NCBI RefSeq assembly: GCF_900403705.1
Contig: NZ_OUNR01000019.1
Location: 124,001-188,000, forward strand
From: Nitrospira lenta
GTDB lineage: Bacteria > Nitrospirota > Nitrospiria > Nitrospirales > Nitrospiraceae
DNA length: 64,000 nt
Direction of reading: 5' to 3'
The notes beneath the pieces are model-generated. The model did not search any database. It had not been told where the DNA came from and worked only from the letters and a program-made list of their open reading frames with translations. Below are positions 1 through 64,000 of the stretch, in pieces. The number at the start of each line of letters is the position of its first letter. The stretch's first letter is position 1. The translations under genes and the position numbers were made by a program.

Positions 1-2
1 TG

Positions 3-146
3 CTCAATAGTCTCTTGACGCTCCAGGACAGCCAGCTAGAACTGCATGGCGAGATGGTGAACCACGAGAAAGCGCTCGCTCGGCTCGAAGCCGTAACCGG
101 TGGACCGTTAGGTGGCCCGCAGCCGGAAAGGAAACCGGGATCATGA
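3..146 (+). CDS. TolC/CusC-type outer membrane efflux protein, C-terminal end (partial)
   Basis: The window opens inside a gene whose last 47 codons read LNSLLTLQDSQLELHGEMV and continue through KALARLEAVTGG to a TGA. This is typical of the last helix of TolC-family outer membrane channels, where the alternating Leu/Gln pattern is followed by an ALARLE(A/Q)xTG end. Its stop overlaps the next start (ATGA at 143-146), so it is translationally coupled to cusB. Together with the following two genes it would complete a CusCBA tripartite efflux pump across the cell envelope. Only the tail is visible, so assignment rests on this tail and on context. Confidence 0.72.
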   Translation, partial: LNSLLTLQDSQLELHGEMVNHEKALARLEAVTGGPLGGPQPERKPGS

Positions 147-1396
147 CTCGTCAGCGTCTCATCGGCATGGGGATCGTGCTCATTGCGGCTGGCGCCGCAC
201 TCGTCTGGCTGATGTCACGGCCGGTGGTGCTGCCACCGGCGGATTCCCGACAGGACGAGATGGCCGGGATGGACATGCCGTGGATGGGAAAGGAGCAACA
301 GAAGAAGCCGGCCCTGGTGGAGGAAGCGGTTGGACCAGGGACTCCCCTCGAGTCCGAAGGTGTGCCAGGCATCGTGACCATTGCACCGGATCGCCTCCAA
401 ACGATCGGCGTAAAGTATGAGCCGGTGGCGCGTCGTCCTCTGGAAAAGATCATCCGGACCGTCGGGCGCGTTGCCGTGGATGAGCGCAAGCTGGCCAAAG
501 TCACGATCAAGTTTCACGGGTGGATCGAGCAACTATTCGTCAGCGCGACCGGAGACCACGTCAAGAAAGGGCAGCAGCTCTTCACGATCTACAGCCCCGA
601 TCTGGTCGCCACTCAGGAGGAGTATCTCCTGGCGTTGCAAGGCCGCAAGCAAATGGGGGAGAGTGAATTTCCGGAAGTGGCTCGGGGGTCACAGGACCTG
701 CTGGAAGCGACCAAGCGCCGTTTTCAGCTCTGGGATATCACGGATGATCACATCCGAGAACTCGAAAAGACCGGTAAGGTGTTGAAGACTCTGCCGATCC
801 ATTCGCCCATCACCGGGACAGTCATCAAGAAGGACGCTCTCGCCGGGGCGCATGTGGATCCTGGCCAGGAGCTCTACACTATCGCGGATCTCTCCCATAT
901 CTGGATCTTGGCGGACATTTACGAATACGAACTCTCGTTCGTGAAGAAAGATCAGAAAGCGGCCGTCACCCTGTCCTATGATCCGAGCACGGTCCTGACC
1001 GGACACGTGGGTTTCATCTATCCCACCTTGGACCCGAAGACCCGCACCGCCAAAGTGCGGTTCGAACTCGACAACCGTGATGAAACGCTCAAGCCGGACA
1101 TGTATGCCAACGTGGAACTGCGGGTCAGCCTGGGCACACGACTCGCGATTCCACAAGAAGCGGTCATCGAGTCTGGTCAGAAGCAAGTGGTATTTCTGCA
1201 TCACGGCGGGGGAAAGTTGGAGCCGCGATTGATCAAGACCGGGGTGAAGACCGGGGAGTGGTCTGAAGTGCTGGAAGGACTTAAAGAAGGCGAGCACATT
1301 GTGACCTCGGCCAACTTTCTGATCGACAGCGAAAGCCGGCTCAAGTCCGTGGTCGAAGGCATGGGTGGCATGCCGGGTATGAAGATGAAGGATTAA
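143..1396 (+). CDS. cusB: CusB-like periplasmic adaptor of a heavy-metal RND efflux pump
   Basis: A 417-residue membrane-fusion protein linking the inner-membrane RND pump to the outer-membrane channel for Cu(I)/Ag(I) export. It begins with an N-terminal membrane anchor/signal (IVLIAAGAALVWL), followed by a Met-rich segment (MAGMDMPWMG) that could bind Cu(I). The family hallmarks follow: the TIGVKYEPV and RTVGRVAVDERK stretches, the HGWIEQLFVSATGDHVKKGQ lipoyl-like hairpin, and the IHSPITGTVIKKDALAGAHV barrel. The C-terminus ends in another Met-rich tail (GMGGMPGMKMKD). It overlaps the upstream channel gene by 4 bp and is 6 bp from cusA, forming an operon. Family membership is clear; the metal is inferred from the Met motifs and the partner. 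Confidence 0.9.
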   Translation: MTRQRLIGMGIVLIAAGAALVWLMSRPVVLPPADSRQDEMAGMDMPWMGKEQQKKPALVEEAVGPGTPLESEGVPGIVTIAPDRLQTIGVKYEPVARRPLEKIIRTVGRVAVDERKLAKVTIKFHGWIEQLFVSATGDHVKKGQQLFTIYSPDLVATQEEYLLALQGRKQMGESEFPEVARGSQDLLEATKRRFQLWDITDDHIRELEKTGKVLKTLPIHSPITGTVIKKDALAGAHVDPGQELYTIADLSHIWILADIYEYELSFVKKDQKAAVTLSYDPSTVLTGHVGFIYPTLDPKTRTAKVRFELDNRDETLKPDMYANVELRVSLGTRLAIPQEAVIESGQKQVVFLHHGGGKLEPRLIKTGVKTGEWSEVLEGLKEGEHIVTSANFLIDSESRLKSVVEGMGGMPGMKMKD

Positions 1397-1402
1397 GCGG
1401 AC

Positions 1403-4400
1403 ATGGTTGCACAGATCATCGAATTCAGCGCGCGAAACCGCTTCATTGTCTTCCTCCTGGTCTTTGCGTTTTCCGTCGTCGGACTCTGGGCGATGTGGGA
1501 GACACCAATCGACGCGTTGCCGGATATTTCCGACACGCAAGTCATCGTCTACACCACCTGGCCAGGGCGCTCGCCTGATCTCGTGGAAGATCAAATCACC
1601 TATCCGATCGTCACTGCCTTGCTTTCCGCGCCCAAAGTCACCGTCGTCCGGGGCTTCTCGGACTTTGGCTATTCCTACGTCTATATTCTCTTCAAGGACG
1701 GCACGGATATTTATTGGGCCAGGTCGCGCATCCTCGAACGGTTGAGCCAACTCTCCGGCCGCATGCCGGAAGGGGTCACACCGCAGCTCGGGCCAGACGC
1801 GACGGGCGTGGGCTGGGTCTTTCAGTACGCTTTGGTCGATGAAGCCGGACAGCACGATCTCGCCGCTCTGCGCAGTTTCCAGGATTGGTATTTGCGGTAC
1901 TGGCTGCGGGCCGTGGAAGGCGTGGCCGAGGTGGCCAGTATCGGCGGGTTTGTCAGGCAGTACCAAGTGAACCTTGATCCGACCAAAGTATTAGCCTATC
2001 GCCTCTCCCTCCCTTCCATTGTCGAAACAATACGCCAGAGCAACAACGACGTGGGGGGCCGCGTCGTGGAGTTTTCGGGGATCGAATACGTGGTTCGTGG
2101 GCGTGGGTATATCAAGAAAGCGGAGGACATCGAGAAGATCGCGGTGGGGGTCAATGAGAACGGCACGCCGATTCTATTGCGCGACGTGGCGACGGTCCGG
2201 CTCGGGCCAGACATGAGGCGAGGGCTGGCGGAGTTAGACGGTCAAGGCGAAGTTGCCGGCGGCATCGTGGTCATGCGGTTCGGCGAGAATGCGTTGACCG
2301 TGATTGAACGGGTCAAGGCCAAGCTCAAAGAACTCGAACCCTCCATGCCAAAAGGCGTGAAGGTCGTCCCGGTCTATGACCGGAGCGACTTGATTCGAGA
2401 ATCGATCGCGACGGCCAACGAAAGCCTTCTGGAAGAACTGGTCGTCACTGGGGTGCTGATCTTGGCGTTCTTGCTCCATGTCAGGTCCGCGATCGTTCCT
2501 ATCCTCACCCTGCCGCTTGCCGTCCTGATCTCATTCATTCCCATCTATATGATGGGCATCGGCATGAACATCATGTCGCTGGGCGGCATCATCGTGGCGA
2601 TCGGCGACATGGTCGATGCCGCCATCGTGATGGTGGACAACGCCCACAAGCGCCTCGAGGAATGGGAGCGGGATGGGAAGGTCGGCGACCGGCTCCAAGT
2701 CCTGATCGATTCGGCCAAAGAAGTTGGCCCGCCCATTTTTGCGTCTGTACTTGTCATCGCGATCTCGTTTATCCCGGTCTTCGCGCTCGAAGCGCAAGAA
2801 GGCCGCATGTTCAAGCCGCTGGCCTGGACCAACAACCTGGCCATCGTGATGTGCGCGGTCCTGGCCATCACGATGGTCCCGGCCTGCTTACCGACGTTCA
2901 TTCGAGGCAAAATCTTTCCGGAACTGAAGCATCCTGTCACCCGCTCGCTCCAACGGCTCTATGCGCCCGTGCTGCGCACGGCCTTGCACTATCGGAAGGC
3001 GGTCGTGATCGGGGCTATCGTGTTGATGGCCAGCATCGTGCCGCTCTATCAGCAGATGGGCTCCGAGTTTATGCCGCCCTTGTACGAAGGCACGATCCTC
3101 TATATGCCGACGACGTTGCCGGGCTTGTCGGTGACGGAGGCCAGCCGGCTGCTGCAGATCATGGATCAAAAACTGCGATCCTTTCCGGAGGTGGAGCATG
3201 TCTTTGGCAAGGCGGGACGAGCCGAAACCTCCACCGACCCGGCGCCCTTTAGCATGATGGAAGTGGTCGTCGAGCTGAAAGCGAAGGAGCAGTGGCGACC
3301 AGGGTTGAGCTATGAGGGACTCGTGGATGAGATGGACCGCGCGCTCCAGATTCCTGGTGTGACGAACGCCTGGACGATGCCGATTAAGGCCCGGATCGAC
3401 ATGTTGACGACTGGCATTCGGACGCCGGTCGGGATCAAGATCTTTGGTCCCGATCTGAAACAGATCGAACAGATCGGTGAACATCTGGAAATGGTGCTCA
3501 AAGAGGTCCCAGGCACACGTAGCGTATATGCGGAGCGAGTGTCCGGCGGCTACTTCCTCGACTTCGATATCAACCGTGACGAGATTGCGCGCTATGGGCT
3601 CAAGCTGATGGATGTCGGAAGGATCATCGAAACGGCCATCGGGGGTGAAAATATCGCCACCACCATCGAAGGCCGGGAGCGCTATCCGATCAACGTCCGG
3701 TATCTGCGTGAGTTGCGGGATGATCCTGAAAAGCTGAAGCGCGTGCTCGTGGAGACCCCGACCGGCGCGCAAGTGCCGCTCGCGCAACTGGCCACGCTCC
3801 GATTCGTCAATGGACCGCCAATGATCCGGGACGAAAACGGCCTCCTCGCGGGCTATGTCTTCCTGGACATGACGGGGCGGGATGTCGGCGGCTATGTGGA
3901 GGATCTCAAGCGAGTGGTCAGAGAGAAGGTGACCCTGCCTCCGGGCTACACGATCGTCTGGTCCGGCCAGTATGAGTTCATGGAGCGGGTCAAGGAGCGC
4001 CTGAAACTGGTCGTCCCGCTGACGCTCATCATCATCTTTGTCACCTTCTATTTCACGTTCCGCTCGGTTGCACAAACCTGCATGGTGATGGTGGGGGTGC
4101 CGCTCTCGCTGGTGGGGGCCATCTGGTACCTGTCGATCCTGGGCTACAACATGAGCATCGCGGTGTGGGTGGGACTCATCACCGTCGTCGGGACGGCGGC
4201 GGAGACCAGTGCCGTCATGTTGGCCTATCTGGATGAAGCCTGTGCCCGCCGTAAAGCGGCCGGCGGGCTTACGACCCTGCAGGATGTCATCGAGACGGTG
4301 CAATTCGGGGCAGTGGAACGGATCCGGCCCATGATGATGATTGGCCTTGTGGACGTGATTGGGTTGATCCCGGTGATGTGGGCCACCGGCACCGGCGCCG

Positions 4401-4576
4401 ATGTGATGAAACGGATCGCCGCGCCACAGGTCGGCGGCGTCTTCTCCGCCATGATCCTCACGCTGTTTGTCATCCCGCCCGTCTATGTCATGTGGCGGTG
4501 GTGGAAAGAACGACAGGCCGCTCACGTCACGGCGCCCGGGGCAACACACCCGCAGGGTGAGGCAGCGAGCGAATGA
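1403..4576 (+). CDS. cusA: CusA-like heavy-metal efflux RND transporter
   Basis: A 1057-residue inner-membrane proton-driven pump of the HME-RND family. It starts AQIIEFSARNRFIVF, and the DALPDISDTQVIVYT segment is the HME signature. The TM4 proton-relay region reads GDMVDAAIVMVDNAHKRLE, with the expected Asp and Asp/Asn residues. Two large periplasmic loops are present, and the second TM block contains GTAAETSAVMLAYLDEA and RIRPMMMIGLVDVIGLIPV. Met residues in the periplasmic and TM regions fit Cu(I)/Ag(I) shuttling. Length matches CusA (about 1040). It lies directly after cusB with no room for a separate promoter. High confidence in family; exact substrate inferred. Confidence 0.93.
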   Translation: MVAQIIEFSARNRFIVFLLVFAFSVVGLWAMWETPIDALPDISDTQVIVYTTWPGRSPDLVEDQITYPIVTALLSAPKVTVVRGFSDFGYSYVYILFKDGTDIYWARSRILERLSQLSGRMPEGVTPQLGPDATGVGWVFQYALVDEAGQHDLAALRSFQDWYLRYWLRAVEGVAEVASIGGFVRQYQVNLDPTKVLAYRLSLPSIVETIRQSNNDVGGRVVEFSGIEYVVRGRGYIKKAEDIEKIAVGVNENGTPILLRDVATVRLGPDMRRGLAELDGQGEVAGGIVVMRFGENALTVIERVKAKLKELEPSMPKGVKVVPVYDRSDLIRESIATANESLLEELVVTGVLILAFLLHVRSAIVPILTLPLAVLISFIPIYMMGIGMNIMSLGGIIVAIGDMVDAAIVMVDNAHKRLEEWERDGKVGDRLQVLIDSAKEVGPPIFASVLVIAISFIPVFALEAQEGRMFKPLAWTNNLAIVMCAVLAITMVPACLPTFIRGKIFPELKHPVTRSLQRLYAPVLRTALHYRKAVVIGAIVLMASIVPLYQQMGSEFMPPLYEGTILYMPTTLPGLSVTEASRLLQIMDQKLRSFPEVEHVFGKAGRAETSTDPAPFSMMEVVVELKAKEQWRPGLSYEGLVDEMDRALQIPGVTNAWTMPIKARIDMLTTGIRTPVGIKIFGPDLKQIEQIGEHLEMVLKEVPGTRSVYAERVSGGYFLDFDINRDEIARYGLKLMDVGRIIETAIGGENIATTIEGRERYPINVRYLRELRDDPEKLKRVLVETPTGAQVPLAQLATLRFVNGPPMIRDENGLLAGYVFLDMTGRDVGGYVEDLKRVVREKVTLPPGYTIVWSGQYEFMERVKERLKLVVPLTLIIIFVTFYFTFRSVAQTCMVMVGVPLSLVGAIWYLSILGYNMSIAVWVGLITVVGTAAETSAVMLAYLDEACARRKAAGGLTTLQDVIETVQFGAVERIRPMMMIGLVDVIGLIPVMWATGTGADVMKRIAAPQVGGVFSAMILTLFVIPPVYVMWRWWKERQAAHVTAPGATHPQGEAASE

Positions 4577-4648
4577 CCATGACCGACACACACCGAAAAT
4601 ACATCAAATACATCCCGGCTTTGCGATTCGGCTGGCTGACGCCGCTCT

Positions 4649-5245
4649 ATGATCCGCTGGACCATGCGGGAAGCGGTCTTCAAGCCGACGCTCGTGGAGC
4701 AGGCGCACATCCAGCCGGGGCATCACGTGCTGGATCTTGGTTGTGGCACGGCGACCCTCATGATCCTGATTAAGCAGCGGCATCCCGAGGCCCAGGTCAT
4801 CGGACTTGATGGAGATCCCACGGTGCTTGCGCTTGCGAGAACCAAACTGGCCGACGCAGCGGTGACGATCCCGCTCGATCAGGGCCTCGCCTTTGAGTTG
4901 CCGTATCCGAGCCAGGTCTTCGATCGGATCTTGACCAGTCTGCTACTGCATCACTTGACCCGAGACGACAAACGGCGGACGTTGCGCGAAGCGTTTCGTG
5001 TCCTGCGTCCAGGCGGGGAACTCCACATCGCGGATTTCGGCCCACCGCACCATGCCGGGATGGCTGCCGTTTCTTGGATCATGCGGTGGCTCGAAGAAGC
5101 AAGCGACAACATGAAAGGCCTCCTCCCGGACTTGGTCCGCGAAGCGGGCTTTAAAGCGGTCGAAGAAACGGCTCGCTACAGCACAGCGTTTGGGACCTTG
5201 TCGTTGATGAAAGCGGAGAACCCACGGAGAAGTGAGTCAGTGTGA
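4649..5245 (+). CDS. Class I SAM-dependent methyltransferase, 5' end apparently frameshifted
   Basis: The readable 198-codon frame carries the SAM-binding motif I (VLDLGCGTATL), the acidic motif II (VIGLDGDP) and the FDRILTSLLLHHL and REAFRVLRPGGELHIADFG motifs of class I methyltransferases. The natural N-terminus is in another frame. From ATG 4573, preceded by a purine-rich stretch, translation gives HRKYIKYIPALRFGWLTPLY then DPL, which in homologues I remember runs straight into IRWTMREA. Here that continuation is in the frame beginning at 4649. The sequence fits loss of one copy of an 8-bp tandem repeat (ctgatccg) near 4655. The in-frame ATG 4649 has no ribosome site. Substrate unknown. 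It may be inactive, poorly expressed, or an assembly error. Confidence 0.75.
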   Translation: MIRWTMREAVFKPTLVEQAHIQPGHHVLDLGCGTATLMILIKQRHPEAQVIGLDGDPTVLALARTKLADAAVTIPLDQGLAFELPYPSQVFDRILTSLLLHHLTRDDKRRTLREAFRVLRPGGELHIADFGPPHHAGMAAVSWIMRWLEEASDNMKGLLPDLVREAGFKAVEETARYSTAFGTLSLMKAENPRRSESV

Positions 5246-5280
5246 ACGCAGGCCCTCGTATGAAAAACAGGAGGACAGGA

Positions 5281-5696
5281 TGACGTATAGGGAGATCGTG
5301 GTGATGGCGATGGTGGGACTCACGCTTCTGGGACTCGGGTGCCAGTCGACACCCAAGCGGACGGTCTTGTCCGCACCGGGCGGGACGAATGCCGCGGCGT
5401 CGCGTCACAATGACGAAGGGATCCAGGCCTATCAACAGCAACAGTGGGAGCGTGCAAAACAACATTTCGACGCGGCGATCGCCGCGTCTCCGGAGTTCGC
5501 CGAAGCCCACTACAACTTAGGCATGACCTTGTATCGACTGAAGGCGATGCAAGAGGGCGATGCGCATTTCATCAAGGCCGCGAATCTCGCGCCGGGGAAC
5601 AAAGTCATTTGGGATGCGCCGCCTCTCAGAGGCGTGAAGGTTCCGGACAAGGAAGTTCCGGGAATGTCGTCGGATGGACATATGCACAGCCACTAG
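5281..5696 (+). CDS. TPR-repeat lipoprotein
   Basis: A 138-residue protein whose start is chosen at ATG 5281, after aggaggacagg. A signal peptide ends in a lipobox (LLGLGC), so it is probably a lipoprotein. The mature part has about one and a half tetratricopeptide repeats (NDEGIQAYQQQQWERAKQHF, then AEAHYNLGMTLYRL), a fold for protein-protein contact. The C-terminus is His/Met-rich (SSDGHMHSH), which may bind metal. A decayed second copy of its last 58 codons lies at 22626-22799, with the same DGHxHSH ending. Function unknown. The setting after the Cus pump suggests an envelope role, but this is inference. Confidence 0.75.
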
Positions 5697-5720
5697 GCAG
5701 GGCGGAACGGTGTCCTTTAT

Positions 5721-6080
5721 TTAGGGAATAGTTTTCTCCAGGTCGCGATGCAGTTTGGCCAGAGTCTCGGCTTCCCGCGCAGTCTCGGTGTACAGCTTAA
5801 TGAAGAGCCGACAATGAGCAATCAGGTCCTCCTTGGTGTGTTTCGGAGATGGCAGGTAGTCGGGCTTTGCGTATTCTTCCGCCATGCGGCGCATCTCTTC
5901 TGCCTTATCCCGCAGGGTGGCGGCCTCCCGTTCATACCAGCGCGCGAGCCCGGCATGATCGTCCCGCAAGATGAGATCTTGTGGAGGACCCGATGCGCAG
6001 CCGATGCTGGTTGCCAGCAGCGCGGCACTGAGACATCGGCCCAACCAAAAGGTGCGTATGAGCTTCATCCTTTCTGTCAT
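5721..6080 (-). CDS. Small lipoprotein of the HDHxxLAxYY family
   Basis: About 119 residues from ATG 6080 (an ATG at 6068 is also possible and has aaagg directly before it). A signal peptide ends in LLATSIGCASG, a lipobox. The mature protein contains DDHAGLARWYEREAATLRDK and a long helical, charged C-terminal half (FIKLYTETAREAETLAKLH). It is a diverged paralogue of the genes at 6387 and 7687, which share (H)DHxxLAxYYxxxAxxLRxKA. Convergent with the TPR lipoprotein gene, with only 24 bp between stops. Probably a periplasmic helical lipoprotein; function unknown. Confidence 0.65.
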   Translation of the reverse strand: MTERMKLIRTFWLGRCLSAALLATSIGCASGPPQDLILRDDHAGLARWYEREAATLRDKAEEMRRMAEEYAKPDYLPSPKHTKEDLIAHCRLFIKLYTETAREAETLAKLHRDLEKTIP

Positions 6081-6386
6081 GGCGGCATCATTCGGTAACA
6101 CAGGCTCAGAATGCAGTCAACGATGGTGTCCAGGTGTAGCGTTTGGGGTCATGGAGTTTCAGGCATTTGCCCCTTTGTGCCTCTTAAGAAGCGCCTAAAC
6201 GGTTTGAGTGTTGGGGAACAGTTTCGCCATGACCCGCTTCACCAGTGAGTTTCGGCATAAATGCGTTGACGGCATTGGTTTTGCCGTTTCAACCAGTGGG
6301 TTGGGCTGTGGAAGTCGTCGGATGGATTCATTGAAGCGAGAACTCTGGGTGCTCTTGCAAAACAGGAGGAGGTCAAGAAGCGGTTG

Positions 6387-6730
6387 ATGATTCGCTTGGT
6401 GTCCGTCGTGTCGATTCTGGGCTTGGCTCTCTGGAGTCAGGGATGTGCAGGAATGTCGTCCCAACAGAGTACCGGGGTGCCAGCCCAACAGATGATTAGC
6501 TCTCACGATCATCCGCACCTGGCCAATTACTATGCTGACCAGGCTCAGAAGCTTCGGGAGAAAGCGAAGCAGTGGGAGTTCGCGGCCGGATTGTATGAGA
6601 AACACCCGGAGCCAGACGCCACGGGACAGCATGCCGCACGATCGCCCCAAACTACAAGAAGGCGGCGGATGAAGCCGATGCCTTGGCTGCGGAACACAGA
6701 GCGATGCGCCCACACGGCTTGGTCCAGTAG
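6387..6730 (+). pseudogene. HDHxxLAxYY-family lipoprotein, frameshifted
   Basis: It starts at ATG 6387 with aggagg upstream at 6366-6371. A lipoprotein signal (LGLALWSQGCAG) is followed by SSHDHPHLANYYADQAQKLR and EKAKQWEF, very close to the intact gene at 7687. From about 6636 the frame is lost: aligned with the paralogue, 10 bases are missing, and the conserved end KAADEADALAAEHRAMRPHG continues in another frame to a TAG at 6728-6730. In the original frame translation runs on to 6773 with unrelated sequence. The altered tail may make it non-functional, although the signal peptide and first helix are intact. Confidence 0.7.
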
Positions 6731-6878
6731 GCAGGCCAGCTATGGGCCAATTCACCGAGTTGGTGAGCCGTGAACGAGGTCCAGCGCTGAAGGTAGAAAC
6801 GGCCTGCTCCGACGCGGATCGGTCGGAGGGGGGCGGTGCCGCGCAAGTCAGCACTGTTGGACAGGGAGTGGCCAGGTC

Positions 6879-7532
6879 ATGATGAGGCGTAGGAACCAAA
6901 GCAACAATCGGCATGCACAAGCGCATAGTGGGCAGGACCCGATCCAGCAAATTCTGAATGCGAGGGCCGCCTTTCTATCTTTTTTGCGTCACCGAATTGG
7001 GGATACCGGCGTGGCGCAGGACCTCTTCCAGCAGGGTGTTCTCCGAGCCGTAGAACGCCGATCCTCGTTACGGCGTCGTGAGGATGCCGTGGCCTGGTTC
7101 TGCAGCATCCTCCGCCATGCCCTTGTCGACTATCTGCGGAAGCATGGAGTCGAAGCGAGGGGAAAGAAAGCCTATCGCCAGGCCCTCATCCACTCAGGGC
7201 ATGGCAAGGTGCCTCCGTTTGAGGAGGTCGGCGACAACCCGTGCAGTTGTGCATCCGTGCTTCTGGCCACCCTGCGGCCAAGTTATGCGGAACTCATCCG
7301 GCGCATTGATCTCAAGGGCGAGTCATCCAAAACAGTCGCGAAAGATTTGGCGGTGACCCGCAATAACCTGAGAGTGCGGTTACATCGGGCACGCCAAGTC
7401 TTACGGGCACGCTTAGTGCGGTTTTGTGGCCCGTGCTGTGAGCGCAATTGTCGGAACTGCATGTGTGATGTGTCCGCCTTTCCGACGATGAAAAGGCGGG
7501 TGCGGCATTCGCGCGGAGACCCCCAACTGTAA
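6879..7532 (+). CDS. ECF-type RNA polymerase sigma factor with Cys-rich C-terminus
   Basis: 217 residues. The region 2-like part reads FLSFLRHRIGDTGVAQDLFQ, then AVAWFCSILRHALVDYLRKH. The region 4-like helix-turn-helix reads KTVAKDLAVTRNNLRVRLHR ARQVLRARL. After region 4 there is an unusual tail with clustered cysteines (CGPCCERNCRNCMC) that could bind a metal or sense redox state. No anti-sigma gene is adjacent. Between the two regions the linker includes GDNPCSCASVLL. The end of this gene and the downstream spacer are duplicated in decayed form at 24605-24955. It may control the neighbouring lipoprotein and DUF2934 genes; this is inferred from the co-duplication only. Confidence 0.82.
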   Translation: MMRRRNQSNNRHAQAHSGQDPIQQILNARAAFLSFLRHRIGDTGVAQDLFQQGVLRAVERRSSLRRREDAVAWFCSILRHALVDYLRKHGVEARGKKAYRQALIHSGHGKVPPFEEVGDNPCSCASVLLATLRPSYAELIRRIDLKGESSKTVAKDLAVTRNNLRVRLHRARQVLRARLVRFCGPCCERNCRNCMCDVSAFPTMKRRVRHSRGDPQL

Positions 7533-7648
7533 TGTTAGAGGGTCCTCAACGTCTATCTAGATGAAGTGTGTCAGTGTCTTGGATTGAAGTGGCAAGATAC
7601 GGGAACAGAGTACGGGTGATGAATACGAGACACCTGCAACTCATCGAT

Positions 7649-7668
7649 GCAGTGACAAGGTTCACTGC
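7649..7668 (+). promoter_or_regulatory. Conserved 5'-UTR hairpin before the lipoprotein gene
   Basis: GCAGTGA at 7649-7655 pairs with TCACTGC at 7662-7668 around the 6-base loop CAAGGT, just upstream of the aggagg ribosome site of the gene at 7687. The same stem survives in the decayed copy near 24870, with one G-T pair. Its survival there makes an RNA-level role plausible, but the whole stretch is similar in both copies, so this is weak evidence. Confidence 0.35.
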
Positions 7669-7686
7669 CACCACAGGAGGGGCGCC

Positions 7687-8031
7687 ATGTTGAGAGTGAG
7701 ATTGGTTTCTATGGTATTCGTTGTCGGGCTCGTGCTGGTGCTGCAAGGCTGTGCAGAGACTTCAACTCAACGGATGATTAACGCAAACGATCATAACGGC
7801 TTGGCCAACTACTACACCCAGCAGGCGCAAGAAATGAGGGAGAAGGCCAAGCAGTGGGAGTCCTGGGCTGAGTTCTATGACAAACATTCAGACCCTCACG
7901 GGAAGACTGAGCCCAAGCAGCACGCCGCGCACTGTCGGGCGATCGCTCAAAACAATCTGAAAGCGGCGGACGAAGCGGATGCGCTGGCCCAAGAACACCG
8001 GGCGATGCGTCCGCACGGCATAATTCAGTAA
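7687..8031 (+). CDS. Small lipoprotein of the HDHxxLAxYY family (intact copy)
   Basis: 114 residues, ATG 7687 with aggagg at 7675-7680. The signal peptide ends in VLVLQGCAE (lipobox). The mature part has NANDHNGLANYYTQQAQ and EMREKAKQWE, then a helical C-terminus AADEADALAQEHRAMRPHG. It is the intact reference for the frameshifted paralogue at 6387 and the truncated remnant near 24900. No enzyme motif is visible; a periplasmic, helical, possibly oligomeric lipoprotein is likely. It is preceded by a conserved spacer shared with the copy at 24.7 kb. Confidence 0.72.
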   Translation: MLRVRLVSMVFVVGLVLVLQGCAETSTQRMINANDHNGLANYYTQQAQEMREKAKQWESWAEFYDKHSDPHGKTEPKQHAAHCRAIAQNNLKAADEADALAQEHRAMRPHGIIQ

Positions 8032-8078
8032 ATGACTCCGCAAAACCGTTTTATGGGATCTGGCCCAAGGAGGACAGG

Positions 8079-8423
8079 ATGCGGTGGCCGACGGGATGGC
8101 TGGGGATTGGTATCGCGCTAGGACTCTCGGCCTGTGCCCAGGCGATGCCGGCGGATGCGCCGGTGGTGGAACGGGTCCTGGGAGATCGAGCCTTGCGGGA
8201 GCAACTGGTGGCACGGGGTACGCAGGATGAGCACTTTGTGCACGAGGTGCTCCATCAACTTGGACAAGGACCTGATGGGGATCGAAAGCTTGCCCGGCTC
8301 CTCGCCGAACATCTCCACCATCACTCGACGCTTGAGCGGGCCGTATTCCAGGAGGTCGCCGCGCACCAAGCGTTTCAGGATTGGATACTGGAGAGGTTGC
8401 GCGGGCAGCAGGACCCGCGGTGA
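8079..8423 (+). CDS. Hypothetical lipoprotein
   Basis: 114 residues, start supported by aaggaggacagg immediately upstream. Signal peptide with lipobox (LGLSACAQA). The mature part is helical and His-rich around LLAEHLHHHSTLERAVFQE, ending in WILERLRGQQDPR. I do not recognise a family. It lies 47 bp after the preceding lipoprotein gene and may share its transcript. The His cluster could bind metal, but nothing proves it. Confidence 0.6.
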   Translation: MRWPTGWLGIGIALGLSACAQAMPADAPVVERVLGDRALREQLVARGTQDEHFVHEVLHQLGQGPDGDRKLARLLAEHLHHHSTLERAVFQEVAAHQAFQDWILERLRGQQDPR

Positions 8424-8611
8424 GTCAGTCCCTCTCACGGCGGGGAGGACGTGAGCGGGTCATCGTCCGAGCCGCCTGTTCGTTCCGTGAAATACGGTGA
8501 CGCGAGCGTTCTCACGGGGTCTCTTGCGAAGACTTGACGACCAGGGCAGGCCCCTGCGGTGGAACGAGGAAGAACCACTCGATTGGAGACCAGTAGAAAG
8601 GGAGGATCGAC

Positions 8612-8824
8612 ATGAAGCAGCAACTTGTGCAGGGGAAGCGTGACGAAAAGGCCGTCACATCACCGGAGGATAACCCCCAAGAAGGGGCCTTCTCCGATGA
8701 GCTACAGGCGCGCATCGCGAAGCGGGCCTATGAGCTCTATCTCGAGCGAGGTTGCCGGGAGGGGTGCGACGTGGAGGATTGGGTCGACGCGGAGCGAGAG
8801 ATTCTTACGGTACCCCGAGGGTAG
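8612..8824 (+). CDS. DUF2934 protein
   Basis: 70 residues, ATG 8612 after gggaggatcgac. It carries the DUF2934 core: IAKRAYELYLERGCREGCDV then EDWVDAEREIL. This is a short helical domain of unknown function that is usually encoded near stress and envelope genes. Close relatives occur at 15955-16191 (intact), at 25244-25442 (broken) and inside the oxidoreductase at 29009-31327. The Lys-rich N-terminus has no signal peptide, so it is probably cytoplasmic. Confidence 0.72.
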   Translation: MKQQLVQGKRDEKAVTSPEDNPQEGAFSDELQARIAKRAYELYLERGCREGCDVEDWVDAEREILTVPRG

Positions 8825-8900
8825 GCACGAATGTCCTCCTAGTCGACAGGTTCAACGTCGTCGGGACTCTGTACGGACGAAGAGAGAAGGTGCATTACCG

Positions 8901-10754
8901 ATGAATACTGTGAAAGATCCGGTCTGCGGCATGATGCTTCCGATTGGTGAAGGACTCTCTGTCGTCTCTCAGGGACAAGAGTTTCGGTTCTGTTCCGAGC
9001 TCTGCCAACGAACCTTCTTGGCCAGACCAGAACGCTACGCGGTTGCATCGGCAGGAGTGGCGCTTGGCGCTACGGATGTAAGCAGACGCATTGTCTATTT
9101 CTCGATGGAAGTCGCGACGGATGAAGGCATGCCGACCTACAGCGGGGGCTTGGGCGTCCTGGCGGGTGACACGTTGCGATCCTGCGCCGATCTCAAAATC
9201 CCGATTGTTGCGGTCAGTCTGCTTTATAGGCGTGGCTATTTCGAACAGCACCTGGATGAATGGGGTAATCAGCATGAACAGCCCGTACAGTGGGATCCCT
9301 CGAAGCTCGCCCGGCTGCTCCCGGCGACGGTCCGTGTGTCCATTGAAGGCCGTCCCGTCGTCGTTCAGGCATGGCAGTACGACATCACCGGCCTCACGGG
9401 CTATGTGATTCCCTTGCTGCTCTTAGATACTAATGTCGAGGAGAACGCGGCCGGCGATCGGGACCTGACGAGTGACCTCTATGGTGGCGATGAACGCTAC
9501 CGTCTGGCTCAGGAAGTTGTCTTAGGCATCGGCGGGGTCAGAATGCTCCGAGCCCTGGGCTATACCCACATTGAACGGTTCCACATGAACGAAGGCCATG
9601 CGGCCGTGCTGGCCCTTGAGCTGCTAGGCGAGCGTAAACAGGGAGAGCAGGCGGCCTGGGATTTCGATGGAGTGAGGCGGGCCTGCATTTTCACCACCCA
9701 CACCCCCGTGCCGGCCGGCCATGATCAGTTCTCGTATGAGCTGGTGAAGCAGATGCTTGGCGACACCACGCCGCTGGAAGTTCTGCAGATGCTGGGCGGC
9801 AGAGACCGGCTGAACATGACGCTCCTGGCCTTGAATATGAGCACCTACGTGAACGGGGTCGCCAAGCGTCACGGGGAAGTCTCGCAGGACATGTTTCCGG
9901 GGTATGCCATCGACTCCATTACGAATGGGGTGCATTCGGCCACCTGGACAGCTCCCAGCTTCCAGCAGCTCTATGACCGGCATATCCCTGGCTGGCGAAC
10001 TGATCCTTTCGCCCTCCGCCATGCCATCAGCATTCCGACCCAAGAGATCTGGGCCGCGCATGTCGACGCCAAGCGGCGATTGCTCGGAGAGGTTCGGAAA
10101 CGGACACCCGTGCCCTTTCGCGACGACGCGCTGACCATTGGATTCGCACGTCGCGCCACCCAATATAAGCGGGCGGAGCTGGTCTTTTCAGAGCCGAGCC
10201 AGTTGATCGATATGGCCCGCACAGTGGGCCCGATCCAATTCATGTTTGCGGGGAAGGCCCATCCCAAGGACGAGTCGGGGAAAGAAATCATTCGACGGAT
10301 CATCCGCATCGCCGAGCAGCTCAAGCTGGAGATTCCAATCGTCTACTTAGTGGATTACGACCTGGACTTGGCCAAGCTCCTCACCTCCGGCGTCGATCTC
10401 TGGTTGAACACACCCCTGCGTCCGTTGGAAGCCTCCGGAACCTCTGGCATGAAGGCCGCGCACAACGGCGTGCCCAGCTTGAGCGTCCTCGACGGCTGGT
10501 GGGTGGAAGGCTATGTCGAAGGTGTGACGGGGTGGTCTATTGGGCGCGGGGCTTCTGATGCCCCTTCACGGGAGGGGAGCGGAGCCCAGGATGCCCGTGA
10601 GCTCTACGACAAGCTGCGCGGGGTGATTGCGCCCTTGTTCTATCAGGACCGAGCGCGATGGAGCGAGATCATGCGGTCGACCATTGCCTTCAACGCTTCC
10701 TTCTTCAACACGCACCGCATGGTGCAACAGTATACGGCGAATGCCTATGTCTGA
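8901..10754 (+). CDS. glgP: Alpha-glucan phosphorylase with N-terminal YHS domain
   Basis: About 617 residues from ATG 8901. Residues 1-50 are a YHS/TRASH-like metal-binding domain (KDPVCGMML, then FCSELCQRTFLARPERY). From about residue 70 the GlgP family begins: YFSMEVATDEGMPTYSGGLG, HMNEGHAAVLALELLGE, TTHTPVPAGHDQF, and the cofactor-lysine segment EASGTSGMKAAHNGVPSLSV. The reaction is phosphorolysis of glycogen or maltodextrin to glucose-1-phosphate. A YHS domain fused to a phosphorylase is unusual and suggests metal-linked control. The next gene overlaps its stop by 8 bp, so the genes are co-transcribed. Upstream in-frame sequence to 8625 is a shadow of the DUF2934 gene. Confidence 0.87.
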   Translation: MNTVKDPVCGMMLPIGEGLSVVSQGQEFRFCSELCQRTFLARPERYAVASAGVALGATDVSRRIVYFSMEVATDEGMPTYSGGLGVLAGDTLRSCADLKIPIVAVSLLYRRGYFEQHLDEWGNQHEQPVQWDPSKLARLLPATVRVSIEGRPVVVQAWQYDITGLTGYVIPLLLLDTNVEENAAGDRDLTSDLYGGDERYRLAQEVVLGIGGVRMLRALGYTHIERFHMNEGHAAVLALELLGERKQGEQAAWDFDGVRRACIFTTHTPVPAGHDQFSYELVKQMLGDTTPLEVLQMLGGRDRLNMTLLALNMSTYVNGVAKRHGEVSQDMFPGYAIDSITNGVHSATWTAPSFQQLYDRHIPGWRTDPFALRHAISIPTQEIWAAHVDAKRRLLGEVRKRTPVPFRDDALTIGFARRATQYKRAELVFSEPSQLIDMARTVGPIQFMFAGKAHPKDESGKEIIRRIIRIAEQLKLEIPIVYLVDYDLDLAKLLTSGVDLWLNTPLRPLEASGTSGMKAAHNGVPSLSVLDGWWVEGYVEGVTGWSIGRGASDAPSREGSGAQDARELYDKLRGVIAPLFYQDRARWSEIMRSTIAFNASFFNTHRMVQQYTANAYV

Positions 10755-11001
10755 TCGTCGCTCGAGCCCGTCAAGTCGTTCCTGGATCGCGCTCTGCGCC
10801 TTTCTGGCGATCACGGGGTTTTTCCTGCTGACCGAACATCGGGCCCATCTCTTTGGCCTGCTGCCGTATCTGTTGCTGCTCGCGTGCCCGCTGCTTCATC
10901 TGTTCTTGCATGGCAGGCATGGTCACGACGAAGCACCAAACCGCCCGGCCTCAGAGTCGGTCCATGACGCTGACCATGCGGGAGGACACAGACATGACTA
11001 G
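10747..11001 (+). CDS. DUF2933 small membrane protein
   Basis: 84 residues beginning MSDRRSSPSSRSWIALC. Two hydrophobic segments (ALCAFLAITGFFLL; LFGLLPYLLLLACPLLHLFL) are followed by a His-rich tail (HGRHGHDEAP, DADHAGGHRHD). This is the DUF2933 pattern, often found near heavy-metal resistance or sugar phosphorylase genes. It overlaps the phosphorylase stop by 8 bp and the next gene by 8 bp. Probable inner-membrane location; the His tail could bind metal ions. Confidence 0.68.
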   Translation: MSDRRSSPSSRSWIALCAFLAITGFFLLTEHRAHLFGLLPYLLLLACPLLHLFLHGRHGHDEAPNRPASESVHDADHAGGHRHD

Positions 11002-11668
11002 GGAACCTGCCTACGGCCTGTGGTCCTTGGTCCTCATCAATTCCTTGGTCTTCATCATCTTCGCGTTCAGTTTCACCAGACCGCGCACGGCGCGTGATTG
11101 GCGGTCACTGGGCGCCTTTGTCGCCTTTATTGTGGCGCTCTTCACCGAGATGTACGGGTTCCCGTTGACCGTGTATCTCCTGTCCGGGTGGTTGGTCAGC
11201 CAGCATCCGGGGCTTGATGTCTTTTCTCACGAAGCCGGCCATCTATGGCCGACGCTGCTGGGCGTCAAGGCTCACTCCCATTTCGATTTGTTCCATCTCC
11301 TGAGCAGCGCCCTCATTGTCGGCGGCTTCGCACTCCTGGCCTCGGCCTGGAGCGTGTTACATGAAGTCCAACGCACTCATGTGCTGGCCATGACAGGCCC
11401 CTACGCGCACATCCGTCACCCGCAGTATACGGGGTTTATCCTGATCATGCTCGGGTTCTTGGTCCTGTGGCCCACGCTCCCGACGCTGCTGATGTTTCCC
11501 GTGCTCGTGGGCATGTATGCCCGGTTGGCCCAGACCGAGGAGCGCACCATGCGGCAAGAGTTCGGGGAGGTGTACGACCGCTATGCGGCGGTGACTCCCG
11601 GATTCCTGCCAACCCGTCGCCGGCAGCCGTATGAGCCCGAGGACGGAGAAAAACCGGTCTCGCTTTGA
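10994..11668 (+). CDS. Isoprenylcysteine carboxylmethyltransferase-like membrane protein
   Basis: 224 residues, ATG 10994 with ggagg at 10981-10985, overlapping the preceding gene by 8 bp. It has several membrane segments. The C-terminal part carries the ICMT/PEMT-type SAM-binding motif GPYAHIRHPQYTGFILIML, followed by EERTMRQEFGEVYDRYAA and VTPGFLP, typical of this family. The bacterial members are membrane methyltransferases whose substrates are mostly unknown. Cotranscribed with GlgP and DUF2933 genes. Confidence 0.75.
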   Translation: MTREPAYGLWSLVLINSLVFIIFAFSFTRPRTARDWRSLGAFVAFIVALFTEMYGFPLTVYLLSGWLVSQHPGLDVFSHEAGHLWPTLLGVKAHSHFDLFHLLSSALIVGGFALLASAWSVLHEVQRTHVLAMTGPYAHIRHPQYTGFILIMLGFLVLWPTLPTLLMFPVLVGMYARLAQTEERTMRQEFGEVYDRYAAVTPGFLPTRRRQPYEPEDGEKPVSL

Positions 11669-11700
11669 CTGAGGCGGATCGGGGAGAGGCGAGCAGAACG

Positions 11701-14028
11701 ATGGTCATCTGGCATCTCACACCCGACGCGCCACGCGTCCCGTTCTTGGTGAGCGGGGGGCAGCACGCCAATCTTCAGTTCGGCACCTGGCCGATTGAGT
11801 CTGGCCAGCGGATCTGGATCGATTATCGGGTCCTGCACCAGGACGGCACGAAGACCACAGGACAGGTGGCGGGCACCTGGAATTTCAACCGGGAGGCCAA
11901 TAGCTTCTGGTATCTCAACGTTGGGCCATTCACGGACGGGGATCGGGTGGAGTACCGGCTGCGAGGGCAGTCTCTGGCCGGTCCGCGCGACGGCGGAACC
12001 TTCAACTTTGAGGTGGGTCCGAAGCTGCACCTCGCGATCCTCTGGCACCAGCACCAACCGCTCTACAAGGATCTGCAGGCTAAGCGACCACAAGGGGCCT
12101 ACCGGTTTCCCTGGGTGCGGTTGCATGCCATTCGTGATTATTACGCGATGGCGGCCATGCTGGAGCCTTATCCCGACGTGCATCTCACGATCAATCTCAC
12201 GCCAGTCCTCCTGTGGCAGATCGAAGACTATGCCGAACGTGATGCCACAGATCAGGCGCTGGATCTCACGCTCACGGCGGCCGCGCGTCTCTCGGCCGCG
12301 CAGCGCGAGGAACTCCTCAGCACGTTCTTCGAGGCGGACTGGCACGGGCAGATCTACCCCTGGCCCCGCTATCGCGAACTCTTTGCGCAGCGCCGGGACG
12401 GCAAGCTCTTTACTACCCAAGACCTGACCGATCTCCAGATGTGGTTCAACCTGGCGTGGTTCGCGCCAGAGTTTCAGGAAGGACCCGTGTCGCTGCCTGA
12501 TGGGGGGACCGCCTCCGTGGCTGACCTCATCCGACAGGGCAGGGGCTTCACGATGACTCAGATCGAACAGATGGTCGGCGAGCAGCTCACGATCATGCGC
12601 AACGTGGTCGCGATTCATCGACGGCTCCAGGACCGCGGACAGATCGAAGTCTCCACAACCCCTTTTTACCATCCCATTCTCCCCCTGCTCGTGGATACCG
12701 ATCAGGCCACGATCGACCGTGACGGCGCCACGCATCCCACGCGCTTTCACCGGCCGGAGGATGCCACTGTGCAGGTGCATCAGGCCGTGACCTTCTATCT
12801 GGACCGGTTCGGCCATCCGCCGGCGGGGATGTGGCCCGCCGAGGGCGCGGTCGGGCAGCCAGTGGTCTCGCTGTTTGCCGAGGCCGGCATGCACTGGATC
12901 GCCACGGATCGTGGTGTGCTGGAGCGGTCCGGGCAGTACGGATACGACGTTCAGAACCCCAATGTCCTCTGCCAAGGCTATCGGGCAGAAGGCGAAGCGG
13001 GTCGCGGCCTGGCCGTATTTTTCCGGGACACGAGGCTGTCGGACAAGATCGGGTTTCAGTATCAGCGCTATCCGGACCCTCGAGAGGCGGCGATGGACTT
13101 CCTGCGAGAACTCAAGGAACGATTCGCGTGGCGAGTCAATGATCCGCCGAACCGGATCGTGTCCATCATCCTGGACGGTGAAAACGCCTGGGGAGCCTAT
13201 CCGCAGCAGGCGCGGCCGTTCCTGCATGCGCTGTACGCGGCGCTCGCCGGCGATCCTGAGATCCGGACCGTCACGTTCCGCGAATACCTCGAAGGCAATC
13301 CGGCGCGGCGGGTGCCTGCACATTCGCTGACCGCATTGCCTCAAGTGTATGACCTGTTCGAGGCGAGCTGGATCGACGAGAACGGCTCGCGGTCCGGGAA
13401 CGATCTCGGCACCTGGATCGGCGAGGCTGAAGAAAACCGGGCTTGGGACCTCCTGCGGGAAACCCGTGACTGGCTCGATCAGGTCAAGACGACTCCTCGA
13501 CGCCGCGTGCGAGCCTTCGACTCCCTCTACGCGGCCGAGGGCAGCGACTGGTTCTGGTGGTTTGGCGAAGACCAGACTTCGGATTCGGATGCCGACTTCG
13601 ACGATCTGTTCCGACAGCATCTGACCAATGTCTATCGCGCGGCGGATCATACGCCCCCAGTGACCCTCAGGACGTCCATCGTGCCCCATACGCTGATCTG
13701 GACGTTCGCGCGACCGATCGCCTCGATCCGGCCCGAGGACCAGCTGACGATCCGGACCAATTGCGCTGGTCAGCTGCTGTGGAGAATCGATCCCGACGGA
13801 CCCTGGCGAACGGACGAGATGATCCCGGCTGGCGGGGTGATGGCCGCGGTGCACCGCTTCGGAGTCACCCTCGGACCGTTCCCGGCCTCCGTGCGCGCGG
13901 TGGAGTTCCAATTTCAGTGCGCGCATCCCGGGTGCTGCGGTACCGATCCCTGCTGCCGATTCGAACTTCGACGGATCAAGGTCACAGGGGCGTCTTCTGT
14001 GCCGGGGGCAGCGTTCGGAGAGATCTGA
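11701..14028 (+). CDS. Glycoside hydrolase family 57 (amylopullulanase-type)
   Basis: About 775 residues from ATG 11701 (ggggagagg lies upstream; a TTG at 11665 overlapping the previous stop is an alternative). An N-terminal beta-sandwich-like part of about 110 residues is followed by the GH57 catalytic domain, which opens with LAILWHQHQPLYKDLQ, the family's first conserved region. Later come MWPAEGAVGQPVV, ATDRGVLERS and SIILDGENAWGAYP, the last resembling the catalytic region. A C-terminal part ends with a Cys cluster (HPGCCGTDPCC). It would cleave alpha-1,4 and/or alpha-1,6 glucan bonds, matching the phosphorylase upstream. No signal peptide is visible, so cytoplasmic glycogen or dextrin is the likely substrate. 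Confidence 0.85.
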   Translation: MVIWHLTPDAPRVPFLVSGGQHANLQFGTWPIESGQRIWIDYRVLHQDGTKTTGQVAGTWNFNREANSFWYLNVGPFTDGDRVEYRLRGQSLAGPRDGGTFNFEVGPKLHLAILWHQHQPLYKDLQAKRPQGAYRFPWVRLHAIRDYYAMAAMLEPYPDVHLTINLTPVLLWQIEDYAERDATDQALDLTLTAAARLSAAQREELLSTFFEADWHGQIYPWPRYRELFAQRRDGKLFTTQDLTDLQMWFNLAWFAPEFQEGPVSLPDGGTASVADLIRQGRGFTMTQIEQMVGEQLTIMRNVVAIHRRLQDRGQIEVSTTPFYHPILPLLVDTDQATIDRDGATHPTRFHRPEDATVQVHQAVTFYLDRFGHPPAGMWPAEGAVGQPVVSLFAEAGMHWIATDRGVLERSGQYGYDVQNPNVLCQGYRAEGEAGRGLAVFFRDTRLSDKIGFQYQRYPDPREAAMDFLRELKERFAWRVNDPPNRIVSIILDGENAWGAYPQQARPFLHALYAALAGDPEIRTVTFREYLEGNPARRVPAHSLTALPQVYDLFEASWIDENGSRSGNDLGTWIGEAEENRAWDLLRETRDWLDQVKTTPRRRVRAFDSLYAAEGSDWFWWFGEDQTSDSDADFDDLFRQHLTNVYRAADHTPPVTLRTSIVPHTLIWTFARPIASIRPEDQLTIRTNCAGQLLWRIDPDGPWRTDEMIPAGGVMAAVHRFGVTLGPFPASVRAVEFQFQCAHPGCCGTDPCCRFELRRIKVTGASSVPGAAFGEI

Positions 14029-14152
14029 TAGACCCGTTCGTAAGCCCATATGAAGGGCGGAAGGGCGTGCAAGTAACGTTTCGGAGAAGGCGCGCATGCG
14101 CGTAGAGCCGAACCGCCGCAACCGCCTGGAAGAGAGAAAGGTCGATGCTCAA

Positions 14153-14746
14153 ATGAATCCTGGTGCAATGCGAGTGTTGATTGTCGATGACGATGAGGAT
14201 ATTCGTAGAGCCTTGCACGATTTGCTGGAGTCGCAACACTACATGGCCAAGAGCGTCGGGACAGGCGTTCAGGCGCTTGAGCAGGTACGGGATCAACGAT
14301 TTGGGGTCGTGATCCTCGACTTGGAGTTGCCAGATGTGAACGGATTGGAGGTGCTCCGACGACTCAAGGAGGGAGATCCGACATTGCCAATTATTATGCT
14401 GACCGCAACAGCTAACGAGGCCGATAAAACAGCGGCGCTCCACTATGGTGCAAGGGCCTTTTTGACGAAACCGTACAGCAGCCATGCCCTGATATCTGCC
14501 GTGTCAGAGGCGATCAGGAGACCTGACGGCTCTTGGGTGGGGCCTCTGCCAGATCCCGTTAGGGAAAAGGCGACCATGAACCTTGAGGCATCAGCCAAGA
14601 CCATTGATCCAGTGTGCAGGATGGAGGTCATCCCATTCCAAAGCGCGGGGAAGAGCGAGCACGAAGGCGATATCTATTACTTTTGCACCCCAGCGTGTAA
14701 GCAGTTGTTCGAACAGAGTCCACGGCGCTACATCGACAAAGAATGA
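14153..14746 (+). CDS. Response-regulator receiver domain fused to a YHS domain
   Basis: About 197 residues from ATG 14153 (gagagaaagg upstream); ATG 14096 would add 19 residues. Residues 5-120 are a CheY-like receiver (VLIVDDDEDIRRAL; VVILDLELPDVNG with the phosphoacceptor Asp; MLTATA; AFLTKPYS with the conserved Lys). After a linker, the last 50 residues form a YHS domain (IDPVCRMEVI; YYFCTPACKQLFEQSPRRYI). There is no DNA-binding output domain and no histidine kinase nearby. The architecture suggests a phosphorylation-responsive metal-binding module; that role is inference. It shares the YHS type with the phosphorylase at 8901. Confidence 0.82.
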   Translation: MNPGAMRVLIVDDDEDIRRALHDLLESQHYMAKSVGTGVQALEQVRDQRFGVVILDLELPDVNGLEVLRRLKEGDPTLPIIMLTATANEADKTAALHYGARAFLTKPYSSHALISAVSEAIRRPDGSWVGPLPDPVREKATMNLEASAKTIDPVCRMEVIPFQSAGKSEHEGDIYYFCTPACKQLFEQSPRRYIDKE

Positions 14747-14933
14747 TTTCCATGGTGAGTGACATCAAAGAGTGGCGGACCGGATTAGGGGATCAGAAGT
14801 GTTGGTCCGGGAGCATCGATTTGTGAAGCGACACCGACATCATCCTCGCAGCGCGTCCGGTGGAAAAGGGCCGACCTCCACCGGTGCGTGAGCCATGGTT
14901 GTAATGCAGCGGACAGCAAAGAGGAGGCAGGTC

Positions 14934-15935
14934 ATGGAATCTCGTGAATCGCGATCGGCGCGGGCCTGGTCGGTGATCTTGGCTGGTGGGGAAGGCGAGC
15001 GGGTGCGGCCACTGATTGAGCGATGGCTGGGCCGCCATAAGCCGAAACAGTACTGTACGTTTGTGGGATCTCGGTCTATGTTCCAACATACCGTCGATCG
15101 GGCGACCAGACTGACTCCTCCCAAGCGGACCGTGGCCGTGGTGGCGCGTGGGCATCGACCGGACGCCCTCGCACAGCTCAAACAGCGGGGCCTGGGCACC
15201 TTGGTCTTGCAGCCTGAGAATCGCGACACTGCGGCCGGGATTTTCCTGCCCCTGACCTATGTGCGAGCCCGAGATCCCGACGCCACGGTCGTCATCTACC
15301 CATCGGATCATTTTGTCTATCCCGAATCGCGATTTCTGGACGTCGTGCTGCAAGCCACCGGCGTTGCCGAGTCATTGCCAGACCGGATTCTGCTGTTGGG
15401 TGTCATGCCGGATCGTCTTGAGCTCGAATACGGGTGGATCCTGCCAGGGGAGATCTTGCCTGCTGGGGGATTGGATGCGAATGTCCAGGCAGTGCGAGCA
15501 TTCATCGAGAAACCCACCGTAGCGCAGGCGGATGCCGCGCTTGCCCGAAGGGCGCTCTGGAACACCTTCGTCATGGTCAGCAAGATCAGTACGCTTTGGG
15601 AGTTGGGTAGGCAGTGTTTCCCCGACCTCATTCCCCTCTTCGAAAGACTGGAACACGCTCTTGATACGTCAGAGGAAGGCCGCGTGCTCAATTCAATCTA
15701 TGAAGCCATGCCGACGAAGAACTTCTCATCGGACTTATTACAACTGGTTCCGGAATGTGTCGCGGTGATGGAGCTGACCGGAGTGCTGTGGAGTGACTGG
15801 GGCAAGCCGGAACGGATCGTGGAAACGCTCCGGCGCATCGCGAAAACGCCTGCGTTCCCTCCCGCCTGTCTCGATCAGCCCTTCGCCCCAATGCCCGTCG
15901 TTGAAGGTGAACGCTCGGTGGCCGCTAACGTCTGA
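14934..15935 (+). CDS. Mannose-1-phosphate guanylyltransferase-like nucleotidyltransferase
   Basis: 333 residues from ATG 14934, preceded by gaggagg at 14921-14927. The nucleotide-binding start WSVILAGGEGERVRPL is the sugar nucleotidyltransferase P-loop-like motif. The HKPKQYCTFVGSRSMFQHTV segment is typical of mannose-1-phosphate guanylyltransferases, as are LQPENRDTAAGIFLPLTY, VIYPSDHFV and FIEKPT. It would make GDP-mannose from GTP and mannose-1-phosphate. It is shorter than bifunctional ManC/AlgA proteins and lacks the isomerase domain. Context is carbohydrate storage rather than a polysaccharide cluster. Confidence 0.82.
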   Translation: MESRESRSARAWSVILAGGEGERVRPLIERWLGRHKPKQYCTFVGSRSMFQHTVDRATRLTPPKRTVAVVARGHRPDALAQLKQRGLGTLVLQPENRDTAAGIFLPLTYVRARDPDATVVIYPSDHFVYPESRFLDVVLQATGVAESLPDRILLLGVMPDRLELEYGWILPGEILPAGGLDANVQAVRAFIEKPTVAQADAALARRALWNTFVMVSKISTLWELGRQCFPDLIPLFERLEHALDTSEEGRVLNSIYEAMPTKNFSSDLLQLVPECVAVMELTGVLWSDWGKPERIVETLRRIAKTPAFPPACLDQPFAPMPVVEGERSVAANV

Positions 15936-15954
15936 ACAAGAGAAAGGTGTGAGC

Positions 15955-16191
15955 ATGGCAACCCCGTCCCAAGACCGCCAAACGAAGAAATCCTCCCGTA
16001 TCCAGGTCAAGGAAGCACTCAAAGGAGCTGTTCCTGTTCGCGAACCGGGTGAGCAGCCAGCGCATGGTCAAGATGAGCTCACAGCGAGAATTGAAGAGCG
16101 TGCGTATGAATTGTATGTGGAGCGCGGCTGTCGCGAAGGCTATGCTCTTGAGGATTGGCTTGATGCGGAACGGGAGATGCTCGGCCGATGA
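15955..16191 (+). CDS. DUF2934 protein
   Basis: 78 residues, ATG 15955 after agaaaggtgtgagc. A Lys- and Gln-rich N-terminus is followed by the DUF2934 core IEERAYELYVERGCREGYAL and EDWLDAEREML, closely similar to the protein at 8612. No signal peptide. Located 19 bp after the guanylyltransferase gene, so probably on the same transcript. Function unknown. Confidence 0.72.
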   Translation: MATPSQDRQTKKSSRIQVKEALKGAVPVREPGEQPAHGQDELTARIEERAYELYVERGCREGYALEDWLDAEREMLGR

Positions 16192-16315
16192 GCCTCCAGT
16201 CTAATCTAATTGTGGACGCCAATCCTAGTCACAAGGACTTTGAGTGCAGCCAGACAGTATCGGTCGGAGACCCTGAGGCCATCGTTCTGCAGGATATTGC
16301 GTATGGGAAGATAAG

Positions 16316-17047
16316 ATGACCCTCCGAACACTGGCGCTGCCCCTCAAAGTCCTCGCGAGCGTCTTTCTGCTCACAATCGGCGTCGCCTATCTCTTCGCCT
16401 TGGCCTACCTCTATCTGATGGATGTGGAGCCACACACCAAGCATGGAATGGGACTCGTCACCGCCGTGATCATGAAATATTACGGTCAACGGGACACGAC
16501 CAAGCTTGAAGCGGCTCTCCGAGGACCCATGGCGGAGTATGTGAGCGACGCCCAGAGAAAAGTGCTCGTCCAATGGATACGACAGGGAGCGGGCGAAGCC
16601 GAGTTCGCGAAGGTCCAGCCAACCCTGACGCAGGCCTGCGCGGAATGTCACAGCGTGTCATCAGGGACGGGCTTGCCGACGCTGACGTCCTATGCAGAGG
16701 TCGCTCGCTATACCGAGGTGGATCTCGGGCAATCCATCAAGTCACTCGTGCGGGTTTCTCATATTCATCTGTTCGGCATGAGCTTCATCTTTATGTTTAC
16801 CAGTCTCATCTTCGTCTTCAGTGACAGGCCGTCCTCTGTTCGGGCCATTCTCGTGGTGATTCCCTTCCTGGCCATCTGGCTCGACATTGGATCCTGGTGG
16901 TTTACCAAACACGATCCGCTGTTTGCCTACATTGTGATTGGTGGGGGCGTGCTCATGGGCCTGTCACTGGCCCTGCAAATTGGTATCTCGCTCTATGAGA
17001 TGTGGTGGGCTCGAGGAAACGATCGACACACGGGAGACAGACCATGA
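16316..17047 (+). CDS. Membrane-anchored monoheme c-type cytochrome
   Basis: 243 residues with an N-terminal TM helix (VLASVFLLTIGVAYLFALAY), a periplasmic domain carrying one heme motif (CAECH, in LTQACAECHSVSSGTG) and three further membrane helices in the C-terminal half. His residues in SHIHLFGMSF could be additional heme ligands. The architecture suggests a membrane electron carrier, possibly with a b heme. Its stop overlaps the next cytochrome start (ATGA). With the two following genes it forms a cytochrome operon. Confidence 0.72.
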   Translation: MTLRTLALPLKVLASVFLLTIGVAYLFALAYLYLMDVEPHTKHGMGLVTAVIMKYYGQRDTTKLEAALRGPMAEYVSDAQRKVLVQWIRQGAGEAEFAKVQPTLTQACAECHSVSSGTGLPTLTSYAEVARYTEVDLGQSIKSLVRVSHIHLFGMSFIFMFTSLIFVFSDRPSSVRAILVVIPFLAIWLDIGSWWFTKHDPLFAYIVIGGGVLMGLSLALQIGISLYEMWWARGNDRHTGDRP

Positions 17048-17511
17048 CGACTGACTATGCTCAATGGGCAAGAAGGACATGCGGCGCGCTGCTTAGGATG
17101 ATGCTCCAAGCTGGATTGTTGCTGTGTCTCGGGTGGGCTGCTGCGATGGCGGATGAGGGCACCAAGGACGCCATTCCATCCGAGTATGCCGGCAAAATCA
17201 TGCCGATGGGCATGCGCGACGATCCCAAAGCCCGGGTAGCAGGAAAGGACCTTTACGACGGCACGGTCAATCCGGAGGTCAATTGTGCCCGATGTCATGG
17301 GAGTGACGGCAAGCCGACGAAACTCGGCAAGGGCGCGCACGATTTGTCTGATCCGACTGAAGGCGCGAAGCATTCGGACGCCGAATGGTTCTGGCGTCTC
17401 TCCGAGAAAAAGCCTGGCTCCAAGATGCCGGGCTTCAAAGACAAGTTGAGCGAAGAGCAACGATGGCAGGTGATCACATACCTGCGGACCTTGGCGCAGG
17501 CGGGCAGGTAG
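17044..17511 (+). CDS. Periplasmic monoheme cytochrome c
   Basis: 155 residues from ATG 17044, overlapping the preceding stop by 4 bp. A signal peptide (LLLCLGWAAAMA) is followed by a class I cytochrome c: CARCHGSDG heme motif, then KMPGFKDKLSEEQRWQVITY with the axial Met and the C-terminal helix. A soluble periplasmic electron shuttle, probably carrying electrons between the membrane cytochrome encoded upstream and the outer-membrane cytochrome-porin encoded downstream; this order is inferred from gene order. Confidence 0.85.
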   Translation: MTTDYAQWARRTCGALLRMMLQAGLLLCLGWAAAMADEGTKDAIPSEYAGKIMPMGMRDDPKARVAGKDLYDGTVNPEVNCARCHGSDGKPTKLGKGAHDLSDPTEGAKHSDAEWFWRLSEKKPGSKMPGFKDKLSEEQRWQVITYLRTLAQAGR

Positions 17512-17535
17512 ATCGCCTGAGTGGAGGGGGCGCGC

Positions 17536-18747
17536 ATGAGGAAACCACTGCTACCGGTGACGATCGTACTGATGCTCGTGGTATTGGTCGCTGTGGTGCT
17601 GGCGTCCGCCCGGCGGGCGTCGGCTATTCCTACGTTTTCGCGGGAACACGGGCTCAAGTGCAGCGACTGCCATGCGGCGTTTCCACTGCTGAACGAGTTC
17701 GGCATGGAGTTCAAGCAACGGGGCTTCCGGCTGCCGGGCGAGAACGGCAAGTATCCCTGGGAGCTGAAGAGTCTGCCCGTTTCGGTGATCGGCACCATGC
17801 AGTATCTCAATGCCCATCAGGATGACCCGGTGACGAAAGCGAGGCTTTCGACCACGAGCGAGGCCCAGATCGGCGAGGTAGAGCTGATGGCCGCGGGCAC
17901 CGCCGCGCCCAAGGTCGGGTTTCTGGCGGAGTTCGCCCAGAATGTCGCCGAGAGAGGGCCGTTCAGCAATGAGCAGATCTGGATGCAGTTCAGCGACATC
18001 ATACCCGCCAGTGTGCTGAACGCGCGTGCGGGCCAGATGCTGAACGAACACTACTATCTGTCACAGAAGCGCCGCTTGACGTTCCAGCAGTACCTGGCCC
18101 CGGTCACGTTCAATGTGACGGGAGCCGAGTTGAACGGATTCTGGTCCGGGTTCCGGTACGCGGCCGGGATTGTGAACGATGAACGGGAAGAGGGTACGAA
18201 TCCCCCCGCCGTCAACCTGAACACCAAGCTGCAAGGCTTCTATGCCTGGGGTAGCAAAACCTTGTGGGACCACATCATCGGCATCAGGTACATCAACACG
18301 AAGGCGAATTCCGATCAGCCCTCCCCGATCATTGACGGCCGGACTCGGCAGCAACTGGATGCGACTCTGAATCTCCGCTTTGGTCGGGGCCAAGTCTTGC
18401 TCGGCTACTACTACAACTGGGACATTGGGGGAGTCTATAAACAGGATCGGCGCAATTACCTGGTCGAGGGTATCCTGGAAGTCATCCCTGAGAAACTCTT
18501 CCTGGACGCTCGCTATGAGATGCAGGACACGGGGAGCGTCGCTGGAAGTCCGAACAATCCGACCACGGCGAACGGGACGCTCGTGACCGGCCATATCTCA
18601 TACTACGTGGTAGAGAATGTGCGTGTGACCGCAGAGTTCACCAAGGTGAGAGGAGAGGGGCTCAACGTCCTAGGGATCGGGGAACCCAACAGCGTTGCAT
18701 CAAGCAGTCAAGAACGGTACCTGCTCGGCCTTCACTTCGCTTTTTAG
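17536..18747 (+). CDS. Cyc2-like fused cytochrome-porin
   Basis: 403 residues from ATG 17536, after ggaggggg. An N-terminal signal is followed at once by a heme motif in IPTFSREHGLKCSDCHAAFP and the conserved FGMEFKQRGFRLPG. The rest (about 330 residues) is an amphipathic beta-barrel pattern ending in LLGLHFAF, with a terminal Phe as in outer-membrane proteins. This matches cytochrome-porin fusions related to Cyc2, in which the single heme sits in the barrel and passes electrons across the outer membrane. Whether this one oxidises iron or another donor cannot be told from sequence. It follows two cytochrome genes. Confidence 0.78.
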   Translation: MRKPLLPVTIVLMLVVLVAVVLASARRASAIPTFSREHGLKCSDCHAAFPLLNEFGMEFKQRGFRLPGENGKYPWELKSLPVSVIGTMQYLNAHQDDPVTKARLSTTSEAQIGEVELMAAGTAAPKVGFLAEFAQNVAERGPFSNEQIWMQFSDIIPASVLNARAGQMLNEHYYLSQKRRLTFQQYLAPVTFNVTGAELNGFWSGFRYAAGIVNDEREEGTNPPAVNLNTKLQGFYAWGSKTLWDHIIGIRYINTKANSDQPSPIIDGRTRQQLDATLNLRFGRGQVLLGYYYNWDIGGVYKQDRRNYLVEGILEVIPEKLFLDARYEMQDTGSVAGSPNNPTTANGTLVTGHISYYVVENVRVTAEFTKVRGEGLNVLGIGEPNSVASSSQERYLLGLHFAF

Positions 18748-18802
18748 CGTGAGACCGCCATGCGGTCACTACATCGACGGGTAGTGCAGCGCGAGACGTG
18801 GG

Positions 18803-19654
18803 TTAAAAATGTTGGAGGAGTTCTTGGCGCTTTTGTTGATATTCGTCGTCAGTGATCAGGCCCTGTTCGCGCCAGGTCTTCAAGCGGTGGAGCTTCTCTT
18901 CGATCATCGCCGCCGGAATTTCCGGTTCTGTCTGAGTCGGAGAGGAACCTCGGCCATGCTGCAAGAAGCTGGCGAGCCATGCCCGGTAGTCGACCGAGAG
19001 AGCCGGGGCAGAAGTCACGGCGATACTTGTTGGGAGGTCGTTCCTGACCAGCGTGGCCTGGTAGGGTCCAGGTACGAAGTGAAAATCCACCTCGCCCAGC
19101 GGGTGAAGTGGCGTCTCTCGGGCCATCTCGATCTTTCGTTGCGTGGTGGCAGGTCTCCGGGCATTGGCCAGCAGGACAAGGAGTTGATCGCCATGGATGA
19201 GCAAACCTCCGGTTGTGACAAGGGGAATGCCATCCTCGCGGGTCCGCCGGAGGACAAAGACCGGCATTTCGTTGGGCCGGGCTTTGGCCAATGCGGCTCG
19301 GAGATGTGGGGCGAGGAGTTGGGCTTCGTCCTTGGGAAAAGCCGTTTCAGGCTGCGGCTCTTGTCTCAGAACCCAGTAGCTGAGAAAGCTGATCTCCGGC
19401 TGGATCCTCAAGGATTGCAAGAGTTCAGCGAGATTACCGGGAGTCAACTCAGCAATCTCCCCACGGGGTTCGCCAGACACCTCCTCCTGAACCACGGGAC
19501 TGTCCAACCGCACAAGAATGGTTGGGTCCTCGTACACCGTTCGGGAAAAAGTGGGAGCGCTCGCACAGCTCGCGAGGAGGGAGGCCATCACGACGGCGGC
19601 AAGGCTGGACGTGATCACGCGTGCCTGCTCGGAGCAAGTGGCCAGAATGCTCAT
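18803..19654 (-). CDS. SHOCT-domain lipoprotein
   Basis: 283 residues, ATG at 19654. The signal peptide ends in MASLLASCASAP (lipobox). The middle is mixed alpha/beta, with no recognised motif. The last 35 residues form a SHOCT domain (IEEKLHRLKTWREQGLITDD, then EYQQKRQELLQHF), a short domain thought to mediate oligomerisation. Convergent with the cytochrome-porin gene and divergent from the P-ATPase, from whose start it is separated by only 69 bp. Function unknown. Confidence 0.72.
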   Translation of the reverse strand: MSILATCSEQARVITSSLAAVVMASLLASCASAPTFSRTVYEDPTILVRLDSPVVQEEVSGEPRGEIAELTPGNLAELLQSLRIQPEISFLSYWVLRQEPQPETAFPKDEAQLLAPHLRAALAKARPNEMPVFVLRRTREDGIPLVTTGGLLIHGDQLLVLLANARRPATTQRKIEMARETPLHPLGEVDFHFVPGPYQATLVRNDLPTSIAVTSAPALSVDYRAWLASFLQHGRGSSPTQTEPEIPAAMIEEKLHRLKTWREQGLITDDEYQQKRQELLQHF

Positions 19655-19723
19655 CGCGCAGGATTATAGCAGACGCACTGGGAAGGACAACGTGAGTGAA
19701 GGCCGGACATTGCCGGAGGTGAC

Positions 19724-22429
19724 ATGAACGCGCACGATTGGCACACGCATACGCCGGACGAACTTGAGACGACCTTGCAGTCCAATCTGGACAGAGGATT
19801 GGCTGAGCGGGAGGTCCAGCAGCGCCTGGCTGAGCACGGTCCGAATGAACTGCCCGAGACTCCTCCGGTCTCAGCCCTGACGCTCCTCCTCGGACAGTTC
19901 ACCAGCGTCATCATCTGGGTGCTGATCGGAGCGGCGATCATCTCCGGGTTGCTGCAAGAATGGGTGGATGCCGCCGCGATCCTCGCCATCGTCCTGCTGA
20001 ACGCTCTCCTGGGCTTTGTGCAGGAGTACCGAGCCGAGCAGTCCATCGCGGCGTTGAAAAAGCTCTCGATCACAATGGCGCGCGTGATCCGAGAGGGGGT
20101 GATCCGGTCAATCCCCGCGCGTGAGCTCGTGCCGGGCGATCTCATTCAGATCGAAGCGGGCGACCGTGTTCCCGCGGACAGTCGCGTCATCTATGCGACG
20201 GGGCTCCAGACCCAGGAAGCCTCGCTGACCGGCGAATCGACCCCGGTCGCCAAATCCGCCAAGCCGATTCTTCAGACAGAGGTGCCCTTGGGTGACCGCC
20301 ATAACATGCTCTTCATGGGGACCATCGTTGTCTCCGGAAAAGGGCGCGCGCTGGTGACGGCCACTGGAGCCCAGACGGAGCTTGGGAAGATTGCCGCGCT
20401 GATTCACCGAGAAACCCAGGCCGAGCAAGAGGAAACGCCGCTGCAACGTCGCCTGGAGCACCTCGGCCACACCTTACTGTGGCTCTCGCTGGGCATCGTG
20501 GTGGTGGTGTTTCTGCTCGGGGCCTTGCGCGGCATTCCGCTGGTGACGATGTTCCTCACCGCCGTGAGCCTGGCCGTGGCGGCGATCCCAGAAGGCCTGC
20601 CGGCCGTGGTCACTATCACGCTGGCCTTAGGCGTGACGCGGATGGTGAAACGGCATGCCTTGATCCGGCGGTTGCCCGCCGTCGAAACCTTGGGCTCGAC
20701 CACCGTGATCTGCTCCGACAAGACGGGGACGCTCACGAAGAACGAGATGACGGTGACGACCCTCTATCAAGGGGGCGACGTCTTTACCGTGACCGGTGAA
20801 GGGTACGCGCCGGTCGGGGAGATCCGGTCGGACAGTGAGCCGACGGCACCAGCTCTGAAACCAGGACTCATGACGCTCTTGCGCGCCTCGGTGCTGTGTA
20901 ATGGTGCCGACCTTCGGCTGGAGGCCTTTCTCTGGCACATCGTGGGTGATCCCACGGAAGGCGCGTTGCTGGTTGCGGCAGCCAAGGCCGGATTGACAAA
21001 GCATCACCTTGAACAGGAAAACCTCTGGCTGGGCGAAGTGCCGTTTGACTCAGAGCGAAAGAAAATGACGGTGGTGCGCCGCACTCCCTCCGGTCCCGTC
21101 GCCTTTATCAAAGGGGCTCCAGACGTACTGCTGCGCGACTGCCAGGCCTGGCTCACGCGAGGCGGGGCTATCCAGCCGCTCACGGATGTGATCCGCCAAG
21201 AGATTACGGCCACCAATCAGCGCCTTGCGTCTCACGCGCTCAGGGTTCTTGGGGTGGCCCTGCGTCCGCTGGATCGGATTCCGGACGTCTATGACGCCAA
21301 GAGTCTGGAGCACGATCTCGTGTTCTTGGGATTGGTTGGGATGAAAGATCCGATCAGGCCGGAAGCGAAGGCGGCCGTGGAAGCCTGTCGCGCCGCTGGG
21401 ATTCGGACGGTGATGATCACGGGTGATCACAAGGACACGGCAGTCGCCATTGCGAAAGAACTCGGGCTGATGGAGTCGGGTGCGCAAGCCATCTCAGGCT
21501 CGGAGCTGAACCAAATGTCGGATGAGGAGTTGCGTGATCGTGTGAAGGCAGTGGCCGTCTATGCGCGTGTGACGGCAGAACATAAGCTTCGAGTCGTCCA
21601 CGCGTGGAAGCAACAGGGGGCGGTTGTGGCCATGACCGGCGATGGGGTGAACGACGCGCCGGCTCTGAAGGCGGCGGACATCGGAGTGGCGATGGGCATG
21701 AGCGGGACGGACGTCACCAAAGAGGCCTCAGACATGGTCGTGATGGATGATAACTTCGCTTCCATTGCGGCGGCCGTCGAGGAAGGTCGGGCGATTTATG
21801 ACAACATTCGGAAGAGTGTGTACTACCTGCTATCCTGTAACATCGGGGAGATCCTGCTCATGTTGCTGGCGACGCTGTTTGGCCTCCCGCTCCCCCTGCT
21901 TCCGGTGCAAATCCTCTGGATTAACTTGGTCACGGACGGCTTGCCTGCTCTAGCCTTGGCGGTTGACCCGGCGGATGAGGGGCTCATGAGACGGCCCCCT
22001 CGCCCGCCGCAGGAGCCGTTCCTCACACGGGCACGCTTGCTGAGACTGTTTGTTCAAGGAACTTTCCTTGCTGTGATCACGCTCTTGGCGTTTGTGTATT
22101 GTCTCTACGGCATGGACCTCAATCTGGAGCGTGCCCGCACGCTGACCTTTACGGTGATGGTGTTGGCGCAGCTCTTTCATGCCCTGAACAACCGGAGCGA
22201 GGACCGATCGATCTTTGCGCTTGGCCTCTGGACGAACAAGCCGTTGCTGGCGACGGTCGCCTTGTCTGCGCTGCTGCAGGCCGGCATTGTGTTCTGGGCT
22301 CCTGTTCAAGGTATCTTCAAAGTCGTCCCCTTCGATCCTGAACATTGGATTCTTGCATTCGGGATCGGCATCCTGCCGTTGATTGCCATGGAGATCTGGA
22401 AGGCAGCAAGAAAGAAAGGTGACGTCTAG
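19724..22429 (+). CDS. P-type ATPase, Ca2+-transporting (P2A) type
   Basis: 901 residues, start with ggaggtgac before ATG. The order of P-type motifs is complete: [10 protein letters not shown], the PEGL motif ([18 protein letters not shown]), the phosphorylation site [15 protein letters not shown], the nucleotide-binding KGAPDVLL, and the hinge [20 protein letters not shown]. The transport helices keep the Ca2+ ligands of SERCA-type pumps: N and E in SCNIGEILL, and N and D in [17 protein letters not shown]. This supports Ca2+ (or Mn2+) export across the inner membrane. The motifs expected in copper pumps are absent. Confidence 0.9.
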
Positions 22430-22504
22430 AACAGGACAGCCATCGATGTCTCTGGGTTTGCCTCGGTCGACGATGTGTTTCTGCTGGGCGGAAAGAGGTG
22501 CGCA

Positions 22505-22625
22505 ATGGAAACGATACGAGCGACCGTGTTTCAGGGGATCAACAACATCCGTGTGGAAGAGGTGGAACGGCCGCATGCTGGAGTCGGCGAGGTAGTGATC
22601 CGCATCACCCTGACGACGATCTATG
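22505..22625 (+). pseudogene. Zinc-type alcohol dehydrogenase, N-terminal fragment
   Basis: From ATG 22505 the reading METIRATVFQGINNIRVEEV followed by GEVVIRITLTTIYG matches the first 40 residues of zinc-dependent alcohol dehydrogenases. At about 22625 the sequence changes abruptly to the tail of a TPR lipoprotein in another frame. The original frame stops at 22696. The rest of the dehydrogenase is gone, so this is a deletion remnant. Confidence 0.65.
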
Positions 22626-22799
22626 GTGTTATACCGGCAAGGGAAAGATGCCGAGGCAAAGCCTCACTTCTTGAAAGCGGCGGCGTTGGCGCCTGAGAAC
22701 GACGTCATCCAGGACGCACCTCCGTTCAGTAAAGTGGAGGCGCCATCGAGGCCCAGTGGACCCTCGGGCATGTCCGACGGCCATGGGCATAGTCACTAA
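22626..22799 (+). pseudogene. TPR lipoprotein, C-terminal fragment (copy of 5281-5696)
   Basis: The frame starting at 22626 reads VLYRQGKDAEAKPHFLKAAA and on through LAPENDVIQDAPP to GMSDGHGHSH and a TAA. This aligns end to end with the last 58 codons of the gene at 5281 (LYRLKAMQEGDAHFIKAANL, DAPP, DGHMHSH). It has no start or signal peptide and is joined to a dehydrogenase fragment. It marks the left end of a decayed duplicate of region 5.3-8.8 kb. Confidence 0.75.
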
Positions 22800-22809
22800 C
22801 TTATGGCAT

Positions 22810-22842
22810 GCCTATGAGGCTCGCTGTACGAGCCTCATAGGC
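22810..22842 (+). terminator. Perfect 14-bp stem-loop
   Basis: GCCTATGAGGCTCG (22810-22823) and CGAGCCTCATAGGC (22829-22842) form a perfect 14-bp stem around the loop CTGTA. It lies 10 bp after the TPR fragment's stop and 20 bp before a small membrane-protein gene. No T-run follows, so it may be a weak terminator or another RNA structure rather than a classical intrinsic terminator. Confidence 0.45.
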
Positions 22843-22862
22843 GAAGTTACGGAGGTGCGACC

Positions 22863-23069
22863 ATGTACAAGCCTGTTCAGCCGGCCTACCTCATGCTGGT
22901 CAGTGGACTCGTGCTCTTTACGTTTGGGATGATTATTGACGTGGCCCAGCACGGTCTTGAGTTTGTCATGTCTGAGTTTCGCCATGCGCCATGGGCCCAC
23001 GGCTTGCCACTGGCTGGCATCCTGCTGATCCTCGTCGGAACAGTTCGACTACGGTCATCTGAACGGTAA
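22863..23069 (+). CDS. Small two-helix membrane protein
   Basis: 68 residues, ATG 22863 after ggaggtgcgacc. Two hydrophobic helices (YLMLVSGLVLFTFGMIIDV and LPLAGILLILVGTVRL) are joined by a His-containing loop (FRHAPWAHG). No family recognised. The good ribosome site and balanced composition suggest a real gene within a zone of decayed fragments. Confidence 0.6.
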   Translation: MYKPVQPAYLMLVSGLVLFTFGMIIDVAQHGLEFVMSEFRHAPWAHGLPLAGILLILVGTVRLRSSER

Positions 23070-23080
23070 AGGTGCAGCGG

Positions 23081-24397
23081 ATGAAAAAGAGTGAATGTGC
23101 CAGGCCGAGTACTCCTGATACAGGGACGGTTGGACCTCTTCGTGACCTCCTTCTGAGGTGGCGCGAAGACGCCAGCGGGACGTACCAAACGTGGTTTTTA
23201 TGGGAAGAACGCCTGAAGAACTTCCGATCCATACGGCGAGGCATCGGCGAGGTGGTCAGAGAAATCGAACAGGGCACTTTCGGGAACGTGTACAAGGGCT
23301 CTTCCCTAGAAACGGTAGTCGGGTCCATCGCTGAGCAGCGCCAGATCTTCAAGGGAGCCGATCATGCATTCCTGTGGAAGCCCAAGCTGCGTATCCCTGA
23401 TATCTATGAAAATCATGCCAATCAACTTGCCTTCGCACGATTCCTCGACAGGTGTGTCTGTTGTAGCGATGAGGACACGATTCTCGAGTCAATTCAGGCG
23501 TTGGACCGGCAACGCATCAAAGGCCTCGGCCCGGCGGTGGGCAATCTTCTCTACTTTCTGCATCCCACCCTCGCACCGCCGTTCAACACCGCCATGGTCA
23601 AGGGATACAATCGCCTGACCGGGGCTCGGGTGAAACTTGGCAGGTGGGATGAGTATCTCGCCATGCGCAGCGGGATGCTCCGACTGAATGAGCAATACCG
23701 AGATATGTTGTCGAATGACCTCGGAGCGCTTGCCGGGCTGCTCTTCGATCTCGGTGTCGAGCGGTATCCGGCGCCTCCACAGGAGGACGACCCTCACGCG
23801 CGGGCTACCTGGGAGAGAGATCTTGCGGATGTCCAGACGACAGCGAAGAAATTCGAGAAGTCGAGGACGACCGCAGAAAAAGAAGACCGCACGCACACGG
23901 AAATTCAGGGTTGGTTGCGTGATCTCGGACAAGCGCTGGGCTTCGCGGTGTGGGTTGCGGCCAACGACCGCGGTCGCTCTCTCGGCACCGGCCGCCTTGG
24001 AGATGGATGTCTTGAGGCGTTACCGTCCGTGTTAGGCGAAGGACCGGGCGCGGAAGCCGTGCGCTTAATCGATGTCCTGTGGCTGGATCCCGCCAGTGGA
24101 CGGGTCGCCGGGGCCTTCGAGGTGGAGCATACGACGTCCATCTATTCTGGTGTGGTCCGGCTATTGGATCTGGCATTGGGCAGCGCCGCAGGGACGGCGC
24201 ATGGCCTCTTTCTCGTGGCACCGGACGAGCGCGAGGAAGATGTCAGAGCTCAATTGCGGCGCCCAGCGTTCAGCCGGGTGAGCGATCTCCAGGTTCGCTA
24301 TCTGCCCTATTCCGAACTGGAACGGCACCGAGAAGCGATCGCACGGTTCGGGCAGGGGATGAAGCCCATCGAGGCGCTCGCGAGAAGACTTGTTTGA
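23081..24397 (+). CDS. Restriction-endonuclease-like protein
   Basis: 438 residues from ATG 23081 (aaaggtg upstream). The N-terminal half is helical and contains a helix-hairpin-helix-like segment (RIKGLGPAVGNLLYFLHP). The C-terminal 150 residues resemble a PD-(D/E)xK nuclease: LIDVLWLDPASG with a candidate metal Asp, then GAFEVEHTTSIYSGVVRL with the E-V-E pair, as in type II restriction enzyme relatives I recall. A long charged helix near residue 260 (TTAKKFEKSRTTAEKEDRTH) separates the halves. No methyltransferase gene is adjacent, so it is either a solitary nuclease or no longer paired. It sits between the two fragment groups of the decayed duplication. Confidence 0.6.
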   Translation: MKKSECARPSTPDTGTVGPLRDLLLRWREDASGTYQTWFLWEERLKNFRSIRRGIGEVVREIEQGTFGNVYKGSSLETVVGSIAEQRQIFKGADHAFLWKPKLRIPDIYENHANQLAFARFLDRCVCCSDEDTILESIQALDRQRIKGLGPAVGNLLYFLHPTLAPPFNTAMVKGYNRLTGARVKLGRWDEYLAMRSGMLRLNEQYRDMLSNDLGALAGLLFDLGVERYPAPPQEDDPHARATWERDLADVQTTAKKFEKSRTTAEKEDRTHTEIQGWLRDLGQALGFAVWVAANDRGRSLGTGRLGDGCLEALPSVLGEGPGAEAVRLIDVLWLDPASGRVAGAFEVEHTTSIYSGVVRLLDLALGSAAGTAHGLFLVAPDEREEDVRAQLRRPAFSRVSDLQVRYLPYSELERHREAIARFGQGMKPIEALARRLV

Positions 24398-24604
24398 GCG
24401 ATCTCAGAGCGGACCATCGAAGCGTCTGGAGACGACGCTGAATGTGTCATCTCCCACGCCATGCAGGACCGTCCCTTCGGCTGTTCGGCCACGATTGCAG
24501 CGAGGGCCATATGACCCGGAGGTACCGTTGACGGATATCGACACCCGTCACCCCGCATTGACCGACAATGAGCCGTGAATGCGTTTCAAAGAAAGAGGTC
24601 TTTA

Positions 24605-24955
24605 CACGCCAAGTCTTACGAGCACGGTTAGTGCGTTTGTGCGATCCGTGCTGTGAGCGCGATTGTCGGGACTGCACGTGTGACGGGTCCGCCTTTCCGA
24701 CGATGAAAAGCCGGGCGCGGCATTCGCGCGGAGACCTCAACCTGTAATGCTGGAGGGTCCTTAACGTCTATATAATAAGAAGTGCGTCATGTGTTGGATT
24801 GAGCAGTGGGAAGATACGCGAACACAGTACGGATGATGAATGCGAGATAACTGCACCTCATCGATGCAGTGGCAAGGTTCACTGCCACCGCAGGAGGGCG
24901 TTGAGAGCTAGATTGGTTTGAATGTTATTCGCGGTCGGGCTCGTGCTGGCGCTTC
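24605..24955 (+). pseudogene. Decayed copy of sigma-factor 3' end, spacer and lipoprotein start
   Basis: This stretch aligns closely with 7388-7743. It starts at the sigma-factor region 4 end (cgccaagtcttacg), and the Cys-rich tail reads CDPCCERDCRDCTC. The full spacer follows, including the hairpin and ggagg site, and then the signal peptide of the HDH-family lipoprotein (VGLVLAL). The rest of both genes is missing and the lipoprotein start codon is altered. It is a non-functional remnant of a duplicated block; the sequence after 24955 up to about 25085 shows no match to the original. Confidence 0.78.
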
Positions 24956-25243
24956 CACCGCTGATCTTTCGGGTCGTCGTCGTCGACCTCGATATGTCGA
25001 TGGTATGTGCGCCAGAGCAGGCGGACATGAGAGCAGAGTGTCATGAAGGTCAATATCACGGAGAGATTTGGCTTAGAGACCGTTTCCATGCTGTTCGTTC
25101 CGTGAACACGGTGAGGCGAAAGTTCACCGGGGACTTATACGAAAGCTTGACGATCATGACAGGGCCATTCGCGCATGGAAGGAGGAAGTACGACTTAAGA
25201 GGAAGTGCGACTTAATAGGATGCAGATTGAAAAGGGGATCGAA

Positions 25244-25442
25244 ATGAAGCAGCCACTATTGAAGGGGAAGCACAAGGACACGGAAGAATGAAACCCCAAC
25301 GTATTCGTTGCCCGATGAGTTACAGGAGCGAATCACTAAGCGAACCTACGAGCTTTACCTCCAGCGAGGTTGCCGGGAGGGGTGCGCCCTGGCGGACTGG
25401 GTGGACGCGGAGCGAGAGATTCTTACGTTGCCACGCAGCTAA
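25244..25442 (+). pseudogene. DUF2934 gene, frameshifted copy
   Basis: It starts MKQPLLKGKHKDTEE and hits a stop after 15 codons. The DUF2934 core DELQERITKRTYELYLQRGC and DWVDAEREILTLPRS is found intact in a different frame to a TAA at 25440-25442. It aligns with the gene at 8612-8824, and its upstream region from about 25090 also matches 8478-8611 (ctgttcgttccgtgaa). The frame was broken by a deletion in the linker. Confidence 0.78.
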
Positions 25443-25603
25443 GCTACATCCAAAAGAAAGAATAATGTGATGTGGCCAATATTGCACAGATATCTCACCG
25501 CATGGATCGCTAGCATTAGGTTGGTTTCGGGGCACACCGTGTTCACAGCTATGCGGGATTCCCAAACGGACATCCCGACTTGCAGGATATTACGGGATAG
25601 CAG

Positions 25604-25821
25604 GGCAAAAAACCGGGGCCCTGGCAGAGATGTACGAGAGCGTGGCGAGCCGCATCGACACGGGCATGATGTTCATCAACCACCCGACCTGGACGACAGC
25701 CGATTTGCCGTTCGGCGGTATCAAGAACTCTGGCTACGGACGCGAGCTCTCCAGCATGGGCATCCAGGAGTTCGTGAACACAAAGTTGGTGGGCGTCGCT
25801 TCAATCGACACCCCGGCATAG
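25604..25821 (+). pseudogene. Aldehyde/succinate-semialdehyde dehydrogenase, C-terminal fragment
   Basis: The frame read from ATG 25630 gives ASRIDTGMMFINHPTWTTAD then LPFGGIKNSGYGRELSSMGI and EFVNTKLV, the conserved end of aldehyde dehydrogenases of the succinate-semialdehyde type. The catalytic Cys and the NAD-binding part are absent. It is a truncated remnant lying between the decayed duplication and the oleate hydratase gene. Confidence 0.72.
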
Positions 25822-25894
25822 CCAGTGGAAAAAAGAATTCCGACGAGGCAGGTGCATTGCGTAAGTAACCAAACTTTCTGACGAACCAGACGAC

Positions 25895-27466
25895 ATGAGC
25901 ACGAAATCAAAGGCCTATCTCGTGGGAGGCGGCATCGGATCGCTGGCCGCCGCCGCGTTCATGATCCGCGACGGCAACATGCCTGGTGGCAACATTTCGA
26001 TCCTCGAAGCGGCACCCATCATGGGCGGAAGCCTGGACGGCGCCGGAAATCCCGCGGACGGGTATTCGTTGCGCGGCGGTCGCATGTTGACCACCGACAA
26101 CTACGAATGCACCTGGGATCTCTTCAAGTCGATTCCCTCACTGGGCAACCCGGGCAAGACGGTGTTCGAGGAAACCGTCGAGTTCAACCAGAAGTACAAG
26201 GCGCATTCGATGGCGAGGCTTGTCGATCGCCGGCGCGCCAAGGTGCCGGTGACATCGATGGGATTCTCGATGCAGGACCGGATCGAATTGCTGAAGCTCA
26301 GCAATGCCGACGAAGATGCGTTGGGCGCAAGCCGGATCACCGACTGGCTTTCGCCGGCGTTCTTCGAGACCGAATTCTGGTACATGTGGGTCACCACGTT
26401 TGCGTTCCAGCCTTGGCACAGCGCGGTTGAATTGAAGCGCTATCTGCACCGCTTCATGCTGGAGTTTTCGCGCATAGAAACGCTTGGCGGCGTCAAGCGG
26501 ACCATCTACAACCAGTACGACTCCCTGGTGCTGCCGTTGCAGGGCTGGCTTGAGGCCCAGGGCGTGCGTCTGGTCCGGGACTGCACGGTGACGGACCTGG
26601 ATCACAAGAGCGAGGACGGCAAGTTCGTCGTGACCGGGATCCATTGTCTGTGCCAGGGCAACAGCGAAGTGATTGCGGTGAATGATGGCGACCTCGTCTT
26701 CCTGCAGAACGGCTCCATGACCGACGCTTCCAGCCTCGGTTCGATGACGAGCGCACCCGCGAAGCTAACCAAGGCCGACAGCGGCGGCTGGACGCTCTGG
26801 GAAAAGCTCGCGCAAGGCCGGCCGCAGTTCGGCAATCCTGCGGCCTTCAACAGCTGCATCGCGCAGTCGTGCTGGGAGTCGTTCACGGTAACGCTCAAGC
26901 ACCCCGCATTCTTCGACGAGATGAATCAGTTCAGCGGCAATGAGCCGGGCACCGGCGGGCTGGTGACCTTCAAGGACTCGAACTGGCTGATGTCGATCGT
27001 GCTGGCGCACCAGCCCCACTTCACCAACCAGCCTGTCGACGTCCAGGTGTTCTGGGGGTACGCGCTGTTTCCGGATCGGGTCGGCGATTTCGTTCCGAAG
27101 CCGATGGCCGAATGCACTGGCACCGACATCCTGCAGGAGCTCTGCGGTCATTTACGCTTCGATCTGGAGACCGTTGCATCGGCCAACTGCATTCCTTGCC
27201 GGATGCCCTACATCACCAGCATGTTCATGCCGCGCATGCGCAGCGACCGGCCGCTGCCGGTGCCGCGTGACTCGAGGAATTTCGCGTTCATCAGCCAGTT
27301 CGTCGAAATTCCTGGCGATGTCGTCTTCACGGTGGAGTATTCGGTGCGGGCAGCGCAGATAGCCGTCTATGAGTTGCTCGGTATCGACCGCGCGATCCCG
27401 CCCATCACGCCCCACGACAAATCACTTCGAACGCAGTTTGAGGCGTTGATCAAGGCGTTTAAGTGA
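25895..27466 (+). CDS. ohyA: Oleate hydratase (MCRA family), Glu-lacking variant
   Basis: 523 residues. The FAD-binding GGGIGSLAAAAFMIRDG is at residues 11-27, with LEAAPIMGGSLDGAG following. Family landmarks are present: WDLFKSIPSL, FQPWHSAVELKRYLHRF, YNQYDSLVLPLQGWL and PCRMPYITSMFMPR. The enzyme adds water to the cis-9 double bond of unsaturated fatty acids. In most homologues the motif after the FAD loop is RGGRE, whose Glu acts in catalysis; here it reads RGGRML (60-65). As I recall, a monomeric subfamily known from Rhodococcus also has Met there. It lies between decayed genes, which suggests recent arrival. No operon partner. Confidence 0.85.
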   Translation: MSTKSKAYLVGGGIGSLAAAAFMIRDGNMPGGNISILEAAPIMGGSLDGAGNPADGYSLRGGRMLTTDNYECTWDLFKSIPSLGNPGKTVFEETVEFNQKYKAHSMARLVDRRRAKVPVTSMGFSMQDRIELLKLSNADEDALGASRITDWLSPAFFETEFWYMWVTTFAFQPWHSAVELKRYLHRFMLEFSRIETLGGVKRTIYNQYDSLVLPLQGWLEAQGVRLVRDCTVTDLDHKSEDGKFVVTGIHCLCQGNSEVIAVNDGDLVFLQNGSMTDASSLGSMTSAPAKLTKADSGGWTLWEKLAQGRPQFGNPAAFNSCIAQSCWESFTVTLKHPAFFDEMNQFSGNEPGTGGLVTFKDSNWLMSIVLAHQPHFTNQPVDVQVFWGYALFPDRVGDFVPKPMAECTGTDILQELCGHLRFDLETVASANCIPCRMPYITSMFMPRMRSDRPLPVPRDSRNFAFISQFVEIPGDVVFTVEYSVRAAQIAVYELLGIDRAIPPITPHDKSLRTQFEALIKAFK

Positions 27467-27700
27467 TGTTGGGAAAATAGCACCGAATGGAAGGCACGCT
27501 CAAAGAGATCGGTGCCGGCCCCATACGTCGGCGTGTCATGGACCTAGCGAGGTGGGGCAAATCGCCGAGTCTTGGAAGGCCGAACATGAAAGCGTCAGAG
27601 GCTTCGGCAGCGGCGTTCTGGTCTGATTTTAGAAACGGCTTCCGTACAGATAGGGAATGCGATCTTACTTACATAATCATTTAAAGAAAGGAGTCGTTCG

Positions 27701-28627
27701 ATGACACAGAATAGACCGCTTATGGCCAATCGAGTGTTTCATGCCCTCGTTGTAGCCGTGATGGTAGTGACGTTTGTATGGCCTTCAGTGAGCTGGGGGG
27801 AAGATGTCTTTTCGAATAAGGATCCTCAAGCCCTGCTCGATCAGATCACAGAACTGCAAGCGGAAGTCGCAAAGCTGCGCGCGGCGGTGCAACAGACAGA
27901 TCGGATGAAGCGATCAAGGGCGGGTTCCCGTATGAAGATGGGTGGCGGCAAGGCCATGGTCGTGATGGACGATATGGGTGAGATGGGCGGCATGGGTACG
28001 GGTCAGAACCGTGGCATGTCGCAAGGTCTAGGCGGGGGGATGGGCAAGATGGGTGACCAGGGTGAGATGGGGGGCATGTCACCTGGTGGCAAGTCGTCTG
28101 GTGCGGGCGGTGGCATGGGGATGATGGATGAAGGTGAGATGGGCGGGATGGCTTCAGGGGGAGAAATGGGGATGTGCTGTATGGGAGAGATGGGCGGGAT
28201 GATGAGTGGCATGATGGGTCCTGGTCGCGGCATGGGAGGCATGAAAAGTTCGTCTTCCACGATGCCTGGACAGCCTGGCGCCTCCCATCTGTATCACATC
28301 GGGTCAACCGGTTTTTTCCTCAACCATTCGAAACATATCACCCTGACTGCCGACCAAAAAATGACGTTGAACCGGCTCAAGGAGAGGGCATTTCTTGACC
28401 GCACCACGGCACAACGACGCATCGATCAAGCCGAGCAGGAGCTGTACCAGTTGACAGGCGCCGACCAGCCGGACACGACTCAGATTCAGGCGAAAATAGC
28501 CGAGATCGAGAAACTGCGGACTGATCAGCGCATGAATTTCATCCGAGCGGTGGGGGAGGCCACCAACGTTCTCACGCATGATCAACATCGAGCCCTGTTA
28601 GGGACGATGACGTCTAATCAAAAGTAA
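27701..28627 (+). CDS. Met/Gly-rich periplasmic protein with CpxP/Spy-like C-terminus
   Basis: 308 residues, ATG 27701 after aaagaaaggag. A signal peptide (ending SVSWG) is followed by a short coiled coil (LDQITELQAEVAKLRAAVQQ), then about 110 residues dominated by Met and Gly (repeats of GEMGGM, MGGMMSGMMG and a GMCCMGEM segment), a likely Cu(I)/Ag(I) or Hg site. The last 100 residues (LTADQKMTLNRLKERAFLDR onward) resemble the helical Spy/CpxP/ZraP family. It may be a periplasmic metal-binding chaperone. Downstream genes lie in the same direction at short spacing. Confidence 0.72.
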   Translation: MTQNRPLMANRVFHALVVAVMVVTFVWPSVSWGEDVFSNKDPQALLDQITELQAEVAKLRAAVQQTDRMKRSRAGSRMKMGGGKAMVVMDDMGEMGGMGTGQNRGMSQGLGGGMGKMGDQGEMGGMSPGGKSSGAGGGMGMMDEGEMGGMASGGEMGMCCMGEMGGMMSGMMGPGRGMGGMKSSSSTMPGQPGASHLYHIGSTGFFLNHSKHITLTADQKMTLNRLKERAFLDRTTAQRRIDQAEQELYQLTGADQPDTTQIQAKIAEIEKLRTDQRMNFIRAVGEATNVLTHDQHRALLGTMTSNQK

Positions 28628-28655
28628 GGACCGAACCATGAAAGGAGCACATGCC

Positions 28656-28991
28656 ATGCGTACCCAAAGACACACCATTTCAGCTGTTCTTGTCTGTTTC
28701 ACGTTGGGTCTTTCTTCCTTGAGCTTCGGAGCAGACAAGTCCCAGTCCATGACGGACCAGATGTCACCTGAGTTGCGCAAAGACATGGCGGATATGTACC
28801 AGAAGATGGCGGACTGTGTGAGAACGGGGAAGTCAAGCGAGGACTGCCAGCGACAGATAGCGAAAGATTGCCCGGTGGTCGCGAAGACAGGTCAGTGTCC
28901 GATTGAAAAGGGAATGGGACACATGATGGGTCCTCGTGGCATGCGTCCAGAGGGCATGGGTCCCATGACAGGTCCTCATGAGATGCGCTAG
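28656..28991 (+). CDS. Secreted Cys/Met-containing small protein
   Basis: About 111 residues from ATG 28656 (ggag 8 bp upstream; an ATG at 28638 is also in frame). A signal peptide (LVCFTLGLSSLSFGA) is followed by a helical segment with four cysteines (MADCVRTGKSSEDCQRQIAK, DCPVVAKTGQCP) and a Met/Gly-rich tail (GMGHMMGPRGMRPEGMGPMT). Possible periplasmic metal binding, in line with the gene before it. Family not recognised. Confidence 0.62.
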   Translation: MRTQRHTISAVLVCFTLGLSSLSFGADKSQSMTDQMSPELRKDMADMYQKMADCVRTGKSSEDCQRQIAKDCPVVAKTGQCPIEKGMGHMMGPRGMRPEGMGPMTGPHEMR

Positions 28992-29008
28992 CAGAGGCGT
29001 GTGATGCC

Positions 29009-31327
29009 ATGAAGGATCCTCACCGTAACGTTTGCGTACTGACCCTGGCGACAATTCTGGTGCTGGGCACGCCCGCCACCGGCCAGATAGGGCCCGACGA
29101 GCATGCCAAACACCATCCTCAACCGGGCACAGCCAATCCGGCTGCCGGTGGGAATGCGGCGGGTGTAGCTCCGGGCGGCCGCGTGGGCGGGGGGATGGGG
29201 CCGGGCATGGGGGCTGGTATGGGTGGAGACCAGTCCGCGGCCGGTGGAGGCCCAGAGCCCGGCCGTATGGGGCCGCCCGCTGGCGTTGGGCCGCCAGGCG
29301 GCATGGGCGGTGGTATGGACGAGATGATGAACAAAATGGGGACGCCGCCACCCAAGGAACTCTACCCCTTGCTGATGGATGTGCCGGATCTGCTGCCCGA
29401 ACAGCGTGCCGAGGTCGAGCAGTTGGCGCATGAACGAATGAAGGCGGGGACCGCACGTCTCTCGTCCGGCTTGGAGAAGCTCGCCGGGGCAACCTCAGAT
29501 GATGACTACTCGGCCATGCAACAAGCGACCGAGCACATGCGACAGGGCCTTGCCCAATTTGAAAGCGGGCTGGCGGCGCACCGAGCGCTGAGCGAGGGGC
29601 AGGTCACCCGCAACGTGGCCCTGCAGTGGTTCAAACGCGAGATGAACCTCGCGTCTCCCATCCCGCGCGACGAGCTACATGCGCTTCTTGGGATTACGCC
29701 ATTTCACCTCTTCACGATGGGGCTGCTCATCGTGTTCGCGCTCGCCATGGTTGCCATGTACTTCTTCAAGATGCGCCGCGCCGCGGCTCTCTTTGGACGT
29801 CTCGATCCCGGCTCGGGGCCGCCGCCGCCCGGCGCGTCACCGCCGCTTGCCGGAGCCCCCGGGCCGTCCGCGCCGCCAGCCGGAGGGAAACCACAGGCTG
29901 GAGGGACACCGCCACCTGCGGCGCCGCCTTCGCCTCCCACGCCGCCAGCCGCGCCGGGTGGCGGAGATGCCGCAAAAATTGCCGGCCGAGCAGATGAACT
30001 CTGGCAAGCGAGAGGGCGGCCTCTGGGCTCTCCCGAAATTGACTGGGTGCGAGCCGAAGAGGAACTCGCCAAAGTGGCGGAAAAGCCTGCAGCCCCACCT
30101 GCTGCCGGAGGTTCGCTGCCCTCGCCCGCGGCGCCCCCAGCCGAAAAGTCACCGCCGCCGACTCCGTCGCCTGCCGCGCCCGCGGCATCAGCGCCATCGC
30201 GAGAAGAGTCATCGGCGATCCCCGTTCCGACCGCGAGCTCCGCGCCTCCCCTGACTGCGAATTGGCGAGGGCAGCTCCGCGTGGGGAGCATCGTCACGGA
30301 AACGCCAAGCGTGAAAACGTTTCGTCTCCTGCCTTTGTCCAACGACGGCCTGCTGCCGTTCACGTTTGTGCCCGGTCAGTTCCTCAACGTCGCGTTCTGG
30401 ATTGGCGGCGCGAGAATGAACCGCTCGTATTCCATCTCGTCCTCCCCGACGCAGCGGGATTACGTCGAGCTGACCGTGCGGCGTGAGCCACGGGGCGCCG
30501 TTTCCCGTCACATTAATGATCTGCTCAAGGTGGGCGACCAGATCGAAGCGGGAGGCCCGGTCGGAAAATTTACGTTTACCGGAACAGAGGCCGACAGTAT
30601 CGTGCTTGTCTCCGGCGGCGTGGGCATTACGCCCATGATGAGCATCACTCGCTATCTCACGGAGCGGGCATGGGCCGGAGACATCTTCTTTATCTACACG
30701 TGCCGCACTCCGGCCGACTTCATTTTTGCGGACGAAGTCGCCGCGCTTCAGCGCCGGAATCCGAAGTTGCGCGTCGCGGTCACGATCTCTAAGGCAGAAG
30801 GGACAGACTGGAAGGGCGCTCGCGGACGCATCACGAAGGAATGGCTCACGCAGACGGTTCCCGATCTGGCTTCGCGGAGGATCCACCTGTGTGGGCCGCC
30901 AGCGATGATGGACACGACCAAGGCCCTCCTCGCCGAGATCGGAGTCCCTCCGGACCGCGTGAAGACCGAAGCATTCGGCGCACCCAAGCCCACCCCGGCC
31001 GCCGCGGGGACCACCGCCAAACCCACTGCCCCCGCGACCGGCCCGCTCGTCACGTTTTCGAAAAACAACAAGTCGGCCAACATTCGTGTGGATCTCCAGA
31101 CTGGAGACAGCCCGCCGAAGCAGAGCATCCTGGAACTCTCCGAGGAGCTCGGCATCGGAATCGACTTCTCGTGCCGCGTGGGCACCTGCGGCCTGTGCAA
31201 AGTGAAGCTGACGTCCGGCGAGGTCGAGATGGCGGTGCAGGACGCGCTCGATGCTGACGACACAGCCAACAACATCATTCTTGCCTGCCAGGCCAAGCCG
31301 AAGGGCGAAGTCACGGTGGAGGCGTAG
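29009..31327 (+). CDS. Membrane-anchored flavin/2Fe-2S oxidoreductase with DUF2934 insert
   Basis: 772 residues. A signal peptide is followed by a Gly/Met/Pro-rich segment (about 45-110), a helical periplasmic part, a TM helix (TPFHLFTMGLLIVFALAMVA, about 230-250), a Pro-rich linker containing a DUF2934-like motif (GRADELWQARGRPLGSPEID), then a ferredoxin-NADP reductase-type domain. In that domain RMNRSYSISSSPTQRDYVEL is the FAD site, LVSGGVGITPMMSITRYL the NAD(P) site and HLCGPPAMMD follows. At the C-terminus is a plant-type 2Fe-2S ferredoxin (CRVGTCGLCKVKLTSGEVEM, then a fourth Cys in ILACQAK). The reductase and ferredoxin parts probably face the cytoplasm and pass NAD(P)H electrons to the next two genes' products. 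Confidence 0.8.
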   Translation: MKDPHRNVCVLTLATILVLGTPATGQIGPDEHAKHHPQPGTANPAAGGNAAGVAPGGRVGGGMGPGMGAGMGGDQSAAGGGPEPGRMGPPAGVGPPGGMGGGMDEMMNKMGTPPPKELYPLLMDVPDLLPEQRAEVEQLAHERMKAGTARLSSGLEKLAGATSDDDYSAMQQATEHMRQGLAQFESGLAAHRALSEGQVTRNVALQWFKREMNLASPIPRDELHALLGITPFHLFTMGLLIVFALAMVAMYFFKMRRAAALFGRLDPGSGPPPPGASPPLAGAPGPSAPPAGGKPQAGGTPPPAAPPSPPTPPAAPGGGDAAKIAGRADELWQARGRPLGSPEIDWVRAEEELAKVAEKPAAPPAAGGSLPSPAAPPAEKSPPPTPSPAAPAASAPSREESSAIPVPTASSAPPLTANWRGQLRVGSIVTETPSVKTFRLLPLSNDGLLPFTFVPGQFLNVAFWIGGARMNRSYSISSSPTQRDYVELTVRREPRGAVSRHINDLLKVGDQIEAGGPVGKFTFTGTEADSIVLVSGGVGITPMMSITRYLTERAWAGDIFFIYTCRTPADFIFADEVAALQRRNPKLRVAVTISKAEGTDWKGARGRITKEWLTQTVPDLASRRIHLCGPPAMMDTTKALLAEIGVPPDRVKTEAFGAPKPTPAAAGTTAKPTAPATGPLVTFSKNNKSANIRVDLQTGDSPPKQSILELSEELGIGIDFSCRVGTCGLCKVKLTSGEVEMAVQDALDADDTANNIILACQAKPKGEVTVEA

Positions 31328-31329
31328 CC

Positions 31330-32073
31330 ATGAAAGAACGTGAAGGCATCGTCGTCAGCAGCACCGTTGGCCTCTTATTGCTGGCCTGGCTCGGCTTCCT
31401 CCTCCACCGCTCGCCGCGCTTTGCGGGCAGCGGAATGGGGGCCGTGTTCGGGATCGCGGGGGCCGTGCTCATGCTCGTCCCGCTCGCGTACCCGATCGTC
31501 AAGCGTATTCGCTTCCTCAAGGCTCGAATTACACCGCACGTGTCGATGCAGTCGTTGCTGACCCTACACGTCTACGCCGGCATTTTGGGCCCTCTGCTCG
31601 CGATCATTCACACGGGTCACAAGTTCAACAGCGTGCTGGGAATTGCCCTCACGGCCGTGATGCTGCTCGTCGTCGTGAGCGGGTTTGCCGTCCGCTATCT
31701 GCTCACGCATTGCGCCCATGAGATCAAAGACAAATTACTCCTGCTGCAGACCGCCAGGGGCGATCTCGACAGTGCGTGGGGAGTGCTTGAGCACACCCCT
31801 GCTGAGATGAGAGTCCTTCCCAAGACACCTGTCCTGGCAACGGGCCTGGCGTCGCTGGGAATCGAGCTCCCCTTCGGCGGCCCAGCCGGTGAGGTCATCC
31901 GCACGGCCGATGGCGTAGCGGACCTGGAATATGCGATCCGCACGCACGAGTTGTTCAAGCGCTGGTTTAGCCGATCTCTCACGCTGCATATAACAGCATC
32001 CTTCGTGCTCTATGTCCTGCTGCTGCTCCATATCTGGTCGGGGATTCATTTCGGACTCAGGTGGTTCAGCTGA
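31330..32073 (+). CDS. b-type heme membrane protein (ferric-reductase/cytochrome b561-like)
   Basis: 247 residues starting 2 bp after the oxidoreductase gene. About four to five membrane helices. Paired histidines in facing helices (LLTLHVYAGILGPLLAIIHT GH, and LTLHITASFVLYVLLLLHIW with SGIH) look like bis-His ligands for two hemes b, as in ferric reductase-like TM domains. A soluble loop of about 90 residues lies between the helix groups. It would carry electrons from the oxidoreductase across the inner membrane to the following cytochrome. Confidence 0.7.
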   Translation: MKEREGIVVSSTVGLLLLAWLGFLLHRSPRFAGSGMGAVFGIAGAVLMLVPLAYPIVKRIRFLKARITPHVSMQSLLTLHVYAGILGPLLAIIHTGHKFNSVLGIALTAVMLLVVVSGFAVRYLLTHCAHEIKDKLLLLQTARGDLDSAWGVLEHTPAEMRVLPKTPVLATGLASLGIELPFGGPAGEVIRTADGVADLEYAIRTHELFKRWFSRSLTLHITASFVLYVLLLLHIWSGIHFGLRWFS

Positions 32074-32081
32074 GCGTATAG

Positions 32082-32897
32082 ATGAAGAAATCCATTCTCT
32101 TACTCGTCCTCGTTTTCGCCACGGCGGCCGCGCTTGCCGCTCTGTGGGAATCGGGAGCCAACGACGTCGCTCTGTGGCAGAGGCAGGTGCGCCCGGGGAA
32201 CCTCTCGGTGGCGCATGCGTCGCTCGACAACAATTGCGCCGCCTGTCACACGCCCGTGAAAGGACCGGTCGATGTGAAATGTATCGGCTGCCATGCCAAC
32301 AATGACACGCTGCTGCAACGTCAACCCACCGCGTTTCACGTGAACATCGGCCATTGTGCGCAATGCCATATCGAACATCAGGGCACGTATGCACGACTGA
32401 CGAGGATGGATCACGTGAAGTTAGCGGAAATTGGGTTGCAGCAGTTGGAGCGATCGGCGTCTGATAGTGAGCAGAGGCAGGCCGCCGATCAGCTGGTGGC
32501 CTGGGTCCGCCAGGTCACCATGCCGGGTTCCCTGCCGAAGCTGCCTCCCGTGACAGCGCTCGAAATGACATTGAATTGTTCGAGCTGCCACAGCACCAAA
32601 GACCGCCACCGTGGTCTTTTTGGAGGCGAGTGCGCGGTGTGCCACGGGACGACACAATGGGCCATCGCCGGATTTCGCCATCCCTCTCCGCGGTCGGTCG
32701 AGTGTGCCCAGTGCCACCAGGCGCCGCCGAGTCACTATATGATGCACTTCGACATGATCTCGAAACGGATTGCCAGGCAGGAAGATGCGCAAGTAGCCCA
32801 GTGCTGCGGGCCTGCTCAAGTGAACCAGTGTTATCGCTGCCACCAGACCACATCCTGGAACGACATCAAAGGCGTCGGTTGGTATAAGCACCATTGA
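32082..32897 (+). CDS. Heptaheme c-type cytochrome
   Basis: 271 residues with a signal/anchor (ILLLVLVFATAAALAALW) and seven CxxCH motifs: CAACH, CIGCH, CAQCH, CSSCH, CAVCH, CAQCH and CYRCH. Additional His residues for distal ligation lie in HVNIGH, HIEHQG, HPSPRS and HYMMHF. This fits a multiheme electron carrier of the cytochrome c3/c7 kind, in the periplasm. It starts 8 bp after the b-type membrane gene and completes a three-gene NAD(P)H-to-periplasm electron path. The final acceptor is unknown. Confidence 0.85.
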   Translation: MKKSILLLVLVFATAAALAALWESGANDVALWQRQVRPGNLSVAHASLDNNCAACHTPVKGPVDVKCIGCHANNDTLLQRQPTAFHVNIGHCAQCHIEHQGTYARLTRMDHVKLAEIGLQQLERSASDSEQRQAADQLVAWVRQVTMPGSLPKLPPVTALEMTLNCSSCHSTKDRHRGLFGGECAVCHGTTQWAIAGFRHPSPRSVECAQCHQAPPSHYMMHFDMISKRIARQEDAQVAQCCGPAQVNQCYRCHQTTSWNDIKGVGWYKHH

Positions 32898-32953
32898 TGG
32901 AGCGACACGAGGTTTGGAGCGTGACGGAGCGTTTCAGAGGAGGAGAAAGTGAG

Positions 32954-33025
32954 ATGGACGCAGGCGAAGGCACCATGATCAATCTCGTGCAGGAGCTGCG
33001 GCTGAATTTCGATCTCCCAAACTGA
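32954..33025 (+). pseudogene. DUF1622 gene, N-terminal remnant
   Basis: ATG 32954 reads MDAGEGTMINLVQELRLNFD and stops after 23 codons. It matches the start of the DUF1622 protein at 39430 (MEAVEGTIVTLVQWLRLAVE). The 55 bp upstream also match the region before 39430 (gatggagcg, tttgg, gtgacggagc). Only this start survives; it is a truncated second copy. Confidence 0.6.
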
Positions 33026-33039
33026 AGGAGGAAAAGCAC

Positions 33040-33423
33040 ATGAGTTGTTGTAGCGAAGTGATGACACCCATCGAAGCGTCCTCATGCTGTACCCCGCACG
33101 ATACGGTGGCACACGCGGCGCAAGCAATGCGTGATTCCGGTTGCGGCTGCGCACCTGTGGTTGAGGATACAGAACACCTCAAGCTGGTCGGCGTCGTCAC
33201 CGAGCGCGACGTGTGTTGCGGCGGGGCGGCTGATGACCGGCGCGCGTCGGAAGTGCGCGTCGAGAAAATCATGCGACCCGTGTCTGCCTGTTGTGGGGCG
33301 AGCGAGCCGGTTGAAGAAGCGCGCCGGAAACTCCACGAGCAGCGCGCGACATGCTTGCCCGTTGCGGACAAGGCGGGCGGTTGTTGCGGCACAGTCAGCG
33401 TTCACGGTTTGGAGAAGTGGTAG
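33040..33423 (+). CDS. Tandem CBS-domain protein with many vicinal cysteines
   Basis: 127 residues, aggaggaaaagcac upstream of ATG 33040. Two CBS domains: VMTPIEASSCCTPHDTVAHA with LVGVVTERDV, then IMRPVSACCGASEPVEEARR with CLPVADKAG. CBS pairs usually bind adenine nucleotides. Here thirteen cysteines, mostly adjacent pairs (residues 3-4, 16-17, 35/37, 59-60, 84-85, 115-116), replace usual residues. This suggests metal or redox sensing, which is inference. It stands alone between the cytochrome genes and the sugar genes. Confidence 0.78.
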   Translation: MSCCSEVMTPIEASSCCTPHDTVAHAAQAMRDSGCGCAPVVEDTEHLKLVGVVTERDVCCGGAADDRRASEVRVEKIMRPVSACCGASEPVEEARRKLHEQRATCLPVADKAGGCCGTVSVHGLEKW

Positions 33424-33738
33424 AGCAACGGACGACGGCATCGGTAAATGCGACGAGCCATTCGACGACGCCGAAACCACACCCCTGTACGGGCGTGTCG
33501 GCGCAGCACGGGGGGGGCATCCCCTGTGGGCTTGTATAAACATCGCGGAGCCGGGGAACCGAGAAGCCATGACCCTTACGCCAGATTCCATCGAAGGCAC
33601 AATGATTTGTCGTGCGTTGGGTGACGCTCGGTGTCGAGATCTTCGGCGCCGGGCTTGTCACGCGCGGCATGTGCGTGCCGATCGCGCATCTCACACGCGA
33701 GGTGAAAGGGGTCATCGCGTACACCTCTGGAGAATCTG
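33424..33738. other. Gene-poor stretch with a possible small reading frame
   Basis: No convincing full gene. On the + strand a frame from GTG 33612 to TGA 33759-33761 gives 49 residues that look protein-like (VTLGVEIFGAGLVTRGMCVP, then REVKGVIAYTSGES), but it overlaps the start of the next gene and has no clear ribosome site. It may be the end of a lost membrane-protein gene. Confidence 0.3.
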
Positions 33739-34431
33739 ATGATGAATGTCCTTGCGATTGATCGAGGTGGAACGCACGTCAGAATCCTTGCGTCCGGAAA
33801 GACCACGCATCGGGAATTTCCTTCCGGACGGGCGCTGACGGCCAAGCGGATGGTCGTGGCCGTCACGAAACTGGCAAAGGATTGGAAATATGACGTGGTG
33901 TCGATTGGCTATCCGGGCCTTGTGGTCCACGGGCGACCCGTTTCGGAACCGCACAACCTCGGGCCGGGCTGGGTTGGATTTGATTTCGCCGCCGCGTTTA
34001 AGCGTCCCGTCACGGTCATCAATGATGCGGCCCTGCAAGCCTTGGGTAACTACAAGCGCGGCACCATGCTCTTCCTGGGCCTGGGAACCGGCCTGGGCTC
34101 CGCCATGATTGTGGAGGGCATGGTCGTGCCCATGGAACTGGCCCACCTGCCTTACAGGAAGGCAACGTACGAGGATTATGTGGGGATTCGCGGACTGAAG
34201 CAGCACGGCAAAGAAAGATGGCGGCGACATGTCGCGGACGTGGTGGAGCGCCTGATCGCCGCCCTCGAACCCGACGACGTGGTGCTGGGCGGAGACAATG
34301 TCAAGAAACTGAAGAAGCTGCCTCCCGGTTGCCGCGCCGGCGACAACGCGAAGGCATTCATCGGCGGATTTTGGCTGTGGGCACATGCCACTGGCGTGCG
34401 ACGACCTATGAAGAAGGCCCGTCCCTCGTGA
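33739..34431 (+). CDS. ROK-family kinase, polyphosphate-glucokinase-like
   Basis: 230 residues. The phosphate-binding DRGGTHVRILASG opens the protein. GYPGLVVHGRPV, the sugar-site VINDAALQALGNY and FLGLGTGLGSAMIVEG follow, as in ROK/polyphosphate glucokinases. It lacks the Cys-rich zinc motif of regulator-type ROK proteins. It would phosphorylate glucose to glucose-6-phosphate with polyphosphate or ATP. It heads a sugar operon with gnd, zwf and glucoamylase, so glucose released by the glucoamylase would pass directly to the pentose phosphate pathway. Confidence 0.78.
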   Translation: MMNVLAIDRGGTHVRILASGKTTHREFPSGRALTAKRMVVAVTKLAKDWKYDVVSIGYPGLVVHGRPVSEPHNLGPGWVGFDFAAAFKRPVTVINDAALQALGNYKRGTMLFLGLGTGLGSAMIVEGMVVPMELAHLPYRKATYEDYVGIRGLKQHGKERWRRHVADVVERLIAALEPDDVVLGGDNVKKLKKLPPGCRAGDNAKAFIGGFWLWAHATGVRRPMKKARPS

Positions 34432-34496
34432 GAGAGACACGGCGAACGGCCATGGACCAAGTAAGAGACGTACCTCAACACATCGCAAAGGCTGTG

Positions 34497-35531
34497 ATGA
34501 AAAAAAACACAACAACACAACTCGGAATGGTGGGACTGGGCCGGATGGGTGCCAACATGGTGCGACGGCTGATCAAGGGAGGGCATGAGTGCGTGGTCTT
34601 CAATCGGTCGCCACAGAAGGTGAAGGACTTGGTCAAGGAGAAGGCCATCGGCGCCTCCTCGCTCGACGACCTCGTGACGAAACTCCAGAACCCGCGGGCC
34701 GTGTGGTTGATGGTGCCCGCCGCCGTCGTGGACCAGTGCATCGCCGACCTGATTCCGCTGCTGGAGCCCGGGGACATCCTGATTGACGGCGGCAATTCCT
34801 GCTACGTGGACGACCTTCGGCGCGCGAAGGACCTTGCGCCGAAGGGCATTCATTATATGGACGTGGGCACGAGCGGTGGGGTGTGGGGATTGACGCGCGG
34901 CTACTGCCTGATGATCGGCGGCGAGAAAGACGTGGTGCAGCATCTCGATCCCCTCCTCGCCACGCTGGCGCCCGGCATCGGCGACATTCCGCGCACAACC
35001 GGACGCGAGAAGCTCGGCGGCACTGCCGAGCAAGGCTACCTGCATTGCGGCCCGAACGGCGCCGGCCACTTCGTCAAGATGGTCCACAACGGCATCGAGT
35101 ATGGCCTCATGGCCGCCTATGCTGAAGGGCTCAGCGTCTTGCGCGGCGCCAATATCGGCAAGCAACCACAGGACCCCAACGCCGAAACGACGCCTCTCCG
35201 CGATCCCGAGCAGTATCAATACGACCTCAACCTGGCTGACATCGCCGAGGTGTGGCGGCGCGGCAGCGTCATCGCCTCGTGGCTGCTGGACTTGACGGCG
35301 GACGCGTTGGCCAAGGATGCCGGCCTCGCGCAATTTGCGGGCCGGGTGTCGGACTCCGGCGAAGGTCGGTGGACGATCAAAGCCGCCATCGATGAAGGAG
35401 TGCCGGTGCCGGTACTCACCACGGCGCTGTATGCGCGATTCGCGTCCCGCGGCGAGGCGGATTTCCAGGGCAAGCTGCTCTCGGCCATGCGCTTCGGGTT
35501 CGGCGGCCATCTGGAGAAATCTGCGAAATAG
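34497..35531 (+). CDS. gnd: 6-phosphogluconate dehydrogenase (decarboxylating)
   Basis: About 344 residues from ATG 34497 (aaagg upstream; ATG 34452 is an alternative). NAD(P)-binding [20 protein letters not shown] at the start, VFNRSP, then [11 protein letters not shown] and the substrate-site [40 protein letters not shown] contains the catalytic Lys. Length and the NRSP loop fit the short NAD-preferring Gnd type. It converts 6-phosphogluconate to ribulose-5-phosphate and CO2. Followed 10 bp later by zwf. Confidence 0.88.
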
Positions 35532-35541
35532 GGAGCCACGT

Positions 35542-36942
35542 ATGCACATTCCTCACTCCGACGCTCTCGTCTTCTTCGGAGCCACCGGCGACCTCGTGTA
35601 CAAGAAGATTTTTCCCGCTCTCTATGCGATGGAGCGGCGGGGACATCTCCAAGTGCCCGTCATCGGGATCGCGAGATCGGACTGGACGATCGAGCAGTTC
35701 CAGGCGCGTGCCCGCGCGAGTGTTGAGAAACAGGGCGGCTTCGACGAGGCGGTCTTCGCGAAATTTCAGGAGCGGCTCCACTACATCAGCGGCGACTATG
35801 GCGATCCGGCCACCCACGCCGCGCTCCGTCAGGCACTCGGCGGTGCAGCCCATCCGCTGCACTATCTCGCCATCCCGCCCAGCCTATTCGCGAGGGTGGT
35901 CGAGGGGCTTGGCCAGTCGGGCTGCGCCCGCGGTGCGCGCGTGATCGTCGAGAAGCCCTTCGGCCGTGACCTCCCGTCCGCGCAGGCGCTCAGCGCGACG
36001 CTCCACACGGTCTTCGACGAGTCGTGTGTCTTCCGCATCGACCATTACCTGGGGAAGGAACCGGTGCAGAACCTGCTGGTCTTCCGCTTCGCGAACACCT
36101 TCCTCGAGCCGGTCTGGAACCGCACCTATGTCGAGAGCGTGCAGATCACGATGGCCGAGAGCTTTGGCGTCGAAAGCCGTGGCAGTTTCTACGAGGAGTC
36201 CGGCGCCATTCGTGACGTGATCCAGAACCACATGCTCCAGGTCGTGGGCTTCCTCGCGATGGAGTCGCCGACGACGACGAATCACGAGTCGATCCGCGAG
36301 GAGCAGATGAAGGTGTTCAGGATGATCCGCCCGCTCAGCCCCGAGGACCTGGTGCGCGGGCAGTTCCGTGGCTACCGCCAGGAGGACGGCGTTGCTCGCG
36401 ACTCGATGGTCGAAACATTCGCCGCCGCCCGGCTCCGCATCGACTCTCCACGCTGGAACGGCGTGCCCTTCTTCATCCGGGCGGGCAAGTGCCTCCCGAC
36501 GACGATGACCGAGGTGCTGGTCATGCTCAAACGACCCGCACTCAGCACCCTGTGCCCAGGCCAGGCGAACTATGTGCGCTTCCGGCTGAGCCCCGACGTG
36601 ACGATTGCCATCGGCGCCCGTGTGAAGCGCCCCGGCGATGAACTGATTGGTGATCCGACGGAACTCAAAGTGGTCAACCACCCGCGCGGGGATGAGATGG
36701 CCGCCTACGAGCGTCTGTTGAGCGACGCCATGGTAGGCGACGGCACCCTCTTCGCGAGTCAAGACGGCGTGGAGGCCGCGTGGGCGGTCGTTCAACCCAT
36801 CTTGGGGGTGGTGACACCCGTGCATGAATACGAAACCGGTACGTGGGGACCGTCCGAGACCGAAAAACTCACGGCGGGTATCTGTGGCGCACAGCCCAGT
36901 GCGGCTGATACCCCATGGCAACCTATGGTGCCCCATGAATAA
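35542..36942 (+). CDS. zwf: Glucose-6-phosphate 1-dehydrogenase
   Basis: 466 residues from ATG 35542. NADP site [20 protein letters not shown], then [11 protein letters not shown] and the active-site signature [13 protein letters not shown] with the catalytic His and Lys. The C-terminal beta-rich part contains [10 protein letters not shown] and [10 protein letters not shown]. Makes 6-phosphoglucono-lactone and NADPH, feeding the preceding Gnd. No lactonase gene is visible nearby. Overlaps the glucoamylase start by 8 bp. Confidence 0.93.
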
Positions 36943-39331
36943 TCACTGCATTGCCTTTGGGGCGCCAGGGATTGAGCCGCGCTGGACGTCCAGCGCCAAG
37001 GACGGCATCGGCACGGCGTATCACAGCAGTTCCCGCGTCTGGTTCACGCTGAGCCACGGCATCGTCAACGAGATCTATTTTCCCCATGTCGATACGCCCA
37101 ATACGCGCGACTTGCAGTTTCTCATCACGGACGGCGAATCGTTCTGCCACGAGGAGCGGCGCGACCTGCTTCACAAAACCGAACACCCGGAGCCAAACGC
37201 GTTGTTGTATCGCCTCACCAACTCCGACCGCGAGGGCCGCTATCGCCTCGTCAAAGAAATCGTCGTGGACCCGCACTCGTCGGTGTTGTTGATGCACACG
37301 CGGCTGGACGTCTTGGACCCGAAGCTGCGCGGCAAACTCCGTCTCTATGCGTTGCTCGCCCCTCACATGAAAGGCACGGGCAAGAATAACTCGGCCTGGT
37401 GGTGTGGATTGGATGGCCGGAAACTCTTCGACGTGCAACGAGAAGACATTGATCTGTCGTTCGGTTGTACGCCCGATTTCACTAGGCGCTCCGTCGGCTA
37501 CGTCGGATTCAGCGATGGCTGGCAGGACTTGATGGACAACTTCACAATGGATTGGGAATTCGAACAGGCCGAGGACGGCAACATCGCGTTGATCGGGGAG
37601 ATCGATTTATCGGATGGAATGGAGTTCACGCTGGGCGTGGGTTTCGGGCGCACTCGGCACAGTGCATCAGCCCACCTCTTGCAAGCGTTCGCCACCCCGT
37701 TCGCCGACCAGCGCGAGAAGTATATCAGCCAATGGCAGCGCACTCGTGCCGAGGTCGATTTGAGCACGCACACCAAAGACGGCGGGTCACTGATGCGCGT
37801 GAGTCAATGTGTGTTACTGGCGCATGAAGATAAGACGTTCCAGGGCGCGTTCGTGGCGTCGCTGAGCATTCCCTGGGGCGAGACGAAGGACGACAGCGAT
37901 CGCGGCGGGTATCATCTGGTCTGGACGCGCGACATGGTGCAAACCGCCACGGCGCTGCTGGCCTGCGGGCAGACCGAGTCGCCATTGCGCGCGCTGATCT
38001 GGCTTGCGTGTGTCCAGGCAGCCGATGGCAGCTTGCCGCAAAACAGTTCGATCGCCGGCGAGGCGTACTGGCACGGGATTCAACTGGATGAAGTGGCGGG
38101 GCCGATTCTGCTCGCCTGGCGTGTGCAGCAGGCGGCCGCACTCCGGCAATTCGATCCGTGGCCGCTGGTCTCGCGCGCCGCGCGGTATGTGATCCTGCAC
38201 GGACCGGTGACTTCGCAGGAACGGTGGGAGGAGAACTCCGGTTACTCGCCTTCGACGCTGGCGACCATCATCGCGAGCGTGGTGTGTGCGGCGGAATTTT
38301 CCCGCGGCAGAAAAGACACATGCGCGGCGGACTTTTTGCTCGATTATGCCGACTGGCTGGTGGCCCATTTAGAGGAATGGACCGTCACGACCCGCGGCGA
38401 ACTCGTGAAGGGCACACCGCGACACTACGTCCGCATCACGCCGGCCGATCCGAAACACGCCGTGGCTTCGCCTGACCAGGATGAGGCGGAGATTGTCATA
38501 GCGAACGGTGGCGGCACACATCCGGCGCGCAACATTGTCAGCGGCGATTTTCTCCACCTTGTCCGGCTGGGGGTTCGTGCTGCAGACGACCCGCTGATCG
38601 TCGATTCCCTCGCGGTGATCGATCACGTGCTCAAACGCGATCTGCCTCAAGGCCCGTGCTGGCGGCGCTACAATCACGATGGCTATGGCCAGAAGCCCGA
38701 CGGCAGCGCCTACGACGGGACGGGTGAAGGTCGCTGCTGGCCGATTCTGACGGGCGAACGTGGTCATTATGAGCTGGCCGCTGGACGCGATCCGTTGCCG
38801 TTCATCGACGCGATGGAAACATTCGCCAACGAGGGCGGCATGTTACCGGAACAGCTCTGGGACGCCGATGATTTGCCGGAGGGAACGATGAAACGCGGTC
38901 GCCCGACCGGGTCGGCCATGCCGCTGTGTTGGGCGCACGCGGAGTATGTGACCCTGGTGCGCAGTCACAAGGACGGGGTGTGCTTTGACCGCATCGAGCC
39001 GGTGTATCAGCGTTATGCCAAGGCCGGGACAAGCAGCACCATTGACATGTGGACACTCGCGCATCAGCCGCAACGGATCGCCCAAGGGAACACGCTCCGC
39101 ATTATCACCGAAAAGGCAGCGACGATTCATTGGAGCGTTGATGGATGGGTGACGGCGAATGATCTGGACACGCGGGAGGCGGGACTCGGGTGCTGGTTTG
39201 GAGATTTGCCGTCGGCCCAACTCTCGGCCCGCACCCGCATCGTGTTTACGTTGTTGTGGCAAGAGGGATGGGAGGGGCAAGATTTTCAGGTGCTGATTGA
39301 TGCGTCACCTCCCACCCGGCACATGGCATGA
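36935..39331 (+). CDS. Glycoside hydrolase family 15 glucoamylase-like protein
   Basis: 798 residues from ATG 36935, overlapping the zwf stop. An N-terminal beta-sandwich domain (about 1-260; [20 protein letters not shown] and [20 protein letters not shown]) is followed by the (alpha/alpha)6 barrel: [51 protein letters not shown], and near the end [10 protein letters not shown] with the likely catalytic Glu. Releases glucose from alpha-1,4 glucans. No signal peptide, so it acts on internal glycogen or dextrins, feeding the polyphosphate glucokinase and Zwf of the same operon. Confidence 0.87.
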
Positions 39332-39429
39332 ACCAATCCAACTGGGCTGTTGATACGACGACAAGCCTCATCGATGGAGCGTCGGGATTTGGCGCATGAC
39401 GGAGCATTGCAGAAGAAGGCACCAATGAC

Positions 39430-39792
39430 ATGGAAGCGGTTGAAGGCACCATTGTTACCCTGGTGCAGTGGCTGCGGCTCGCCGTAGAAACAATGGGCGC
39501 TCTCGTGATTGCGGTCGGCGTCATTGTGGCGATCTACGGTTTTGGACGCGCGCTTGCTTTGCAACGGCCCGAACATTACGTCGAGGTCCGGCTGACCTTG
39601 GCGCGTTATCTGGCACTCGCGATTGAGTTTGAACTGGCCGCGGACATCCTCTCGACGGCGATTGCACCGAGCTGGGACCAAATCGGCAAGTTGGGCGCCA
39701 TCGTGGTGATCCGCACCGGACTCAACTATTTTCTCATGCGCGAAATGAAAGAAGAGCGAGTGAAGGGCGGATACGGTACAGGACAAGCGTGA
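39430..39792 (+). CDS. DUF1622 membrane protein
   Basis: 120 residues, with ATG 39430 (another ATG at 39425 is out of frame). A membrane helix (ETMGALVIAVGVIVAIYGFG), the conserved RLTLARYLALAIEFELAADI, the AIAPSWDQIGKLGAI segment and a second membrane segment (AIVVIRTGLNYFLMREMKEE) match DUF1622, an inner-membrane family of unknown function. A short start-remnant of a second copy exists at 32954. Lies between the sugar operon and the copper genes. Confidence 0.75.
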   Translation: MEAVEGTIVTLVQWLRLAVETMGALVIAVGVIVAIYGFGRALALQRPEHYVEVRLTLARYLALAIEFELAADILSTAIAPSWDQIGKLGAIVVIRTGLNYFLMREMKEERVKGGYGTGQA

Positions 39793-39829
39793 GGGTACCC
39801 CTCGAGAAGAAGAAAAAGGAAACATCACC

Positions 39830-41725
39830 ATGGACATCCACGATCACAGTGTGACGCGGCGTGTGTTCCTGCAACGCGCGGGGGCGTTGGGGCTGCTGGC
39901 CGCGGTGGAACATCTCGTTCCATCCTCTGCATGGGCCAGCGCGACGAACGGTGCGGCGCACAGCTTGCCGTTGAGCGGAACGGTCATTGATTTAACCATC
40001 GCCGAGACTCCGTTTCGCCTGGACGGCCGGACCGCGCCGGCCATCACGATCAATGGGACGATCCCGGGTCCCGTGATCCGGCTGAAAGAAGGTCAACAGG
40101 CCACGCTACGCGTCACAAACCGTTTGGAGGAGATCACATCGATTCATTGGCACGGGTTGCTCCTGCCGCCCGACATGGACGGCGTGCCCGGGGTGAGCTT
40201 CGGCGGCATCAAGCCGGGCACCACCTTTACGTATCAGTTCCCGGTGCGCCAGAGTGGCACCTATTGGTGTCATAGTCACTCGGGCGGCCAAGAGCTCTTG
40301 GGCATGTACGCGCCGATGATCATCGACCCCGTCGAGCCGGAGCCGTTTCGTTATGAGCGTGATTATGTGGTGATGCTGTCGGATTGGAGTTTTGAATCAC
40401 CCGAAGCCCTGCTTGCCCATCTCAAAAAGCTCCCCGGCTACTATAACTTCCAGAAGCGCGCCGCGCGCGAGTTCTTCTCGGATGTGGCACGGTCCGGTTG
40501 GCTACCGACACTGAGGGACTACTTGAGCTGGGACCGGATGCGGATGGACCCGACGGACTTTGCAGATGTCACCGGCTACACGTACACCTATCTGATGAAC
40601 GGCTTGTCGCCCACCGGCAACTGGACGGGGTTGTTTCGTCCAGGCGATCGGGTGCGGCTGCGCTTCATCGTCGCGGCTGCCATGAGCTTTTTAGACGTGC
40701 GCATCCCGGGGCTCACCATGACGGTCGTCCAAGCGGATGGGCAGAATGTGCAACCCGTCGTGGTGGATGAGATTCGCATGGGACCGGCGGAAACCTACGA
40801 TGTGATCGTCGAACCCGTCGAGGATCGCGCCTACACCATCTTTGCGGAGACGATGGACCGCAGCGGCTATGCGCGCGGGACCCTTGCACCGCAAGCGGGC
40901 ATGAGTGGGGAGATCCCTGCACGTCGGCCCAGACCGCTCCGCACGATGGAAGACATGGGGATGAACATGGCAGGTATGGCGATGGAGGGCATGGATATGC
41001 CAGGTATGAAACAGAACCTGAATGGCAGCGGCATGAAGATGCCTGGCCTGGCCACGGCCGGCGACAGGCCGAGCAGGAAGCCGTCTAATGACAATCCGCA
41101 CATGGAGCATGGTCCGGGCATGCAGCCCATGCCAGGCATGCAGGATACGCCGGATATGGGGACGGGCGATCAAGATCGCTCGAAGATGCCTGGCGCCGAA
41201 CCTGTCAAGCATGGCCCCGACGATCACGGCACCGGCAATCAAGTGGTCGCCGAATATTCGCAGAACCGGATGGGGGAACCAGGGAGAGGACTGGAAGGCA
41301 GTGCGCGGCGGGTGCTGCTTTACACCGATTTGAAAAGCCTGGCGCCCTATCCGGACCAACGGGAACCGGAGCGCGAGATTGAACTCCACCTCACGGGCCA
41401 GATGGAGCGCTACATGTGGTCCTTCGATGGCAAGAAGTATTCGGATGAAAAAGCGCCGATTCGCTTTCGCTACGGCGAGCGGGTGCGCTTGACCTTCGTG
41501 AACGATACCATGATGGAGCATCCGCTCCATTTGCATGGCATGTGGATGCACCTGGAAAACGGCGCCGGAGCGTATCTTCCGCGAAAACATACGGTCATCG
41601 TGAAGCCGGCCGAGCGGCTGTCCGTCGCCATCAGCGCGGACGCATCGGGACGCTGGGCGTTTCATTGTCACCTGCTGCTTCATATGGAGGCCGGGATGTT
41701 CCGCGTCGTCGAGGTGTCAGAGTGA
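39830..41725 (+). CDS. copA: Multicopper oxidase, CopA family
   Basis: 631 residues, aaaaaggaaac upstream. A Tat signal (VTRRVFLQRAGALGLLAAV) is followed by cupredoxin domains. Copper ligands are visible: SIHWHGLLLP, GTYWCHSHSG, HPLHLHGMWM, and the T1/T2/T3 cluster FHCHLLLHMEAGMF. A Met-rich insert (about 378-450: GMNMAGMAMEGMDMPGM, PGMQPMPGMQ) is typical of copper-resistance CopA and may bind Cu(I). Oxidises Cu(I) to Cu(II) in the periplasm. The next gene starts in the overlap GTGA, so copA-copB are coupled. Confidence 0.92.
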   Translation: MDIHDHSVTRRVFLQRAGALGLLAAVEHLVPSSAWASATNGAAHSLPLSGTVIDLTIAETPFRLDGRTAPAITINGTIPGPVIRLKEGQQATLRVTNRLEEITSIHWHGLLLPPDMDGVPGVSFGGIKPGTTFTYQFPVRQSGTYWCHSHSGGQELLGMYAPMIIDPVEPEPFRYERDYVVMLSDWSFESPEALLAHLKKLPGYYNFQKRAAREFFSDVARSGWLPTLRDYLSWDRMRMDPTDFADVTGYTYTYLMNGLSPTGNWTGLFRPGDRVRLRFIVAAAMSFLDVRIPGLTMTVVQADGQNVQPVVVDEIRMGPAETYDVIVEPVEDRAYTIFAETMDRSGYARGTLAPQAGMSGEIPARRPRPLRTMEDMGMNMAGMAMEGMDMPGMKQNLNGSGMKMPGLATAGDRPSRKPSNDNPHMEHGPGMQPMPGMQDTPDMGTGDQDRSKMPGAEPVKHGPDDHGTGNQVVAEYSQNRMGEPGRGLEGSARRVLLYTDLKSLAPYPDQREPEREIELHLTGQMERYMWSFDGKKYSDEKAPIRFRYGERVRLTFVNDTMMEHPLHLHGMWMHLENGAGAYLPRKHTVIVKPAERLSVAISADASGRWAFHCHLLLHMEAGMFRVVEVSE

Positions 41726-42666
41726 CCGGATCATGTCCTCCTGGCAGATTGTCTGCGAGCTTCCTCGCCGTGTTTCTGCTCTGCTTAGTGGGCCAAGGTA
41801 TCGGCGCAAGAGGCATCGGGGCGCAATCGACCTTCGACCCCTCCCCCCATGTAACGTGGTCAGAAGGGACCAATAACACCTCTTCAAAGGCTCCTCGCCG
41901 TTTCACCGCTACGAGTGAATCGCTGAGCAGCAACGCTTCCACCGGACGGGATCGGACGCGACCGAATGTATTGCCGCAACAGGACTGGCCTCCACCCGTC
42001 AACGATGAGGAGCACCATCTGTTCACCCTCGTCGACGTCCTCGAATTCCGTCCAAAAACAGGGGGAGGTGAAAGTACGAGCGACTACCGGTGGGATGTCG
42101 AGGGCTGGTACGGCGGAGACTATAACCGACTCTGGTTCAAAAGCGAAGGGCAGCGCGGTACCGCCTTCAAAGCAGACTACGATGTGGACTTTCAACTGCT
42201 GTATGGCCGGTTCATTCAGAAATATTACGATTTTCAGATCGGCCCACGCGTCGAGACGCAAACGTTCCGCGGACGCAACGTGACCCGTGGGTTCGGCGTG
42301 ATCGGGATCGAGGGAATCGTACCGTACAACTATGCATTGGAGGCCACTGCATTCATCGATCAAAACGGCGCCGTGTCTGCGCGTCTGACCTTGACCAAGG
42401 ATCTGTTGCTGACGGAACGACTGATCCTCCAGACCCGCTTGGAAACCAACGCCGCTATACAACGAGTCGAGGAGTTCACGACGGGCTCAGGTCTCAACAA
42501 CCTGGAATTTGGGGTTCGGCTGCGCTATGAAATCCGGCGCGAGTTTGCCCCCTATGTCGGCATCTCTCTCGATCGGAGTTTTGGCGAGACGGCCACGCTT
42601 GTGCGCCAAGAGGGGGGAAACCCGAGTCAAATTCGATTCATGGTGGGCGTGCGGGCGTGGTTTTGA
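41722..42666 (+). CDS. copB: Copper resistance protein B (outer membrane)
   Basis: 314 residues from GTG 41722, overlapping the copA stop. A signal peptide is followed by about 70 variable residues and then the CopB barrel: LVDVLEFRPK, YRWDVEGWYGGDYNRLWFKS, KADYDVDFQLLYGRFIQKYY, DFQIGPRVET and VGVRAWF at the C-terminus (terminal Phe). CopB is an outer-membrane protein that works with CopA; its exact activity is unsettled. High similarity in its core motifs; the N-terminal Met-rich repeat seen in some CopB proteins is missing. Confidence 0.88.
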   Translation: MTGSCPPGRLSASFLAVFLLCLVGQGIGARGIGAQSTFDPSPHVTWSEGTNNTSSKAPRRFTATSESLSSNASTGRDRTRPNVLPQQDWPPPVNDEEHHLFTLVDVLEFRPKTGGGESTSDYRWDVEGWYGGDYNRLWFKSEGQRGTAFKADYDVDFQLLYGRFIQKYYDFQIGPRVETQTFRGRNVTRGFGVIGIEGIVPYNYALEATAFIDQNGAVSARLTLTKDLLLTERLILQTRLETNAAIQRVEEFTTGSGLNNLEFGVRLRYEIRREFAPYVGISLDRSFGETATLVRQEGGNPSQIRFMVGVRAWF

Positions 42667-42786
42667 CCTATGCTGAGCACACTGTGATGTGGACAAAGGG
42701 ACGCGATGGAAAGCCTATGTCCGGGGTTCGGAAGGTAAAATGGAAATCCTGACTCACGCCCCCTGCCACTCGATCCAGCTATCTGA

Positions 42787-42833
42787 CTGAGGGAATGTAA
42801 GCATGCTGTCCCTCCAGGGACAGCATCCCTCAG
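42787..42833 (+). terminator. Nested stem-loop after copB
   Basis: ATGCTGTCCC (42803-42812) and GGGACAGCAT (42817-42826) form a perfect 10-bp stem with loop TCCA. An outer stem CTGAGGG (42787-42793) with CCCTCAG (42827-42833) adds 7 bp. About 120 bp after copB. No T-run follows, so it may be a terminator working with other factors or an RNA element before the copper ATPase gene. Confidence 0.5.
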
Positions 42834-42935
42834 GATGGGGCCTTAGATTTCATGAAACCTGTTTTCCGCCCTATTGTGGGCCAGTCACCGGACTCGTGGT
42901 AAAAGGACAGCCATTGGGAACGATCGGAGCGCACC

Positions 42936-44996
42936 ATGGACTTGATGACACACACAAATCCCGGACAGACGTCTGACCCACATGCTGGTCACCAGATGTC
43001 GCACGACCACCAGGGCCACGATCGCCACGCGGGCCATTCCGTGGCGATGTTTCGCGAGAAATTCTGGTTGAGTTTTGCCCTCACACTTCCCACGGTCTTC
43101 TGGTCGCCCGAGGTTCAACACTGGCTTGGTTACACGGCGCCCTCCTTCCCTGGCTCCACATTGATTCCCGCGATTCTGGGAACCGCCGTCTTCCTATACG
43201 GCGGCCTCGTGTTTGTGCGGGGGGCACAGGGTGAGCTTGCCGACCATAAGCCAGGCATGATGACGCTCATCAGCTTGGCCATCATTGTCGCATTTGGGAC
43301 GTCGCTCGCTGCGACATTTGGCCTCTTCCAGGTCGAAGTCTGGTGGGAACTCGCCTCGTTGATTACGATCATGGTGTTGGGCCACTGGCTCGAAATGCGC
43401 GCCATTTTCCAAGCCCGGGGCGCGCTCACTGCACTCGCCGCGTTGCTCCCAGACACGGCCGAGCGGGTCACCGGCGCGGAAGTCCGTACGGTGCCATTAT
43501 CGGAACTGCACGTGGGTGACGTGGTCCTTGTCCGGCCCGGAGGGCGCGTTCCGGCGGATGGCGCCGTTGTCGAAGGCGTCGCCGATGTCGACGAGTCGAT
43601 GATCACGGGCGAGTCGAAAGCGGTCTCGAAGGAACCAGGGACGACCGTGATCGCGGGAACGGTCGCCGGCGGTGGCAGCCTGCGAGTCCGCGTGACCGCA
43701 GTCGGCGAGCAGACCGCCCTCTCCGGTATCATGCGGCTGGTAGCCGCCGCCCAAGCGTCGAGTTCTCGCACGCAAGTCCTTGCCGACCGTGCCGCCGCCA
43801 TTCTGTTTTATGTGGCCGTCGCAGCCGGCGCGATCACGTTCACCTACTGGTGGGTGGCGGGGGACACCCAACATGCCCTGATCCGGACGGCCACCGTCCT
43901 CATCATTGCCTGCCCCCACGCCTTAGGGCTGGCGATCCCGCTGGTGATCGCCATCTCCACCTCACTCGGCGCGCGGAATGGGCTGCTCGTGAAGGATAGA
44001 CTGGCCCTGGAACGAGCCCGCCTGTTGGACATGGTGATATTCGATAAAACCGGCACGCTGACCCGCGGCGCTCCTGCAGTATCTGGAATTGCGGCTGTGC
44101 CTGGCACGTCGGAATCAGAATTGCTTGCCCTTGCCGCTGCTGTCGAGGCCAACTCCGAGCACCCCCTGGCTCGGGCCGTCGTCGAAGAAGCCACACGCCG
44201 GGGCGTGCGCCAACTGCAAGCGGCCAACTTCGAGGCGCTGGCAGGGCGAGGGGCGCGGGCCATGGTGGATGGCAAGAGCATTGCTGTCGGCGGACCGCGC
44301 CTGTTGGTCGAGGCCAAGGCCACGGTGCCTCCGGAAATTGAGAAGGCCACGAGCGCCTGGGCGTCGGAAGGAAGGACCGTGCTGTCTGTCGTCGCTGAAG
44401 GACGGCTGCTCGGTGCGCTTGCTGTAGAAGACGAGATCCGGCCCGAGTCGCTTGAAGCCGTCACCGACCTGCATCGCCTGGGTATCCGAGTCGCGATGAT
44501 CACGGGAGATGCGAAAACCGTGGCGGAGTCCGTCGCCCGGCGCCTTGGGATCGATGAGGTCGCAGCGGAGGTGCTTCCCGGCGACAAAGCTGCGTCCGTC
44601 AAGCGGTTTCAGGCGGGCGGCAAGAGGGTGGCCATGGTGGGAGACGGCGTGAACGATGCTCCGGCACTGGCCACCGCCGATGTCGGGATTGCGATTGGTG
44701 CTGGAACGGATGTGGCCATCGAATCCGCAGGCATCGTGCTCGTGCGGAGCGATCCGCGCGACGTGGTCGGAGCCATTGAGCTCTCGCGTGCGACCTACCG
44801 GAAGATGATCCAAAATCTCATCTGGGCAACCGCATACAACTTGGTCGCTATCCCGGTCGCCGGGGGGCTGCTCGTCCGCTGGGGATTCGATCTTCCCATG
44901 AGTGTGGGTGCTGTCGCGATGAGCATGTCCACAATCATTGTGGCGGCGAATGCGCAGTTGCTTCGTCGCCTGAAACTCCAGCGTGAGACCCTTTGA
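42936..44996 (+). CDS. Copper-transporting P1B-type ATPase with CPH motif
   Basis: 686 residues. A His-rich N-terminus (HAGHQMSHDHQGHDRHAGH) replaces the usual CxxC metal-binding domains. The transmembrane metal site is IIACPHALGLAIPLVIAIST: a CPH motif, seen in P1B-3 (CopB-type) pumps. Phosphorylation site VIFDKTGTLTRGAP, TGES (MITGESKAVS), the HP motif ANSEHPLARAVVEEA and the hinge [20 protein letters not shown] are present. It would export copper from the cytoplasm, or silver. It follows copAB by 270 bp. Confidence 0.9.
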   Translation: MDLMTHTNPGQTSDPHAGHQMSHDHQGHDRHAGHSVAMFREKFWLSFALTLPTVFWSPEVQHWLGYTAPSFPGSTLIPAILGTAVFLYGGLVFVRGAQGELADHKPGMMTLISLAIIVAFGTSLAATFGLFQVEVWWELASLITIMVLGHWLEMRAIFQARGALTALAALLPDTAERVTGAEVRTVPLSELHVGDVVLVRPGGRVPADGAVVEGVADVDESMITGESKAVSKEPGTTVIAGTVAGGGSLRVRVTAVGEQTALSGIMRLVAAAQASSSRTQVLADRAAAILFYVAVAAGAITFTYWWVAGDTQHALIRTATVLIIACPHALGLAIPLVIAISTSLGARNGLLVKDRLALERARLLDMVIFDKTGTLTRGAPAVSGIAAVPGTSESELLALAAAVEANSEHPLARAVVEEATRRGVRQLQAANFEALAGRGARAMVDGKSIAVGGPRLLVEAKATVPPEIEKATSAWASEGRTVLSVVAEGRLLGALAVEDEIRPESLEAVTDLHRLGIRVAMITGDAKTVAESVARRLGIDEVAAEVLPGDKAASVKRFQAGGKRVAMVGDGVNDAPALATADVGIAIGAGTDVAIESAGIVLVRSDPRDVVGAIELSRATYRKMIQNLIWATAYNLVAIPVAGGLLVRWGFDLPMSVGAVAMSMSTIIVAANAQLLRRLKLQRETL

Positions 44997-45657
44997 ACGA
45001 TACAGGTATCATAGGGGCGGCTCGGCTCGGAGCACATCTGCATGATGCTGGGCATAGAATTGCTAGTGCTTTCACTGGTTCCTTTAGTCTCCCAGCGTGA
45101 CATCTGGCGAATAGGTTAGAAAATTGTCTCGATCTTCATCTAAGCAAGACGTCGGAAGGTGGTCTTTATGGGTGGACTTCAGCGGAGTTTCGTGAGTGCC
45201 GTAATGCTATGGTCATGAGCGTGCCAGCTAATGCTGCGGCTGGATCGCATGAGCGCCCTGTCATACGACCTTTGTAAGGGTTAGCACTATATTTGGTATT
45301 GACCTCAAGGTCTCGCGTCTATATACAGGGGGTCGCTCCAAGCATGACTTTGTAGTCGTCCAATTATAAAGTGACGTAATTGGCAAAATATTTCTGAGCG
45401 CCAAAGCTGTTTGACCTCAGTGTCACAAAACACTGTTTCCTTCCATAAGCGGATTATAAACGACTTTATTTTTCTTTGGCCTATAGCGAATCTGGAAAGT
45501 AATCAATTTGGATGAAATCTGGCCAATCGAAAAAATTCCGAAATTGCCGCTATTAGTGTGGAGTGCTGTAAACAACTATATTTATCTCCACAATCGGTTC
45601 AGTAGACGATGGCGTGCGCCCCAGCAAGATAGATTCGCTCCACTTCTCGATTGCCGA
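44997..45657. other. A+T-rich intergenic stretch at the left island border
   Basis: About 660 bp with no convincing gene on either strand. It becomes more A+T-rich than the copper genes to its left. Three TGTC-starting points (45126, 45259, 45421) could be transposon ends. The stretch at 45445-45474 resembles, in inverted orientation, a stretch near 60800 (see the repeat entries). This is probably where the island begins. Confidence 0.45.
45445..45474 (+). repeat. Candidate TnsB-like site, left side
   Basis: ATAAGCGGATTATAAACGAC followed by TTTATTTTTC. It matches, with a few differences, the minus-strand reading of 60786-60814 (ATAAGAAGGATTATGTCAAC then TTACTTTTG), so the two lie in inverted orientation at opposite sides of the island. 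Shared words are ATAAG, GGATTAT and ACTT. Suggestive but short. Confidence 0.35.
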
Positions 45658-45972
45658 CTAGACCACAACTTCCAAACCGCGCTGTCGCACCAGGTGGAGC
45701 AGCTTGAGAGCGGTGCCTGTGGGCTTCTTCTGGCCGATCTCCCACTTCTGGACCGTCGACACACTTGTATTCAGAAGACGGGCAAACACTCCCTGGCTCA
45801 CCCGTGAGGACTCGCGGATGCGCTTGATTTGCGCCGGCTTCAACGGCGTGACGGGCGGCACGCACAGACGGTCAAATTCCTGCAGCGTGAGCTGATCCAT
45901 CGCGCCAGCCTTGTGTAGCCCCCTCGCCGTTTCGAGGACGGCTTCAAGAATCGCTGATTTGGTCTTTCGCAT
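45658..45972 (-). CDS. HigA-type antitoxin / XRE regulator
   Basis: 104 residues. The helix-turn-helix reads IKRIRESSRVSQGVFARLLN then TSVSTVQKWEIGQKKPTGTA, the pattern of HigA-2/YiaG antitoxins that pair with RelE/HigB-type toxins. Its partner should lie just upstream on the minus strand, but only a short piece in the right position and frame is left (45944-46033). The antitoxin may be solitary now. Confidence 0.72.
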   Translation of the reverse strand: MRKTKSAILEAVLETARGLHKAGAMDQLTLQEFDRLCVPPVTPLKPAQIKRIRESSRVSQGVFARLLNTSVSTVQKWEIGQKKPTGTALKLLHLVRQRGLEVVV

Positions 45973-46033
45973 CGCAATCCACCTCCATCAATTCACCAGC
46001 ACGCTGTGCGTGGCCGAGCGCTTGCGCCGTGAG
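45944..46033 (-). pseudogene. Possible HigB-type toxin, 3' remnant
   Basis: On the minus strand a frame reads LTAQALGHAQRAGELMEVDC and on to DAKDQISDS and a stop at 45944-45946, overlapping the antitoxin start by 29 bp. The GELMEV ending resembles the ends of RelE/HigB-type toxins. It is cut off at about 46033, exactly where the repeat array begins, so an insertion or deletion probably removed the rest. Confidence 0.4.
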
Positions 46034-46034
46034 T

Positions 46035-46122
46035 GGGTGCTGTCCTCGTTTCCCCTGAGCTGTCCTAGGCTCATTTGAAGTGTCCTAATTTAATTTTCAC
46101 TGACCTAACTAGGACAGCACCC
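46035..46122. repeat. 20-bp-spaced TGTCCT array bounded by a 12-bp inverted repeat
   Basis: TGTCCT occurs at 46041, 46061 and 46081, exactly 20 bp apart; a related tgacct is at 46101. The block begins with GGGTGCTGTCCT (46035-46046) and ends with its exact inverse AGGACAGCACCC (46111-46122). It lies at the cut end of the toxin remnant. It could be a small mobile element, a transposon end or a set of protein-binding sites. Confidence 0.6.
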
Positions 46123-46302
46123 GGGCATCATGAGGCGCAGCGCCTCGTCTGGCATAACCGGCATAGTCAATTCGAAGTATGAACAGAGAAACCGGCGCAG
46201 GCGGAACAATGCATCATTGATCGTCGACAGCCGGCTCACATATTCGGAGTCCTTCGGCAGTGCACACTCCGGCTGGTAGAAAAGTCTTTGCCAACTATCC
46301 AC
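46105..46302 (-). CDS. Short hypothetical reading frame
   Basis: 65 residues (DSWQRLFYQPECALPKDSEY, then SRLSTINDALFRLRRFLCSY) ending within the inverted repeat. The composition looks protein-like but there is no known motif and no ribosome site; it may be a fragment of a lost gene. Low certainty. Confidence 0.3.
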   Translation of the reverse strand: MDSWQRLFYQPECALPKDSEYVSRLSTINDALFRLRRFLCSYFELTMPVMPDEALRLMMPGCCPS

Positions 46303-46474
46303 CTGGTTGTCTGGTGTGCTTTCAACCGATCGTTTTGGCGTCTGAATATGCCAGAAAGTTCTCCATTTGACCCGTCTCAGATTAGAGCTTATGTTGTCAA
46401 TGGATGGAATGAGGTACCCGCAGCCGCCAACCCGCGCCCGAAAGAAATAACCAAGACCGAAGAACGCAACCGTC

Positions 46475-46783
46475 TCAGACGTGAACCGCCTCTCGTTTCC
46501 GCTCTTTTACTTTCACAGAGACTTCGACGCGCGAGCCAAGCTTATTGAGGATCATCATCAATCTGTCAGAGGTGAACCGTTCGAGATCAGCCGTTCGTAT
46601 TCGCGAAAAGTCAGCAGCCGGAACCCTTGTAAGGCCTTGCGCCTTCCGAACACTGAGTTCTTTCTTATCAAGCGCCTTAATGATTTCAGCGGCCAGAATA
46701 GCTTTAAACTGCCGAACATCTGCATAAGGAATGTTCAAATCCTGATAGACGTTTCCGCTCCCACGGATAATATCTTCTTTCAT
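46475..46783 (-). CDS. XRE-family helix-turn-helix regulator/antitoxin
   Basis: About 102 residues from ATG 46783. DVRQFKAILAAEIIKALDKK then ELSVRKAQGLTRVPAADFSR IRTADLERFTSDRLMMIL matches the short HTH proteins that act as antitoxins to Gp49-like (HigB-type) toxins. No toxin gene is next to it; instead an ImmA/IrrE-type gene ends 10 bp upstream. Probably in the same minus-strand operon. Confidence 0.7.
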   Translation of the reverse strand: MKEDIIRGSGNVYQDLNIPYADVRQFKAILAAEIIKALDKKELSVRKAQGLTRVPAADFSRIRTADLERFTSDRLMMILNKLGSRVEVSVKVKERKREAVHV

Positions 46784-46793
46784 TTGTATGACG

Positions 46794-47660
46794 TTATCTC
46801 TTCTTCGTTCTGTCTGGCCATGAAAGCATACCATCTAATTCTCGACAGTACGGGTCGCCGTCTTCCGTTTCCTCGTTTGCTGAGACTCCTCCCGCAGGAA
46901 GAGAGTCTTCCTCGAACCAGAGCAACGACAACATTCGATCCCAATCAGGCAAATACCTCGACTCCTCATAGAGAGTTCCGCCTCGAGTCCAGTCTTCAAA
47001 CCATTCTGTGGGGTCAACCTCGCAGGGACCCTCTTGAACAAGCTTTGCTCCTTGCGCTGCCAGGGATGAAGGCGGCACACGATATCCAATCTGAACCCAT
47101 GCTCCCATTTCTCTCAGGGAAGGGGAGCGGCTCGCGTAACGCACGATCCCATGCTCAGATAAGACAAATGTGCAAGGCATGTCGTTCAGCGCCGCAAAAC
47201 GGGATCCCGTCGCTGTCAGCGAGGCCTTAAATTTCTTTCCCAATGTGACTACAGAATTAAACCCCAGATCTACTGCATTTACTAGCGGCTTAAAATGATC
47301 AGAGGGCAATAGAATTTCAGAGGCAAAGACGTCACAGAGCACTTCATTTTTAGGCCGCTTGGTATAATGTTGCGAATCACTCTTGCCAGTGTGTTCACTC
47401 GAAAGATCTAGATAAATATGTCCAAGTTCATGACAGATGGTAAAGCGCTGCCGCTCTTCAAGGTGGTTCTTATTTACAATGATGTGCCACTTGTCTTTGA
47501 TGGGTAGGGAGTGACCGGATTCGTTTTCAGGAAGTTCTGTCTCATATCGAAGCCCTGCATCGATGTTCTTGACATAGCGTTCCATTGAAACTGGGCATGT
47601 AAGATCTGGAAAGCTTCGCACAAAAGCACGAGCTTTCAAAATAACGGTAGACTCATCCAC
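46794..47660 (-). CDS. ImmA/IrrE-family metallopeptidase
   Basis: 288 residues. Zinc-protease motif FTICHELGHIYLDLSSEHTG (HExxH), then NEVLCDVFASEILLPSDHFK with the third metal ligand Glu/Asp, typical of ImmA/IrrE proteins. They cleave XRE-type repressors and so turn on mobile-element or stress genes. It starts inside the end of an XRE repressor gene (8 bp overlap), its likely substrate. The C-terminal 130 residues are specific to this protein. Confidence 0.8.
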   Translation of the reverse strand: MDESTVILKARAFVRSFPDLTCPVSMERYVKNIDAGLRYETELPENESGHSLPIKDKWHIIVNKNHLEERQRFTICHELGHIYLDLSSEHTGKSDSQHYTKRPKNEVLCDVFASEILLPSDHFKPLVNAVDLGFNSVVTLGKKFKASLTATGSRFAALNDMPCTFVLSEHGIVRYASRSPSLREMGAWVQIGYRVPPSSLAAQGAKLVQEGPCEVDPTEWFEDWTRGGTLYEESRYLPDWDRMLSLLWFEEDSLPAGGVSANEETEDGDPYCRELDGMLSWPDRTKKR

Positions 47661-48042
47661 CTTCCATAGTCTCCCTGATTTTCCGGATCTGTTCGAGGAC
47701 TCTTTCCCAGGCGTCCTTTCCTATTGGCCGTCCACGCGATCTCATTCTGGCAGCGGATTCAAAGTCCTCGATGGAAACTTTGGAACTTTCCAAAACATAG
47801 TTCAATAAATCCTCGTCAACTGGTTGTTGTACGAGGAACTTCAAGATTCTTGCTTTGCGTTCTCCAGGTCGCAGCGCGCGGATCAAGCTATCCACAGTGT
47901 CATCCGATGGATCAGCCTTTTCCCCCGTCTCCAGTCGATGCACATATGCATGATCGAGATCGGCCAACTGACCCAATTGTCGCAATGATAGGCCCTTTTC
48001 GGTCCTGAGACGCTCAAGAAGTCCACCAAACCCTATCGACAT
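47653..48042 (-). CDS. XRE-family repressor
   Basis: 129 residues. An N-terminal helix-turn-helix (LLERLRTEKGLSLRQLGQLA then DLDHAYVHRLETGEKADPSD) is followed by a helical C-terminal part. It precedes and overlaps the ImmA/IrrE gene, the usual repressor-protease pair. It may bind the inverted repeat at 48080-48107, in its own promoter, and so control both itself and the divergent cargo genes. Confidence 0.8.
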   Translation of the reverse strand: MSIGFGGLLERLRTEKGLSLRQLGQLADLDHAYVHRLETGEKADPSDDTVDSLIRALRPGERKARILKFLVQQPVDEDLLNYVLESSKVSIEDFESAARMRSRGRPIGKDAWERVLEQIRKIRETMEGG

Positions 48043-48079
48043 ATGCCCTCTTGACTTGAAGGTAGTTTGCGGGTAGCCT

Positions 48080-48107
48080 GTTGTCCAGAAATATATTTAC
48101 AGACAAC
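48080..48107. promoter_or_regulatory. Inverted repeat, candidate repressor operator
   Basis: GTTGTC (48080-48085) and GACAAC (48102-48107) flank an A+T-rich near-palindrome (AAATATATTT). It lies 38 bp before the XRE repressor start, in the divergent spacer shared with the genes at 48295 and beyond. Likely an operator for the repressor; no direct evidence. Confidence 0.4.
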
Positions 48108-48294
48108 ATATTGACTCATGACTAGAAGTACTTATCACAATGACAATCGAATGAATCATGGCAACTGTAGTCCAACTGGGCAACACAATTTACTCTGGTA
48201 AATATGCCAATGCAAGCAGCCTTGAGATGAAATTAGGACCGCGTGATCAGTCGGGAACACCGCTAAACCAATCAGCCAACGAGAAAGGAGTCCT

Positions 48295-48537
48295 ATGGGA
48301 AAAAATGATCGTTACGTTGTGAAGCATGAAGATGGATGGGCCGTGAAAAAACCCGGTGCTGAACGAGCAAGTAGCATTCATCGCACCCAACACGAAGCTG
48401 AACAGTCGGCCAAAAACACCGTCGCAAACCTTGGCGGAGGAGAAGTGAGGATTCAGGGACGCGACGGACAGTGGCGCGATTCCGATACGGTATCACCCGG
48501 CAACGATCCTTGCCCTCCGCATGATCGTAAGCACTAA
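48295..48537 (+). CDS. DUF2188 protein
   Basis: 80 residues, gaaaggag upstream of ATG 48295. The DUF2188 pattern is clear: RYVVKHEDGWAVKKPGAERA SSIHRTQHEAEQSAKN, then GGGEVRIQGRDGQWRDSDTV. A small stand-alone domain of unknown function. It is 66 bp before the MBL gene and may be the first gene of the same transcript. Confidence 0.75.
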   Translation: MGKNDRYVVKHEDGWAVKKPGAERASSIHRTQHEAEQSAKNTVANLGGGEVRIQGRDGQWRDSDTVSPGNDPCPPHDRKH

Positions 48538-48603
48538 GAGTATTAGGATACCCCCTGAAGCAGGCCGTCGATGAAACCATGACTCTACCAAGAAAGGATC
48601 ACC

Positions 48604-49761
48604 ATGAGCGCCCCACATAAGATTGTTTGCTATCCGGTAGGGAATGGCGACACAACCCAAATCATTTTATCAAACGGTCGTCGGATACTGCTCGATTACT
48701 GTCACCGGAAGAAGGGAGAAGAAACTGAATCACCAGAGATCGATCTCAAGGAACGACTCAAACAAGAGCTGAAAAACGCCGAGCGAGACTATTTCGACAT
48801 AGTCGCCTTCACCCATGCTGACCTTGACCACATCCAGGGCAGCACGGAGTTCTTCGACCTGCAACATGCAGAGAAATACCAAGGGGAAGGGCGCATTAGA
48901 ATTCGTTGCCTATGGGTTCCGGCCGCTATGTTGCTCGAAGAGGTCGAAAGGGATGAGCAGAGTGAGGAATTCTGTATCCTACGTCAGGAAGCACGACACC
49001 GGTTACTTGAGGGCAAGGATATTCTCGTTTTCTCTAAACCCGACACACTCAAGGATTGGCTGGAACCAAAGCTTAAAGAACGAGGGGAAGCGGCTAATGC
49101 ACGGGATCACCTATTTATTGACGCCGGAACCATTGTGCCTGGCCTTTCGCTAGCATCCGATGGCGTAGAGTTCTTTTGCCATTCCCCTTTCATTAAGCAC
49201 TGTGATGGAACTGACATCGTTAGAAACTCAGCGTCTCTGGTATTCAATGTCCGCTTTCTAATTGGAGAAGCAACTTATGACTATTTCCATGTTGGAGACA
49301 CTGAATGGACCGATATTGAAGATATTGTAAAGACCACTCTCTACCACAAGAATGACGATCGACTCGCATGGGACCTATATAACATCCCTCATCACTGCAG
49401 CTACCTTGCTTTGAGTGACGAGAAAGGGGATACAGAAACCAATCCCAAACCCCTTGTAAAACATCTGTTACTGCAAGGTAAGAATGATGCCTACATGGTT
49501 AGCTCCAGCAAACCTATTCCTGATTTAGAAGAATCATATAAAGAGACTCAACCTCCACATATTCAAGCACGCAAAGCATATAAGAGACATCTCGAGGAAG
49601 TTGAGGGCCGAAAGCTTCTTGTGACAATGGAAGAACCAAACGCCAACAAGCCGGAACCACTTGTTTTTGAGATAGCAGGCGGGGGTATCATCTGGAGACG
49701 CTCAATATCCATTGGCAGTGCAGCCATTGTGACATCGCGCCCACCAAGAGCTGGATCATGA
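48604..49761 (+). CDS. MBL-fold metallohydrolase, first gene of the E2-E1-JAB operon
   Basis: 385 residues, gaaaggatcacc upstream. Metal-site motif FTHADLDHIQGS (H71, D73, D75, H76), then YFHVGDTEW with the bridging Asp and NIPHHCSY with the last His. The HxDxDH form resembles the ComEC-type MBL group. The start YPVGNGDTTQIIL is typical of this fold. No signal peptide or membrane segment. Its stop overlaps the next gene's start (ATGA at 49758-49761), so the two are translated together. It occupies the place where type II CBASS operons have a nucleotide cyclase; its substrate is unknown and may be a nucleic acid or nucleotide. Confidence 0.78.
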   Translation: MSAPHKIVCYPVGNGDTTQIILSNGRRILLDYCHRKKGEETESPEIDLKERLKQELKNAERDYFDIVAFTHADLDHIQGSTEFFDLQHAEKYQGEGRIRIRCLWVPAAMLLEEVERDEQSEEFCILRQEARHRLLEGKDILVFSKPDTLKDWLEPKLKERGEAANARDHLFIDAGTIVPGLSLASDGVEFFCHSPFIKHCDGTDIVRNSASLVFNVRFLIGEATYDYFHVGDTEWTDIEDIVKTTLYHKNDDRLAWDLYNIPHHCSYLALSDEKGDTETNPKPLVKHLLLQGKNDAYMVSSSKPIPDLEESYKETQPPHIQARKAYKRHLEEVEGRKLLVTMEEPNANKPEPLVFEIAGGGIIWRRSISIGSAAIVTSRPPRAGS

Positions 49762-52028
49762 AGGAAGAGTTTTACACCCTTCCCAATCTCCGAGAACTCG
49801 ATGACGAGAGTCATCTAAAACTTCCTCGCGCGCGAGACTTGCTCTCTACTGCAAGGCGACAACGGGATTACTCTGTCCGTCAATTACTCCAGAGCACCGA
49901 GGGCACTTTTGAATGTATTGTTGTAGACGTTGAAACTGACGGGGTTCCGAAGAACAACCCGTACGGTATCCGATACAGAGAACGAGTAGCTTTGTGCGTG
50001 CCAGAAAACCCAAAAGAATTAGTGCAGGTGCTAGCGCTCCGCAGAAAATTTCCGACGCTCATCCATCAGAATCAAGCAGCCCCCAACACTCCGCGGAATC
50101 TGTGTCTCTACTTTGAGCCAGCAGCCTCGGTTGCGCGAACGTGGACGCCACAGGCTTTTCTGCGGCGAATTCAGTGGTGGCTAGAGAGTAGCGCTACAGA
50201 TCGGCTTCATCCCGCAGATCAACCAGTTGAGCAATTATTTTTTGTTTGTGCGGGTGAACTAGTGCTGCCGTGGAATATGAACGAGATCCGTAAGGACACA
50301 GACATTCGTCTGGTCATCAAATGGGGCCCTGAAAGGCCTAACGGAGGCGTCACATTCTTCCTTGAACCTCTTCCAGCAAATAGCCAGCTTCCCAAGGGGG
50401 CTATCCAGCCTATTGCGGTCACTATTCCTGCGATTGTCCAGCGTCAAGTCGAAAGTGACCCTACAACATTAGGTGAGTTATCAGATCTTCTCGAAAGCCG
50501 CAATGTCAATTTCCCTCAACTATTGAAAGACGAGTCTTCAAAACATGTTGGAGAAATGGGAGTGCCTGAATCTGCAGACGCCCCGCTTTCAGTCATCATC
50601 TTGACCATTCCAGTAACGCGATCAGAAGGACAGACCGCGGAAAGAATAACGCATCGCGCATTTGTGGTGAAGACTGGCGCGTTGAAGTTGGGAGCTCTTA
50701 TCGGATCCCTTTTTTTGCATGAGGTGTACGAAGGTAAGAAAAGCATCAACAAGTATTTTAATGCAGGTGGAATCTTAGGTGCTAAATCGATCAGTACCTG
50801 GCGCGATTTAGGCATCTTGCCTCTGGAGGTACTTTCTCGGAATGATACAGCTTCGTACAGAAGGCAGTCAGGGGTTAGAGATGAAGGTCCATCTGGAGTA
50901 TTAGTTGGTGCAGGATCGCTTGGCAGTGCCTTGATGAATCTTTGGGGTCGTTCCGGGTGGGGGCGGTGGACGGTAATCGATAAGGACCATATTAGACCGC
51001 ATAATGTGACTAGACATTCAGCCTACGCTCAACATGTTGGCCATCCAAAAGCAATGGTCGTCGCGGATCTACACGAGGCAGCGATGCATGGCTCCAGCAC
51101 TCTCACTCCCGTACACGCTGATGCTTGCGATTTCTCTCAGCCTTCCGTGATGGATGCACTGACTCATGCCCAATTGGTTGTTGATGCGTCGACCTCTCTC
51201 GAATATCCCCGCAGCGCCAGTCATATTGAAGCAATAGGCCGGCACATATCAGTATTCGTTACTCCTAACGGCAACGGGGCTGTCTTGCTTGCTGAAGATG
51301 AAAAGCGTGGTATTAGGGTCAGAAACATCGAGGCACAGTACTACCGCGCGCTAATTCAGGAGGCTTGGGGCAAGCAGCATCTCGATGGGGTCCATTCGTT
51401 TTGGAGTGGTGCTAGCTGTCGAGACATATCCATGGTAATGCCCTGCTCCAGAATTATGAGCTATGCTGGCATATTGGCAGAACAGATCCCGATGATATCG
51501 CTTCGCCCAGAAGCCGTTATCCGCATTTGGCAGCGAGATCCACAACGTGGGTCGGTAGTGGTGCATGATTATCCTGTGGCATCAGAACGCCAGATTAAGT
51601 TTGGCGAAACAGATCTTTACATCGATGCGGCAATAGAGCAACAACTTCGAGGGTGGAGATCTGCAAACTGCCCAAATGAGACCGGCGGAGTTCTATTGGG
51701 TTACCATGACTTCAACATTTCTGCACTGGTAGTCGTTGCAGCCCTTCCAGCACCCCCTGACAGCAAATCAAGTCCTCGTTCGTTCGAACGTGGTGTTGAA
51801 GGTTTATTACAGGCGGTGCAAGAGGCGTCACGGCGAACGGCAGGCATCGTTGGTTACGTCGGCGAATGGCATAGTCATCCACCAAAACATTCAGCGTCGC
51901 CCAGCACAGACGATTTCGTTCAACTCGTGGATCTCGCGCGCAAAATGTCAGAGGATGGGCTTCCTGCTGTACAACTTATAGTGGGCGAGAAGGATGTACA
52001 GATACTCCAGGGCACGATGAAAGAATGA
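49758..52028 (+). CDS. E2-E1-JAB fusion protein (ubiquitin-like conjugation/deconjugation)
   Basis: 756 residues. Residues about 45-165 look like a prokaryotic E2: PTLIHQNQAAPNTPRNLCLY (candidate catalytic Cys116) and WTPQAFLRRIQWWLESSATD. About 378-600 is a ThiF/E1 adenylation domain: GVLVGAGSLGSALMN (384-390), VIDKDHIRPHNVTRH with the conserved Arg/Asn, and a candidate Cys554 in GASCRDI. About 620-756 is a JAB/JAMM peptidase: ETGGVLLG (Glu641) and EWHSHPPKHSASPSTDDF (H705, H707, D718/D719). In type II CBASS these parts are split into Cap2 (E2-E1) and Cap3 (JAB), and attach the C-terminus of a cyclase to a target. No cyclase is encoded here. Overlaps both neighbours by 4 bp. Confidence 0.83.
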   Translation: MKEEFYTLPNLRELDDESHLKLPRARDLLSTARRQRDYSVRQLLQSTEGTFECIVVDVETDGVPKNNPYGIRYRERVALCVPENPKELVQVLALRRKFPTLIHQNQAAPNTPRNLCLYFEPAASVARTWTPQAFLRRIQWWLESSATDRLHPADQPVEQLFFVCAGELVLPWNMNEIRKDTDIRLVIKWGPERPNGGVTFFLEPLPANSQLPKGAIQPIAVTIPAIVQRQVESDPTTLGELSDLLESRNVNFPQLLKDESSKHVGEMGVPESADAPLSVIILTIPVTRSEGQTAERITHRAFVVKTGALKLGALIGSLFLHEVYEGKKSINKYFNAGGILGAKSISTWRDLGILPLEVLSRNDTASYRRQSGVRDEGPSGVLVGAGSLGSALMNLWGRSGWGRWTVIDKDHIRPHNVTRHSAYAQHVGHPKAMVVADLHEAAMHGSSTLTPVHADACDFSQPSVMDALTHAQLVVDASTSLEYPRSASHIEAIGRHISVFVTPNGNGAVLLAEDEKRGIRVRNIEAQYYRALIQEAWGKQHLDGVHSFWSGASCRDISMVMPCSRIMSYAGILAEQIPMISLRPEAVIRIWQRDPQRGSVVVHDYPVASERQIKFGETDLYIDAAIEQQLRGWRSANCPNETGGVLLGYHDFNISALVVVAALPAPPDSKSSPRSFERGVEGLLQAVQEASRRTAGIVGYVGEWHSHPPKHSASPSTDDFVQLVDLARKMSEDGLPAVQLIVGEKDVQILQGTMKE

Positions 52029-53092
52029 TTTTGCCACCGAGCATCGCACTTGCTCTATCAGGCGGCGGCATCCGAGCAATTGTTTTTCATCTTGGCGTGA
52101 TACGACTGCTCGCAGAACGTCGCTTACTTGAGCACGTCGAACGAATCTCTACAGTGTCCGGTGGCAGTTTGCTTGTGGGGCTAATACTTCAAGCTAACCA
52201 GTATCAATGGCCATCCTCAGATCTCTTTATGGAGTCGGTATACCCAAATCTGCGTAATTCGCTGTGCAATAAAAGCTTTCAGTGGGGAGCCCTCCGGCAG
52301 CTCCTAAACCCTGTAAACCTGCCGTTCGTTTTTTCTCGAGCAAATTTGTTGGCATTAGCTATCGAAAAAGAATGGAATATTCGGATTAAGCTATCTGAAT
52401 TGCCGATTAGACCTGAATGGTCCATCAATGCGACTACAGCTGAGAATGGCAAACGTTTTCGGTTTAAGCGAAGCGATATTGGCGACTATCAGCTAGGCTA
52501 TGCTTCTGCTGAAGACTTTCATCTTTCGAGCGCGATGGCAGTTTCCGCTGCTTTTCCCGGAGGGTTCGGACCACTACGGTTAGACGCCACGCTCTTCAAT
52601 TGGCAAAAACGGGAATGGAATGCGCTTAAGGGAACTGAGCAGCCTGTCAATATCGGCTATAAATCTCTGCATCTATACGACGGGGGCATCTATGACAATC
52701 TCGGGTTGGAACCATTTTTTGATGCAGGACGCAGCAAGGCCAAGCATCCAGGGACTACTATCATCGTCTCGGATGCCGGACGTCCCTTACCTTCCGGCTT
52801 CGATTTCTTTTCGCTGAATCCGTTTCGACTTAAGCGTGTCGCCGACATCATGTCAGACCAGTCTCATGCATTACGTGTTCGGACCTTCTCCAACTATCTC
52901 CAGGAAAGCCCCGGACGGGGAGCATTCATATATATTGGGACGCCTATAGAGCCTACGTTACCCTGTAAGTCGGCTACATACACCTCGAACTTTCCTACAA
53001 CATTACGCCGAATTGATCTTACGGAGTTCGACTTGCTGGCCAACCATGGATATCAGGTCGCGAAACAGGCTGAGCAAGCCTGTGGCTTATGA
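52025..53092 (+). CDS. Patatin-like phospholipase, likely effector
   Basis: 355 residues starting in the stop of the E2-E1-JAB gene. Patatin elements: oxyanion loop LSGGGIRAIVFHLGVIRLL (GGGIR 13-17), nucleophile in STVSGGS (Ser45), and catalytic Asp in LYDGGIYDNLG (Asp219). Such enzymes cut membrane phospholipids and serve as effectors in CBASS (CapV) and other defence systems. There is no separate activation domain, so control probably comes through the two upstream proteins. The dyad is intact, so it is probably active. Convergent with an ImmA-type gene. Confidence 0.83.
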   Translation: MILPPSIALALSGGGIRAIVFHLGVIRLLAERRLLEHVERISTVSGGSLLVGLILQANQYQWPSSDLFMESVYPNLRNSLCNKSFQWGALRQLLNPVNLPFVFSRANLLALAIEKEWNIRIKLSELPIRPEWSINATTAENGKRFRFKRSDIGDYQLGYASAEDFHLSSAMAVSAAFPGGFGPLRLDATLFNWQKREWNALKGTEQPVNIGYKSLHLYDGGIYDNLGLEPFFDAGRSKAKHPGTTIIVSDAGRPLPSGFDFFSLNPFRLKRVADIMSDQSHALRVRTFSNYLQESPGRGAFIYIGTPIEPTLPCKSATYTSNFPTTLRRIDLTEFDLLANHGYQVAKQAEQACGL

Positions 53093-53158
53093 GGCTATCC
53101 AAAATCGAAAGAAAATTAATGTGACCTTGTGCAAGTCCTGTGAAGGGGACGCGATCTA

Positions 53159-53917
53159 CTACTTTGCAGAAGACGATGTCCAAACAACCAAACTAAGGAC
53201 AAGATTGGCAGTGATTCGCACCGTGTCTTCGACGACATTCCTAATCGACGCGTTTTTGCCGCCAAACCAGACTGAGGCTGGCACCTTTCTGAGGCCCGTT
53301 GGTTCTTCATCACGTTTAAGAATAGCTGACGCACAAGATTCGGCAGAAAGGCTACGTCTTGGCCAACATTGCGCTTCCTTAGCTCTGGGACTTAGCTCAA
53401 ACCACTGTCGGCCGTGCTCGCTTGAACAAATGAGAGCGGCATGACTATCTGTCAACTGAACAGCTCGTATAGCGGTCGCCGTAATGCTAGTTTCGAACTG
53501 TTCTGCTAGCCACCGCACTGCCTCAAAGGTCAGGAGTCTCTGCTTTAAAAGTGGTTGGAACAAATACTGTGGGAGGAGCAATTCGGCTGCGTAGCGGTTT
53601 GCGACTCCTTCTTTATCGTGCCCATCCCATTTACAAGTCAGTTGATCATTGTCACAAACCAGTGCAACTTTGCCGCGATGTTTTAACCAATGTCCCAGCT
53701 CATGAGCCGCCGAGAATCTTCTCCTCGATTCAGTCGCTCTCTGATTAACGGTGATAATTGCGCGATTGCTGAAGCCGATTATCCGCCCTTCACATCCTTC
53801 AAGCGGTTCATACATCACAGTTGCACCGCAATACTGCGCAATGGCTTCAATATCAATCTCGCGGGGAGCATTCACGCCCAATGCTCTGAGTAGTGCTTGG
53901 GGATCGTCAGCAAGCAT
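53159..53917 (-). CDS. ImmA/IrrE-family metallopeptidase
   Basis: 252 residues from ATG 53917. FSAAHELGHWLKHRGKVALV carries the HExxH zinc motif, and GVANRYAAELLLPQYLFQPL the third-ligand helix. Unlike the copy at 46794, no XRE repressor gene is adjacent. Its closeness to the patatin gene suggests a second regulatory protease in the cargo. The C-terminal 90 residues are unlike those of the other copy. Confidence 0.78.
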   Translation of the reverse strand: MLADDPQALLRALGVNAPREIDIEAIAQYCGATVMYEPLEGCEGRIIGFSNRAIITVNQRATESRRRFSAAHELGHWLKHRGKVALVCDNDQLTCKWDGHDKEGVANRYAAELLLPQYLFQPLLKQRLLTFEAVRWLAEQFETSITATAIRAVQLTDSHAALICSSEHGRQWFELSPRAKEAQCWPRRSLSAESCASAILKRDEEPTGLRKVPASVWFGGKNASIRNVVEDTVRITANLVLSLVVWTSSSAK

Positions 53918-54257
53918 GATACGCCATCAACGAAAGAAGAGCCTTGTCAGAATGTGATACAGGCATCATGGAGAAGGAGGTGCTCTTCCTCAATTAGGAG
54001 AACTGGAGACCAGCATGAAAGATAAAGTGGATTTTATAGTACCGCGTGACCCGTCGCGACGGCAAGTAACAGATCATTTGCATGAGCGCCGATATACGAG
54101 TGCGGCCGTGGCGTTCTAGGCCCGTAAATGCTGCTGCTGACGGGCGAGCATAAATTGATTTAGGGTGAAACTTGTTACCTGCGAGGAATGCCATTCCTAG
54201 GATTCGACGTGACGTATTGTCGACATGACGTCTCAGATCTGGAAGTTTGTACAGATG
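53918..54257. other. Intergenic stretch with no recognisable gene
   Basis: About 340 bp between two minus-strand genes. It contains gacgtgacgtattgtcgacatgacgtc-like short inverted words near 54208-54234, but no coding frame with a ribosome site. Confidence 0.35.
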
Positions 54258-54701
54258 CTAGCTCTTCTTGAATTTGAGCAGACCCAAGACATGTAACTGC
54301 CGCAAAAGACTGTCAACGTCTGCTGGCGCCATATCGCTCAATTTATGATACTGGCCGGTTAACACCGCAGGCTTCAGATAGTGATGGTGTGATAGGCATG
54401 CCTTAAGAAGCTGTAACTTATCTTTCATGGAGGTCGGCAATGACAGGCGGACGCGTTTTAGCGAAGCCACCTCTTTCTTGTAAGCCTCGCGAGACAAATT
54501 GAGCGCTTGGTGGCCGTAAGCACCTAGCGCCTCAGCAAACACCCTTGTGGCATGTTCTCCATACTGTTGTGGATCCAAGCCGCTTTCCCGAATTTCTTCG
54601 TCCAGGTCCTCTTCTGAAAGACTCATGATTGCCTCAGTCTGCATATCTAGTAGTCGTTCAAATTGAGACCGAACTTCGTTCTCTTTTGTTTTCACTTTCA
54701 T
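54258..54701 (-). CDS. Hypothetical helical protein paired with a sigma-like gene
   Basis: 147 residues, ATG 54701 inside the stop of the preceding minus-strand gene (ATGA). The protein is helical and charged (QFERLLDMQTEAIMSLSEED, then DEEIRESGLDPQQYGEHATR), and ends in a winged-helix-like segment (ADVDSLLRQLHVLGLLKFKK). I do not recognise the family. Tight coupling to the sigma-like gene suggests the two proteins act together, perhaps as regulator and partner. Confidence 0.6.
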   Translation of the reverse strand: MKVKTKENEVRSQFERLLDMQTEAIMSLSEEDLDEEIRESGLDPQQYGEHATRVFAEALGAYGHQALNLSREAYKKEVASLKRVRLSLPTSMKDKLQLLKACLSHHHYLKPAVLTGQYHKLSDMAPADVDSLLRQLHVLGLLKFKKS

Positions 54702-55321
54702 AACGCTCCTTCTAGGTTGCGCTTCCTGAGCTTACACGTAGCGCGGACTATTTGCATGTTGTATCTCGCGTATTGAGCTTGCGGAAGTTTTAAGCGGCGG
54801 CAGATTTCCGGCCCGCTTAAACCCTCTAGCTGTAACTGAAACACCTTCTCTCCGAGGGAGTGCTGGCCCAATATAATTGCCATGTGATGTTTCACCTTGG
54901 ACAGAAAGATCTCACGTCGCTTCAAGTCGAGCTCTTCTTCCGGGTTTGGAAGGGCAGTGGGGAAATCGTCTGCCGTCTTAGCCCGAACCTCGTCGTCACC
55001 ATCATCCTCACTATTTGCATCAAGCGACGAAAGAAGAATCGGTTCCTGGTACCGTTGACTAGTGTGATGCTGTGCGTGGTTGCTTACTTGTGACCTGATC
55101 ACCAAACGGAGGTGATGGCACATTGGGTAATTTTTGTTCCATGGTCGTGATCCTGCCAGTGTCGCGGCGATGGCTTCGTGTACAAAATCATCACCATCGC
55201 GTCCTCCGCCTAGTGAGCCAATACTAGTAGCAAGCCGCCCGGCTAACCACGTTAAGTTCTTGCGATCCTTCAGACTTAGTGCCTCGATCGCACGTCGAGC
55301 TTCATCCTGAGTCGCTACCAT
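54698..55321 (-). CDS. Sigma-70-like / HTH protein
   Basis: 207 residues. The N-terminal part (LAGRLATSIGSLGGGRDGDD FVHEAIAATL and HHLRLVIRSQVSNHAQHH) resembles sigma region 2, and the C-terminal LEGLSGPEICRRLKLPQAQY ARYNMQIVRATCKLRKR resembles a region-4 helix-turn-helix. It is like sigma-related proteins encoded on mobile elements. It is divergent from tnsA, with a short spacer, so it may control the transposition genes. That role is inferred only. Confidence 0.65.
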   Translation of the reverse strand: MVATQDEARRAIEALSLKDRKNLTWLAGRLATSIGSLGGGRDGDDFVHEAIAATLAGSRPWNKNYPMCHHLRLVIRSQVSNHAQHHTSQRYQEPILLSSLDANSEDDGDDEVRAKTADDFPTALPNPEEELDLKRREIFLSKVKHHMAIILGQHSLGEKVFQLQLEGLSGPEICRRLKLPQAQYARYNMQIVRATCKLRKRNLEGAL

Positions 55322-55412
55322 AATTGTTCTTCAGTCTCAAACTTACAATTGCTGGCTCAAAACTTTTTTGATCGCCCCGTTAAAAACTGCCCAAAGATCA
55401 GTATTGGTGAGT

Positions 55413-56177
55413 ATGTCTAAGGGGCTGTTTCCCGAGGAAACAAGGATAACACTAGAGATTGGGAAGGTGATGAGAAAAACAATTTGTGAACGGATAGCGG
55501 TCGAAACAGACGATATAAAACCGGTGTGGAAACAGCCTCGTGGAAGTTATGGGAACAATTTTTGGCAGATGTATAGCAGGAAACTAGGTCGAGACGTGCA
55601 CTTTTACAGCAGCCTTGAGCGCGACCACGGCATCATTGTAGAAGCCGATCCGAACGTCGTCCGGTTTTGCGAACAGCCCCTCCGCATCCGGATTAAGTTG
55701 GATGGCCGAGACCGTGAGACTGTGATCGACATGCTGGTTCACTTTACGGATGGTCGCACACAGTTCCGCGAAGTGAAGTATGCGAGTGCTGTGGAGAGTG
55801 CTGAGCACGATTCGCGCCTAACTCGCCAACTCACCGCCCAGCAAGAATGGGCTTTTGTCACAGCCAATGACTACAAGATCGTCACGGACCACGAAATCAG
55901 ACAGAAGCCGCAGTTCCTTCGGAACTGGAAACAGATCTTAAGCCATCTTGCCCCATATGCGTCTTATGATCTCGCAAAGATCGAATCTGACATCCTCGCA
56001 GCATTCGATGAGCGGGATTCATGGCCCCTCGGATACCTGGCGAATAATGTATCTCTTCGAGATCAGCAAGCCGTCAAGGCGGCGATCTTTCGACTTATCC
56101 ACGGCGGTCTCTGCACGGCTCCACTTGACCTATTTCCATTAACAAACTCATTGATTATTTCGAGAGGGACAAAATGA
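55413..56177 (+). CDS. tnsA: TnsA endonuclease
   Basis: About 254 residues from ATG 55413 (TTG 55368 and ATG 55470 are possible). The TnsA nuclease residues are visible: Glu in FYSSLERDHGIIVEADPNVV, Asp in ETVIDMLVHF and the QFREVKYAS strand with catalytic Lys. The C-terminal helical part fits the TnsC-binding domain. TnsA cuts the 5' ends of the transposon, so the element should move by cut-and-paste. Its stop overlaps the tnsB start by 4 bp. Confidence 0.82.
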   Translation: MSKGLFPEETRITLEIGKVMRKTICERIAVETDDIKPVWKQPRGSYGNNFWQMYSRKLGRDVHFYSSLERDHGIIVEADPNVVRFCEQPLRIRIKLDGRDRETVIDMLVHFTDGRTQFREVKYASAVESAEHDSRLTRQLTAQQEWAFVTANDYKIVTDHEIRQKPQFLRNWKQILSHLAPYASYDLAKIESDILAAFDERDSWPLGYLANNVSLRDQQAVKAAIFRLIHGGLCTAPLDLFPLTNSLIISRGTK

Positions 56178-58114
56178 AAGCGCCGAAGCATAGGGTAGAT
56201 CGCGACTCGCTCCCGCCAAAGCTCAAAGATCTCTCGCAATGGCCAACGGTAGACGTCACTCTCTTAGCAGGCAAGGATGTCCACTTAGTAGAGCGGCGCA
56301 TTCGGGCAGTCCGCGACTATATTGCGGGATGCCCGGTTAAAGTCATCTCAAAAGAAACTACTATCCCCCGGCAGGAAATACATCGGTTGGTGAATCGTTG
56401 CCTAGAGGAGCACAACGATGAACGCATCTGGGGATTCCGAGCCTTGGTGAAGGGCTGCCATATCAAAACATATGTTCGGACGGCACCTATAAACGGCTCA
56501 AGACCGTCTCAGCACGGTGGGGCCGCTGGTGCTTTGACGATGCTGTTTGATCAATATCCCTGGATCCGAAAAGCCGTAGATGCCCTGTTCTTGAAAAAGG
56601 TAGAGGCCGGAGTAGTTCACGAATCCAGAATGCCCATCAAGGTCATTCATAAATGCTTCATTGATAAATGCAAGGAAGCTGGCCTGACGGCGAAAGACTA
56701 TCCCCTCAATATGAACCATAGGGGTCGGCGTGCGCTTTCTAGCTATGTCCGCCAGCTGTTTCAATCGAATCTGAAGCGCGCTGTGAAGGCCCGTCACGGA
56801 GACGACGCGGCGCGGGCATTGTCTTCGGCGAATGCGGGACCGGACAGCATCATAACAAGGCCCTACGAAAGGGTGGAGTTTGACGGCCATAGGATTGATC
56901 TGTTTTGCACGATCGATCTGCCGAACCCGCACGGGGGAATACAAAGGATCACTCTGCAACGCCTCTGGTTGCTCGTCATTATCGATGTGAAGACGCGTGC
57001 CATTTTGGGATATACCCTCGTGTTAAATCCCGAATACAATTCGGAAGATGTGCTTCGATGCGTTAAGCATGCGCTTACGCCATGGAAGCCAATGACGTTA
57101 ACCATTCCCGGATTACGATACACACCAGGCAGTGGACTGCCTTCAGGAGTGTTCACTGAATGCGAGTGGGCCTCGTGGGATGAGCTATGGTTCGACAACG
57201 CTAAAGCAAACTTGGCGTACGCAGTACGGATGAATCTCACCCGAGTCATCGGCTGTCATATCAATGCCGGCCCCGTAAAAACCCCTCAGCGTCGACCATT
57301 TATAGAACGACTGTTTCAAACCTTTGAGGAAAACGGTTTTCATCGGCTGCCATCCACGACGGGAAGTGGACCTAACGATTCCCGTCGTGATGATCCGGAA
57401 GCAGCAGCTCAGCGCTTAAACATTTCATATCAGCATCTAGCTGAGTTGGTTGATGTCTTGATTGCTCGATATAACGCCGAGCCACATAGTGGATTGGGCA
57501 ACCGGTCTCCACTTGAGATGTTGGAGTATCTCATCGTCAATCAAGGAATCGAGATCCGGACAGTACCTGAGTACAAACGGCAAGATCTAGCGTTGCTGAA
57601 CATTCGAGTTGTGCGGTGTATTCGAGGGGATCTGAAGGAAGGGAAATGTCCCTACGTCGAGTTTGAAGGTGTGCGCTATTACAACGATCTCCTCCGGCGC
57701 AGTGCGGAACTCATCGGGAGAAAACTCTCGCTTCTCGTCGATCCCGACGATCTACGTTGTGTTACTGCCTATTTTGAGGATGGCCGAGAATTCGGGGTGC
57801 TGACTGCTCATGGGTTTTGGGGCAGGACGCCTCATAGTCTAACAGTCCGAAAAGCTATCAATAAGCTGCGACTTCGCAAACTCATCTTCTATACGGATAC
57901 TGACGACCCAATTCTCGTCTATATGGAATACCTGAATCGTCAAGCTGCGACCAATCAGCGGGCAGCGGGACAATCGGCAAAAATTCAAACTACGCTTCGA
58001 TCGGTTCCCCCCCTGTCGCCCACTTCGTCTGGGGCAGATGCACCAGAATCGGAATCGCCATCATCGTCTCGCAAGACCTACACCCCCGTAATGAGAAAAA
58101 CCCGCCTCATGTAA
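56174..58114 (+). CDS. tnsB: TnsB DDE transposase
   Basis: 646 residues. An N-terminal HTH region (IAGCPVKVISKETTIPRQEI) is followed by an RNase H-type catalytic core: YERVEFDGHRIDLF (first Asp), DELWFDNAKANLAYAV (second Asp) and RRPFIERLFQTFEENGFHRL (Glu). A Mu-type C-terminal beta-domain (IRVVRCIRGDLKEGKCPYVE) and a Pro/Ser-rich tail follow. It binds the transposon ends and joins the 3' strands. Overlaps tnsA and lies 21 bp before tnsC. Confidence 0.9.
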   Translation: MKAPKHRVDRDSLPPKLKDLSQWPTVDVTLLAGKDVHLVERRIRAVRDYIAGCPVKVISKETTIPRQEIHRLVNRCLEEHNDERIWGFRALVKGCHIKTYVRTAPINGSRPSQHGGAAGALTMLFDQYPWIRKAVDALFLKKVEAGVVHESRMPIKVIHKCFIDKCKEAGLTAKDYPLNMNHRGRRALSSYVRQLFQSNLKRAVKARHGDDAARALSSANAGPDSIITRPYERVEFDGHRIDLFCTIDLPNPHGGIQRITLQRLWLLVIIDVKTRAILGYTLVLNPEYNSEDVLRCVKHALTPWKPMTLTIPGLRYTPGSGLPSGVFTECEWASWDELWFDNAKANLAYAVRMNLTRVIGCHINAGPVKTPQRRPFIERLFQTFEENGFHRLPSTTGSGPNDSRRDDPEAAAQRLNISYQHLAELVDVLIARYNAEPHSGLGNRSPLEMLEYLIVNQGIEIRTVPEYKRQDLALLNIRVVRCIRGDLKEGKCPYVEFEGVRYYNDLLRRSAELIGRKLSLLVDPDDLRCVTAYFEDGREFGVLTAHGFWGRTPHSLTVRKAINKLRLRKLIFYTDTDDPILVYMEYLNRQAATNQRAAGQSAKIQTTLRSVPPLSPTSSGADAPESESPSSSRKTYTPVMRKTRLM

Positions 58115-58135
58115 CGCCAGTGAAAGGAGTTCTGA

Positions 58136-59104
58136 ATGTCTCATGCGCCGCTATTGAGGCCTGCTCTGCCTCCTGGAACCCACCCCATCGAAACAGGACG
58201 CTATACATTGTCTACGCCACCTCTAAGTCGATTTTGTGACGATCTCAAAGGTTGGATCAAGAACCGGGCTACGGGTGCCATGGTGACAGGGCAACCGAGA
58301 ACTGGAAAAACAAGAGGTATTCGATTTGCCGTGGAGGAAATACGCGATGAACTTGGGCCGACATTTCCAATCATGACCTTTTCGTGCGAGGACCATCAGC
58401 GTCCGACCGAGGCACGGTTTTTCGAATTCTTACTCAGCGAATTCGGCCATAGTCTCAGTCACCGTGGAACTACCGGCGCAAAGCGGGCCAGGTTAATCCA
58501 GCTTTTGATACAAGAAGCGTGCGCCCATCATCATAACCGCTTGATAATAATCGCAGATGAGGCGCAGAGACTGAACACGCCGCAATATAATTGGCTGGTT
58601 GATATCTACAATGCGCTGGACCGCCAGGATATCGCGACAACCTTTGTACTTGTTGGGCAACCTGAATTAGCTAACCAACGAGACGTCTTTGAAGAATCCA
58701 AGAAAATGCAGATAATCGGTCGGTTTATGGTCCATCTTCACGAATTTACTGGCCTGCGAAATTTTGAGGATTTCACATACTGTCTTAAGGGCTATGACGA
58801 AGAATCAGAATATCCGGAGGGCAGTGGCTGTTCCTTTACCAAATATTTTTTCCCCTCAGGATTTCAAGCGGGATGGCGTTTGGCCAGTCAAGCGAAAGTC
58901 CTGTGGAAAGCCTTTCAAGAAGTGCGAGATGAGGCGAAGCTGCCAGGGAAAGCCGAAATCCCAATGCAGTACTTTTCGAGGACTGTCGAGTTTGCTCTAA
59001 ACGACTATGGTTCGCTTGAGGGCGGAAAACCGATCATTTCGTTGAATCAGTGGAAAGAGGCGATCGAACACTCGGGCTACCGTGATGGGGGACGTTACTT
59101 ATGA
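58136..59104 (+). CDS. tnsC: TnsC/TniB AAA+ ATPase
   Basis: 322 residues, gaaaggag upstream. Walker A GQPRTGKT (52-59), Walker B LIIIADEAQRL (136-146) and sensor residues in FVLVGQPELANQRDVF. TnsC/TniB ATPases pass the target signal to the transposase. It overlaps the TniQ start by 4 bp (ATGA at 59101-59104). The stop and spacing confirm a single operon. Confidence 0.88.
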   Translation: MSHAPLLRPALPPGTHPIETGRYTLSTPPLSRFCDDLKGWIKNRATGAMVTGQPRTGKTRGIRFAVEEIRDELGPTFPIMTFSCEDHQRPTEARFFEFLLSEFGHSLSHRGTTGAKRARLIQLLIQEACAHHHNRLIIIADEAQRLNTPQYNWLVDIYNALDRQDIATTFVLVGQPELANQRDVFEESKKMQIIGRFMVHLHEFTGLRNFEDFTYCLKGYDEESEYPEGSGCSFTKYFFPSGFQAGWRLASQAKVLWKAFQEVRDEAKLPGKAEIPMQYFSRTVEFALNDYGSLEGGKPIISLNQWKEAIEHSGYRDGGRYL

Positions 59105-60519
59105 ACCAAGTAAACACAGAGAGCGCTCAAACAATGAGACAAACACAATATACTTGGGATACCAGCAAATGTTTTCCATTCGAGTCCACATGGTCAATTC
59201 TTCAAAAATTCACAATGTTCAATGCATGTGGCGCGCGGGATATTCAGCGAGAATTTGGCATCCCTTCAAAAAGGCAACATCCTCAGAACTGGTCCGACCG
59301 CGATCGGGACCTACACGGGTGGGGTGCACTTGCACCTTCGATTGTGAAGGAAGCGTTACGTTTAACAGACCTGCAAGTTCGGACAGCACAGACCAGCAAC
59401 TACATCCGACCGGAAGAGGTAAAGGCCTTAGCGAGTCGCTCCCTCCGTTACTGCGCTTTGTGCATCACGACGGGGTTTCATACTCCGTTGCATCAATTGC
59501 TGATCACTTCTACTTGTCCTATCCATAATACGGTTCTGCTCAATACCTGCATGCATTGCGGCAAACTGACACCGCTATACGCTTTATCGAGGCAGGCATT
59601 TTACAATCCCTATGGTTGTGCGGAATGCGGAGAAGTCTGGCTGAAGAAATCCCAGGTCAAAGAGGTTACAGCAGGGGAGCACGCAGAGCGTTTTCGTATT
59701 CTGTCGGAAATCGAAGAGTGGTTAAACAGTAGAAAGGAAGATCGAACGATTGAAGGGGAGATCGCTCGGCTAACGCGGTTCGTATCTGGTGAAGATGATT
59801 TCCATGCATCCGTACGACGGCTCCCTGAACGCTGGGCGGATGTATTGGGAGTGAGAACTCCTCATCTTGTGGGTACTCTACGGGACACGGACATCCATAT
59901 AACGATTGAATATGTGACGGCCAACCTTCCGGCGCCTGACTTAGAAAGCTCCTTGAGCAATAAGCCATTTTTCGATGTGTATCGGGCAATTCGTCGCACA
60001 CTAACAAGGCGACTTCGCAAAAACCATCGGCATTGCTTTGAAAAGATGGGGCGAAGTATTTGGTTCCCAGTTACCGACAGGGAGTTGTCGGTGCGACGAC
60101 TCTGCCCAGAAGCGTATGCTCTCCTCCTCTGGAGGATGTTTTGGGAAAACGTCGACATTCCGCAAAAGTTTTTCTCAAGGCAGTTATTGCTCATCCGAAG
60201 CGAGGCAGTTCTTGCCTCAGATCGGATACCATCGGGACTCCCTGAACAAGCTGCTATCAGAATATTTGGGATGGAATGCCTGCGAACGTTTCGGCGATGT
60301 CTGGATCTAGGCGCCTCGATGCAGCACAGGGATCACATAACATTTCCATTGTATCGCCTGCACAACGATCGTGGCATGGAATGGATATTGAAGATAAAGA
60401 GTACCGGCACTACGCAAGGGCTTCATTGGTGGTGGCCAAAGCGCTGGGAACATGCCTGTTGCTTTCCAAAACACAAATTCGAGCGTTCTCATGATTCTTT
60501 AATGAGGATCGCATGCTAA
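59101..60519 (+). CDS. tniQ: TniQ/TnsD-family target selector
   Basis: 472 residues. A TniQ zinc domain is clear: LRYCALCITTGFHTPLHQLL, TSTCPIHNTVLLNTCMHCGK and YGCAECGEVWL, with spaced Cys/His pairs. The C-terminal half (about 230-472) is helical and has HTH-like pieces (RTLTRRLRKNHRHCFEKMGR). Its size is close to TnsD proteins, which bind a fixed attachment site, so the element may choose its target by sequence rather than RNA. The target is not known. It is the last gene before the right border. Confidence 0.82.
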   Translation: MNQVNTESAQTMRQTQYTWDTSKCFPFESTWSILQKFTMFNACGARDIQREFGIPSKRQHPQNWSDRDRDLHGWGALAPSIVKEALRLTDLQVRTAQTSNYIRPEEVKALASRSLRYCALCITTGFHTPLHQLLITSTCPIHNTVLLNTCMHCGKLTPLYALSRQAFYNPYGCAECGEVWLKKSQVKEVTAGEHAERFRILSEIEEWLNSRKEDRTIEGEIARLTRFVSGEDDFHASVRRLPERWADVLGVRTPHLVGTLRDTDIHITIEYVTANLPAPDLESSLSNKPFFDVYRAIRRTLTRRLRKNHRHCFEKMGRSIWFPVTDRELSVRRLCPEAYALLLWRMFWENVDIPQKFFSRQLLLIRSEAVLASDRIPSGLPEQAAIRIFGMECLRTFRRCLDLGASMQHRDHITFPLYRLHNDRGMEWILKIKSTGTTQGLHWWWPKRWEHACCFPKHKFERSHDSLMRIAC

Positions 60520-60838
60520 GCAGAATAACTAAAGGATACGCTGAATGTGGGTGTTACGGGTGAGAGAGATGGGTTTGTATGATCTCCCAGTTTGTTCATT
60601 TGATCCTTTGACAAAGAGTTGCAGAAGAATCACAATCGACTATATTCATGCATGACTGTGAGCGATAAGAACCTGGATCTATATTGACAATTTTGGCTAT
60701 TGGTCAGTGTCACAACTTTTACTTCAGAAATGTAATAAGAATTCCTTCTTCGGACATGAAATCAGTGAGGCTCTCTCCAGTTCCTCAAAAGTAAGTTGAC
60801 ATAATCCTTCTTATCAGACATTATAAATCAGAAGCGTT
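60520..60838. other. A+T-rich right border of the island
   Basis: About 320 bp with no gene. It holds a pair of words ending in GACA: CCTTCTTATCAGACA (60806-60820) and CCTTCTTCGGACA (60744-60756). A minus-strand stretch at 60786-60814 resembles the left-side motif at 45445. A transposon end at 60820 (…CAGACA) would fit the ACA-3' rule of Tn7-like elements. Confidence 0.4.
60786..60814 (-). repeat. Candidate TnsB-like site, right side
   Basis: Read on the minus strand: ATAAGAAGGATTATGTCAAC then TTACTTTTG. It is the inverted partner of the left-side motif at 45445-45474. It lies close to the proposed right terminus at 60820. Confidence 0.35.
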
Positions 60839-61486
60839 ATGCGCCTAGACTTCCTCAATCGCCTCCAAAAAGAACTCTCTGTTACGGGAACCGCCCTTCA
60901 TGAAGCCGTTGTTTCAATTGCCGAGCGCGTCAACCGCAAAGTCCAAATCCTCCGCCTCCATTGGCAAGCGTCGAGCGTACTCGAGCGAATCGACGCCGTG
61001 AGTCACGAGCTTGGACATCAGATCGTCGATCAGATCGCCCACCGCTCCTCCGAGCACCACCCGATCGATCCTGACCTCTCCGAAGTGAACGGCACCATCA
61101 ATCGCGCCACCACACGCATCCAGACACTCAAACAGTCTTTGGTTGAACTCGATGTTCAGATCAGACAGCTGAAGCTGGAAACCATTCACGAAGACCTCTT
61201 ACGTCTGCAACAGGATCTCAGCCAGCGTTCGGCCGGCATTGAACGAGTCCTGATTCCACAGCGTTCAGCCGCGGTTGGACAGCGCATCGGCGACGTTCCG
61301 CGTTCATCATCCATTCACATCGCCACCGTCATGCGCGGACCGTTTCTTTTGGCGCCTGCTGAAGATCTGACCTTCCGTACTGGCGACATTGTTGTCCTGA
61401 TGGGCGGACAGACGGAGCTCGATCATCTCTCCCTCTGGTTTAGCCGCCGTCGTCACGCCACCTCCTCCGCAACGCAGTCAGCCTAG
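60839..61486 (+). CDS. TrkA_C (RCK_C)-domain protein with coiled coil
   Basis: 215 residues. The N-terminal 160 are helical, with coiled-coil character (TTRIQTLKQSLVELDVQIRQ LKLETIHEDLLRLQQDL). The C-terminal 55 form an RCK_C/TrkA_C domain (AVGQRIGDVPRSSSIHIATV MRGPFLLAPAEDLTFRTGDI VVLMGG). These domains bind ligands in K+ transport regulators. There is no Rossmann domain or TM segment, so it may be a regulatory piece, or a gene whose 5' part was lost when the island inserted. It starts about 20 bp right of the proposed element end. Confidence 0.6.
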   Translation: MRLDFLNRLQKELSVTGTALHEAVVSIAERVNRKVQILRLHWQASSVLERIDAVSHELGHQIVDQIAHRSSEHHPIDPDLSEVNGTINRATTRIQTLKQSLVELDVQIRQLKLETIHEDLLRLQQDLSQRSAGIERVLIPQRSAAVGQRIGDVPRSSSIHIATVMRGPFLLAPAEDLTFRTGDIVVLMGGQTELDHLSLWFSRRRHATSSATQSA

Positions 61487-61519
61487 CCCCATAGGCAGAG
61501 GCCTCACCCTTCCGGTAGA

Positions 61520-62908
61520 ATGGGACGCATCATGATGTATGCGTATCAATATCTCAGAGCCACGGTCATCATCTCGGCACTCCTCCTCCCTGGGACCTCT
61601 TCACTCGCGGCAGCCGCGATCACGGATTCACCGGGAATTCGGATGCTCGAAGAGATTCAAACCGTCATTACCGATCTGGCGGAACAAGCCAAACCGTCCG
61701 TCGTGAACCTCTTTCCCATTTCCGCTGCAGGACGCCCGCGTGAATCAGGCGCAGACCGCACGCCCAGTGCATCGGGGTCCGGATCCGGCCTCATTGTGGA
61801 CAACGAGGGACACATCGTCACGAACAACCATGTCATCGGCGATGCCCTTGAGGTCGAAGTACGCTTGTCCGATAAAACGAAACTGATTGCCCAGGTCGTC
61901 GGCAAAGACCCGGACACCGATCTGGCGCTTCTGAAAGTCACGGTAGATCGCGCATTACCGTTCGCCCACTTCGGTGATTCCAGCACCGTGCGCGTCGGCC
62001 AGTGGGTGCTCGCGGTAGGAAACCCGTTCGGACTCGACCGTACCGTCACCCTTGGCGTGGTGAGCGGGATCGGACGGGAAAACATTAATCTGTCTCGCTA
62101 CGAAAACTTTATTCAAACCGATGCCTCGATTAACCCAGGGAATTCCGGCGGACCACTCTTTAACCTGCGCGGGGAAGTGATTGGCATCAATACGGCGATC
62201 ATCAACTTTGCCCAAGGGATCGGCTTTGCCATTCCCTCGAATATGACGAAGCAGATCATTCAGCAGCTGATCGCACGCGGCAAAGTCGTACGCGGATGGC
62301 TGGGGGTTGGCATCCAACCGCTCACGCCGGAGCTGGCGAAAAAATTCGGCGTGGCTGAAGGCGAAGGCGTCCTCGTCAATGAGGTCTTTGAGAAAGACCC
62401 GGCCGCCGAAGCCGGCATTAAGCCCGGCGACATTATTCTCACAATCGACGGAAGCGTGGTGGACTCCCCCAATAAGCTGTCCCGTTTGATCGGAGTGCTC
62501 CCGCCCGGTGCGGCCCCGAAAATTGAAGTCGTCCGCGATTTCACGAGACAAGTGCTCACCGTGCCCTTAAGCGAGCGGCGGGATACGGCGGTCGTGGCCT
62601 CTCTGCCGCAATCTCGAACCGAAGTGAAGCTGGGGCTCGATCTTCAAGATCTTTCGGCTGGACTGGCGGAAAAATTCAAACTCCGTGAAACGCGCGGCGT
62701 GCTGATTACCAAAGTCGACCCGGGCAGCCTGGCGCACGCGGAAGGTCTTCGTGAAGGCGATTTGATCAAGGAGGTCAATCGCGCCGATGTGGCCACGGTC
62801 GGCGAATTCACCTCAGCCATCGCCAAAGTTCGGCGCGGCGACACGGTGCTCATCCGCGTGCTGCGAGAGAGTCGCGCGTTCTACGTTGTCCTCAAATCTA
62901 CCGAGTAA
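61520..62908 (+). CDS. HtrA/DegP-type periplasmic serine protease
   Basis: 462 residues. A signal peptide (LLLPGTSSLAAAA) is followed by a trypsin-like domain with the triad His104 (IVTNNHVIGDAL), Asp134 (DPDTDLALLKV) and Ser208 (NPGNSGGPLF), then two PDZ domains (RGWLGVGIQPLTPELAKKFG and VKLGLDLQDLSAGLAEKFKL). Periplasmic protein quality control: degradation of misfolded proteins, with chaperone activity. Convergent with the EF-G-like gene; only 6 bp between stops. Confidence 0.92.
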   Translation: MGRIMMYAYQYLRATVIISALLLPGTSSLAAAAITDSPGIRMLEEIQTVITDLAEQAKPSVVNLFPISAAGRPRESGADRTPSASGSGSGLIVDNEGHIVTNNHVIGDALEVEVRLSDKTKLIAQVVGKDPDTDLALLKVTVDRALPFAHFGDSSTVRVGQWVLAVGNPFGLDRTVTLGVVSGIGRENINLSRYENFIQTDASINPGNSGGPLFNLRGEVIGINTAIINFAQGIGFAIPSNMTKQIIQQLIARGKVVRGWLGVGIQPLTPELAKKFGVAEGEGVLVNEVFEKDPAAEAGIKPGDIILTIDGSVVDSPNKLSRLIGVLPPGAAPKIEVVRDFTRQVLTVPLSERRDTAVVASLPQSRTEVKLGLDLQDLSAGLAEKFKLRETRGVLITKVDPGSLAHAEGLREGDLIKEVNRADVATVGEFTSAIAKVRRGDTVLIRVLRESRAFYVVLKSTE

Positions 62909-62914
62909 GCGGCT

Positions 62915-64000
62915 TCAGTGTGCCGCGACGGCATGCCGCTCACTCATGTGTTCCTCGATGATTTTCCCCGCCAGCTCTCGCGGCACTTCCTCGTAGTGCG
63001 CACACTCCATCGCATAGCTGCCTCGTCCGCCGGTCATGGCGTTCAGCGCCGGCGTATACTTCAACAACTCCGCGAGCGGCATGAGGGCTTTGATCTGTTC
63101 GGCATGATCATTCGCCTGCACCGAGACAATACGTCCCCGACGCGCATTGATATCCCCCATGACGGCGCCGACGGTGTCCGTAGGGACCTCGATCTCGACC
63201 AGCATCAGCGGCTCAAGAAGAACGGGATGCCCCGCCTCCATCGCCTTCTTGAAGGCCATCGACCCGGCAATCTTGAAAGACATCTCAGAGGAATCGACGG
63301 CGTGGAAGGAGCCGTCATACACCGTCACGCGCACATCCACAACGGGGAACCCGCTCAGCCCGCCCTCCTGCATGGCCTCCACTACTCCCTTCTCAATCGC
63401 CGGAATAAAGTTGCGCGGGATCGCACCCCCGACCACACGATTCTCAAACACAAATCCTTCTCCTCTCGCCAGAGGGGCAATCTCCAGCCAGCAATCGCCA
63501 TACTGACCGTGGCCGCCTGTTTGCTTTTTATACTTTCCCTGCGCCTGCGACGTAGCTTTGATCGTCTCTCGATATGGTACTTTAGGTGTGTGAACCGTGA
63601 CCTCTGCCCCGAATTTCCGGCGGAGCTTTTCCAGCGCCAGATCGATATGGAGCTGTCCCATTCCACTGAGCACCATATCCTTGGTCTCCGGATTGCGAAT
63701 AAATTCCAGCGTCGGATCTTCTTCAATCAATTTGTGCAAGCCGAGGCTCACCTTGTCGATCTCCGACTTGGATTTGGCCTCAATGGCAAACGACAGCACC
63801 GGGCGAGGCAGCTCAAGGCCTGGATAACAGATCGGCACACTCTCGGCACAGAGCGTGTCACCGGTCTGCGTATCCTTGAGTTTCCCGATCGCCACAATGT
63901 CTCCTGACAGTGCCGAACCGACGGCCATATGCTTCTTGCCCGATATCGTATAGAAATGGCCGAGCTTCTCACGGACCTGCTTTGTCCCATTGAGAACCGT
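62915..64000 (-). CDS. Elongation factor G-like GTPase, C-terminal part (partial)
   Basis: The frame is open to the window edge (NGTKQVREKLGHFYTISGKK at the right end). Visible parts are domain II, domain III (SGMGQLHIDLALEKLRRKFG), domain IV (YKKQTGGHGQYGDCWLEIAP) and domain V (GDINARRGRIVSVQAN), with the EF-G end YEEVPRELAGKIIEE. The sequence differs from canonical FusA in places, as in EF-G-like paralogues (EF-G2), so it may not be the main translocase. The G domain lies outside the window. Confidence 0.87.
   Translation of the reverse strand, partial: TVLNGTKQVREKLGHFYTISGKKHMAVGSALSGDIVAIGKLKDTQTGDTLCAESVPICYPGLELPRPVLSFAIEAKSKSEIDKVSLGLHKLIEEDPTLEFIRNPETKDMVLSGMGQLHIDLALEKLRRKFGAEVTVHTPKVPYRETIKATSQAQGKYKKQTGGHGQYGDCWLEIAPLARGEGFVFENRVVGGAIPRNFIPAIEKGVVEAMQEGGLSGFPVVDVRVTVYDGSFHAVDSSEMSFKIAGSMAFKKAMEAGHPVLLEPLMLVEIEVPTDTVGAVMGDINARRGRIVSVQANDHAEQIKALMPLAELLKYTPALNAMTGGRGSYAMECAHYEEVPRELAGKIIEEHMSERHAVAAH

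Follow-up and report, generated by a model that had tools for sequence, protein, structure and literature searches.

Introduction

In Gram-negative bacteria, electrons are delivered to periplasmic multiheme cytochromes by routes that pass mostly through quinones, and the Geobacter systems CbcBA and CbcL draw their electrons from menaquinol. Use of quinones has also been proposed for the inner-membrane proteins carrying HX13H motifs in the PCC3/PCC4 pairs (He et al., 2017; PMC5566968). Other membrane heme proteins, those of the YedZ/STEAP type, have an Arg in place of the first heme His (PMC3591440).

Here, we analysed a stretch of 64,000 nucleotides from Nitrospira lenta (the window; contig NZ_OUNR01000019.1, positions 124,001 to 188,000), in which three adjacent genes had been read as an electron path linking NAD(P)H with a multiheme cytochrome. 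Our literature search, with many subscription papers outside its scope, found no published description of an NAD(P)H-linked triplet, and the literature on heptaheme cytochromes and copper, Legionella multiheme cytochromes and DUF1622, covered with the same scope, likewise gave no description of it. The original prediction had not recognised the set as a named system. Two of its components, the bis-heme b protein and the heptaheme cytochrome, are members of a class to which He et al. (2017; PMC5566968) had drawn attention.

Results

The three genes, referred to as Red, b and c, all lie on the forward strand, and the open reading frames in the window confirmed the spacing given earlier, 2 bp between Red and b and 8 bp between b and c. 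Red (29009..31327, 772 aa) encodes a predicted membrane-anchored NAD(P)H reductase with a periplasmic Met/Gly head, a single transmembrane (TM) segment and cytoplasmic FAD, NAD and 2Fe-2S domains; b (31330..32073, 247 aa), a predicted bis-heme b protein with five TM segments and two HX13H motifs (H80/H94 and H220/H234); and c (32082..32897, 271 aa), a membrane-anchored periplasmic heptaheme cytochrome c. Two further genes on the same strand are associated with the triplet as non-core members. The first encodes a Metal_resist/Spy-like Met-rich periplasmic protein (27701..28627, 308 aa), a type of gene found about 10 kb or nearer to the triplet in 29 of 55 non-redundant loci, and the second a secreted Met-rich protein (28638..28991, 117 aa), at whose position two other loci (L020 and L021) have a gene of similar size.

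Loci were collected using the alignment of c alone, and in 77 of the 80 named loci Red and b were present just upstream of it, the three exceptions being two contig edges and one locus in which only c was recognised. Co-occurrence of Red, b and c exceeds chance, and on this count the original prediction was not refuted. Many unrelated bacteria, and plasmids as well, carry the three genes in this order, frequently next to genes for copper resistance; all three were on one strand in the 77 loci and in each of the 13 plasmid regions inspected, and over the 55 non-redundant loci the modal gap was +2 bp between Red and b and −4 bp between b and c. On many metal-resistance plasmids the present annotation of the triplet reads '2Fe-2S protein, hypothetical protein, cytochrome c3 family protein'.

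The N-terminal part of Red begins with a putative signal peptide (residues ~1-25, 29009..29083, +), as judged from a hydrophobic segment at residues 7-28, which is followed by a head (29087..29344, +) containing an HxxHH motif (H32, H35, H36) and then a Met/Gly-rich stretch. The Met/Gly-rich periplasmic head described earlier is a conserved trait of the family, with HxxHH in 40 of 41 aligned Reds and a mean composition of 13% Met and 22% Gly. A conserved periplasmic domain that has no Pfam family (residues ~112-230, 29342..29698, +) precedes the TM helix and its KMRRA stop-transfer motif (29699..29770, +), assigned from TM prediction and charge bias. The C-terminal part comprises FAD_binding_6 and NAD_binding_1 (30308..30922, +) and a plant-type [2Fe-2S] domain (31109..31303, +) whose cysteines C722, C727, C730 and C760 are invariant, so that Red has the domain set of FNR-type class IB reductases, with a C-terminal plant-type Fer2. 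The FAD, NAD and Fer2 domains were found in all 41 full-length Reds, and the ferric-reductase NAD_binding_6 in 31 of them.

Red has one strong TM segment, at about residues 223-258, and the mean net charge of its flanks was +3.2 on the C-terminal side vs −0.1 on the N-terminal side. Furthermore, at five loci (L046, L070, L080, L089 and L099) the flavin domain is encoded by a separate gene with no signal peptide, and it should therefore be cytoplasmic. The positive-inside rule and these natural gene splits together support a flavin domain facing the cytoplasm; a periplasmic location was rejected on both grounds, and the topology proposed at the outset was not refuted. The linker of Red, which is Pro-rich, holds a DUF2934 insert (residues 323-354, 29975..30070, +) scoring 32 bits against a cut-off of 22. 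Its presence agrees with what had been reported, while the weight placed on it is not supported: DUF2934 occurs in one of the 41 full-length Reds and in one split Red (L041), and it is therefore a sporadic, lineage-specific insert in the linker. As a functional part of the system it was rejected, given that single occurrence among full-length proteins.

In b, residues H80, H94, H220 and H234 are invariant in 48 aligned sequences and both HX13H motifs are present in all 48, so the Arg replacement of YedZ/STEAP is absent from the family. Together with the five predicted TM segments, this agrees with the bis-heme b protein originally predicted. The window protein gave no Pfam match, FRD (PF01794) included, and matches within the family were to Ferric_reduct (weak, 8/48, best 3e-4) and DUF4405 (18/48, best 6e-7). 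At some loci DUF547 is fused to the C-terminus of b, an arrangement that was counted toward the topology. For b, AF2 gave a model with pLDDT 85.7, which aligned with SpNOX at Z 9.3 (121 residues, 3.5 Å), a score tied by cytochrome b561 (Z 9.2) and also by unrelated helical bundles; structure by itself does not tell an FRD fold from those of cytochrome b561 or Fdh-N gamma. A plain Foldseek search of b against the PDB returned zero matches under E 0.001, and no relative turned up when viral contigs were scanned once with the b protein.

Since five TM segments and two HX13H motifs are common to b and the PCC3/PCC4 proteins (PMC5566968), we considered that b might exchange electrons with the quinone pool, as has been proposed for those proteins and CbcBA, with Red as an accessory. 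Among distant homologues of b, those within the genus have 24-27-heme or 4+10-heme cytochromes as partners, and those of related genomes have 5-heme or 24-27-heme cytochromes and no Red beside them, which would fit such a conduit. However, Red is present in 77 of 80 loci of the b subfamily and co-varies with b, the distances of the two proteins being correlated (r 0.85). We therefore regard a quinone-linked conduit as unlikely, and a quinone site in b as possible.

As for c, all seven CXXCH motifs are invariant in 56 aligned sequences, as are ten other His residues, and the assignment as a heptaheme cytochrome c was borne out. Its AF2 model was poor (pLDDT 62.7) and unfit for structure search.

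The triplet is found in plasmid copper islands. Of 33 loci, 18 had a multicopper oxidase within ~10 kb of the triplet, where 0.5 would be expected, and a multicopper oxidase, P-type ATPase or RND cluster was near it in 35 of 55, while at two loci (L146 and L149) the copper context was slight. Genes for NAD(P)H-forming dehydrogenases adjoin several triplets: a glutamate dehydrogenase gene overlaps Red by 4 bp at L094 and L109 and is 12 bp away at L060, and a G6PDH gene overlaps the triplet at L096 and is 54 bp away at L105. The best reading of these contexts is that the triplet moves as a unit, mainly in mobile copper and heavy-metal islands, several of them with such dehydrogenases.

The copper-island context, the conserved HxxHH and Met-rich head, and the fact that FRD enzymes are often metalloreductases (PMC3591440) point to a narrower form of electron export, in which the triplet would reduce a periplasmic metal such as Cu(II) or another soft metal captured by the head. 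Nevertheless, the multicopper oxidases encoded nearby should act in reverse, oxidising Cu(I); a reductase activity is not known; and the triplet may simply be linked passively to the metal genes of resistance islands. We regard a metal reductase as possible, if rather doubtful. By analogy, the triplet might instead support reductive repair of periplasmic proteins oxidised during copper stress, as MsrPQ maintains CusF. E. coli MsrPQ is copper-induced and repairs Met residues of CusF (PMC9302797), and the triplet islands are rich in Met-rich periplasmic proteins. No MsrP-like reductase domain was present among the scanned neighbours, however, and b has four heme His, unlike YedZ/MsrQ, which makes a repair role quite improbable.

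A different context was observed in the Alteromonadaceae: in plasmids of Alteromonas and Glaciecola, the triplet is immediately followed by the genes of a [NiFe] hydrogenase with a Tat signal, accompanied by its hyp genes. The H2/H+ potential is lower than that of NAD+, and both points would suit an inward route, in which H2 (through HynSL) or another low-potential periplasmic donor would feed heptaheme c, then b, Red and finally NAD(P)+. In the Alteromonas HynSL operon, orf1 and cyt occupy the places of b and c in the gene order and were known only as hydrogenase accessory genes, with no function assigned and with Red absent from the construct; both were dispensable for in vitro hydrogenase activity (PMC3102683), which fits what would be expected of electron partners. 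On the other hand, the hydrogenase linkage was seen only in Alteromonadaceae, Salinimonas keeps the triplet while hydrogenase structural genes are absent from the region shown, the window genome gave partial matches only and no convincing [NiFe] catalytic subunit, and in the copper islands no donor of lower potential than NAD(P)H is apparent. In our judgement the inward route is improbable. The Salinimonas region and the window genome also led us to reject hydrogenase as a general partner. The metal-island, plasmid and hydrogenase contexts and the link to PCC3/PCC4 had all been absent from the original prediction.

Discussion

The triplet is probably a module that exports electrons across the membrane from NAD(P)H to cytochrome c, similar to a NOX or ferric reductase split over separate chains and extended by a heptaheme cytochrome. 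Beside the observed gene set, co-occurrence, invariant cofactor residues and context, we infer its topology and the order of its electron carriers. Cytosolic NAD(P)H would reduce the FAD of Red, possibly followed by its [2Fe-2S] cluster, from which electrons would pass to the inner heme of b (H80 and H220), the outer heme (H94 and H234) and the seven hemes of c in the periplasm, bypassing the quinone pool. The single TM segment of Red would tether the flavin domain to the inner side of the membrane, leaving in the periplasm the HxxHH/Met-rich head, a probable binding site for copper or some other soft metal. What receives the electrons probably differs between settings: the Tat-exported [NiFe] hydrogenase would do so in Alteromonadaceae, and a metal ion or a metal-handling protein in the periplasm is the likeliest candidate in copper islands. 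As an architecture, the NAD(P)H-to-multiheme path first proposed is well supported by co-occurrence, domains and predicted topology; overall, these sequence data support it in part.

More tentatively, though we find it plausible, this export module may be a mobile, quinone-independent device that spreads among phyla on metal-resistance islands, combining a NOX-like enzyme on split chains with a seven-heme wire. It would give cytosolic NAD(P)H a direct outlet to the periplasm with exchangeable partners (metal ions, metal proteins or hydrogenase), which the head may gate or feed. If true, so compact and direct a link from NAD(P)H to a multiheme cytochrome would differ as a bioenergetic device from the mostly quinone-based routes, would explain the gene set annotated as above on many metal-resistance plasmids, and would give a role to the unexplained orf1 and cyt genes of the Alteromonas hydrogenase operon. 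With three small genes, the triplet is testable in one heterologous experiment.

Among described systems, the Geobacter CbcBA and CbcL, compared here by description, also combine a membrane b protein with a multiheme c at the inner membrane, but have menaquinol as donor and no NAD(P)H flavoprotein. MsrPQ (with Fre) resembles the triplet as a membrane heme protein that hands cellular reducing power to a periplasmic partner, with a link to copper stress in E. coli; the triplet differs in having no MsrP molybdoenzyme among the scanned neighbours, four heme His, and an operon that supplies its own flavoprotein and multiheme c. The pairs of PCC3/PCC4 and related clusters share with b the five TM segments, HX13H on TM3 and TM5, and an adjoining multiheme c, and were modelled as quinone-linked, those of PCC3 and PCC4 with porins for extracellular transfer (PMC5566968). 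The triplet instead has an NAD(P)H FNR/2Fe-2S partner, and no porin gene was recognised beside it, the only one among the scanned genes being CopB, ~9 kb away. That class also carries SGXXG on TM4 and WX3H ahead of the motifs, whereas the window b has SGFAV (SGXXV) and no WX3H; SGXXG is present in 29 of 48 b family members. The SpNOX/FRD superfamily shares with the triplet the logic of NAD(P)H to FAD to inner heme to outer heme and the ferric-reductase NAD domain, and the four His of SpNOX have the same order and pairing as those of b (PMC11564096). In NOX/FRD the dehydrogenase domain is fused to the TM part in one chain, while in the triplet it resides on Red, apart from b; the triplet also has an extra 2Fe-2S domain and would pass its electrons to the heptaheme c in the periplasm.

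Conservation and spread of the triplet

The original prediction joined an FAD/2Fe-2S reductase (Red, 29009–31327), a bis-heme b membrane protein (b, 31330–32073) and a heptaheme cytochrome c (c, 32082–32897) in an NAD(P)H-to-multiheme path, and the three genes were found at these positions, all on the plus strand and separated by 2 and 8 bp. When the genome collection was scanned with an alignment of c alone, 226 relatives were retrieved, and 77 of the best 80 carried Red and b just upstream of c on the same strand, confirming the co-occurrence of the three genes in other genomes. Triplet loci belonged to isolates of Pseudomonadota (Tahibacter, Methylocaldum and several Legionella), Bacteroidota (Dyadobacter, Ilyomonas), Planctomycetota (Tautonia, Stieleria, Rhodopirellula) and Verrucomicrobiota (Coraliomargarita), and to MAGs of Acidobacteria, Nitrospira, Nitrospinaceae, Elusimicrobiota and others, whose labels need the usual caution. 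When b was searched against 395 genomes of the phylum, a sharp gap separated triplet-type (E < 1e-80) from distant matches (E > 1e-16), and all four new strong matches were accompanied by Red and c. Plasmid records with c numbered 52, including 26 on plasmids typed conjugative, and the triplet was present in 13 of 13 plasmid regions checked. The Bradyrhizobium BTAi1 plasmid (L149) bore at least two triplets near each other, one truncated Red lying beside an IS3 element.

In Nitrospira the triplet was patchy: of 35 same-genus genomes only 3 had strong b matches, and the phylum scan added one more. The b of the window was 73–78% identical to several copies from Planctomycetota, Verrucomicrobia and Acidobacteria, as against 46% and 87% to two Nitrospira copies, and these sequence identities indicate that it has moved between lineages. 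GC content drops from ~0.60 to 0.49 at 44001–60000 of the window, which hints that segments of different origin meet there.

Topology and cofactor sites

Pfam identified DUF2934, FAD_binding_6, NAD_binding_1 and Fer2 in Red, and the nearest relatives of its FNR/Fer2 half were class IB reductases such as GbcB, Hcr and PaaE, with scores well under their cut-offs. Red runs from a signal-like N-terminus through a periplasmic part to a TM segment with a positively charged KMRRA motif behind it, an order that places the FNR/Fer2 half in the cytoplasm. Independent support came from five loci (L046, L070, L080, L089 and L099) in which Red is encoded by two genes, with the break between its TM and FNR parts, the separate FNR/Fer2 protein having no signal peptide; a cytoplasmic flavin domain is thus predicted, in keeping with the proposed path. 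The Met/Gly-rich periplasmic head, also part of the original prediction, was kept across the aligned Reds, with HxxHH in 40 of 41. DUF2934 had been singled out as well and proved to be a peculiarity, present in just 1 of 41 full-length Reds plus L041. The window holds four matches (8699–8806, 16078–16176, 25317–25424 and, inside Red, 29975–30070), and since four of the five copies of the host genome (3.76 Mb, 22 contigs) sit within ~21 kb on this contig, the domain was likely recruited locally.

No Pfam family matched the b of the window, and members of its family gave weak matches to DUF4405 and Ferric_reduct. The protein has five TM segments, with the predicted cytoplasmic loops more positively charged, and two HX13H motifs (H80/H94 and H220/H234) were retained in 48 of 48 aligned sequences. 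Together with the topology, these positions put H80 and H220 near the inner face and H94 and H234 near the outer face, the arrangement found in SpNOX, a bacterial NOX (PMC11564096). An AF2 model (pLDDT 85.7) gave a helical bundle with long cytoplasmic helices that aligned to SpNOX with Z 9.3; as cytochrome b561 and unrelated helical proteins aligned equally well, the fold does not settle the family. Some b proteins (L062, L074, L079, L085, L088) carry a C-terminal extension of ~280 aa, assigned to DUF547 by Pfam in L062 and expected on the periplasmic side.

In c, with a weak Pfam match to cytochrome c3/c7, all seven CXXCH and 10 further histidines were kept in the alignment, which by sequence would be enough for bis-His ligation at every heme. 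From the conserved cofactor sites and predicted topology, electrons would pass from NAD(P)H to FAD, perhaps the 2Fe-2S centre, then the inner heme, the outer heme and the heptaheme c.

Gene surroundings and direction of electron flow

Within 7 kb after the triplet, the window encodes 6PGDH, G6PDH and glucoamylase, followed by a CopA-type multicopper oxidase, CopB and a P-type ATPase. In several lineages, the triplet abuts genes for NAD(P)H-forming dehydrogenases, either glutamate dehydrogenase (L094, L109, L060) or G6PDH (L096, L105). We searched 33 genomes whole for PF07732, taking as locus the fetched stretch of ~10 kb on each side, and observed a multicopper-oxidase cluster gene at 18 of 33 loci, where the number of such domains and genome size would predict 0.5 (P = 4e-26, indicative only, since random gene placement is assumed and presence was scored by BLAST cluster). 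Among 55 non-redundant loci, members of an MCO, P-type ATPase or RND cluster occurred near 35, and Met-rich Metal_resist proteins near 29. Plasmid triplet regions of Variovorax, Sphingobium, Sphingomonas, Acetobacter and Spirosoma formed copper islands. DUF1622 membrane proteins recurred beside or near plasmid triplets (L145, 12617–13060; L154, L143, L148, L159), and an MCRA/oleate hydratase gene, upstream of the triplet in the window (25895–27466), also accompanies a Sphingomonas plasmid triplet (L158).

Both the metal setting and the neighbouring genes for NAD(P)H-forming enzymes favour outward electron flow. For the periplasmic acceptor in the copper islands, a metal or metal protein is our leading guess; repair chemistry by analogy with MsrPQ (PMC9302797) would be a weaker one.

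On plasmids of Alteromonas and Glaciecola, a single membrane-protein gene separates the triplet from a downstream [NiFe] hydrogenase with its hyp genes. HynS of this operon type carries a Tat motif, so the hydrogenase is expected in the periplasm, and in this variant inward flow is plausible. Going by gene order, orf1 and cyt of the cloned orf1/cyt/orf2/hynD/hupH/hynS/hynL would correspond to b and c; maximal hydrogenase activity in E. coli was reached without Orf1 and Cyt (PMC3102683). On a Salinimonas plasmid (L156), the region shown lacked the hydrogenase structural genes and retained the triplet and hypE, a pattern resembling a natural deletion.

In L066 (10699–12636) and L039 (5665–7359), a protein in which cytochrome b561 is fused to a multiheme c (10 and 6 CXXCH, respectively) is encoded directly beside the triplet and could tie it to the quinone pool.

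Relation to known systems

Because the FAD/NAD and TM parts are not in one chain, we rejected classification of the triplet as a NOX, which is a single-chain fusion. According to He et al. 2017 (PMC5566968), five-TM inner-membrane proteins with two HX13H motifs adjoin multiheme cytochromes in the porin-cytochrome clusters PCC3 and PCC4, as well as in other clusters that also contain 'another redox protein'. Distant b homologues in the phylum of Nitrospira sit in clusters of this class. PCC3-like clusters of same-genus genomes (L025, 6632–10135; L022, L024, L026, L029) combine a b homologue with a 15–27-heme cytochrome, and L025 also has a 1167-aa ORF with 43 CXXCH. A PCC4-like cluster (L032, 2342–10826; L030) joins the same b type to 4-CXXCH and 10-CXXCH cytochromes and a second flavoprotein type, unrelated to Red (797 aa, pyridine-nucleotide type, with cNMP-binding and 4Fe-4S domains). 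The triplet is a subfamily of the HX13H/multiheme class with the NAD(P)H reductase as a constant member; whereas a quinone link was proposed for PCC3 and PCC4 (He et al. 2017, PMC5566968), the triplet has a dedicated NAD(P)H reductase.
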